Source: a bacterium
GTDB taxonomy: Bacteria; Bacillota; Clostridia; Christensenellales; Aristaeellaceae
Assembly: GCA_029009515.1 (NCBI GenBank)
Contig: JAQXJZ010000117.1
Coordinates: 1 to 38,288 of the forward strand
Length of the DNA: 38,288 nucleotides
Direction of reading: 5' to 3'
How positions within the stretch are numbered: position 1 is the stretch's first letter; the number at the start of each line of letters is the position of its first letter. The notes beneath the pieces were generated by a model. It made no database searches, was not told the DNA's origin, and saw only the letters and a program-made list of their open reading frames with translations. The translations under genes and the position numbers were made by a program. Shown here piece by piece: positions 1 through 38,288 of this stretch.

Positions 1-69
1 CCTGGACCCCAGCGAGTTGAGTGTATCTTTCTTTCGGGTTGCTTTTGTTTGTTGAGCGCCTTCTAAGAC

Positions 70-122
70 GCTAAAATCCCATCAACACCAGCCTGACGGC
101 TGACAGTTGATGAGATTTTAGC
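70..122. repeat. Long imperfect hairpin with 17-bp arms
   Basis: The arms at 70-86 and 106-122 are reverse complements with one mismatch (outer bases GCTAAAATC and GATTTTAGC). Inside the loop is a second small stem, CAGCC-TGAC-GGCTG. The AT-rich outer arms would suit a transcription terminator for an unseen upstream gene, but no clear T-run follows on either strand. It could also be the end of a small mobile element. Confidence 0.6.
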
Positions 123-169
123 TGCTTGTGGGGTTGAGAAACAAGGGTGCTGCCGGTATGTTCGTGCAC

Positions 170-267
170 GGGCGCACACATAGGTGCGCCCCTACGGTGG
201 TACCGGGGCTGTATTGAAATGCAGATCGGTTTGGTTGCCTTGTAGGGGCGCACCTGCGTGTGCGCCC
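170..267. repeat. Paired palindromic REP-like element
   Basis: Two 26-bp arms (170-195 and 242-267) are inverted copies with 24 of 26 bases matching, separated by 46 bp. Each arm is itself a palindrome, with GGGCGCAC facing GTGCGCCC across a short loop, followed by a CTAC/GTAG edge. Two inverted hairpin units with a spacer is the layout of bacterial REP/BIME-type intergenic elements. Family membership is inferred from structure only. Confidence 0.65.
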
Positions 268-407
268 GATGGCGACAGGTAACTTGCTTCATTCCCTATG
301 CCTTCATATTGTAGCCTCGCTTTGCCGTTGGGCAAAGGTGAGGCGGATCAAACGGCGACAGCTGCTTGATAAGACCTGCTCCTGAATATTTACCATCCCC
401 GCACACG

Positions 408-430
408 GGGGTCCAGGGGTTTACCCCTGG
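408..430. repeat. Short perfect hairpin
   Basis: CCAGGGG (413-419) pairs with CCCCTGG (424-430) around a TTTA loop. The overlapping ten bases GGGGTCCAGG at 408-417 are the exact reverse complement of the first ten bases of the window, so the stretch 1-417 may be bounded by inverted repeats. Confidence 0.5.
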
Positions 431-454
431 TCGTTTCAAGGGGGATACGGGATT

Positions 455-500
455 CCTAAGGGGGTAAGGGGGGAAATCGAAATCCCCCCTCCCCCTTAGG
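455..500. repeat. Very stable G-run/C-run hairpin upstream of the CotH cluster
   Basis: CCTAAGGGGG with a following G-run (455-473) faces a C-run ending CCCCCTTAGG (483-500) around a short AT loop. No T-run follows on either strand, so it is not a textbook terminator. It lies about 130 bp upstream of the likely -10 element of the CotH cluster. The rest of 1-683 shows no credible gene. Confidence 0.55.
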
Positions 501-632
501 CCCTAGCGGAGCGGGCCCCGACGCGCGCACCAAACAAAGGCCGCAACGCGTGACTCGGCCGTCAACCCGTTTTCCGTCAACCCCACCCCACACTTTTTAC
601 ACCCGCGCATTCCCAACCGCCGCCGCATATGG

Positions 633-638
633 TATACT
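633..638 (+). promoter_or_regulatory. Candidate -10 element of the CotH cluster
   Basis: TATACT lies 46 bp upstream of the preferred GTG start at 684. No good -35 box is visible at 16-18 bp spacing, so either the promoter is weak or activated, or transcription starts elsewhere. Confidence 0.35.
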
Positions 639-683
639 AAAAGATGGTGACATATGCGTATGCGCCGGAAGGAGTGGTCTGCT

Positions 684-2855
684 GTGAAATGGATGAAACG
701 GGCAATGCTGATCGCAGCAGTTTTGTGCTGCGCTCTGGGCGCTGCCTTTGCAGAGGAACTCGTGGCGCATGTGCCCCTTGCGGGCGGTACGGCGGAGATC
801 AGAGCCAGCATCGTGGATGGCGAAGCATGGTTCCTGCTGCCCTCCTTTGCATCGGAGGATACCGTGACGTATACGCTGGACGGCCAGCCCGTCAGCGCGG
901 ATGACGTGAACACCATGTTCTCCCAAAACCTGCGCGCCCTGTTCCTCATCAGCGATGATCCCGCCAACCAGGGCCGCGCATACATCGATGGCAACGCCGC
1001 GCGCTCAGCCTTCGCCACAGGCCGCATGGTGATGGTGGATGAAAATGGCGCGGTGGATCACACCGCGGGCATCGATATGCTGCGCGGGCGCGGCAACTCC
1101 ACCTGGGTGGCGGACAAGAAGCCCTACCACCTCAAGCTGGACGCCCGAACCGATCTGCTGGATATCGGCCAGCCGTCCCGCAAATGGGTGCTGCTGGCGG
1201 ATGCCATTGACGCAAGCCTCATCCGCAATATCATGACGCTGGATCTGGCGCGCGAGCTGGGCATTGCCTCCACGCCGCATGCCGAGCATGTGGATCTGTA
1301 CTACGACGGCGAGTACCGCGGCACCTACCTGCTGTGCGAAAAGATCGAAGTGGGCGAGTTTGGCGTGGACGAGCTGGACTACGACGAGCTGCTCAAGCGC
1401 CTCAACCGCACCATCGGCAACTACGATCTGGATGCGCTGCCCACGGCGGAAGCGCTCAACCGCTTTGAAAACCGCCTGTATTACACCGACGGCATGGTGG
1501 AGCCCACCCTGCCGTCCTCCGGCGCGTACTTTGTGGAGACCGAGGGCAATGCCACGCCCGACGACCGCTGCTGGTTCACCCTGTCGGATACGTCCGCTTA
1601 CGCGCTCAAAAACCCGGAAAACGCCACGGCGCGCATGATGACCTACATCAGCGAGCGGCTGGAGGAGGCGCGCGAAACGCTTGTTTACGGCGGCGTGCAT
1701 CCGCAAACCGGGCGCACCGTGGAAGAGGACTTTGACGTGGACGGCTTCGCCCGCGTGGCGCTTCTGCACGAGCTGGCCTATAACCCGGACAGCTATGAGC
1801 GCTCCTCCTTCTTCGTGCTGCCTGCGGGCGAAACGCGCTTTGAAACCGGCCCCATCTGGGACTTTGACCTCTCCTGGCGCTACCGCACCAATCTGGCCAA
1901 TGCAGGCGGCCATGAGCTGCAAAAGATGGAAGGCTGGCTGCCGGACTTCTACGGCGTGGATGCGGTGTGGACAAGGATGGGCGAAATCTGGCGCGATGAG
2001 CTGTATCCCCTTGTGCGCGATGTGCTGCTGGGGGATGAAGAGGGCGTGCATCTGCGTTCCATTGACGACTATGCCGCGCACATCGAGGCGTCCCGCCTGA
2101 TGAACGACGTGCTCTGGGACACGCACGAGCTCACCCGCCTTGTCTACGGTGCGGATTACGAAGAGGAAATCGCGCTGCTCAAGCGCTACCTCACCGAGCG
2201 CAGCGAATGGTTCGGCGAGCAGCTGGCAACCAGGAAGGCGGACCCCGAGCAGGTGGATATCCGCATTCAGGCCGAGTTCCTGGCCTTCGGCGATTACCTG
2301 ACCGTCACGGCCTATCCGTGGAGCCGAGCCGAGGTGGTGTGGTTTGACCGCCAGCAGCTCAGCGAGGCTACGGAGGAATATCACGCCTGCTGGCAGGTGG
2401 ATATGGCCATCCAGCCCGCGCCCGGCCATACCTTTGAGGAGCCGGAGATCACCGTCAACGGCGTGCCGCTGGACTACTGGATCACCGAGGACGGGCTGGC
2501 CTATGTGACCGCCTATGTGCAGGATCTGTCCTACCGCCCGGCGGAGTACTACGGCGAGGACATGGGCATGGTGTTCGACTTCGATTACTACGCCGCCCAG
2601 CACCCGGACGTCGCCGAGGAATGCGGCTACGATCCGGAGCTGCTGCTGGAATACTTCTGCGACGAGGGCATGTATGAGGGCCACATGGGCAATGCCTTCT
2701 TCAATCCCATCGAGGTCGCGCACAAGAACCCCTACCTCGTGGAGATGATCGGCGAGGACTGGTGGACGTATTATACTGAGTTTATCTACTACGGCTATGA
2801 GGAAGGCTGGCTTAAGGACGGCAAAACCTTCCTGCCGCCTGTGGTGACCGAATGA
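684..2855 (+). CDS. Secreted CotH-family protein kinase-like protein, copy 1
   Basis: A 723-aa protein of the CotH kinase family, atypical secreted or spore-coat kinases; Bacillus subtilis CotH phosphorylates coat proteins CotB and CotG. The start is taken as GTG at 684, because AAGGAG at 669-674 is 9 bases upstream; an ATG at 654 is in frame but has no ribosome site. A signal peptide ends near AAFA-EE. The core shows RGRGNSTW then KKPY (about residues 134-148), LYYDGEYRG, the catalytic-type motif NPDSY (Asp369) and WDFD (Asp393, Asp395), matching the NGDSY and PWDYN motifs recalled from B. subtilis CotH. The C-terminal 90 or so residues form a helical module (PDVAEECGYDP and GEDWWTYY). It is the first of six tandem paralogues. 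The substrate is unknown. Confidence 0.85.
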   Translation: MKWMKRAMLIAAVLCCALGAAFAEELVAHVPLAGGTAEIRASIVDGEAWFLLPSFASEDTVTYTLDGQPVSADDVNTMFSQNLRALFLISDDPANQGRAYIDGNAARSAFATGRMVMVDENGAVDHTAGIDMLRGRGNSTWVADKKPYHLKLDARTDLLDIGQPSRKWVLLADAIDASLIRNIMTLDLARELGIASTPHAEHVDLYYDGEYRGTYLLCEKIEVGEFGVDELDYDELLKRLNRTIGNYDLDALPTAEALNRFENRLYYTDGMVEPTLPSSGAYFVETEGNATPDDRCWFTLSDTSAYALKNPENATARMMTYISERLEEARETLVYGGVHPQTGRTVEEDFDVDGFARVALLHELAYNPDSYERSSFFVLPAGETRFETGPIWDFDLSWRYRTNLANAGGHELQKMEGWLPDFYGVDAVWTRMGEIWRDELYPLVRDVLLGDEEGVHLRSIDDYAAHIEASRLMNDVLWDTHELTRLVYGADYEEEIALLKRYLTERSEWFGEQLATRKADPEQVDIRIQAEFLAFGDYLTVTAYPWSRAEVVWFDRQQLSEATEEYHACWQVDMAIQPAPGHTFEEPEITVNGVPLDYWITEDGLAYVTAYVQDLSYRPAEYYGEDMGMVFDFDYYAAQHPDVAEECGYDPELLLEYFCDEGMYEGHMGNAFFNPIEVAHKNPYLVEMIGEDWWTYYTEFIYYGYEEGWLKDGKTFLPPVVTE

Positions 2856-2866
2856 GGAGGAAAACC

Positions 2867-5080
2867 ATGAAACGATGGCTGGCGCTTTTCACGCTCATCC
2901 TGTGCTGCCTCATCGGGCCTGCGCTGGGCGAGGAAGCGATGGAGAGCAGAGAGCGGGATATTTCCGTCTCGTCCATCCGCGCCGTGGTGCCTGTGCAGGG
3001 CGCGCAGGTGGACATCCGCGCATCGGTGGTGGATGGCGAAACGTGGCTGCTGCTGCCCGCCTTTGCCGATCAGGCGAAGATGCAGCTGTTTGACGGCGAC
3101 CAGCCTGTGACGGACGCTGACGTGCAGATCATGCAGAGCGAAAACCTGCGCGCGCTGTTCCTGCTCAGCGACGATCCTGTTTCTCAGGGCCGCGAATACA
3201 TCGACAACTGCGAGCGCCACGAGCACTTCACCACCGCGTCCATGGCACTGGTGGATGCGGACGGCCATGTGGATCACGTGGGCAAAATCCGCAAGCTGCG
3301 CGGCCGCGGCAACGGCACCTGGGGCGGCGGCAAGAAGCCCTACCAGTTCAAGCTGGACGAGCCCATGGATCTGCTGGATACCGGCCTGGCCAGCGAAATG
3401 GAGCGCACCTGGGTGCTGCTGGCGGAATCCTCCACGCAGACGATGCTGCACAACCGCATCACGCTGGACATGGGCCTGGAGCTTGGCCTTTCGGAAACCT
3501 CGCACAGCGAGCATGTGGATCTCTACTACGACGGCGAGTACCGCGGCACCTATCTGCTGGCGGAAAAGGTGGAAATCGGCGAGGGCCGCGTGGATGAGAT
3601 GGACTATGAAAAACTCATCGGCCAGTGGAACGACAAGGTGGGGCAGACCGACCTGAGCGTGCTACCGGTGAAGGAAGGCGTCAATCAGTTCAACCAGCCC
3701 TACACGTATCTGGACGGCGTGATCGAGTCCGCGTCTCCCGACGCGGGCGCGTATCTGGTGGAGATCGAATCCACCTACACGCTGTCGGAAAAATGCTGGT
3801 TCACCATGCACGACGGGCAGATCCTGTCGCTCAAGAACCCCGAAAGCGCTTCCGGGAAGATGGTGGAATACATCTCCAACCGCCTGCAGGATGCGCGCAA
3901 CACGCTGCTTTCCGGCGGCGTGAACTCCGAAACCATCCGCACCATCCACGACGACTTCGACGTGGACGCCTTTGCGCGCACCATGCTGGTGCAGGAGCTC
4001 AGCTACAACTACGACGGCTACCGCTATTCGTCTTCCTTCTTCGTACTGCCTGCGGGCAGCACGCAGTTCCGCCCCGGCCCGCTGTGGGATTTTGACATCG
4101 GCTACCGCTACCTGTCCAACGGTCTGGCGGCCAACGGCGTGGGTTTCAAGGAAACCAGCGGCTGGATGTACGATTTCTACCAGTGCCCGGATTTTGTGGA
4201 ATCTGCGCGGCAGATCTACGAAAACGAGCTGTACCCCATGGTGAGGGACATCCTGCTGGGAGATCAGCAGGGGCGGTATCTGCAATCCCTTGATGCCTAT
4301 GTGGCGCAGATTGAGGCGTCGCGGCAGATGAACGCCGTTCTGTGGCCGCGCAGCACGCTCAACCGCTACGTGTACGCGCTGGATCACGAGGGCGAGGTGG
4401 CGCTGCTGCGCCGCTTCCTCACCGAGCGCAGCGAGTGGCTGCACGGCGTATTTGGCGAAGAGCCCGATGACAACCGCATCGACCTGTGGGTGAGCGCCAC
4501 CTACGGCCACACCGGCGAGACCCTGCTTGTGCAGCAGAAGCCGTGGAACCGCCTCAAGGTGGAGGATGTGTGGTTTGAGCAGATGACCGAGGCCACCGAG
4601 GAGGAATACGCCTGGTGGCAATTGTGGATCTGGCTGGAAAACGACGGCGGCGAAGCGCCTGTTGTCACCGTAAACGGCGTGGAACTGCCGGCTGAAATGG
4701 ATGAGGACGGCACGTGGTGCGTGGGCGGCGCGTTTGCCGATCCGTCCTATCGCCCGGTGGATTACTACGGCGAGGACATCGGCATGATCTACAACTACGA
4801 CGTCTATGTCGAAAACTATCCCGAGGTGGCCGAGGAATGCGGATACGATCCGCAGGCCGTGATGGATGCCTTCTACGACGAAGGCATCTATGAAAACCAC
4901 ATGGGCAACGCCTTCTTCCGGCCCAGCGATGTGCTGGCCGCCTTCCCGGAGATGGAATACATGCTGGGCGAGGACTGGTGGCTGTATTACGGAGAGTTCC
5001 TCTCCTACGGCTACGAAATCGACAAATGGCTGATGCACATGGGCAAGTGCTACTGGCCCGAAGTGATCAGCATGTATTAG
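2867..5080 (+). CDS. Secreted CotH-family protein kinase-like protein, copy 2
   Basis: A 737-aa paralogue of the preceding gene, starting 11 bp after its stop. AGGAGG overlaps the upstream stop codon and sits 6 bases before the ATG, so translation is probably coupled. A signal peptide (MKRWLALFTLILCC start, ending ALG-EE) is followed by about 25 extra residues absent from copy 1. The CotH motifs are intact: RGRGNGTW, KKPYQFKL, LYYDGEYRG, NYDGY (Asp383) and WDFD (Asp408, Asp410). The C-terminal helical module is present (YPEVAEECGYDP, GEDWWLYY). This copy is followed by the only large gap inside the array. Confidence 0.85.
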   Translation: MKRWLALFTLILCCLIGPALGEEAMESRERDISVSSIRAVVPVQGAQVDIRASVVDGETWLLLPAFADQAKMQLFDGDQPVTDADVQIMQSENLRALFLLSDDPVSQGREYIDNCERHEHFTTASMALVDADGHVDHVGKIRKLRGRGNGTWGGGKKPYQFKLDEPMDLLDTGLASEMERTWVLLAESSTQTMLHNRITLDMGLELGLSETSHSEHVDLYYDGEYRGTYLLAEKVEIGEGRVDEMDYEKLIGQWNDKVGQTDLSVLPVKEGVNQFNQPYTYLDGVIESASPDAGAYLVEIESTYTLSEKCWFTMHDGQILSLKNPESASGKMVEYISNRLQDARNTLLSGGVNSETIRTIHDDFDVDAFARTMLVQELSYNYDGYRYSSSFFVLPAGSTQFRPGPLWDFDIGYRYLSNGLAANGVGFKETSGWMYDFYQCPDFVESARQIYENELYPMVRDILLGDQQGRYLQSLDAYVAQIEASRQMNAVLWPRSTLNRYVYALDHEGEVALLRRFLTERSEWLHGVFGEEPDDNRIDLWVSATYGHTGETLLVQQKPWNRLKVEDVWFEQMTEATEEEYAWWQLWIWLENDGGEAPVVTVNGVELPAEMDEDGTWCVGGAFADPSYRPVDYYGEDIGMIYNYDVYVENYPEVAEECGYDPQAVMDAFYDEGIYENHMGNAFFRPSDVLAAFPEMEYMLGEDWWLYYGEFLSYGYEIDKWLMHMGKCYWPEVISMY

Positions 5081-5178
5081 CCGGCCTGCGCCGGTGGCTT
5101 TTCGACCAAGGTGCAGAAAAGCTGAGTTCGTCCCACGATCCAAACTTGACTTTTCCACAACAAACCGGCCTTCGCCGG
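5081..5178. repeat. Hairpin-rich gap between CotH copies 2 and 3
   Basis: Copies 2 and 3 are 122 bp apart, whereas the other copies are 11-21 bp apart. The gap holds two near-identical GC hairpins, CCGGCCTGCGCCGG (5081-5094) and CCGGCCTTCGCCGG (5165-5178), and a third stem, GCTTTTC (5097-5103) pairing with GAAAAGC (5116-5122). They could attenuate or process the transcript. No clear promoter is visible. Confidence 0.5.
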
Positions 5179-5202
5179 TAACCAGAAAAGGACGGTGCGT
5201 TT

Positions 5203-7509
5203 ATGAAGCATCTGTGGAGGATCCTTGCGCTGCTTGCGGTGCTGCTCATGCTGGCCGCGCCGGTTTTGGCCGAGGAATCCATCTGGGAGGAAGACGCGGC
5301 CAGCACAGTGGCGGTCTCTGCGCTCAGGGCGCAGGTGGCGGCCAGCGGCGCGGATGTGGACGTGTACACCACGGAAATGGACGGCGTGCACTGGCTCTTC
5401 CTGCCCTCCTTTGCCGATGCGGATGAACTGCGCCTCACGCTGAACGGCGCAAAGGTGGATTGGACGCCCGACGCCGAAGAAGCCGGCGTGACCTACGGCC
5501 AGGCGGTGTGCGAGGACGGCGCGGAGATGACCCTGTGCGTGATGAAGAGCCAGAATCTGCGCGCGCTGTTCCTCTTCAGCGACGATCCCGTCAACCAGGG
5601 CCGCGCCTTCATCGACAACTGCGAGCGCCATGTGAACGAGACCACCGGCATGATGGCCGTCATCAGCCCGGACGGCACGGTCAACTACGCCGGCAAGCTG
5701 CGCCAGCTGCGCGGCCGCGGCAACTACACCTGGCAGCGCCAGAAGAAGCCCTACCAGTTCAAGCTGGAAAGCAAGGCGGATCTGCTCATGACCGGCGATC
5801 AGTCCGAGTGCAGCCGCACCTGGGTGCTGCTGGCCGAAACCTCGGACGGCAGCCTGCTTCGCAACCGCATGTCCATGGATCTGGCGCTGGAGATGGGCAT
5901 CGATGAAACGCCCTTTTCCGAGCATGTGGATCTGTACTACGACGGCGAATACCGCGGCACCTACCTGCTGACCGAAAAGGTGGAGGTGGGCGAAGGCCGT
6001 CTGGAAGTGTCTAACTATGACGAGATGATGGAAATCTGGAACCAGTCCGCCGGCATCAGCGATCCGGAGCTGCTGGAGGTGGGCGTGGGTCAGACAAAGT
6101 ATGGCACGGATTTCACCTACATCAAGGGAGTGGCCGAGGCGGATGATCCGTCCGTGGGCACCTTCGTGATGGAGATGGAACACGAGGGCAACACGCTTTC
6201 CGACCGCTGCTTCCTGCGCATGGAGGACGGCAGCGTCATCGCTGCCAAGAACCCGGAGAATCCCTCCGAAAGCATGATGCGCTACGTGAGCGAGCGGCTC
6301 ATTGAGGCGCGGCACACGCTGCAAAACGGCGGCGTGAACCCGGACAATGGCCGCACCATCCGCGACGACTTTGACGTGGACGCCTTTGCCAAATTGCTTC
6401 TGCTCAACGAGCTGGCGCACAACACCGACAGCTACTACTATTCCTCCTCCTGGTTCATCCTGCCCGAGGGCGAAACCCGCTTCCGCCCCGGCCCCGCGTG
6501 GGACTTTGACCTTGCGTGGCGCTACTTCCGGAAGGGCGTGAACGAAAAGGGCATGGGCGTGAAGGATCTGACCGGCTGGCATGCGGAGTTCTACAGCTGT
6601 CCGGAATTCATGCAGGCCATGCAGCGCGCGTATGAGGAAACGCTCTATCCCATCGTGACGGAGATTCTGCTGGGCGATAAGCAGGGAACCTATCTGCGCC
6701 CCCTGTGGGACTATGCCGACGAGATCGCCGCGTCCCGCGCCATGAACGACGTGCTGTGGGACTGCGAGTATTACGACTACCACATCTACGGCGAAACGCC
6801 GCAAGAGGAAGTGGAGCTGCTCTATCAGTTCATCGAGGAGCGCAACGCCTGGCTGTACGATGCTGTCATGAACGCGCAGGACGGCGCGGATGCCATCGAC
6901 CTGTGGGCCTATGCCGGCTACATGCACGTGCAGGATACCCTCAAGCTGAACGCCTGCCCGTGGAACCATGTGAACGTGGCGTTTGCTTCCTGCACGCCGC
7001 TGACCGAGGCCACGGAGGACGAATACGCCACCTGGGCGCTGGAAGCGTACCTCATGCCGGAGGAAGGCTACGCCTTTGAGGAGCCTTCCGTCACCATCAA
7101 CGGCACGCCCATCACCGGCTATCTGGTGGAGGACGGCTCGGCGCTGTATGTGTACGCCGAGTTTGAGGATCCCTCCTACCGCCCGGTGGATTACTGGGGC
7201 GAGGACATCGGCATGTTCTACAACCCCGATGTGTACGCGCAGAACTACCCCGAGATCGCCGCGCAGTTCGAGGGCGACCCCGAAGGCCTGATGACCTACT
7301 TCTGCGATGAAGGCATGTATCAGGATCAGATGGGCAATGCCTTCTTCCGCCCCAGCGAGGTGCTCCAATACAACCCGGAGCTGCTGGGTGTGCTGGGCAC
7401 GGACTGGGAGCTGTATTACTTTGAATTCTCCTTCTGCGGCTACGAGGAAGGCTGGATGCGCAAGGTGGACAAGCACTTTGCGCTGGAATGCGTGGATGTG
7501 CCCGAATAA
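5203..7509 (+). CDS. Secreted CotH-family protein kinase-like protein, copy 3
   Basis: The longest copy, 768 aa, starting at ATG 5203 with AAAAGGA upstream. A signal peptide (ending PVLA-EE) precedes an N-terminal segment with an insertion of about 20 residues around residue 90. The CotH core is complete: RGRGNYTW, KKPYQFKL, LYYDGEYRG, NTDSY (Asp409) and WDFD (Asp434, Asp436). The C-terminal part has the shared SYRPVDYWGEDIG strand and then the helical module (YPEIAAQFEGDP, GTDWELYY). The YPEIAAQFE segment is nearly identical to that in copy 4, suggesting recent duplication or gene conversion. The role is inferred from the family; the target is unknown. Confidence 0.85.
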   Translation: MKHLWRILALLAVLLMLAAPVLAEESIWEEDAASTVAVSALRAQVAASGADVDVYTTEMDGVHWLFLPSFADADELRLTLNGAKVDWTPDAEEAGVTYGQAVCEDGAEMTLCVMKSQNLRALFLFSDDPVNQGRAFIDNCERHVNETTGMMAVISPDGTVNYAGKLRQLRGRGNYTWQRQKKPYQFKLESKADLLMTGDQSECSRTWVLLAETSDGSLLRNRMSMDLALEMGIDETPFSEHVDLYYDGEYRGTYLLTEKVEVGEGRLEVSNYDEMMEIWNQSAGISDPELLEVGVGQTKYGTDFTYIKGVAEADDPSVGTFVMEMEHEGNTLSDRCFLRMEDGSVIAAKNPENPSESMMRYVSERLIEARHTLQNGGVNPDNGRTIRDDFDVDAFAKLLLLNELAHNTDSYYYSSSWFILPEGETRFRPGPAWDFDLAWRYFRKGVNEKGMGVKDLTGWHAEFYSCPEFMQAMQRAYEETLYPIVTEILLGDKQGTYLRPLWDYADEIAASRAMNDVLWDCEYYDYHIYGETPQEEVELLYQFIEERNAWLYDAVMNAQDGADAIDLWAYAGYMHVQDTLKLNACPWNHVNVAFASCTPLTEATEDEYATWALEAYLMPEEGYAFEEPSVTINGTPITGYLVEDGSALYVYAEFEDPSYRPVDYWGEDIGMFYNPDVYAQNYPEIAAQFEGDPEGLMTYFCDEGMYQDQMGNAFFRPSEVLQYNPELLGVLGTDWELYYFEFSFCGYEEGWMRKVDKHFALECVDVPE

Positions 7510-7530
7510 TCAACAAGGAGGCAGCCGCCT

Positions 7531-9735
7531 GTGAAACGATGCTGGATGATCGCCGCGCTTGTGCTGGTGCTTTTGTGCTGCACCGCACAGGCCGTGGAAC
7601 TGCCCGTAGGCGAAGGAACCATCCATATCTCTGTCAAGGACATGTGGGGGGAGCAGTGGATGTTCCTGCCCGCCTTTGCCGACCGCGAAAGCCTGTTTCC
7701 GGGCGCGGCGGACATTGGCGACGGCTTCTGGGAATGGACGGATGAAAACGGCGAGCCCCTCTACATCCTGCAGTCGGAAAACCTGCGCGCGCTGTTTCTG
7801 ATCAGCGACGATCCTGAAAACGAGGGCCGCGAGTACGTGGAAAACTGTCTGGAGCACGAAAACCAGACCACCGGCAGCATCGCGCTGGTGGATGCGCAGG
7901 GCCATCTGAACTACGCGGGCGACCTGCGCCAGCTGCGCGGGCGCGGCAACGGCACGTGGCATCACCCCAAGCGTCCGTATCAGATCAAGCTGGAGAAAAA
8001 GGCGGATCTTTTGAACACCGGCGATCCCGACGAAGTCAACCGTACCTGGGTGCTTTTGGCCGAGGCCACGGACGGCACGCTCCTGCACAATAAGCTGGCG
8101 TTTGATCTGGGACTGGAGCTGGGCATGGAAGAGACCTCGCACAGCGAGTTTGTGGATCTGTACTACGACGGCGACTATCGCGGCACCTATCTGCTGGCCG
8201 AAAAGGTGGAGGTGGCCGACGGGCGCATCGAGGGCCGCGACTACGACGATCTGATCGAGGAATGGAACCAGAACGTCGGCGTGACGGATTTTGATTCCCT
8301 GCCCGTGGGCTATGGCGAAAACAGCTGGGGCGAGATGTTCACCTACATCAAGGGCGTGCAGGACAGCAACTGGCTGGACGCAGGCACCTATCTGCTGGAG
8401 ATGGAAAGCCCCAACGGCTCTACCCTCAGCGACCGCTGCTGGTTCCGCATGCGCGACGACTCCACCGTGGCGCTCAAAAGCCCGGAAAACGCCAGCGAGG
8501 AAATGGTGCGCTACATCTCCGATCAGCTCACCATGGCGCGCGAAACGCTGGTGGAGGGCGGCGTGAACTCGCGCACGGGGCGCACCATCGAGCAGGACTT
8601 CGACGTGGACGCCTTTGCGCGTCTGGCGCTCATCAACGAGCTGGCGTACAACCTGGACGGCTTCACGTGGTCGTCCACGTGGTTTGTGCTGCGCGAGGAA
8701 AGCGACCAGTTCCAGCCCGGCACCGCGTGGGATTTTGACCTGGCGTGGCGCTATCTGGCCGACGGCACCAACGAAAACGCCGTGGGCGTGAAGGACAAGA
8801 CCGGGTGGCTTCCGCAGTTCTACCAGTGCAAGCCCTTCTCCGACCGCATGTACGAAATCTACCGCGACGAGCTGTACCCCATGATCACCGATATCCTGCT
8901 GGGCGAAAACGAGGGCGAATACCTGAAGCCGCTGGATCGGTACGCGCAGGAGATTGAAGCATCCGCCTACATGAACGGCTTCCTCTGGGAGCCGGTGGTG
9001 GACGCAAGGCTGGTGTACGGCGCGGATCGGGTGGAAGAACTGGCGCTGCTTGAACAGTTCATCACCCAGCGCAGCCAGTGGCTGCACCGCGTGATTGTGG
9101 ACGAGCACGAAAGCGGCGCGGACGGCGTGGAGCTGAGCTTTGACGTCATCTGGGGTCACCCGGACGGCGGGCTGGACATCCGCGTGATTCCGTGGAGCGA
9201 CGTGCAGCTGGTGAGCTATGAAAGCACCGTGTACGAGGAAGCCACCGAGGAAAGCTACGCCATCTGGCAGGTGGAAATGCTCTTTGAGGCGCGAAACGGC
9301 ATGACCTTTGAGGGAATGACCGCCATCGTCAACGGTCAGGAGATGGAAGCCGAGCTTCTGGACGATGGCCGCATGCGGCTGCTCATCGGCTTTGAGGACC
9401 CGTCCTACCGCCCCGTGGATTACTACGGCGAGGACATCGGCCTCATCTACAACCCCGATATCTATGCCCAAAACTATCCCGAGATCGCCGCGCAGTTCGA
9501 GGACGACCCCGAAGGCCTCATGAACTACTTCTGCGACGAGGGCATGTACGAAAACCACAAGGGCAACGCCTTCTTCTGCCCGTCGGATATCCTGCTGCAC
9601 AACACCTATCTGGAGGAAATCCTGGGCACCGACTGGCAGAACTATTATTGGGAGTTCCTCACCTACGGCCACGAGGACGGCTGGCTGATCAACATGGGCT
9701 ATACCTACAAGCCCGAGGTGTGGAACCTGATGTGA
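7531..9735 (+). CDS. Secreted CotH-family protein kinase-like protein, copy 4
   Basis: A 734-aa paralogue with a GTG start at 7531, chosen because AAGGAGG (7515-7521) is 9 bases upstream. Its signal peptide is MKRCWMIAALVLVLLCC followed by TAQA. The N-terminal region shares the phrase on SENLRALFLISDDP found in all copies. CotH motifs: RGRGNGTW, KRPYQIKL, LYYDGDYRG, NLDGF (Asp376) and WDFD (Asp401, Asp403). The C-terminal helical module is present (YPEIAAQFEDDP, GTDWQNYYW). All residues expected for catalysis are kept. It lies 21 bp downstream of copy 3. Confidence 0.85.
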   Translation: MKRCWMIAALVLVLLCCTAQAVELPVGEGTIHISVKDMWGEQWMFLPAFADRESLFPGAADIGDGFWEWTDENGEPLYILQSENLRALFLISDDPENEGREYVENCLEHENQTTGSIALVDAQGHLNYAGDLRQLRGRGNGTWHHPKRPYQIKLEKKADLLNTGDPDEVNRTWVLLAEATDGTLLHNKLAFDLGLELGMEETSHSEFVDLYYDGDYRGTYLLAEKVEVADGRIEGRDYDDLIEEWNQNVGVTDFDSLPVGYGENSWGEMFTYIKGVQDSNWLDAGTYLLEMESPNGSTLSDRCWFRMRDDSTVALKSPENASEEMVRYISDQLTMARETLVEGGVNSRTGRTIEQDFDVDAFARLALINELAYNLDGFTWSSTWFVLREESDQFQPGTAWDFDLAWRYLADGTNENAVGVKDKTGWLPQFYQCKPFSDRMYEIYRDELYPMITDILLGENEGEYLKPLDRYAQEIEASAYMNGFLWEPVVDARLVYGADRVEELALLEQFITQRSQWLHRVIVDEHESGADGVELSFDVIWGHPDGGLDIRVIPWSDVQLVSYESTVYEEATEESYAIWQVEMLFEARNGMTFEGMTAIVNGQEMEAELLDDGRMRLLIGFEDPSYRPVDYYGEDIGLIYNPDIYAQNYPEIAAQFEDDPEGLMNYFCDEGMYENHKGNAFFCPSDILLHNTYLEEILGTDWQNYYWEFLTYGHEDGWLINMGYTYKPEVWNLM

Positions 9736-9749
9736 AAGGAACGATGCGC

Positions 9750-11966
9750 ATGAAACGCTGGAAAGCCATCTGCCTGCTCATGCTGGTGTGTCTGCTGTGC
9801 GCAGGCGCGGCGCATGCGCAGGACTATGCCTTCACCCTGCGCGCCACCTTTGCCACGGTGGATATCCTGCCCAGCGCGGTGGATGGCGAGGCATGGCTGT
9901 TCCTGCCCACGTTTGCAGACCCGGACGATCTGGGCCTTGCGTGGCTGGATGACGGCCCGGACGAAGCGGGCGTGCGCCGCGCGGAAAAAGACGGCGTTAC
10001 GTACTATGTGATGCAGTCTGAAAACCTGCGCACCGTGTTCCTCTTCAGCGATGATCCCGTCAACGAGGGACGCTCCTACATCGAAAACTGCGCCCGCCAC
10101 GTGAATGAGACCACCGGCCGCATGGCGGTGGTGGACGTGAACGGTCAGGTGGATGTGGTGGAGCGCCTGCGCCAGCTGCGCGGACGCGGCAACGGCACGT
10201 GGCTGCTGGAAAAGCGCCCGTACCAGATCAAGCTGGAAAACCGCCTCGATCTGCTCAAAACCGGCGATCCTGCCGACAAGAACCGCACCTGGGTGCTGCT
10301 GGCCCAGGCCACGGATCTCACCGCCCTGCGCCCGCGCATCGCGCTGGATCTGGGGCTGGAGATGGGCATCGAATCCAGCAGCAAGAGCGAGTACGTGGAT
10401 CTGTACTACGACGGCGAATATCTGGGTTTGTACCTGCTGGCTGAGAAGGTGGAAATCGGCACGGGGCGCATCGATCAGGTGGATTATGACGAGCTTCTGG
10501 ATGCGTGGAACCAGAGCGAGCTGGAATATCACGGCGTGGCGCAGGGCAAGAACCGCTTCGGCAACCGCTTCACCTATATTGAGGACGTGGCCGACGGCGG
10601 CTTCACCGACGCGGGCGCGTACATGCTGGAGATGGAGAGCATCAACGGCAGCACCCTTTCCGACCGCTGCTACTTCCTGATGGACGACGGCAGCACCATT
10701 GCCCTCAAAAACCCGGAAAACGCCTCCGAGCCCATGGTGCGCTACATCAGCGAACGCCTGACCGAAGCCCGCCGCACGCTGCAAAACGGCGGCGTGAACC
10801 CGGAAAACGGCCGCACCATCGAGGAGGATTTCGACATCGACGCCTTCGCCCGTGTGGCGCTCATCAACGAGCTGGCCTGCAATCTGGACAGTTTCTCGTG
10901 GTCGTCCACGTGGTTCATCCTGCCCGCCGGCGAAAGCCGCTTTGTGCCCGGCCCGCCGTGGGATTTTGACAACGCCTGGTCCTACCTCACCGACGGCACC
11001 ATGCCCGGCGGACGTGGGCTGAAGGAGCGCACCGGCTGGATGCCGGAGTTCTACCAGTGCAAGGCGTTTTCCGACACGATGTGCCGCATCTACGAGGAAG
11101 AACTCTATCCCCTCATCCAGAATGTGCTGCTGGGAGACGGCGAAGGCGAGTACCTGCGCTCCATCGACAGCTACGCCGCCCACATCGCCCAGTCCAGCCG
11201 CATGAACCAGAAGCGCTGGAACATCAAGCGCGCCAGCAGCCTGGTGTATGAGGAAAGCGCGGAGGAAAACATCAGCCTGCTCAAGCGCTTCATCTCCGAC
11301 CGCGGCGACTGGCTCTACCGCGCCATGGTCACGGGCGAGCAGCTGGGCGCGGACGGGCTGGAAATCACCCTGCGCGTCAAGTACGGCTTTGCCGACAGCG
11401 AGCTGGACTTCTGGCTGCCGCCGTGGGTGGAGGCCAGCGTGACGGACTTTGACTGCGAAATGATCGCTGAGGCCACGGAGGAGGACTACGCCGTGTATGC
11501 GGCGGAGGCCATCATTGAGCCCGAAGAGGGATTCGCGTTTGAGAATCCTCAGGTGTATGTCAACGGCTGCCTGCTTTCTTCCGAACAGCTGGACGACGGC
11601 ACGCTGCGCATCGCCTTTACGTTTGAGGATCCCACCTATCGCCCCGTGGATTACTACGGCGACGACGTGGGGCTGGTATATCAGTACGATTACTACATCC
11701 AGCATGAGCCGCAGGTGGCGGACATCGTGGGCGACGACCCGGATGCGGTGCTGGAATACTTCTGCGAAGAGGGCATGTATCTGGGCCACAGGGCTACCCC
11801 GTTTTTCAAGCCTGCCGAGATCGTGCTCTACAATCCCCACCTGGCGGATATGTTCGGTGAGGACTGGCAGCTGTATTATTGGGATTTTATCTCCTACGGC
11901 TATGACGAAGGCTGGCTGTACCCCATGGACAAGCGCTTCTGGCCCAATGTGACCGACGCGCTGTGA
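9750..11966 (+). CDS. Secreted CotH-family protein kinase-like protein, copy 5
   Basis: A 738-aa paralogue. Two in-frame ATG codons exist at 9744 and 9750; 9750 is preferred because AAGGA at 9736-9740 is then 9 bases upstream rather than 3. The signal peptide ends GAAHA-QD. The core keeps RGRGNGTW, KRPYQIKL, LYYDGEYLG, NLDSF (Asp380) and WDFDNAW (Asp405, Asp407). The C-terminal module reads EPQVADIVGDDP and GEDWQLYYW. The bases around its start are identical over 18 bp to those at the start of copy 6, so the two junctions probably arose by duplication. Confidence 0.85.
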   Translation: MKRWKAICLLMLVCLLCAGAAHAQDYAFTLRATFATVDILPSAVDGEAWLFLPTFADPDDLGLAWLDDGPDEAGVRRAEKDGVTYYVMQSENLRTVFLFSDDPVNEGRSYIENCARHVNETTGRMAVVDVNGQVDVVERLRQLRGRGNGTWLLEKRPYQIKLENRLDLLKTGDPADKNRTWVLLAQATDLTALRPRIALDLGLEMGIESSSKSEYVDLYYDGEYLGLYLLAEKVEIGTGRIDQVDYDELLDAWNQSELEYHGVAQGKNRFGNRFTYIEDVADGGFTDAGAYMLEMESINGSTLSDRCYFLMDDGSTIALKNPENASEPMVRYISERLTEARRTLQNGGVNPENGRTIEEDFDIDAFARVALINELACNLDSFSWSSTWFILPAGESRFVPGPPWDFDNAWSYLTDGTMPGGRGLKERTGWMPEFYQCKAFSDTMCRIYEEELYPLIQNVLLGDGEGEYLRSIDSYAAHIAQSSRMNQKRWNIKRASSLVYEESAEENISLLKRFISDRGDWLYRAMVTGEQLGADGLEITLRVKYGFADSELDFWLPPWVEASVTDFDCEMIAEATEEDYAVYAAEAIIEPEEGFAFENPQVYVNGCLLSSEQLDDGTLRIAFTFEDPTYRPVDYYGDDVGLVYQYDYYIQHEPQVADIVGDDPDAVLEYFCEEGMYLGHRATPFFKPAEIVLYNPHLADMFGEDWQLYYWDFISYGYDEGWLYPMDKRFWPNVTDAL

Positions 11967-11980
11967 AAGGAACGATGCGG

Positions 11981-14137
11981 ATGAAGCGGTTTTGGATCGC
12001 GGCGGCATTTCTCATTTTGCTGCTTCTGCCCTGCTGGGCGCTGGCGCAGGTGTATGCGCTGCCGGTGCAGGGCGGCGCGGTGGATGTGTGCACCATGGAA
12101 GTGCACGGCGTGAACTGGCTGTTTCTACCCGCCTTTGCCGACGTGGACGCCATGTTTCCCGAAAAGGAGGATCTGGGCGGCGCGTGGCAGACGCAGGATG
12201 AAAACGGCGAAATGCTGTTTGTGATGCAGTCGCAGAACCTGCGCTCGCTCTTCCTCTTCAGCGATGATCCGGAAAACGAGGGACGCGCCTTCATCGAAAA
12301 CTGCGAAAAGCACGTGAACGAAACCACCGGCCACATGGCGCTGATCAGCACGGACGGTTTGGTGGATCACTCCGATGATCTGCGCCAGCTGCGCGGGCGC
12401 GGCAACTCCACCTGGTACAACCAGAAGAAACCCTACCAGTTCAAGCTGGAGGGTCGCGCGGATCTGCTGCGTACCGGCAATCCCGACGAAAAGCACCGCA
12501 CATGGGTGCTTTTGGCCGAGGCGTGGGATCAGACCCTTCTGCGCAACAAGATTTCGCTGGATCTGGCGCTGGAGATGGGCGTGGAGGAAACATCGCACTC
12601 TGAGCATGTGGATCTGTACTACGACGGCGAATACCGCGGCGTGTATCTGCTTGCCGAGAAGGTGAAAGTGGACAGGGGCCACGTGGACGAGATGGACTAC
12701 GGCAAGCTGATCAAAGCGTGGAACGAGGAGGTCGGCCAGTATGATCTGGACAGCCTCGAGGCCGGACAGGGTCAGAACCGCTTTGGCCACGAAATCCACT
12801 TCGTGAACGGCCTGGCCGAGACGGAGGAACCCACCGCGGGCGCGTACCTGCTGGAGATGGAGGGCGAGGGCACGCTGAGCGACCGCAGCTGGTTCAGGCT
12901 GGGCGACGAATCCATCATGGGCCTGAAGAACCCCGATAACGCCTCCGAAAAGATGGTGGCCTATGTGAGCGAAAAGCTGGAGGAAGCCCGGCTGGCGCTG
13001 GCAGACGGCGAGCCGATGGAAAACTATTTTGACGTGGACAGCTTTGTGCGCGCATCGCTTCTGTACGAGCTGAGCTATTCCGACAGCGGCTTCCACTATT
13101 CATCCTCCTACTTTGTGCTGCCGGCCGGGCAGAGCATCTTCCGCGCCGGCCCCGTGTGGGATTTTGACCTTACGTGGCGCTACTGGCACAACGGCATCAA
13201 CGACCACGGCGTGGGTATCAAGGACGCGTCCGGCTGGATGACGGAGTTCTATGAGGACGAAGGTTTTTTCAAGCAGCTTCAGCAGGTGTACGCGGAGGAG
13301 TGCTACCCCATGATCCGCGATATCCTGCTGGGCGAAAAGCAGGGAACCTATCTGCAGCCGCTGGATGAATATGCGGCGCACATCGAGGCCGCCGCCGCCA
13401 TGAACGACATGCTCTGGCCGCAGCAGCAGTACATCCGCAGCATCTACGCCGCCGACTGGTACAGCGAGGTGGAGCTGCTGCGCCGGTTCATTGAGGAGCG
13501 CAGCGCGTGGCTGCACAGCGTGATCGTGGAAAATGCCGAAACCGACAGCCTCACCGTGCGCGCGCTGCACGGGCATGTGGAGGATGAGCTGATCTTCCAG
13601 ACCCTTCCGTGGTGCGATGCACAGGTGAAGGAATACTGGCATGAGCAGGTGAGCGAGGCGGACGAGGAAAACTACGCCGTCTGGTATGCCGAGGCTGTCC
13701 TTCAGAACGCAGAGCAGGAGGAAGTGTGCGTAAACGGCACGCTGCTTTCCGGCGAGCGTCAGGAGGACGGCAGTCTGCGCATTGCCTTCACGTTTGAGGA
13801 CCCCTCCTACCGCCCGGTGGATTACCACGGCGACGATATCGGCCTGGTGTACGATTACGACACCTATGTGCAGAACTATCCGTGGCTGCTGGACGAGTAC
13901 GGCGACGACCCCGAGGCCGTGATGGAGTACTTCTGCGACGAGGGCATGTACGAAGGCCACGTGGCCAACGCCTTCTTCAACCCCAGCTGGATTCTTTTGT
14001 GCAACCCCGATCTCGGCGACGTGTTCGGCGAGGACTGGCAGCTGTATTATTGGGATTTCATCTCCTACGGCCACGACGAGTGCTGGCTGTACGCCACGGA
14101 CGACGGCTTCCGGCCGGAGGTGCAGGATGCGCTGTAA
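11981..14137 (+). CDS. Secreted CotH-family kinase-like protein, copy 6, catalytic Asp replaced
   Basis: A 718-aa paralogue, starting at ATG 11981 by the same spacing argument as copy 5. The signal peptide ends CWALA-QV. RGRGNSTW, KKPYQFKL, LYYDGEYRG and WDFD (Asp394, Asp396) are kept. In the gapless alignment between the conserved EL and SSS motifs, the NxD found in the other five copies reads SDS here: Asn became Ser367 and the catalytic-type Asp became Ser369, with an Asp one position earlier. It may be inactive, act as a pseudokinase partner, or use the shifted Asp. It also has a short deletion before the DVDSF helix. Its 3' end overlaps the next gene by 11 bp. Confidence 0.83.
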   Translation: MKRFWIAAAFLILLLLPCWALAQVYALPVQGGAVDVCTMEVHGVNWLFLPAFADVDAMFPEKEDLGGAWQTQDENGEMLFVMQSQNLRSLFLFSDDPENEGRAFIENCEKHVNETTGHMALISTDGLVDHSDDLRQLRGRGNSTWYNQKKPYQFKLEGRADLLRTGNPDEKHRTWVLLAEAWDQTLLRNKISLDLALEMGVEETSHSEHVDLYYDGEYRGVYLLAEKVKVDRGHVDEMDYGKLIKAWNEEVGQYDLDSLEAGQGQNRFGHEIHFVNGLAETEEPTAGAYLLEMEGEGTLSDRSWFRLGDESIMGLKNPDNASEKMVAYVSEKLEEARLALADGEPMENYFDVDSFVRASLLYELSYSDSGFHYSSSYFVLPAGQSIFRAGPVWDFDLTWRYWHNGINDHGVGIKDASGWMTEFYEDEGFFKQLQQVYAEECYPMIRDILLGEKQGTYLQPLDEYAAHIEAAAAMNDMLWPQQQYIRSIYAADWYSEVELLRRFIEERSAWLHSVIVENAETDSLTVRALHGHVEDELIFQTLPWCDAQVKEYWHEQVSEADEENYAVWYAEAVLQNAEQEEVCVNGTLLSGERQEDGSLRIAFTFEDPSYRPVDYHGDDIGLVYDYDTYVQNYPWLLDEYGDDPEAVMEYFCDEGMYEGHVANAFFNPSWILLCNPDLGDVFGEDWQLYYWDFISYGHDECWLYATDDGFRPEVQDAL

Positions 14138-14867
14138 ATGGCTTGCGATGCTTTTGTGCCTGCTGATGATGGACAGCGCGTGCGCGGAGGAGCGCTTTGT
14201 GTTCGGCCAGTCGGAGATGGGGCGTGACCTCGCCTGCGTGAGGCTGGGCGACGAGGCGGCGGAAAAATCGCTTTTGATGACCTTCGCGGTGCATGGCTTT
14301 GAGGACGCGTACGACCACGACGGCCAGCTGCTGGTGGAGATTGCGGAGCTCCTCATTGCGCACTACGACGCCGACCCGTCCGGCCTGAGGGGCCACGCCC
14401 TGTACATCGTGCCGTGCGTCAATCCCGATGGATTGCTGGACGGCACCAGCCGCAACGGCTTTGGCCGCGCCAACGCCAACGGCATCGATATCAACCGCGA
14501 TTTTTCCGCCCGCTGGCAGAAGTTTACCAACGGCCGCAACCAGACCGGCGACAAACCCTTTGCGTCCGCCGAGGCGCGCGCCATCCGCGATCTGGTGGAG
14601 CAGATCCAGCCCGCATGGGGCGTGGATGTGCACGGGTGGATTGAGTGCGTGTACGGCACGCGCAGCCTGGCCCAGCCCTTCATGGAGGCCTTCGGTGTGA
14701 AGTATGCCGATTACATCACCGGCGGCAAGCTGTCGCAGTGGCTGGCCAAAAACGCCGAGGCCGCCGTGCTGGTGGAGCTGCCGCGCAATCCCGGCGGGCA
14801 GGAATACGTGCAGGACTGCGCGCAGAAGCTGATTGCAGGACTGGATGCGTGGTTTGCCGCCCAATGA
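14127..14867 (+). CDS. Secreted M14-family zinc carboxypeptidase
   Basis: A 246-aa protein with a signal peptide ending SACA-EE. M14 enzymes use one zinc ion to cut C-terminal residues or peptidoglycan stem peptides. The visible signature is complete: HGFE (His56, Glu59) as the first two zinc ligands, NPDG, GIDINRDF, DVHGW (His169) as the third ligand, and VELP (Glu218) in the position of the catalytic base. It is short for the family, so it is a bare catalytic domain with no wall-binding part. The start overlaps the end of CotH copy 6 by 11 bp, with GGAGG 5 bases upstream, so it is co-translated with the kinase array. Trimming secreted proteins or wall peptides is an inference from context. 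Confidence 0.8.
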   Translation: MRCKWLAMLLCLLMMDSACAEERFVFGQSEMGRDLACVRLGDEAAEKSLLMTFAVHGFEDAYDHDGQLLVEIAELLIAHYDADPSGLRGHALYIVPCVNPDGLLDGTSRNGFGRANANGIDINRDFSARWQKFTNGRNQTGDKPFASAEARAIRDLVEQIQPAWGVDVHGWIECVYGTRSLAQPFMEAFGVKYADYITGGKLSQWLAKNAEAAVLVELPRNPGGQEYVQDCAQKLIAGLDAWFAAQ

Positions 14868-14912
14868 TTTACAAGAAATGCCTCATGGACTGTGTCGCTT
14901 TGGCGCAGGATG

Positions 14913-14921
14913 TGATATAAT
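14913..14921 (+). promoter_or_regulatory. Extended -10 promoter of the VanW-like gene
   Basis: TGATATAAT is an extended -10 box 35 bp before the TTG start at 14956. No clear -35 box is visible, which is common for extended -10 promoters. It argues that the next gene is transcribed independently of the CotH array, and that an in-frame ATG at 14926 lies too close to the promoter to be the start. Confidence 0.6.
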
Positions 14922-14955
14922 CCCCATGAATGCCACAGGAAAGGAATGTTCCGTT

Positions 14956-16107
14956 TTGAAGAAATGGCTTCGGATCGCCGCGCTTGTGATGGCGCTGATG
15001 ATGACGCCGCTGAGCGTGCTGGCGGAGGAAGAAATCAGCATGTTTGAAAATACCGAAACCCTGCCCTCCGGCGTGGAGCTGGAAGGCATGGCGGACGACG
15101 AGGAATCCGTGCAGGCGGACGCCGTGGGCCAGTGGGCCGACATCAATGGCCTCAAGCCCCTGTACACCACCAGGATCAAGCCCTTTGTGGCGGATGGTCA
15201 GGCCATCCGCATGCGCGCCCAGCAGAGCGGCGAAAGCGAAGTGGTGTGCTCCATCCGCAAGGGCGAAACCATCACCGTGTACGCGGTGTACCCCAGCTAC
15301 GTGCTGGCCGAGTACAACGGCAACGTGGGCTATGTCATCCGCACCTGGGTGGACGAAACCATGACCGCCATCGACCCGGAAAACACCCCGCCCTACGGCG
15401 TGGTGCCCTCGCAGTACGTGGCCACCCTCACTACCGATGAAACGCCCATCTACACCGCGCCTTCTCTGGACGCCGCGGTGCACGATATCCACCCCAACGC
15501 CGGCAGCAAGATTGCCATTCTGGAGTTTGTGGACGGCTTTGCCAAGGTGCTCTACTGGCGCAGCTACGGCTACATCGAGGCCAGCCGCCTGAGCGACCTG
15601 GTGGTGGTTGCCTCCAGCGATGAACCCCTCAGCCCGGATACGCCCATTGCGGCGTTCTGCAGCTTCTTTGAGTTCAACACCGGCAAGTCCGGCAACGACG
15701 GCCGCTGCAAGAACATCGTGCGCAGCTGCGAAAGCATGACCCGCGTGATGCAGGTGGGCGAGAGCCTGGACTTCAACAACCAGGTAGGCCCCTACAAGCG
15801 CACCAACGGCTATCATCCCGCGCCCGTGCTCATCGATGGCGGCAGCCAGCTGGGCTACGGCGGCGGAACCTGCCAGTCCTCCTCCACGCTGTTCAATGCC
15901 GTGCGCCAGGTGCCCGGCGTCACCATCGTGCACCGCCGTCCCCACGGCCCCGGCTGCGCCAAGTACCTGCCCATGCATCAGGACGCGGCGGTGGGCAGCA
16001 CGGAGCTGAACTTCATCTTCCGCAACGACGGCGAGTATCCCATCCGCATTCTGGCCGAAAGCACCGGCGAAGGCACGCTGTGCATTCAGGTCTTTCGCGG
16101 CGAATGA
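14956..16107 (+). CDS. VanW-family cell-wall protein with SH3-like domains
   Basis: A 383-aa secreted protein. The start is TTG at 14956, with AAGGAA (14941-14946) 9 bases upstream; this gives a clean signal peptide (LKKWLRIAALVMALMM start, cleavage after LSVLA). After an acidic linker come one or two bacterial SH3-like segments (about residues 70-215, with IRMRAQQSGESEVV and a second weaker copy). A VanW domain follows to the C-terminus (FNTGKSGNDGR, QLGYGGGTCQSSSTLFNA). VanW proteins occur in glycopeptide-resistance clusters and widely in Firmicutes; their biochemical role is not settled. SH3-like domains usually bind peptidoglycan or sense wall state. The stop codon lies in the loop of a hairpin (16092-16121). 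Confidence 0.8.
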   Translation: MKKWLRIAALVMALMMTPLSVLAEEEISMFENTETLPSGVELEGMADDEESVQADAVGQWADINGLKPLYTTRIKPFVADGQAIRMRAQQSGESEVVCSIRKGETITVYAVYPSYVLAEYNGNVGYVIRTWVDETMTAIDPENTPPYGVVPSQYVATLTTDETPIYTAPSLDAAVHDIHPNAGSKIAILEFVDGFAKVLYWRSYGYIEASRLSDLVVVASSDEPLSPDTPIAAFCSFFEFNTGKSGNDGRCKNIVRSCESMTRVMQVGESLDFNNQVGPYKRTNGYHPAPVLIDGGSQLGYGGGTCQSSSTLFNAVRQVPGVTIVHRRPHGPGCAKYLPMHQDAAVGSTELNFIFRNDGEYPIRILAESTGEGTLCIQVFRGE

Positions 16108-16202
16108 AGACGCCGCGAAAGAGTGAAGTTTGCCTGCGGCAAGTGAAGTCGCTGCGCTGGTGAAGCCGCTTCGCCAGTGAAGTTTTCCGCCGTTGGCGGA
16201 AA
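16092..16202. repeat. Array of small hairpins separated by GTGAAG
   Basis: TGAAG occurs at 16105-16109 and GTGAAG at 16123-16128, 16143-16148, 16160-16165 and 16177-16182, giving spacings of 17-20 bp. The intervening segments are small stems: CTTTCGCGGCG/CGCCGCGAAAG (16092-16121, with the VanW stop in its loop), TTGCC-TGC-GGCAA (16130-16142), GGTGAAGC/GCTTCGCC, and TTTCCGCC-GTT-GGCGGAAA (16184-16202). The spacer sequences differ while the hexamer and stem shape recur. It is not a CRISPR array. Confidence 0.6.
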
Positions 16203-16256
16203 GATGATAGTTAGCTGTGCGGGAATGCTGGTTGTGCATGCTTCCTGCGTACATTG

Positions 16257-16290
16257 AAAAACAGCCGGGGCTTTTGCTCTGGCTGTTTTT
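16257..16290 (+). terminator. Rho-independent terminator after the VanW-like gene
   Basis: AAAAACAGCC pairs with GGCTGTTTTT, with a T-run on the plus strand and an A-run upstream, so it could also act on the minus strand. Confidence 0.75.
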
Positions 16291-16302
16291 ACAGCATAAT
16301 AG

Positions 16303-16332
16303 AAGCCGGGTCACCCATGTGGGGACCCGGCT
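16303..16332. terminator. Second hairpin between convergent genes
   Basis: AGCCGGGTCACCC pairs with GGGGACCCGGCT around ATGT, followed by TATTTGTGTTT on the plus strand. It sits between the convergent VanW-like and hpt transcripts and may serve either direction. Confidence 0.5.
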
Positions 16333-16352
16333 ATTTGTGTTTAGGTTCCGTT

Positions 16353-16460
16353 TCAGGCCCTGCGGCGGCGGATCATCATCATGCCGGTCAGGCTGAGCAG
16401 CATGAGGGCGAAGAACATGGCCAGCGGCGTGTTATCGCCGGTGGAGGGCAGCCTGTGAAT
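16353..16460 (-). pseudogene. Orphan LPXTG cell-wall sorting signal (gene remnant)
   Basis: Reading leftward from inside the end of hpt, in a different frame, gives HRLPSTGDNTP, then a hydrophobic stretch (LAMFFALMLLSLTGMMM), then IRRRRA and a stop at 16353-16355. This is a complete sortase sorting signal: LPSTG pentapeptide, membrane segment and positive tail. No start codon with a ribosome site and no secreted protein body precede it; the frame simply runs back into hpt. The likely reading is the tail of a surface protein whose front was lost when hpt was joined here. A frameshift fusion to hpt is possible but would put an anchor on a cytosolic enzyme. Confidence 0.65.
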
Positions 16461-16474
16461 GACGATGGAAAGAA

Positions 16475-17035
16475 TTACTTCTCGGCGTAGATACGGGGAG
16501 ACAGCACGCCGATGTCGGGCAGGTTGCGGTAGACCTCGGCATAGTCCAGACCGTAGCCTACGACGAACGCATCCGGAATGTTGAAGCAGAAGTAATCCGC
16601 GGTCAGGGGCACGCGGCGGCGGGCAGGCTTGTCCAGCAGGGTGCAGATGCGCAGGCTGGCAGCGCCGCGGCCCAGGAGGGTCTGCTTGAGGAAGTTGAGG
16701 GTCATGCCGCTGTCCACGATGTCCTCCACGATGATCACGTCACGGCCGCGCACGCTGCGGTCCAGGTCCTTCACCAGCTTCACTTCGCCGCTGGTCTTGG
16801 TGCTGGCGCCGTAGCTGGAAACCACCATGAAGTCAATCTCCAGCGGCAGGTCGATTTCGCGGATCAGGTCGCAGAAGAACACGCTCGCGCCCTTGAGGAT
16901 GCAGATCATGACGGGATTCTTGCCTTCGTAGTCGCGGGTGATGCGCTCGCCCAGCTTGCGAACGGCTTCCTGAAGCTCTTCCTTGGTGATGAGAATGCTT
17001 TCCAGATCTTTGTACAGGGCGCGATTGGTTTCCAT
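16475..17035 (-). CDS. hpt: Hypoxanthine phosphoribosyltransferase
   Basis: A 186-aa cytosolic purine-salvage enzyme that joins hypoxanthine (or guanine) to PRPP to give IMP or GMP. The PRPP-binding signature VIIVEDIVDSGMT lies near residues 100-112. ILKGA near the N-terminus and the DFMVVSSYG flexible-loop region are also present, and the length is normal. ATG at 17035 has AAGGAGTGA upstream. It starts 6 bp after tilS, the usual tilS-hpt pairing in Firmicutes. The last codons overlap, in another frame, with the orphan LPXTG remnant. Confidence 0.93.
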   Translation of the reverse strand: METNRALYKDLESILITKEELQEAVRKLGERITRDYEGKNPVMICILKGASVFFCDLIREIDLPLEIDFMVVSSYGASTKTSGEVKLVKDLDRSVRGRDVIIVEDIVDSGMTLNFLKQTLLGRGAASLRICTLLDKPARRRVPLTADYFCFNIPDAFVVGYGLDYAEVYRNLPDIGVLSPRIYAEK

Positions 17036-17041
17036 GGCAGA

Positions 17042-18355
17042 TCACTCCTTCGAATTATAGGGGTAGAACGGGATGGCTGCTGTGAAGCTGAGTTGGATGG
17101 AGCCGGGCGGTACGGCGCTCAGGCGCAGCGCCTCGGCTGCGCACAGGCCGGGAATCCAGAGAATATCCTGTCCGCAGGCCAGCACCGGCAGGCTCCAGCG
17201 GAAACAGGGATCCACCTTTTGGTCGGTGTAATAGCGGCGCAGCGGTTTTGTGCCCGGCGCACCGAATGGGCGGATGAGATCGTCCGGCTTCGGCAGGCGG
17301 ACGACAGGGTTCATGGCCTGCATGGCGGGCGGGAGAATCACGGTGGCAGCGCTGCGGGGGATGCAAGACGCTGCGGGAGCAGAAACGATGCGCAGGTGCT
17401 CGCCCTCAGGCTGCGCCGCTTCTTTGGGCAGGATGTGCAGGTGATGCGTCCACACCATGGCGCGCAGCCCCTTGGGCAGATTGAGCACGGAGCCGTCGGG
17501 CTGGGAAAGCAGCTGTTCCAGCCGGAGCGTGTCATCGGCATCCAGCGGCACAGGGCAGAGCCTGCGAAGCGCACGCCGAACGAGGGCAGGATGCGCGCTT
17601 TGCAGCGGCGCTTTGGCCATCAGCCGGAAAGGCGGCGCGCAGTAAGCGGCGGAGAGAAACAGCCTTTCGGCCTGCTCGTCCAGATAGTCGCAGTCCGTCT
17701 GCATGAGCTCCGCCGTCCGGGCGATGTGCTTTCCGGCCCCCGGATAGAGCGTTTCCATCGCGGGCAGGATGTTCAGGCGCAGCGCGTTGCGCGGATTGGT
17801 GGGGTGGGTATTGCTTTCGTCCTCGCGCCAGCTGAGTCCTTCCGAACGGAGCGCGGAGACGATATCCGCCTTGGGAATGGAAAGAAACGGCCGCAGCACC
17901 TGTCCGCTTGCGGGGCGCATGCCGGTCAGACCCGTCATGCCGCTGCCGCGCAGCAGGTGCATCAGCACGGTCTCGGTCTGGTCGTCGCGGTGATGGCCAA
18001 GCATGACGGCGTCGAAGCCGCCTTCCAGCATGACCTCGCGGATGATGCGCAGGCGCTCGTCGCGCGCGCGGGTTTCAACGCCGGGGTCGTTCATATCGCC
18101 GGTGAGCTGGGCGCGGCGCACGTGCAGGGGAATGTTCAGCTGCTGGCAAAGAGCCCGAACAAAGCGCTCGTCGGCTTGGGAATCCTCGCCGCGCAGACCG
18201 TGCTGCACATGCAGCGCTTCGATAGAAAGAGATGTTTCCGCGCGGCTGAGCGCGTGCAGAAGCGCCACGCTGTCCGCGCCGCCGCTGACGGCGCACAGGA
18301 TGCGCCCGCTGCGCTCTCTCAGACAGCTGCGCACGGCCTCGCAAAGCCGCTTCAT
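17042..18355 (-). CDS. tilS: tRNA(Ile)-lysidine synthase
   Basis: A 437-aa enzyme that adds lysine to C34 of the CAU-anticodon tRNA-Ile, changing it to read AUA. The PP-loop ATPase motif SGGADS is at residues 24-29, followed by HVQHGLRGEDS and GHHRDDQTETVLMHLLRGSG, which are TilS signatures. The C-terminal TilS substrate-binding region (PFGAPGTKPLRRYYTDQKV) is present, so it is full length. ATG at 18355 overlaps the upstream DUF4364 stop by 4 bp (ATGA), so the two are translationally coupled; hpt follows at once. Confidence 0.93.
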   Translation of the reverse strand: MKRLCEAVRSCLRERSGRILCAVSGGADSVALLHALSRAETSLSIEALHVQHGLRGEDSQADERFVRALCQQLNIPLHVRRAQLTGDMNDPGVETRARDERLRIIREVMLEGGFDAVMLGHHRDDQTETVLMHLLRGSGMTGLTGMRPASGQVLRPFLSIPKADIVSALRSEGLSWREDESNTHPTNPRNALRLNILPAMETLYPGAGKHIARTAELMQTDCDYLDEQAERLFLSAAYCAPPFRLMAKAPLQSAHPALVRRALRRLCPVPLDADDTLRLEQLLSQPDGSVLNLPKGLRAMVWTHHLHILPKEAAQPEGEHLRIVSAPAASCIPRSAATVILPPAMQAMNPVVRLPKPDDLIRPFGAPGTKPLRRYYTDQKVDPCFRWSLPVLACGQDILWIPGLCAAEALRLSAVPPGSIQLSFTAAIPFYPYNSKE

Positions 18356-19137
18356 GCGTCCACCAGCGCCGCCGTCAGGCAGCTGGCCAGCGCATGCGCG
18401 CTTGCATCCGCGGCCTTCGCCCAGCCCCACGCCTCCCGGGCGGTGGGCAGGAGCAGCAGGATGGTGTAGCGCACGCCGCCTTCCTCCACGCATGCCACGG
18501 CGGCATGCTCGCGGCCTCCGAAGGCGCACAGCTGCGGCTGCGTGGGCGATGCGCAGGCGATGGCCGCCTCCTGCGTGAGCGGCGCGGGAATGTCCTCCTG
18601 CGCGCTTTCAAAGGGCAGGGTGTACAATTGGCCCAGAAGCTGCGCCACGGTGGCTGAGAAACCCTTCACGGCTTTCTCCACCAGCGTCTGATCCGCCGTG
18701 GTGATGCGCAGAAACAGCGTGGGCACGTCGCCCTCGCGCACCGTCAGCGACGCGCGGAACAGCCCGTCGGCGGACGACTCGTACGCGGCGCGCATCTGCC
18801 GGCGTTCGTGCAGCTGATCGCGGTAGGTGCGCGCGGATGCGGCGATGCGCTCCTTTTCGGCTGAAAGCAGGCGGTTTTCAAACAGCGCAAGCTGCTGCTT
18901 CCCGGCCTCGGTCAGGTACAGCACGCCTTCCAGCGCATGGCCGCCCACGGCCACCGCGCCATCGTTTTTCAGCTCGTCCAAAAACAGGCAGAAGGGGATG
19001 TACTCCATCAGCTCCAGCCGGGCCACAAACGGCCACAGCTGCTCCTGCGTGGCCATGCCCAGCGCGTCCAGGCAGCACAGCACGCGCAGCTTGTTTTCGG
19101 CGTCGGAAATCTTGCGCTTGGGTGACAAAAACGGCAT
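18352..19137 (-). CDS. DUF4364-like winged-helix protein
   Basis: A 261-aa cytosolic protein. The first 90 residues look like a winged helix (SDAENKLRVLCCLDAL, then LFLDELKNDGAV and LYLTEAGKQQL), as in the DUF4364 family of Clostridia, which is poorly characterised. It is longer than the roughly 170-180 aa I recall as typical; the extra C-terminal 90 or so residues are of no recognisable type. ATG at 19137 has GGGAGG 5 bases upstream and avoids an unlikely 24-residue extension. It is coupled to tilS by a 4-bp overlap. A regulatory role is an inference from the fold. Confidence 0.65.
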   Translation of the reverse strand: MPFLSPKRKISDAENKLRVLCCLDALGMATQEQLWPFVARLELMEYIPFCLFLDELKNDGAVAVGGHALEGVLYLTEAGKQQLALFENRLLSAEKERIAASARTYRDQLHERRQMRAAYESSADGLFRASLTVREGDVPTLFLRITTADQTLVEKAVKGFSATVAQLLGQLYTLPFESAQEDIPAPLTQEAAIACASPTQPQLCAFGGREHAAVACVEEGGVRYTILLLLPTAREAWGWAKAADASAHALASCLTAALVDA

Positions 19138-19173
19138 GACAGCCTCCCATGTGTGAGGATGATGAACGAAAGA

Positions 19174-19203
19174 ATGGGCAAAGCATGGCGGTGCTTTACC
19201 CAT
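19174..19203 (-). terminator. Hairpin between HPr-like gene and DUF4364 gene
   Basis: On the minus strand ATGGGTAAAGCA pairs with TGCTTTGCCCAT around a 6-base loop, followed by the T-rich TCTTTCG. It may partly terminate transcription from the HPr-like promoter, leaving read-through into DUF4364-tilS-hpt. Confidence 0.45.
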
Positions 19204-19250
19204 CAGCATGCCGGTGTGGCATGGAAAAAATCGGTTGTGAAAGAAGGCGA

Positions 19251-19478
19251 TCAGGCCATGAAGGGCTTGATGTCTTCCATCAGGTCGTCGCAGGAGTCAG
19301 CATAGATCTCCATGGAGATGGGCTTGCTCAGATCCAGGCTGAAAATGCCCAGAATGGACTTCGCATCCACCACGTGACGGCCAGCACGAAGGTCCACATC
19401 ATAGGAATAACGGTTGACGATGTTGACAAAAGACTTTACGTTTTCAGCCAGGCTCAGTTTGATGTTGACAGACTTCAT
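19251..19478 (-). CDS. HPr-like protein lacking the active-site histidine
   Basis: A 75-aa protein with the HPr fold pattern. HPr carries phosphate from enzyme I to sugar permeases on His15, and in Gram-positives is regulated on Ser46. Here the region corresponding to Ser46 is well kept (VDAKSILGIFSLDL, Ser41), but the GLHARPA active-site segment is replaced by ENVKSFVN, with no histidine or arginine. It therefore cannot act as a normal phosphocarrier. It resembles B. subtilis Crh in concept: His lost, regulatory Ser kept, a role in catabolite control. Start ATG 19478 has GAAAGGGG 12 bases upstream, and a strong promoter precedes it. Confidence 0.75.
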   Translation of the reverse strand: MKSVNIKLSLAENVKSFVNIVNRYSYDVDLRAGRHVVDAKSILGIFSLDLSKPISMEIYADSCDDLMEDIKPFMA

Positions 19479-19512
19479 GTTGCATGGACCCCTTTCTTTT
19501 GATTACGGCGGT

Positions 19513-19541
19513 ATTATACACCAACATGCGCGAAAATGCAA
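19513..19541 (-). promoter_or_regulatory. Sigma-A-type promoter of the HPr-like gene
   Basis: On the minus strand TTGCAT (19536-19541) and TATAAT (19513-19518) are separated by exactly 17 bp, about 35 bp upstream of the ATG. Confidence 0.8.
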
Positions 19542-19635
19542 CCCGCGCAAGGCTCTGAGATGTATAATATGGCACCGAAAGCAGCCGCGATGGCGGGGAA
19601 AAGCAGGCGGAACCAACTCTGTTTTCCCATAGGGA

Positions 19636-19664
19636 TTGTTGAGAAAGGTTTTTCATGTTATAAT
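19636..19664 (+). promoter_or_regulatory. Sigma-A-type promoter of the sugar kinase operon
   Basis: TTGTTG (19636-19641) and TATAAT (19659-19664) are separated by 17 bp, giving a leader of about 95 bases before the ATG at 19765. Another TATAAT-like sequence lies near 19563 without a clear -35 box. Confidence 0.65.
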
Positions 19665-19764
19665 GTCGTTTACGGTGTGCAAACGCCTTCGTTTGGCATG
19701 CCTGCATAACGCAGTTCCGTACAGAAGAAAGCCCATCGTACGGCAAGCGCAAGGGAGAAACGAC

Positions 19765-20880
19765 ATGAAACTGACAGTTGAGGAAGTCCGTGCGCTGGCG
19801 GCACAGTTTGCGCCGGAAGGCAAAATCGGCGTTCCCAAGCCCTTTGGCGGCGGACACATCAACGATACCTACCTGTTCTCCCGTGAGGATGAGAACGGGG
19901 CGCAGTATGTGCTGCAGCGTATCAACAAAAATGCCTTCCCGAACCCCGAAGACGTGATGGACAACATGCTGCGCGTGACCGAGTACCTGCGCGGCGTCAT
20001 CATCAAGCGCGGCGGCGACCCCGTGCGCGAGACGCTCAAGCTGCTCAAGACGGAGGAAGGCCGCTTTTTTGCCATCGACCGCAACGGCGATTACTGGCGT
20101 TCCTACAGCTTTGTGGCCGACAGCGTCAGCTACGACCGCTGCGACGACGCCAACATCTTCTGCGAATCCGGCCATGCCTTCGGCCGCTTCCTGTCCATGC
20201 TGGACGGCTTTGACGCGGCCTCCCTGCACGAGACCATCGTGCAGTTCCACGACACGCCCAAGCGCTTCCGCGATTTCCACGCTGCTGTGGAAAAGGACGC
20301 GGCCGGCCGTGCCGACGGCGTGCGCGATCTGATTGAGGTTGCGCTTGGCTACGAGCCCTTTGCCGATACGCTCACCGGCCAGCTGCGCAGCGGCGATCTG
20401 CCTCTGCGCGTCACCCACAACGATACCAAGCTCAACAACGTCCTCATCGATGAAAAGACCGGCCACGCCGTGTGCGTCATCGATCTGGATACGGTTATGC
20501 CCGGCCTGTGCGCCTACGACTTTGGCGACGCCATCCGCTACGGCGCCAACACCGCCGCCGAGGATGAAACCGACCTGAGCAAGGTGCGCCTGGACATGGA
20601 CATGTACCGCGCCTACGCCACCGGCTATCTCAGCGAAGTGAGCGACCAGCTCACCATGCGCGAGGTGGACTCGCTGCCCGTGGGCGCCAGGATGATGACG
20701 CTGGAAAACGGCATCCGCTTCCTGGGCGACTATCTCAACGGCGATATCTATTTCAAGACCGATTATCCGGAGCACAACCTGGTGCGCGCCCGTACGCAGT
20801 TCAAGCTGCTCCAGGAGATCGACGAGCATTGGGACGAAATGCTCCTGTGCGTGCGCGATCTGAGCACGAGGAAAGGATAA
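19765..20880 (+). CDS. nahK: N-acetylhexosamine 1-kinase-like phosphotransferase
   Basis: A 371-aa cytosolic kinase of the aminoglycoside-phosphotransferase fold. It closely matches my memory of bifidobacterial NahK, which phosphorylates GlcNAc or GalNAc at C1. Matching parts are FGGGHINDTY (ATP loop), HDTPKRFRDF, RVTHNDTKLNN (His218, catalytic Asp220), VIDLDTVMPG (Asp240, Asp242 for metal), FGDAIRYGANTA and YPEHNLVRARTQ. The length is as in NahK. ATG 19765 follows AAGGGAGAA. It is followed 6 bp later by a sugar-1-phosphate nucleotidyltransferase, which would turn the product into a nucleotide sugar. The exact sugar specificity is not proven. Confidence 0.7.
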   Translation: MKLTVEEVRALAAQFAPEGKIGVPKPFGGGHINDTYLFSREDENGAQYVLQRINKNAFPNPEDVMDNMLRVTEYLRGVIIKRGGDPVRETLKLLKTEEGRFFAIDRNGDYWRSYSFVADSVSYDRCDDANIFCESGHAFGRFLSMLDGFDAASLHETIVQFHDTPKRFRDFHAAVEKDAAGRADGVRDLIEVALGYEPFADTLTGQLRSGDLPLRVTHNDTKLNNVLIDEKTGHAVCVIDLDTVMPGLCAYDFGDAIRYGANTAAEDETDLSKVRLDMDMYRAYATGYLSEVSDQLTMREVDSLPVGARMMTLENGIRFLGDYLNGDIYFKTDYPEHNLVRARTQFKLLQEIDEHWDEMLLCVRDLSTRKG

Positions 20881-20886
20881 CAAGCA

Positions 20887-21801
20887 ATGAAAAAACCTGT
20901 GTTGGTCATCATGGCCGCAGGCATGGGCAGCCGTTACGGCGGCCTCAAGCAGATGGACCCCGTGGGTCCCTCCGGCGAACTGATTCTGGATTACTCCCTG
21001 TTTGACGCAAAGCGCGCCGGCTTTGAGCGCGCGGTGATCATCATCAAGCCGGAGAACGAGCAGGACTTCCGCGAGGTGCTGGGCAACCGCGTCAGCCGCC
21101 ACATGCAGGTGGATTACGCCTACCAGACCACCGACCGCATCCCCGAGGGCTTTGCCATTCCCGAGGGCCGCGTGAAGCCCTGGGGCACCGGCCATGCCGT
21201 GCTGTGCGCGGCGGACGCTGTGGACGGCGCGCCCTTCTGCGCCATCAATGCCGACGACTACTACGGCCGCGAGGCCTTCCAGCTGTGCTATGATCACCTG
21301 TCCCATACCAGGGACGAGGGCGACTTCTGCATGGTGGGCTATCTGCTGAAAAACACCCTGAGCGAAACCGGCTACGTGGCGCGCGGTGTGTGCGAGCTGC
21401 GAGGCAACAGCACCCTGCACGATCTCACCGAGCGCACCCACATCATCTCCACCGTGGACGGCCCGCTGATGACCGAGGACGGCAAGACTTACACCTGGCT
21501 TTCGCCCGAAACCGTGGTGAGCATGAACATGTGGGGTTTTCCAGGCAGCATGATGCAGCACCTGAAGGACGGCTTCCCGCAGTTTTTGAGCGAGAAGGTG
21601 CCTCAGAATCCCCTCAAGGCGGAATACTTCCTGCCCAGCGTGGTGGATGCGCAGCTCAGCGCCGGCAAGGCGAAGGTGCATGTGTACACCACGCCCGACA
21701 AGTGGTACGGCGTTACCTACCGTGAGGACCGCGCCGAAGTGGTGGAGGCCCTCCAGCGCATGAACAACGAGGGTCTGTATCCCTCTCCGCTGTGGCCCTG
21801 A
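20887..21801 (+). CDS. Sugar-1-phosphate nucleotidyltransferase
   Basis: A 304-aa cytosolic enzyme of the nucleotidyltransferase (GT-A-like) fold. The nucleotide-binding signature AAGMGSRYGGLKQ is at residues 10-22, WGTGHAVLCA near residue 100, and INADDYYG near residue 121 carries the metal-binding Asp residues. It would join a nucleoside triphosphate and a sugar 1-phosphate. With the kinase just upstream, the natural inference is salvage of free N-acetylhexosamine to UDP-HexNAc for wall or glycan synthesis. AAAGGA lies upstream of the ATG. It is not GlmU, since the left-handed beta-helix domain is absent. Confidence 0.75.
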   Translation: MKKPVLVIMAAGMGSRYGGLKQMDPVGPSGELILDYSLFDAKRAGFERAVIIIKPENEQDFREVLGNRVSRHMQVDYAYQTTDRIPEGFAIPEGRVKPWGTGHAVLCAADAVDGAPFCAINADDYYGREAFQLCYDHLSHTRDEGDFCMVGYLLKNTLSETGYVARGVCELRGNSTLHDLTERTHIISTVDGPLMTEDGKTYTWLSPETVVSMNMWGFPGSMMQHLKDGFPQFLSEKVPQNPLKAEYFLPSVVDAQLSAGKAKVHVYTTPDKWYGVTYREDRAEVVEALQRMNNEGLYPSPLWP

Positions 21802-21812
21802 GGAGTGCGTGA

Positions 21813-23090
21813 ATGAGAGGAAGATTCCGTCCCGTTACGCTCATTCTGTGGCTGGTGATCATCGCCGGGCTGATTGGCGTGGCCATGACCGCGCCTGCCT
21901 TGCAGGATGCGCGCCAAAAGCTGCAGATTGAACTTTCCGCCACGCCCACGCCCACGGCCAATGTGAGCAGCATGCTGCTCATCACCCCGGACCCCAACGC
22001 CACGCCCGCGCCCACGGCGCTGCTGCTCAAGCTGGGCGTGAAGGGCGACGAGGTGACGAAGCTTCAGAACCGCCTGAAGGAACTGGGCTACTACGAGGGC
22101 GATGTGGACGGCGCATACGGCCCCGGCACGCAGGATGCGGTCATCCGCTTCCAGACGCAGCACGGCCTGAGCGCCGACGGCATCGCGGGCGAAGGCACGC
22201 GCAGCGCCCTGTACAGCTCAAGCGCGCAGCTCTTCCAGCCCACGCCTACGCCCACCGCCGCAGCCAGCCTGCTCAAAAAGGGCGACAACGGCGAAGCGGT
22301 GAAGCAGATGCAGGCGCGCCTGAAGGAGCTGGGCTACTACAACGGCACCGTAGACGGAGACTTTGGCGGCGGCACCGAGGAAGCGGTACGGCTGTTCCAG
22401 CGCCAGAACAATCTGGACGTGGACGGCGTGGCCGCAAAGATGACCTTTGCCGCGCTCTACAGCGAGAGCGCCAGACAGGTCACCATCACCCCCACGCCCG
22501 ACCCCAACCGCATGCCCATCCTCGTCAACCGCGATCATCCCGTCGATTCCAGCTATGAGCCGGATGACCTGGTGCTGCTCAAGAATGTCATTCCCTCGTC
22601 CGTGGCCGCCGTGAAGGGCGGCGACATCGAAGGCGACCGCACCGCGGTCAACGCCATGATCGACATGTTCCGCGCCGCCCATCAGGATGGCGTGACCAAT
22701 TGGCAGATCAGCGCAGGCTACCGCAGCTACCGCTACCAGCAGAAGCTGTTTGACCGCCAGGTGCAGGAGTATCTGGATCAGGGCTTCAGCCAGGCCAATG
22801 CCAAATCCGCCACCCGCCAGACCGTGGCCGACCCCGGTACCAGCGAGCACCACACCGGACTCGCCTTTGACATCACCGTGCCGGGTACCATCTTCAAGGG
22901 CACGCCGGAGCAGATCTGGCTGCACAAGCACTGCTGGGATTACGGCTTTGTCATCCGCTATCAGGAGGACAAGGAAAAGCTGACCGGCTACATCGCCGAG
23001 TGCTGGCACATCCGCTATGTGGGTCTGCCCCACAGCCAGGACATGCGCGACCGCAATCTTTGTCTGGAAGAATATCTGGGCGTTGTGTAA
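21813..23090 (+). CDS. VanY-like D,D-carboxypeptidase with two peptidoglycan-binding domains
   Basis: A 425-aa membrane-anchored wall enzyme. A transmembrane segment lies at about residues 8-28, followed by Thr/Pro/Ala-rich linkers. Two PG_binding_1 repeats follow (LGVKGDEVTKLQNRLKELGYY and KKGDNGEAVKQMQARLKELG), then a LAS-type VanY domain. Zinc and catalytic residues are visible: SEHHTGLAFD (His346, Asp353) and CWHIRY (His399), with SAGYRSYRYQQ before them. It would remove the terminal D-Ala from stem peptides outside the membrane. ATG 21813 follows GAGGAG and lies 11 bp after the nucleotidyltransferase, so wall trimming and amino-sugar activation share a transcript. Confidence 0.9.
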   Translation: MRGRFRPVTLILWLVIIAGLIGVAMTAPALQDARQKLQIELSATPTPTANVSSMLLITPDPNATPAPTALLLKLGVKGDEVTKLQNRLKELGYYEGDVDGAYGPGTQDAVIRFQTQHGLSADGIAGEGTRSALYSSSAQLFQPTPTPTAAASLLKKGDNGEAVKQMQARLKELGYYNGTVDGDFGGGTEEAVRLFQRQNNLDVDGVAAKMTFAALYSESARQVTITPTPDPNRMPILVNRDHPVDSSYEPDDLVLLKNVIPSSVAAVKGGDIEGDRTAVNAMIDMFRAAHQDGVTNWQISAGYRSYRYQQKLFDRQVQEYLDQGFSQANAKSATRQTVADPGTSEHHTGLAFDITVPGTIFKGTPEQIWLHKHCWDYGFVIRYQEDKEKLTGYIAECWHIRYVGLPHSQDMRDRNLCLEEYLGVV

Positions 23091-23102
23091 CGCCAAAAAA
23101 AT

Positions 23103-23130
23103 GCCGCTCCGGGAAAAATCCCGGAGCGGC
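23103..23130 (+). terminator. Terminator after the VanY-like gene
   Basis: GCCGCTCCGGGA pairs with TCCCGGAGCGGC, with an A-run before and TGTTTCT after, so it probably works for the plus-strand operon and weakly in reverse. Confidence 0.8.
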
Positions 23131-23195
23131 TGTTTCTGAATTGAAGAAAACCACCAGCTCTGCCCGTGGTTATGACTGCAGCAGAAAGAAGGGAT

Positions 23196-23393
23196 TCACA
23201 TGGAACTCGGATCAACGTTGTTCCAGCTAAAGTTCATGTTGCCCTTCTGGTCAAATTCGTAAGGAACATACATGCTCAGATCTGCGCTGAAAGGCATGGC
23301 GAAGCAGGTTTCTTTCATGACCTTATTGGCCGGAGTGATGCTGATATGAACGAGGAGGTTGTTCTTCTTTCTATATTGGAAAAGACCGTCGAC
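23196..23393 (-). pseudogene. C-terminal remnant of an unknown protein
   Basis: Sixty-five codons are open on the minus strand and end at TGA (23196-23198). The product reads like real protein (VDGLFQYRKKNNLLVHISI, TCFAMPFSADLSMYVPYEF, MNFSWNNVDPSSM). There is no start codon with a ribosome site at its front; the frame begins inside a terminator-like hairpin and a stop precedes it. I take it as the tail of a gene whose front has been lost, perhaps once part of the neighbouring glycan locus. I do not recognise the family. The rest of 23131-23464 holds only hairpins. Confidence 0.45.
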
Positions 23394-23411
23394 TTACTTT
23401 GTCAACGGTCT
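23383..23411 (-). terminator. Probable terminator of the glycosidase operon
   Basis: On the minus strand AGACCGTTGAC pairs with GTCGACGGTCT (one mismatch), followed by TTTTCC. It lies about 55 bp after the glycosidase stop. A smaller stem, CCCTCTTCTC/GAGAGGGG-type, lies at about 23416-23434. Confidence 0.55.
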
Positions 23412-23464
23412 GAGCCCCTCTCGTGAGAAGAGGGACGGTTGGAGTATGGAGCCAAAACAGCGTT

Positions 23465-25585
23465 TCAGCACGCATTAAGCGGAATGATATCTGGCTTGCG
23501 GTCGTAATTAGGCTTCTTTCCTGCATGCACATCGTATACGGCGATGGCGGTTTTGCGCACTGCGTTGGTGATTTCGGTATGCGGCATCTGACAGATGTCC
23601 ACAAAGCCGATGTTATAGTTCTCCTGGTAATTGCTGCACAGAATGGGCTGATCGCTGAAGACGAAGTAAACCGAGCCGACGAAATAATCGGTGGAAGCAC
23701 CACGCTCGATGTAATAGCGGTAGGCCACGCCGCGCTCCTCCTGAGTGCGAACGCCGCGGATGCCGGTCACGGGCAGGCCGCGATCCAGAGAGCCGTGGTG
23801 GAACTCACTGACCATAACGGGCATGTCCACCAGGGAACCAATCCAGTTGATGTAATCCTTGGGGTCGTAGCGGTAGTCGTTGATGTCGAAAACATCCAGA
23901 TACTGATGTCCCGCCGTCTGGTTGGCATAGGCGATGTAGGGATAGCGCATGCCAAAGTTGAGGTGGTTGGGATCGACTTCCTTGCACTTGAGTGCAGGCA
24001 CCTTGATGTACTGCTCGATCATGATGTAGGAGAAGTCGTTGAGATCCCTGCGGGCTGCTTCGGACAGTCTGCGTGCATCAGCGATGGGCTTGAGCAGATC
24101 TTCGAAGGATTCCAGCTTCAGATTCCACGCCTGATTGAACGCTTCGATGGAATCATAGCGTCCCTTGATGAAATCGATAAACACGTCCTTGGTGACCAGA
24201 TGCTCCGGATGTGCCAGAAGCATTTCGGAAATCTCCAGATCCTCAATGAACGCCCACTCCGGCTCATTGGTCATGAAGTAGCCGACGATGAAGGGAATGT
24301 CGCGGATGGGTTCAAGATTGGCCGCGTAGGCTGCCGATGCCTCTTCGTATTCCTTGGAGAATACGTCGGGGAAGTCGCGGAAGACGGTAACTTTGGTGCT
24401 GGGATAGAGCCCGACAAAGTGGAAGCAGGGGTACTGACGATACTTGCCCAAAGGAGAGGTCATCAGCCTGCCCTTGGGAGAGCCGGACACGCCCACGTTG
24501 TTGATGCCCCATGCATCCAGACGGGAAATGGTCAATTCCGCCCACTTGCGCTCCCACTCGTCGCCATAGGCGCGGATGAGGTTGATTTTGGCGAAGTCGA
24601 CATCCTCGGAATAGGCCACGCGGCGTGCACGGTTGGGATCGCCATGCATTTCGCTCCATGCCACAGCAAACTCGCCGTCCTTATCGGGGAGCCAGGTATA
24701 GGTGTCGCGCCATTCGTTTACCACGCCGCTGCTGCCAGGCGCAATCATTTCCAGACCCATCACAAAGTAGGCATAGCCCTCCGGGTCCACAATCCACCAC
24801 TTGCCGTGTTCGTCCTTGTGAGTGGCGTAGAAACCGGTGCCCTCGGTGAGCTTGAGATCCAGATTGCCGCCCCAGCGGTTACGGCGATCGATGGGCGGAA
24901 GCGCGGGAACGGTCAATTCCTTCTGAAGCGTTTCGACCATTTCCTCCACGCTGTGCATCTTGCCCGGCCAGTCCTTCTGCGTCCACTGACCCATTTCGTC
25001 CACCATCTTGACGTCGGGCATGGGATAATCGGGTTCCTCGTCGCTGAGGAAGAGATTGCTCAGTTCAATGACCTGCGGCACATGGCAGGCGCGCGCGCCG
25101 ATGTAGAGCGCGGAAATTTCATCCGGCGTAATGGGCAGGCCAGCGCAGACGGTTTTGAGCTTGCCGGGTGTGCGCGGCAGGAAGCCGTTGCGGCAGGCCA
25201 ACTCGTCAAATCCGAGGGAAATGCGGGTCAGATAGTTCGGGAACGTTCCGGTGAGCATGCCGAAGTACGGCGCTTCCTTCGCGGGCTCCTGATCGTAGCG
25301 GTATACGCCGACGCACAGGCATAGCGCAAACTGCTCCGGTTGCGGAAAGTTGACATCCATGGCCAGCCAGTTGGCGGCGTTCCACGCTGCACCGCCCACC
25401 CTTCCTCGCAGACCGGTCAGCAGCACGCCGCCGCCGCATTCGGGCACGCGGATGGTCAGCTTGTTAGCCGTTTTTTCAAGGATCTCCGCACCCACGGGGA
25501 TGGCGTTGCCCAGCGGAACCGTCTGTTCCCTCAGCTTGGTGCCAAAGGGAACAAAGCCTTCAAACGAGATGCTTTGTCTGTTCAT
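23465..25585 (-). CDS. GH50/agarase-like glycoside hydrolase
   Basis: A 706-aa glycosidase with no signal peptide, so cytosolic. The first 200 or so residues look like a beta-sandwich. A clan GH-A TIM-barrel follows, beginning with the GFYATHKDEHGKWWIVDPEG phrase typical of GH50-type agarases and relatives. The predicted acid/base is Glu441 in GYFMTNEPEW and the nucleophile Glu594 in VMVSEFHHGS; FSDQPILCSNYQENYNIGFVD near the end also fits that group. The substrate need not be agarose; gut relatives may act on other galactose-type glycans. GAGGAGGAG precedes the ATG, which overlaps the response-regulator stop by 4 bp, so the enzyme is made together with its presumed regulator. GH42 or an unassigned GH-A family is the main alternative. 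Confidence 0.65.
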   Translation of the reverse strand: MNRQSISFEGFVPFGTKLREQTVPLGNAIPVGAEILEKTANKLTIRVPECGGGVLLTGLRGRVGGAAWNAANWLAMDVNFPQPEQFALCLCVGVYRYDQEPAKEAPYFGMLTGTFPNYLTRISLGFDELACRNGFLPRTPGKLKTVCAGLPITPDEISALYIGARACHVPQVIELSNLFLSDEEPDYPMPDVKMVDEMGQWTQKDWPGKMHSVEEMVETLQKELTVPALPPIDRRNRWGGNLDLKLTEGTGFYATHKDEHGKWWIVDPEGYAYFVMGLEMIAPGSSGVVNEWRDTYTWLPDKDGEFAVAWSEMHGDPNRARRVAYSEDVDFAKINLIRAYGDEWERKWAELTISRLDAWGINNVGVSGSPKGRLMTSPLGKYRQYPCFHFVGLYPSTKVTVFRDFPDVFSKEYEEASAAYAANLEPIRDIPFIVGYFMTNEPEWAFIEDLEISEMLLAHPEHLVTKDVFIDFIKGRYDSIEAFNQAWNLKLESFEDLLKPIADARRLSEAARRDLNDFSYIMIEQYIKVPALKCKEVDPNHLNFGMRYPYIAYANQTAGHQYLDVFDINDYRYDPKDYINWIGSLVDMPVMVSEFHHGSLDRGLPVTGIRGVRTQEERGVAYRYYIERGASTDYFVGSVYFVFSDQPILCSNYQENYNIGFVDICQMPHTEITNAVRKTAIAVYDVHAGKKPNYDRKPDIIPLNAC

Positions 25586-27045
25586 GTTCGCTCCTCCTCT
25601 TGGTTGAATGGTCCCAAAACGTTCTCAGCGGCTTTTCCATTTGACTGTGCTTGCGCACGGTACACGGAAGGCGTGATGCCGAGTACCTTGCGAAACACTT
25701 TTTTCATGTACGAGTCACTGGTAAAGCCGCATAGCTGCGCAATTTTGTTGTTGGTCAAAGCGGTGGTCCGCAGATATTCACACGCGTGCTGCACGCGGAT
25801 TTCGGTCAGATAGTTGGTGAAGGTCTTGCCCGTTTCTTCGCGGAAGAGGCTGCTTAAATAGCTGTTGTCAATATGGAAGCGGCTGGCCATGCTCTGCAGG
25901 GAAAGCGGCTGCGCGTAGTCCTTCTGAAGGATGGATTTCACCTTGAAGACAACCGCGCGGCTGGAGGAGGCGGAGTCGTCGCCATCCGCGCCTGGAACCA
26001 GCATGCGGTGCAGATCGGAGAGCAGATAATCCGCGCTCTTGTACTGCGATTTGATTTCCTTCCAGGAATGGTAGCGCACCGGCTGCCCCTGCGCATGGGT
26101 GCGCGAACGGGCCAGAAGCGTGTTGTAGATGGCTTCGGCGCTTCGCACGTTGAGACGGTGCTCCAGCAGATAGGCCGGCAGCGTACTGAGCATTCCGCTG
26201 ATTTCGGCGCTGTTTTGGCCCTTCTGTTCCAGCTGCTGCAGGAAGAACTTGATCGACTGCTCCTCATTTTCCGTGCTCCACAGATAGATACCATGCCTGA
26301 ACCATGCGGTTTCCAGCGCGGTGATGGCCTCGTCGGCAGCCCGCGCGAACTGACGAAGCTCCTCAAACGGCCGGCAGAGTCCGGCGTCTCCATCAAACTG
26401 AAACCGGCTGGTTATGAACGCCCGGCAGTCATCCGGAATTTCGTCCAGATGAATGACCGCAATCATGGTGTCCCCATCGTAGCGGAACATCACAATTTCT
26501 TCTCCGGCGTTTTCAAGCAGACTGCACGAACCGTGGAAGGCGACAAGCCAGTAATAACGGTGACTTCCTGAAAGAGCCAGATGGCTGAGCAGCACCGAAT
26601 CCGGCATTTTGTCGGCGTTCATACGAAGGAAATGGAACATGAGGCTGGCGCTTCGGCGTCCCTGAACAGTGGTGATGTCCAGACGCTGCTTGGCCTTGAG
26701 CACCGCATCCTGCAAAAGAGCGGAGGAAACCGGCTTGAGTAAATAGTCAATCACGCCATAGCGCAGCGCTTCCTGCGCGTAGGCAAAGTCGCTGAAGCCG
26801 CTGATGACAATGGAGGACGCAGAGGAGATGTTGCGGATCGCATGCAGCGCCTCCAAACCAGTCATATGCGGCATCTGTATATCCAGAATCAGCAGATCCG
26901 GATCTTTGGCAAGCACCTCGTCCATCAGCATTTTGCCGTTGGTGCATTCGCCGACAATCTCAAATCCCAGCGCGTTCCAGTCGATCTTGCGCCTCAAACC
27001 GGCCAGGATCAACGGCTCGTCGTCTGCGAGGATGACTTTATACAT
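25582..27045 (-). CDS. YesN-type AraC-family response regulator
   Basis: A 487-aa DNA-binding regulator. The receiver domain (residues 1-120) has the acidic pair Asp8-Asp9, the phospho-acceptor Asp55 in LILDIQMP, SGFSDF and the Lys of LLKPV. A middle region of about 250 residues of no clear type follows. The C-terminus (about 385-480) is an AraC double helix-turn-helix (LSLQSMASRFHIDNSYLSSLFREETGKTF, KIAQLCGFTSDSYMKKVFRKVLGITP). ATG at 27045 (MYKVILADDE) is chosen over a longer frame because it is the normal family start. It overlaps the sensor kinase by 8 bp and the glycosidase by 4 bp. It probably activates one or both arms of the divergent locus. Confidence 0.9.
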   Translation of the reverse strand: MYKVILADDEPLILAGLRRKIDWNALGFEIVGECTNGKMLMDEVLAKDPDLLILDIQMPHMTGLEALHAIRNISSASSIVISGFSDFAYAQEALRYGVIDYLLKPVSSALLQDAVLKAKQRLDITTVQGRRSASLMFHFLRMNADKMPDSVLLSHLALSGSHRYYWLVAFHGSCSLLENAGEEIVMFRYDGDTMIAVIHLDEIPDDCRAFITSRFQFDGDAGLCRPFEELRQFARAADEAITALETAWFRHGIYLWSTENEEQSIKFFLQQLEQKGQNSAEISGMLSTLPAYLLEHRLNVRSAEAIYNTLLARSRTHAQGQPVRYHSWKEIKSQYKSADYLLSDLHRMLVPGADGDDSASSSRAVVFKVKSILQKDYAQPLSLQSMASRFHIDNSYLSSLFREETGKTFTNYLTEIRVQHACEYLRTTALTNNKIAQLCGFTSDSYMKKVFRKVLGITPSVYRAQAQSNGKAAENVLGPFNQEEERT

Positions 27046-28774
27046 TCTGCTGCTCCTCATGCGCCGGGCTGTCCGTAGCGGGCAGCAGCGCTGTAATGGT
27101 TGTACCTTTTCCGTATTCGCTTTCCACATGCAGGCCGAACGCTTCGCCGTAATAAAGGCGGATGCGGCGCTGAATGTTCATCAGGCCGATGCTGTCGGTG
27201 GACAGCTTGTGGTTTTCCAGCCGTTCCTGCAGCGCCTGAAGCGTGTCAGGCAGGATGCCGGTGCCGTTGTCCGCAATCACCACCCTGAGCTTTCCATCGG
27301 TTTCGCTCACCTGAATGCGGATGACGCAGGGCGGCGTGCATTCCTGGAAGCCGTGCTGGATGCTGTTTTCAACAATGGGCTGCAAAAGGAACTTGAGCAT
27401 CCGCCGTTCCCTGAGACTGTCCGGGATGTCGTAGCACACGGAAAAGCGGTCAGGGAAACGGATCTGCTGAATGTTGAGGTAGTACTGCAGGGTGTCCAGC
27501 TCATCCTGCAGGCGAACGATGTTTTCGCCTTTGATAGCATAGCGGAAAATGAACGCAAGAGCGGTAGACATTTCCTCTACCTCGCGGCTGCCGCACACGG
27601 CGCCGGCACTGTTGATGCATTCCAGCGTGTTGTATAGGAAGTGCGGATTGATCTGACTTTGCAGCGCCAGAAGCTGCGACTGCTTGTTTTCGATATCCTG
27701 CAGAAGGATTTTCTCGTGATACTCCAGATTGTGCGCGTTGAGTGCCTCGAGCTTGCGCATCATGCGATTGAAGGCCTCGGCCATCTGATGAAACTCCGCC
27801 GAATCGCGCAGCTTGAGCGGCTGCACCTGCTGTCCGCCTGCAATGGCGTTAATGTGCGCAATGAAACGTTTGAACGCGCGGCTGATGGACAATTCCTGCA
27901 TCAGATAGACGATGGACACCACCAGAAGCATGGAAATGAGCAGCAGGTAGGAGGTATATTTGATCACGCTGAGTTCGCTGAATACAGTGCTCTTGGGTGT
28001 GAGGCACATCACCGTCCAGCCCAGCGCCGGGATCCTTTCCAGGACCACGATGTGCGCGCTGCCGGTGAGCTGCTGGGTGGTGCCGTTGTATCCCTCCAGA
28101 TAGGATGCATAGGTCTCCGGCAGCTTTGCACCCACATCGGCATCGCTGTTGTGCGCAATCACCCGCAGGTCGCTGTCGATTACAAACAGCTCTCGGCTGG
28201 CGGCATCCTGCACTTTCAGCCCGCTCATCAGACTGTCGGCCAGGATGACAAACATGCAGCTGCCCACCTTTTTGCGGATGCCTCCGGACTGGTACACATC
28301 CTGCTTCATGGCGATAAAGGCCTTGCTGCCGTTGACGATGAGCACGGACTGCGCGCCGGATTCCAATTTGGCAAATGCAGGCGCGGTATGGGATATGTTG
28401 ATCTCGCTGATGCCGCCTGGGTCGCTGAAAATACTTCCGTCCTTTTTCTTGAGCACGATGCTGTGCAGACCCGGACGCATCTTCTTGTATGCCTGCTGCA
28501 GGCTTTCATACAGCGGAAGCAGGGTAAGCTTTTCATATTCGCTGTCGGTGGACAGGAAGCGGTTCACCGTTGTGTTGACCGAAAAGGACTCCTGTGCGTC
28601 TCTGATAGAATCGATCTGGGTGGTGATGCTGTCGGCCAGCTGATAGGTAACATCCGAATTGATTTTAAGCAGCTTGGAAGAATACATGCTCTCAAAATAC
28701 GCATACATAATCCAGCCGAATATGCCCATGATCAGGATCATCATCAGAAGAACCATCACCATTTGAAAACGCAA
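27038..28774 (-). CDS. YesM-type sensor histidine kinase
   Basis: A 578-aa membrane kinase (TTG start) partnering the response regulator. A transmembrane helix (about 5-28) is followed by an extracellular Cache-like sensor of about 230 residues, a second helix (about 272-292), a HAMP region, the His_kinase domain with His378 in QINPHFLYNTL, and an ATPase domain (VIADNGTGI, GIGLMNIQRR). The start is uncertain. The G-rich ribosome site at 28795-28806 is too far from TTG 28774 (or ATG 28762) but sits well before ATC at 28789, which would give an N-terminus INKRSLRFQ typical of this family. It probably senses sugar, or the binding protein, outside the cell. Confidence 0.88.
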   Translation of the reverse strand: MRFQMVMVLLMMILIMGIFGWIMYAYFESMYSSKLLKINSDVTYQLADSITTQIDSIRDAQESFSVNTTVNRFLSTDSEYEKLTLLPLYESLQQAYKKMRPGLHSIVLKKKDGSIFSDPGGISEINISHTAPAFAKLESGAQSVLIVNGSKAFIAMKQDVYQSGGIRKKVGSCMFVILADSLMSGLKVQDAASRELFVIDSDLRVIAHNSDADVGAKLPETYASYLEGYNGTTQQLTGSAHIVVLERIPALGWTVMCLTPKSTVFSELSVIKYTSYLLLISMLLVVSIVYLMQELSISRAFKRFIAHINAIAGGQQVQPLKLRDSAEFHQMAEAFNRMMRKLEALNAHNLEYHEKILLQDIENKQSQLLALQSQINPHFLYNTLECINSAGAVCGSREVEEMSTALAFIFRYAIKGENIVRLQDELDTLQYYLNIQQIRFPDRFSVCYDIPDSLRERRMLKFLLQPIVENSIQHGFQECTPPCVIRIQVSETDGKLRVVIADNGTGILPDTLQALQERLENHKLSTDSIGLMNIQRRIRLYYGEAFGLHVESEYGKGTTITALLPATDSPAHEEQQNV

Positions 28775-28815
28775 CGATCTCTTGTTGATAGGGATTCCCC
28801 CCTCCCGTTACTTGT

Positions 28816-28844
28816 AGTATGCACATTTTCTTTTTTTGCGTCAA
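28816..28844 (-). promoter_or_regulatory. Promoter of the sensor-regulator-glycosidase operon
   Basis: On the minus strand TTGACG (28839-28844) and CATACT (28816-28821) are 17 bp apart. Transcription would start near 28809, only a few bases before the G-rich ribosome site. That is a very short leader and supports a start codon near 28789. Confidence 0.6.
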
Positions 28845-29003
28845 CCGATTTTGGGCCACAAAACGCAACATCCAAAAAACAGACCCCCGTTTTGACCAAA
28901 AATGTACCTTTTATTACAAGCCGGTGATTGGTATGATAAAGCCACAGAAACGTTCATGAGTGAAAAAGCCACACAACCGCATCATTCCGAGGAGGGAACC
29001 ATC

Positions 29004-29954
29004 ATGGATTTGAGAACCAAAGCGCCGGCAGCCATTCAAATCAAACGAAAGTCATTGGCCAAAAGAATCTATGAGTTTCGCTACCTCTATCTGCTGCTGA
29101 GCTTCACGCTGATCTACTTCATCATCTTCAAGTATGCTCCCATGTACGGCGTACAGCTGGCCTTCAAGAAGTTCACCTACCGCCGCGGAATCACCGGCAG
29201 TGAATGGATCGGTTGGAAAAACTTCCAGGATCTCTTCCGCAGCCAGCAGTTCACCCGAACCATCGGCAACACCGTTGCCATCAGCCTGGGCAGGCTGTTC
29301 TTCACCTTCTTTATTCCCATCATTTTTGCTGTGCTGCTCAACGAGATCCGCTGCTCAGCCTTCAAGCGCGTGGTACAGACCTTCATGTACCTGCCGCACT
29401 TCCTCAGCTGGGTTATCATCTCCGGCATTGCCTACAGCCTGCTTTCTGTCAACGGCGGCTTCATCAACAAGCTTCTGCTTGCCGCAGGCGGACAACCTGT
29501 CAACTTCCTGCTGGAACCCGAGTGCTTCCGCCCGATCCTCTACATATCAAGCGTGTGGAAGGAAGTGGGATGGGAATCCATCATCTATCTGGCAGCGCTG
29601 GCCGGCATCAACCCCGAGCTTTATGAGGCTGCAACCGTGGACGGTGCAAACCGCTTCAAGCAGATGATCCACGTTACCTGGCCCGGCATCCGCTCTACCG
29701 TGGTCATCATGCTGATCCTCACCGTGAGCCGCGTCATGAGCGCTGGCTTCGACCAGATCTACAACCTGTATTCTTCGCCCGTGTTCTCAGTGGCGGATAT
29801 CATTGACACCTATACCTACCGCGAACTGTTCCTCAAGAGCAAGTTCGGCCAGGCGACCGCTGCGGGCCTGTTCCAGGCAGCCATCAACATTGTGATGGTG
29901 GTTGTCACCAACCAGATTGCCAAAATGATCAACGACGGAGAGGGGTTGTATTGA
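29004..29954 (+). CDS. ABC sugar transporter permease, LplB type
   Basis: A 316-aa inner-membrane permease of the CUT1/LplB-type oligosaccharide family. The first helix (YLYLLLSFTLIYFIIFKYAPMYG) and the phrase GVQLAFKKFTYRRGI are typical. The EAA loop ELYEAATVDGANRFKQMIHVTWPGI docks the ATPase. ATG 29004 with GGAGGG upstream is preferred over an in-frame GUG/ATG extension lacking a ribosome site. It is the first gene of the rightward arm, divergent from the sensor kinase. No ATPase gene is present, so it probably shares a multitask ATPase such as MsmX encoded elsewhere. The gap of about 230 bp before it probably holds the regulator-binding site. Confidence 0.9.
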   Translation: MDLRTKAPAAIQIKRKSLAKRIYEFRYLYLLLSFTLIYFIIFKYAPMYGVQLAFKKFTYRRGITGSEWIGWKNFQDLFRSQQFTRTIGNTVAISLGRLFFTFFIPIIFAVLLNEIRCSAFKRVVQTFMYLPHFLSWVIISGIAYSLLSVNGGFINKLLLAAGGQPVNFLLEPECFRPILYISSVWKEVGWESIIYLAALAGINPELYEAATVDGANRFKQMIHVTWPGIRSTVVIMLILTVSRVMSAGFDQIYNLYSSPVFSVADIIDTYTYRELFLKSKFGQATAAGLFQAAINIVMVVVTNQIAKMINDGEGLY

Positions 29955-29955
29955 G

Positions 29956-30843
29956 ATGGCAGCAGCCGGAAGCAGAAAAAAGATTTCCCCGTTCTCGATC
30001 TTCAATTATTCCTTCTTTGTCATCGTTGCATTGCTGATGGTATTTCCGCTGTGGAACGTCATCGTGATTTCCCTGACCGACTATCAGGACTACGTGGCCA
30101 ACCCGCTGATGCTCTTCCCCAAAGAGATCACCATGGAGGCATATGACTACATCTTTGCCAACGACGACCTGCTTACGTCGCTCAAAGTGACGGTTATGGT
30201 AACGATCACCGGTACTTTTGGAAGCATGCTGTGCAGCGTAGCCGGCGCCTACGCCCTGAGCAAGAAAAAGATGCCCGGCCGCAATCTCTTCCTCACGCTG
30301 ATCCTGGTTACCATGTTCTTCAACGGCGGCATCGTGCCCAACTTCCTGCTCATCAAGGACATTGGCCTGTACGATACGATCGGCGCGATGGTCTTCCCCA
30401 CGATGATCAACACCTGGTATCTGATCATCATGAAGAACTACTTCACGGGTCTGCCGGAGGCGCTGGAGGAATCCGCCCGCATCGACGGTGCCAATGACAT
30501 TACGATCCTTCTGCGCATTATCCTGCCGATCTCCATGCCCATCATCGCTACATTCACCCTCTTCTACGGCGTGGATCGCTGGAACGAGTGGTGGAACGCC
30601 ATGATGTACATCAACGACACGCGCAAGTATCCCCTGCAACTGCTCCTGCGCAACCTGATCGTAAAGAACTTCTCCTCCGCTTCCATGGCTACCGCCTATG
30701 CGCAGGACAGCGCACAGTTCGTTGCCAAGGAAAACATCAAGATGGCCACAGCCGTGGTTGCCATTGTGCCCATCACCGTGGTGTATCCCTTCCTGCAGAA
30801 GTACTTTGCCAAGGGTGTCATGGTGGGCGCCATCAAGAGTTGA
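29956..30843 (+). CDS. ABC sugar transporter permease, YtcP/MalG type
   Basis: A 295-aa partner permease with about six membrane helices. The N-terminal phrase IFNYSFFVIVALLMVFPLWNVIVIS and the EAA loop EALEESARIDGANDITILLRIILPIS are diagnostic for the second CUT1 subunit. The C-terminal YPFLQKYFAKGVMVGAIKS is typical of the YtcP group. It begins one base after the first permease's stop, with GAGAGGGG as ribosome site inside that gene, so the pair is co-translated and made in equal amounts. Confidence 0.92.
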   Translation: MAAAGSRKKISPFSIFNYSFFVIVALLMVFPLWNVIVISLTDYQDYVANPLMLFPKEITMEAYDYIFANDDLLTSLKVTVMVTITGTFGSMLCSVAGAYALSKKKMPGRNLFLTLILVTMFFNGGIVPNFLLIKDIGLYDTIGAMVFPTMINTWYLIIMKNYFTGLPEALEESARIDGANDITILLRIILPISMPIIATFTLFYGVDRWNEWWNAMMYINDTRKYPLQLLLRNLIVKNFSSASMATAYAQDSAQFVAKENIKMATAVVAIVPITVVYPFLQKYFAKGVMVGAIKS

Positions 30844-30915
30844 ACCATACCGCTGGTGCGGTTAAAATATCCGGGTACTGCGGAGAAACAGTACAAATCA
30901 AAAGGAGGTATCCCA

Positions 30916-32535
30916 ATGAAACGCATCCTGAGCCTCGTCCTGGTACTCATGATGGTTCTTCCGCTCGGCCTGAGCGTTGCCATGGCGGAAACGACCGGCC
31001 TGTCCGAGTTTGCGGGCATGGATCCCATCGATGTGACCATCTCCTACTGGCAATACGTTGACGCCAATGGTGAATACGAGGGCGAAAAGTTCGCCCAGAA
31101 GGTTCGCGACGAGTTCGGCATCAACCTCATCAGCGTTCCAGTGACTTGGGCTGATTCCATCGAGAAGATCAGCACCTTCGCCGCCACCGACAGCCTGCCC
31201 GATATGTTCGTGCATCTGGGCTGGGACAGCAAGTACGAGTTCAAGGAGTTTGTGGATCAGGAGATGGTCCGCGACATCCCCGAGGAGCTCTACAGCAAGT
31301 ATGAAAACGTCAACCGCGTCATGAACACCTATACCTACGAAGCCATGCCCGATGGCAAGATGTACCATCTGCCCCGCGAAGACCGCGCGTGGGAAGGCAG
31401 CAACGGCAACCCCATCGCTTTGTTCTACCGTCTGGACTATGCTCAGAAGCTGGGCTACACCGAAGAGCAGCTCAACACCCCGATGAGCATCGAAGAGCTT
31501 ACCACCTTCCTTGAGAAGATGACTTTCGAAGATCCCGACGGCAACGGCGTCAACGACACCTACGGCCTGGGCAACGCTCTGGACACCGGCACGGGTCTGG
31601 GCTACCTGAGCCAGCTGATTTACCCCATGTTCGGCTATCGTCCCTGGATGTACAACGAGGAGACCGGCTGGGAATACGGCTACATCAGCGAGGCCGCCAA
31701 GGAGTGCACCAAGTGGCTGAACGATCTCTACAAGCGCGGCATCCTCGATCCCGAGTTCGCCATCCTCAAGGACAGCCAGATGGAAGAGAAGCTCTCCACC
31801 GGCACCATCGGCGTGATGCCCTATAACATGAACGCCACCAACGCTTACACCTTCCGCAAGCAGTACTGGGAGAAGATCAATCCCGATCTGGACGTGGCTG
31901 AGTATGTCAGCGGCATGCCCCTGCCCATCATGGCCGACGGCACCCGCAACAGCCGCCCCAAGGCCTACTGGAGTTCCACTCTCATCTCCTATAAGGTTGA
32001 CGACGCGAAGCTCGACCGCATCCTTGCCTTCATGGACTGGATGTACGGCGTGGACGGCTACGTGTTCTCCACCTGGGGCGAAGAAGGCGTGGACTACGAA
32101 ATGAAGGACGGTCAGTTCGTCTCCCTGCTCAAGAATGCTAACGGCGAACCCAAGACCTTCTACTCCAATACCTCTCTCATGCTCATGCCGAGCCTTGCCG
32201 GCTGGCATCTGGACAAGGTGCCCGGCGTTGCCGACAGCACCCTCATCGACTGGGATAACAAGATGGACCTGATCCTGCGCAATGAATACTGGCCCTACAA
32301 CTATCCCACCAACTTCGTTACCTACCTGTTCAGCGACAATCTCATGTCCTTCGACATTGAAACCTACGTTGAGAATCAGCTCGTGCTGATCATCATGCAG
32401 TCCACCGACTTCGAAGCCGACTGGAATGCCTTCGTACAGGATCTCTACGACAACTACAACCTCGCGGCTGTGACCGAAGAAGTCAACGCAGCCGCCGCTG
32501 AAAAGGGCATCGTCTGGGAGCCCTACAAGAAGTAA
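30916..32535 (+). CDS. Extracellular sugar-binding protein without a lipobox
   Basis: A 539-aa ABC solute-binding protein of the large oligosaccharide type (LplA/YtcQ-like). The start ATG 30916 has AAAGGAGGT upstream. The signal peptide reads MKRILSLVLVLMMVLPLGL then SVAMA-ET, with no cysteine, so it is a signal-peptidase I substrate rather than a lipoprotein. The mature protein contains typical SBP features (DVTISYWQYVDANGEYEG, FAATDSLPDMFVHLGWD, EDPDGNGVNDTYGLG). It delivers sugar to the two upstream permeases. How it stays at the surface without a lipid is unclear. Confidence 0.9.
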   Translation: MKRILSLVLVLMMVLPLGLSVAMAETTGLSEFAGMDPIDVTISYWQYVDANGEYEGEKFAQKVRDEFGINLISVPVTWADSIEKISTFAATDSLPDMFVHLGWDSKYEFKEFVDQEMVRDIPEELYSKYENVNRVMNTYTYEAMPDGKMYHLPREDRAWEGSNGNPIALFYRLDYAQKLGYTEEQLNTPMSIEELTTFLEKMTFEDPDGNGVNDTYGLGNALDTGTGLGYLSQLIYPMFGYRPWMYNEETGWEYGYISEAAKECTKWLNDLYKRGILDPEFAILKDSQMEEKLSTGTIGVMPYNMNATNAYTFRKQYWEKINPDLDVAEYVSGMPLPIMADGTRNSRPKAYWSSTLISYKVDDAKLDRILAFMDWMYGVDGYVFSTWGEEGVDYEMKDGQFVSLLKNANGEPKTFYSNTSLMLMPSLAGWHLDKVPGVADSTLIDWDNKMDLILRNEYWPYNYPTNFVTYLFSDNLMSFDIETYVENQLVLIIMQSTDFEADWNAFVQDLYDNYNLAAVTEEVNAAAAEKGIVWEPYKK

Positions 32536-32547
32536 TACCATCCTTTG

Positions 32548-32586
32548 CCGGGGAGGACGGGAGGCTTTCCGCCTCCCCGGTTTTCT
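32548..32586 (+). terminator. Terminator or attenuator after the binding-protein gene
   Basis: CCGGGGAGG (32548-32556) pairs with CCTCCCCGG (32572-32580), followed by TTTTCT. It may lower expression of the downstream gene relative to the binding protein. A TATAAA at 32632-32637 could be the -10 of a weak separate promoter. Confidence 0.7.
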
Positions 32587-32672
32587 CTAAAACTCGTCAA
32601 AAGCGTGCAGCGGTTATGCTGCCGTTCCATATATAAAGTCAACACGTCCATCCAGCGAAAGGGAGTGAACCT

Positions 32673-35600
32673 ATGGCACAGCCAGTAACCATCCGGGTCG
32701 AAACCATGTCGATTCCGACCTATCCGATTATGGAAAGCGAAAAGATGCCCATGTTCAACGAGAATCGTATGCATCAGGGCACGAAGGGAAATCCTTATCC
32801 GGTCAAACCGGTGCTTTCCGTTGTGCGTGAAAACTGCCAGCCGCGTGACTACGAAGTGGTGCGTATGGAAAACGACTACATCCGTCTGATCCTGATTCCG
32901 GAGTTGGGCGGACGCGTGTTTGAAGCGTACGACAAGGTCAATCAGTATGACTTTCTCTATCGTCAGCACTGCATCAAGCCAGCCCTGATCGGCGCCTACG
33001 GCCTGTGGATCAGCGGCGGTTTGGAGTTCAACTGGCCGTTCCACCATCGTCCCTCCACCTATATGCCGGTCAACTTCTCCACCGAAATTGAGCCGGACGG
33101 CACCGCCATCACCTGGCTTTCGGAATGTGATCCCACCGACCGCACCCGTTCCACCATCGGAATCGTGCTGCATCCCGACTCCGCGTTCTTTGAAACGCGC
33201 ATTCAGGTGACCAACCGCACCGAGCTCCGTCACAGCTTCCTGATGTGGCAGAACGCCGCCGTTGCAGTCAACGACGACTATCAGTTCATCTTCCCGCCGG
33301 ATGTGAACTATGCCAACAACCACTATTCCATGACCAAGCCTTCGGTGAATTATCCCATCGCGCATGGCTCCTACTCAAGCGCCTTCTACGATGAGCCCAC
33401 CGATATCAGCTGGTATAAGAACTGCTTCCACGCCACCTCTCATTTTGCCGCGCCCAGCAAGTTCGACTTCTTCGGTGGCTATGATCACGGCAAGAAGGCT
33501 GGCGTGATTCATGTGGCCAATCACCACGTCTCTCCCGGCAAGAAAATGTTCACCTGGGGCTGCGGCGCGCTGGCCAGTCACTGGGAGAAGGCCCTGACCG
33601 ACACCGATGGTCGCTACTGCGAACTGATGGCCGGTTCCTACAGCAACAACCAGCCCGACTTTACCTGGCTCAATCCCTATGAGACCAAGGAGTTCTCCCA
33701 GTTCTGGTACCCCATCGGCGAAATCGGCAAGGTCAGCTTTGCCACGCTGGAAGCTGCGGTGCGCGTGGACATGAACGGCGGCAAGCTGATTGTGCAGACC
33801 ACCAAGGCTCGCAAGAACTTGCGCGTGGTTCTCAAGACCAAGGACGGCGTATTGTTTGACGGCTGCTGCGACACTGAGCCCTGCAAGCCCACTTCTCTCA
33901 GCTTTGAGCCTGCCCAGGGCATGTACAGCATCGCTCTGTACGCCCAGTGCGGCCGCGAGCTGCTCAGCTACTCCCAGGAGAAGCTGGACGAGATGCACTA
34001 TCCTGAACCCGTATCCCTCGACCCGCATCCTGCCAAGCTCAAGACCGTGCAGGAGCTGTATCTGCAGGGCGTGCACAAGGATCAGTACCGCAACCCGCAG
34101 ATTGAGCCGGACGTATATTACGAAGAAGCCCTGCGCCGCGATCCCGATCACATTCCGTCCCTGATCGCCCTGGGCGAATACAAGTACCGCCGCGGCTGGT
34201 ATGCAGAAGCAAAGAAGCTGCTGGAGAAGGCTGTCCGCAACGAGCACATTTATAATCTGCGCTATCAGGACGGTGAAGCGGAGTATCTGCTGGGTCTTGT
34301 GCTGGATGCCATGGGCGAAACCGACAAGGCCTATGACACCATCTACGCAGCGGCGTGGAGCGGCTACACTGTGCCCAAGGCCATGAGCAAGCTGGCAGCC
34401 ATTGACGGCCGCCGAAAGGATTACCGCAACATGCTGGCTCATGCCACCACGGCGCTGGAAGCTGCTGCGCGCCATCCTCTGGCCTCCGCCTATGCAGCGC
34501 TGGCACAGTGGAAGCTGGGCAATGCAGACGAAGCCATGTGTCTGATCGACAAGGCTCTGCGTTACGATCCGCTCAATGATCTGGCAGCCTACATCAAGCT
34601 GCTTCTCGAAGGCAAATGCGTCTGTGAACTGGAGCCCACCCGCCGCAGCGACTTTGGTCAGACCGCGCTGGACATTGCCTACGATCTGGCTGACGGCGGC
34701 TTTGTCCAGGAAGCCATCGACCTGCTCCTCTCCATGAAGGAGCCCACCACACCCATGGTCGGCTACACCGCTGCCTATCTCAGCGAGCAGCTTGGCGGCG
34801 ACGGCAAGGCCCTGCGTGAAGCGGCTGCCAAGTGTCCCATCAAGACGTCTTATCCCTACCGTCTGGCCGAAATCCGCGTTCTCAAGGATGCCATCAAGGA
34901 CGAGAAGGACGCCGCCGCCCGCAATCTGCTGGCCTGTGTGCTCTACGACAAGGGTCACTTTGCCTGTGCGATGAAGCTGTGGGAGGAAGCACATGCGCTG
35001 GAGCCCGCAAATGCTGTGTACGCCCGCAATCTCGCCGTGTGTCTCTTCTCTCACATGAAGCGGAAGGAAGAGGCGCTGAAGCTGCTCGTGGAAGCCATGG
35101 AGCTCGATCCTCAGAACGATCAGATCAAGCTCGAATACCTGTACGCCGCAACCAAACTGGGCATCCCCGGCGAAGTGCGTCTGCAGGTGATCAAGGATCA
35201 TCCGCTCGCTGGAAAGCCCTCGGACGACTATGTGCTTGAACATGCCAAGGCCTACTGCGTCGCCGGTCGTTACGAGGAAGCACATCAGGTTATGCTGTCT
35301 CACAACTTCGTACCCGCAGAAGGCGGCGAGATGGCCATCACCGACCTGTACTTCACCATAATGATACACATGGGCCGCGAAAAGCTCAGAGACGGTCAGC
35401 CCGAGGCAGCCCTCGCCATCTTCGAATCTGCCCCGAATCTGCCCGAAAACCTGCATGCCGGCCTCTGGTACGAGGCTTCGCAGATCCCGCTGTTCTACTA
35501 TCAGGCCATTGCGCTTGAAAAGATGGGACGCACCGAGGAAAGCAAGGCCGCTTACGCCAAGTGCCTGCATCACGTGCTGCTGTCCAAGCCCGACATGCCC

Positions 35601-35903
35601 TTCTATTATGCCAGCGCTCTGCGCAAGCTCGGCCGTGCCGTGGACGCCCGCGTATTGCTCAGCCGTATCACCGCCATGCAGGAGGAGCGCAGTGAACTGC
35701 CTTCCATCGGCTGGGAGGACATGATCGCCGCGTTCAATCCCTTCGTCAACGATCCTCAGGAGCAGCGCGAAGGCATGATCGCCTACCAGATGGCCGCCAT
35801 CCGCAAGTACGAAGGCGACTTCGAAGGCGCGCATGCACTGTACGAAAAGAGCCTCAAGCTGTGGCCTGAAAACATGAATACCTGGATGGAACTGGACTTC
35901 TGA
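32673..35903 (+). CDS. DUF5107-TPR protein
   Basis: A 1076-aa cytosolic protein. Residues of about 40-340 match the DUF5107 domain (LILIPELGGRVFEAYDK, GGLEFNWPFHHRPS, FFGGYDHGKKAGVIHVANHH), a beta-sandwich of the galactose-mutarotase-like type often found in polysaccharide-use loci. Residues of about 440-1070 are a long series of tetratricopeptide repeats (for example YYEEALRRDPDHIPSLIALG, KLWEEAHALEPANAVYARNLA). ATG 32673 follows AAAGGGAG. There is no signal peptide, so it acts inside on imported sugar. Its position after the transporter suggests a glycan-processing role with the glycosidase; the enzymatic activity is not established from sequence. Confidence 0.8.
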   Translation: MAQPVTIRVETMSIPTYPIMESEKMPMFNENRMHQGTKGNPYPVKPVLSVVRENCQPRDYEVVRMENDYIRLILIPELGGRVFEAYDKVNQYDFLYRQHCIKPALIGAYGLWISGGLEFNWPFHHRPSTYMPVNFSTEIEPDGTAITWLSECDPTDRTRSTIGIVLHPDSAFFETRIQVTNRTELRHSFLMWQNAAVAVNDDYQFIFPPDVNYANNHYSMTKPSVNYPIAHGSYSSAFYDEPTDISWYKNCFHATSHFAAPSKFDFFGGYDHGKKAGVIHVANHHVSPGKKMFTWGCGALASHWEKALTDTDGRYCELMAGSYSNNQPDFTWLNPYETKEFSQFWYPIGEIGKVSFATLEAAVRVDMNGGKLIVQTTKARKNLRVVLKTKDGVLFDGCCDTEPCKPTSLSFEPAQGMYSIALYAQCGRELLSYSQEKLDEMHYPEPVSLDPHPAKLKTVQELYLQGVHKDQYRNPQIEPDVYYEEALRRDPDHIPSLIALGEYKYRRGWYAEAKKLLEKAVRNEHIYNLRYQDGEAEYLLGLVLDAMGETDKAYDTIYAAAWSGYTVPKAMSKLAAIDGRRKDYRNMLAHATTALEAAARHPLASAYAALAQWKLGNADEAMCLIDKALRYDPLNDLAAYIKLLLEGKCVCELEPTRRSDFGQTALDIAYDLADGGFVQEAIDLLLSMKEPTTPMVGYTAAYLSEQLGGDGKALREAAAKCPIKTSYPYRLAEIRVLKDAIKDEKDAAARNLLACVLYDKGHFACAMKLWEEAHALEPANAVYARNLAVCLFSHMKRKEEALKLLVEAMELDPQNDQIKLEYLYAATKLGIPGEVRLQVIKDHPLAGKPSDDYVLEHAKAYCVAGRYEEAHQVMLSHNFVPAEGGEMAITDLYFTIMIHMGREKLRDGQPEAALAIFESAPNLPENLHAGLWYEASQIPLFYYQAIALEKMGRTEESKAAYAKCLHHVLLSKPDMPFYYASALRKLGRAVDARVLLSRITAMQEERSELPSIGWEDMIAAFNPFVNDPQEQREGMIAYQMAAIRKYEGDFEGAHALYEKSLKLWPENMNTWMELDF

Positions 35904-35931
35904 TTCCGGTGATCTTCCATCCTGATAACGG

Positions 35932-35967
35932 CAAAACGCCCTCTGTTGCGAAACAGAGGGCGTTTTG
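35932..35967 (+). terminator. Strong terminator after the DUF5107-TPR gene
   Basis: A perfect 16-bp stem, CAAAACGCCCTCTGTT with AACAGAGGGCGTTTTG around GCGA, with T- and A-runs on its flanks, so it can act in both directions. Confidence 0.85.
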
Positions 35968-36012
35968 TATGTCCGAAACCTTCTCGCTAAGCGTGGGGGC
36001 AATGCAGCTCAG

Positions 36013-36153
36013 TTATGAATGCGGAAGAAGAACACCTGTTACTATAGACTTGCCCGTTTTCCTATAGGCTTTGATATGCCGGATGCTGCTGACTGACCCA
36101 TCATCCAGGTTACGCACAATACGTTTGCCGTCAGCAGTAGTCCTCCCAAACAT
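36013..36153 (-). CDS. Possible small basic protein, 46 aa
   Basis: An ATG at 36153 is preceded by AAAAGGAAAG about 7 bases upstream and opens 46 codons. The product is basic and hydrophilic (starts MFGRTTADGKRIVRNLDDG, ends VTGVLLPHS), with no membrane segment and no known motif. It lies downstream of the EAL gene's terminator, so it would need its own promoter; none is obvious. It could be chance or a remnant. Confidence 0.35.
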   Translation of the reverse strand: MFGRTTADGKRIVRNLDDGSVSSIRHIKAYRKTGKSIVTGVLLPHS

Positions 36154-36216
36154 GATGCTTTCCTTTTATGACTTTTTGAAAAAGGATTTATGTGTCCTCT
36201 TAGCTGTTTCCCTATC

Positions 36217-36255
36217 AAAAATGCCGCTGTTATCTTGCACATACCAGCGGCATTT
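36217..36255 (-). terminator. Terminator of the EAL-like gene
   Basis: On the minus strand AAATGCCGCTG pairs with CAGCGGCATTT, running into TTTTTGATAG, about 100 bp after the EAL-like stop. The stretch 36256-36352 shows no gene. Confidence 0.75.
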
Positions 36256-36352
36256 GCGTTGCTCTGAGTTAATTCAATTGTATGTTAAAGAAAAAGTAAA
36301 GACTCGCTTGACAAACCAATTCGAACCCTCGGAGCGGCTGTTTTTTGTGCGG

Positions 36353-37132
36353 TCAATGCTTCCTGCGTACGGCGTATTTTTCCACATACGCTTCCATTTC
36401 CGTAAGCGGCATGGGCGTGCCAATCAGGAATCCCTGTCCCTTCTCGCACCCCAGTTCCTCGAAGAACTCAAACTGGTCATGGGTTTCGATGCCCTTGGCG
36501 CACACCGCCAGATCCAGCGTGTGAGCCAGATGCTGGATGGCCACCACCAGGCGGCAGGTCTGCTCGTGATCCGGCACCTTGGCGGCGTAGGAGCGGTTGA
36601 GCTCGATGCCGTCGAAGTGCACCTCGCTGAGCAGGTCCACATTGGAATACCCCTTGCCGAAGTTGCCCAGATACAAAAGCACCCCGTGCTCGTCATGCAG
36701 GATGTTCAGGTTTTCAATGCCGCGCTGGGTCAGGTCCTGCGCCTCGCTCAGCTCAAACTGCAGCTTCTGCGGCGCAAGGCCGTACTTTTCCAGCAGGCCG
36801 AGCACATCGCTCACAAAGCTTTCCTGCACGGCATACAGCGGCAGCAGGTTGAGCGACAGCGTCAGGTTGGCGTCCACCCGGTTGCTGACTGCGGCGATGG
36901 AGGCCAGCGCCTTGTCCAGGAACCAGCGCGAGAAGGCCAGCGACAGCTGCTCATCTTTGGCGATGATCTCCAGCACGGCCAGCGATGGCATCACCTCGCC
37001 TGAGGGCAGATGAATCTTTTCGGGGAATACTTCGTAGGTGTTGCAGGTGTTCTTGCCAAACGTCCACTTGGGCTGTCCGTAGAGTTCCACCGCGTCGGAT
37101 GAAATGAGGTTCATGATCGTGTCGTAGTTCAT
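36353..37132 (-). CDS. Degenerate EAL-domain protein, probably inactive
   Basis: A 259-aa stand-alone protein of the EAL (c-di-GMP phosphodiesterase) fold. The fold is recognisable from LYGQPKW, LSLNLLPL (Asn95), FELSEA (Glu127), NFGKGYSNVDLL and LGCEKGQGFLIGTPMP (Gln233). Several catalytic residues are gone: EAL reads EVF (34-36), the metal-binding DD of DDFGTGYS reads Gly156-Asn157, the KxDR motif reads ELNR (Glu177, Asn179), and the Glu of AEGVE is Lys213. It should not hydrolyse c-di-GMP and more likely binds a nucleotide or protein partner. ATG 37132 has a GGGAG site about 10 bases upstream. It has no sensor or GGDEF domain. Confidence 0.85.
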   Translation of the reverse strand: MNYDTIMNLISSDAVELYGQPKWTFGKNTCNTYEVFPEKIHLPSGEVMPSLAVLEIIAKDEQLSLAFSRWFLDKALASIAAVSNRVDANLTLSLNLLPLYAVQESFVSDVLGLLEKYGLAPQKLQFELSEAQDLTQRGIENLNILHDEHGVLLYLGNFGKGYSNVDLLSEVHFDGIELNRSYAAKVPDHEQTCRLVVAIQHLAHTLDLAVCAKGIETHDQFEFFEELGCEKGQGFLIGTPMPLTEMEAYVEKYAVRRKH

Positions 37133-37186
37133 GCAGGCAGCTCCCTTCCTGAAAAGATATGCGGTTGTAACGGTTCCATATGTCGT

Positions 37187-37215
37187 TTGATAAACAACTA
37201 ACTTTATACAATCAA
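37187..37215 (-). promoter_or_regulatory. Candidate promoter of the EAL-like gene
   Basis: On the minus strand TTGATT (37210-37215) and TATCAA (37187-37192) are 17 bp apart, about 55 bp upstream of the ATG. The -10 box is imperfect. Confidence 0.45.
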
Positions 37216-37308
37216 TATTCGCTGCCCTTTTTCTGCCTCCTGCACCAGAATGTACTTGTGATAAACTTAACTATTCAGCGGGCAAGATGCTTCTTTTTCA
37301 AAAAAAGA

Positions 37309-37336
37309 TCGACAAAATGCCAATTATGGATATAAT
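37309..37336 (+). promoter_or_regulatory. Promoter of gltX
   Basis: TCGACA (37309-37314) and TATAAT (37331-37336) are 16 bp apart. The short leader holds a small GGGTA/TACCC stem at 37345-37360, and AAGGAGG at 37375-37381 precedes the start. Confidence 0.65.
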
Positions 37337-37387
37337 ATATGTTTGGGTATTTTTGTACCCATCCAACGCATTTGAAGGAGGCGCCCC

Positions 37388-38288
37388 ATGACCGTTCGCA
37401 CCCGGTTTGCACCCAGCCCCACGGGCTACCTGCACCTGGGCGGATTGCGCACCGCCCTGTATACCTACCTGTACGCCAAGAAGAATGGCGGCAAGTTCAT
37501 TCTGCGCATTGAAGACACCGATCAGGAACGCGAGGTTCCGGGCGCGGTGGAAAAAATTTATAACAGCATGAACCTGGCTGGCCTGCATTACGATGAAGGC
37601 CCCGATGTCGGCGGCGACTATGGCCCCTACATCCAGAGCCAGCGCCGTGATACCTACCTGCCCTACGCCATGCAGCTGGTGGAGAGCGGCGCCGCTTATC
37701 CCTGCTTCTGCTCCAAGGAAGAGCTGGATGAGCGCCGCGCTGCCGCTACCGCCGACGGCGGACAGTGGAAGTACGACAAGCACTGCCTGTCCATCCCCAA
37801 GGAGGAAGCCCTCAGGCGTATGCAGAGCGGCGAGCCCTTCGTCATCCGTCAGAACATTCCCACCACCGGCACCGCCAGCTTTGAGGATGCCCTCTACGGC
37901 CACGTGGAAGCCCCCTGCGACACGCTGGACGACAACGTGCTCATCAAGCAGGACGGCCTGCCCACCTACAACTTCGCCAACGTCATCGACGACCATCTCA
38001 TGGGCATCACCCATGTCATGCGCGGCACCGAGTACCTCTCCTCCACGCCCAAGTACAACCTGCTGTACGAAGCGCTGGGCTGGACGCCGCCCACCTACAT
38101 CCATATGAGCCCCGTGATGAAGGACGCAAGCCGCAAGCTTTCCAAGCGCCATGGCGACCCTGGCTTTGAGGATCTGCTGGCGCAGGGCTATGTGAAGGAC
38201 GCCATCATCAATTTCATCGCGCTTCTGGGCTGGTGCCCGGACGTGAAGAAGTACGGCGAGAAGGAATTCTTCACCATGGACGAGCTGG
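37388..38288 (+). CDS. gltX: Glutamyl-tRNA synthetase (5' part, cut by window end)
   Basis: The first 300 codons of a class I aminoacyl-tRNA synthetase that charges tRNA-Glu (and in many Firmicutes also tRNA-Gln, later amidated). The start [14 protein letters not shown] contains the HIGH-type motif; [10 protein letters not shown], the [20 protein letters not shown] segment and the KMSKS-type motif KLSKRHGD follow in the right order. ATG 37388 has AAGGAGG 6 bases upstream. The frame is open at the last base of the window, so the anticodon-binding part is missing only because of the cut. Confidence 0.95.

Follow-up and report, generated by a model that had tools for sequence, protein, structure and literature searches.

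Six CotH-type kinase genes with export signals, one of them without the catalytic aspartate, stand in tandem beside an M14 peptidase gene in a gut bacterium

What a gut bacterium does with six CotH genes lying side by side, each of them encoding a protein with an export signal, is the question raised by the locus analysed here. To our knowledge, little is understood about the protein kinases that bacteria secrete, and targets have been assigned to only a few CotH proteins from organisms other than Bacillus. The array (Table 1) lies in a window of 38,288 nucleotides, which is an entire contig (C117) of a draft genome of 3.02 Mb in 175 contigs, 86% complete. Six complete ORFs of 720–768 aa, whose starts were picked by ribosome-binding site and whose only stop is the terminal one, follow each other head to tail from 684 to 14137. 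The successive gaps measure 11, 122, 21, 8 and 8 bp; an earlier reading made from the sequence alone (hereafter the sequence-only reading) had given 11–21 bp with one exception, which agrees with the first three values, whereas the last two are shorter. On the other side of the array, the overlap of 11 bp described there between the last CotH gene and an M14 metallopeptidase gene is confirmed. The spacing of the six CotH genes and the M14 gene fits co-transcription. The sigma-70-like match found upstream of copy 1 is weak, eight such sites being present within positions 1–17100 for 4.6 ± 2.4 expected.

Table 1. Position of the CotH array and of its accompanying features in the window
Feature	Position	Strand	Remarks
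Sigma-70-like promoter match 5′ of copy 1	610..638	+	consensus match only, TG before the -10
cotH copy 1	684..2855	+	723 aa, GTG start after GGAAGGAG; in-frame ATG at 654 is an alternative start; Pfam CotH E 1.9e-27; catalytic Asp present
cotH copy 2	2867..5080	+	737 aa; Pfam CotH E 5.7e-19 (translation read from 2852); closest to the array-type copy of congener G004, 59% identity
cotH copy 3	5203..7509	+	768 aa; Pfam CotH E 4.3e-29; preceded by the sole long inter-copy gap (122 bp)
cotH copy 4	7531..9735	+	734 aa, GTG start; region 7786–9105 modelled
cotH copy 5	9744..11966	+	740 aa; Pfam CotH E 2.9e-26
cotH copy 6	11975..14137	+	720 aa; Pfam CotH E 2.4e-24 (translation read from 11978); Ser replaces the catalytic Asp, metal Asp kept
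C-terminal double repeat	2520..2834 (copy 1); 4739–5059, 7165–7482, 9394–9714, 11625–11945, 13796–14116 (copies 2–6)	+	two degenerate ~42-aa units
M14 metallopeptidase, MpaA-like	14127..14867	+	246 aa, likely signal peptide (hydropathy); Pfam Peptidase_M14 (PF00246) E 7.9e-15
SH3_3-VanW protein	14956..16107	+	~383 aa, likely signal peptide, 88 bp after M14; Pfam VanW E 3.1e-28, SH3_3 E 4.5e-8 (read from 14950); context rather than core

To the left, the contig ends ~680 bp before copy 1, and the sequence beyond this point is the left neighbour of the array. A dispersed palindromic repeat occurs at 171–195 and 242–266 as an inverted pair (GTAGGGGCGCACCT..GTGTGCGCC). With three mismatches or fewer, the genome contains 43 matches to it (none for a reversed-pattern control), about 10 of them within 450 bp of the first base of a contig. 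These repeats are MITE- or REP-like elements, and they are probably the reason why the assembly stops shortly before the array.

All six copies match the Pfam CotH family (PF08757), in line with the sequence-only reading, with E-values from 5.7e-19 to 4.3e-29 (69–103 bits for a cut-off of 23.8), the profile being covered from its positions 1–2 to 321–322 of 322 and the domain falling within residues 133–551 of the proteins. The CotH-type atypical kinase fold, set beforehand as the structural check of the sequence-only reading, is supported for the array proteins, and this claim does not rest on the full-length model of copy 1, which is poor (6 alignment rows, pLDDT 49.7). The same low-confidence model suggests that beta-rich regions may lie before and after the kinase domain. 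A signal peptide, previously assigned to every copy, was recovered in all six by a crude hydropathy analysis, with a hydrophobic core within residues 6–21 and loose matches to an AXA-like motif; no hydrophobic stretch was seen by hydropathy after the signal peptide in the six copies (19-residue mean ≤1.20). Copies 2–6 share 44–50% of their residues with copy 1, and all copies 44–52% with each other, whereas their codon-aligned DNA is 62% identical on average, with 0.367, 0.305 and 0.455 differences per site at codon positions 1, 2 and 3. Such values, with the third position varying most, indicate that the six copies are old paralogues under coding constraint, and they rule out a duplication introduced by the assembly. 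Residues 143–243 of copy 2 also match an unnamed phage family (phrog_6813 of PHROGs, E 3.3e-13), so that CotH-like segments occur in phage proteins; as for viral relatives, a pattern search gave 99 matches on viral contigs, of which none was confirmed.

The view of CotH as mainly a single spore-coat kinase of Bacillus, from which the sequence-only reading had started, proved wrong. In searches of draft genomes that scored the best 3, 5 or 6 candidates per genome, CotH was found in 303 of 308 genomes of the bacterial family of the host, and in 56 of 398 in a sample of the phylum. According to excerpts of the published reports, the fungus Mucor lusitanicus has 17 CotH genes, many fungal paralogues with signal peptides occurring in one genome (PMC9973265), and CotH has been described in cellulosomes (PMC12484212) as well as beside Pel operons and beside polyphosphate polymerase (PMC7112168). 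As far as these excerpts go, neither CotH kinases as such nor signal peptides on CotH proteins nor multi-copy genomes are new. A search through titles and abstract openings of open-licence papers showed no tandem bacterial CotH array, and hence no report of six such genes in a row together with an M14 gene and a natural variant of the catalytic site.

Compared with Bacillus CotH (PDB 5jd9 and 5jda; B. subtilis CotH), the array proteins are about double in length (720–768 aa for a chain of 359 in 5jd9), have export signals as well as additional regions at both the N- and the C-terminus, and are encoded six in tandem. As in the array, the CotHs of Firmicutes linked to cellulosomes and to Pel or polyphosphate place CotH domains outside spore coats, but neither the six proteins nor 10 other proteins of the window gave a Pfam match to dockerin, lamin-tail, VTC or DUF4956 domains. 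Moreover, VTC and DUF4956 are found downstream of cotH in the CotH-VTC-DUF4956 locus, whereas M14 and SH3-VanW genes follow the array. The expansion in Mucor lusitanicus resembles the array in its many signal-peptide paralogues per genome; however, the excerpt of the fungal report mentions no tight tandem operon, in contrast to the bacterial tandem array with its M14 gene.

Regarding the chemistry, B. subtilis CotH loses activity with D228Q or D251A, as stated in an excerpt of the original work (PMC7821199). In an alignment to PDB 5jd9, the Asp of NFDGF and the Asp of WDYD stand 23 residues apart, which is the spacing of 228 and 251, and they would correspond to the catalytic D228 and the metal-binding D251, respectively. 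Copies 1–5 keep both Asp residues as well as the Lys of KKPY/KRPY, whereas copy 6 has YSDSGF in place of the YNLDGF of copy 4, with Ser at the catalytic position, an Asp one residue earlier and the metal Asp retained. A local shift of that preceding Asp may rescue activity, and copy 6 is predicted to be either a pseudokinase or an altered kinase; since it has no catalytic Asp, kinase activity need not be a property of all six copies. The branch of copy 6 is not a long one, which gives no impression of a gene in decay.

A comparison of the catalytic columns was made with 57 CotH domains, which are strongly weighted to the bacterial family of the array. They are what is left of 94 hits to the domain in the loci retrieved, after removing duplicates and those under 230 residues. 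The metal Asp is present in 57 of 57 and the catalytic Asp in 54, the exceptions being copy 6 (Ser) and two single dispersed CotHs with an array-type tail (both Thr), one from the same genome (G000:C80; L065:7052-9322) and the other from a congener (G004:C33; L058:8307-10481). Given that the latter two are each other's sister in the tree, the simplest assumption is that the Asp was lost twice independently, and both proteins are predicted to represent a second pseudokinase lineage maintained in two species. The three cases show a subfamily that tolerates the loss of kinase chemistry. That all three of the 57 fall in this subfamily also favours a set of surface binding proteins, in which the array would be a diversified collection of adhesins and the CotH fold would have the function of a scaffold or an adhesin, a role that has been proposed for invasin-type CotH in Mucorales. 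In this line, the copies have diverged, their C-terminal repeats are also present on another kind of protein, and fungal CotHs are described as receptors of human GRP78 in an excerpt of the fungal report (PMC9973265). We nevertheless judge this alternative unlikely, because the retention of both Asp and the KKPY/KRPY Lys by copies 1–5 at only 44–52% identity would be unexpected if the chemistry were useless.

Every array protein ends in two degenerate repeat units, each about 42 residues long and with Pro, Asp, Phe and Gly as recurrent residues. They gave no match in the PDB up to E 1, and just two marginal ones in Pfam, each in one of the six members (E 0.045 and 0.098) and taken as chance. 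Within the genome of the array, this tail is restricted to the six copies and to the seventh, dispersed CotH on contig C80, whereas 20 tail-bearing ORFs were found in 12 of 300 family genomes. Nineteen of these 20 also match CotH; the remaining one (L153:1489-3249, G306:C111) is a glycosyltransferase-like protein, named by eye, which ends in two cleaner repeat units. A module confined to CotH is ruled out by this last protein, which indicates that the tail is a shared module and not a part of the kinase.

The product of the M14 gene shows the motifs HGFE (HxxE at 56–59), NRDF, H169 and VELP (E217), which we take to be those of zinc binding and catalysis. Its closest solved relative is the murein tripeptide amidase MpaA (PDB 5hxd, E 1.3e-12), and it matches the NCBIfam model of MpaA (E 7.1e-14), but its 51.4 bits, for a cut-off of 157 in the equivalog NF007897, indicate that it is not an MpaA equivalog. 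Moreover, E. coli MpaA is cytosolic, whereas the protein of the window is likely exported. The idea that this peptidase is a partner of the CotH proteins, which the sequence-only reading took to be refutable by a survey of their joint conservation, came out weak. Relatives of the gene occur in 20 of 300 family genomes, its own included, and CotH adjoins it in two of these 20, both of which do keep the order CotH-M14-SH3/VanW; the neighbourhoods of the 18 other genomes covered a larger region in nine cases, and ~1.5 kb on each side or up to the contig end in the remaining nine. Altogether, the M14 peptidase is no general partner of CotH in the family, and its confinement to two species with array-type copies points to a local operon rather than to a general two-part system. 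An equivalent candidacy of the SH3-VanW protein was rejected: it is present in all of the genomes of the genus (17 of 17), and the homologues in the 16 others are 58–74% identical to the window copy and lie in many different neighbourhoods (15 genomes read, two on contigs of 3.1 and 4.9 kb), and it is found beside CotH-M14 in two of the 17 only (G000 and G004).

A tree with 26 relatives unites the six copies in a single clade (100/99) with a copy from the congener G004 (G004:C90), and the latter is sister to copy 2 (99/98, or 93/96 with 12 rows), and an AU test rejects, with a modest p of 0.03, a tree holding the six copies together without it. This grouping does not favour a recent expansion after speciation; on a plain reading of the tree, the array would be older than the split of the species, G004 having kept one copy. 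That the missing copies reflect loss or a gap in the 65%-complete genome of G004 is less likely, because its contig continues through the flanking genes, with ABC transporter genes before the array-type copy and M14 (59%) and SH3-VanW (70%) genes after it. The genome of the array has 10 CotH matches; among 60 relatives searched, G020 also reaches 10 (on seven contigs, with one gene split in two), and the others have at most eight among the matches listed. Pairs of CotH genes in the same direction occur in G000:C89, G055:C48, G044:C4 and G428:C5, whereas runs of three or more were absent outside the window among the matches listed. The expansion pointed out by the sequence-only reading was borne out, the run of six being found in no other genome among these matches. 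The pair on contig C89 of the same genome (L063:951-4940) is of a different CotH subtype, characterised by chitobiase C-terminal and Fn3-associated domains.

A role in sporulation, with the kinases modifying proteins of the coat, cortex or exosporium as in Bacillus, is possible because the genome encodes SpoIVA (E 7.8e-111; one marker), which was found in 19 of the 21 genomes searched, its own included. The founding CotH is indeed a spore-coat kinase, as an excerpt of the original work describes (PMC7821199). However, no Ser/Lys-rich repeat protein resembling CotB or CotG is encoded in the window, as had been noted before, a result that holds up to its left end ~680 bp before copy 1, the left neighbour lying beyond; the richest 60-aa stretches reach 33–37% of Ser plus Lys, show no repeats, and overlap longer genes on the opposite strand or in another frame. 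Within the window, the array differs from the cotB/cotG/cotH system of Bacillus, with its neighbouring Ser/Lys/Arg-rich substrate genes, both in this respect and in the lack of the catalytic Asp in copy 6. Coat proteins of B. subtilis are made in the cytosol of the mother cell, whereas all six array proteins carry export signals, and the promoter match before copy 1, though weak, is of the sigma-70 type. Weighing these observations against the SpoIVA data, we consider a sporulation system quite improbable.

ATP is scarce outside cells, a fact which would suit a CotH fold that carries out another kind of phosphoryl or group transfer, such as one with polyphosphate as the donor, or nucleotidylation. 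The neighbourhood of CotH and polyphosphate polymerase already published, according to an excerpt (PMC7112168), has a counterpart in a separate locus on contig C7 of the same genome (L064:383-4971), which comprises a lamin-tail/CotH protein, DUF4956 and a VTC polyphosphate polymerase domain. On the other hand, the active-site pattern of the array is the same as that of ATP-using CotH, and VTC and DUF4956 were not matched by any of 16 window proteins in Pfam, with seven further neighbours named by eye, so we consider such a transfer very unlikely.

The explanation that we prefer, with about even chances of being right, is an operon-like tandem expansion of one subfamily of secreted CotH-fold kinases acting at the cell envelope. 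Copies 1–5 would transfer phosphate to Ser/Thr of exported proteins, and copy 6, without the catalytic Asp, would bind nucleotide and metal, or partners, as a pseudokinase. The C-terminal repeats would place the enzymes at the surface, the M14 enzyme would trim wall peptides or an exported protein, and the copies, at 44–52% identity, probably diverged for different exported targets. The scarcity of extracellular ATP, the presence of M14 beside CotH in only 2 of 20 genomes and of SH3-VanW beside CotH-M14 in 2 of 17, and the losses of the catalytic Asp count against this envelope role, as does the SpoIVA gene, in view of which the array may act in sporulation. A more specific version, offered tentatively and with considerable doubt, would be a clade-specific system of extracellular protein phosphorylation during non-spore growth, in which five active CotH kinases and a pseudokinase regulator, sharing one operon with an envelope peptidase, diversified for surface or wall proteins outside the cell. 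For the study of what exported kinases of this type do, a single operon-like run that combines five copies predicted to be active with a natural variant of the catalytic site provides a built-in comparison.

Two other genes of the window deserve a mention. Near the array, but outside it, the region 21813–23090 encodes a protein with two peptidoglycan-binding domains and a VanY D,D-carboxypeptidase domain. On the minus strand, a protein of 706 aa (23465–25585), which has no Pfam match up to E 0.001, adjoins genes for an AraC-type response regulator and a histidine kinase, as well as ABC transporter genes, the latter named by eye.
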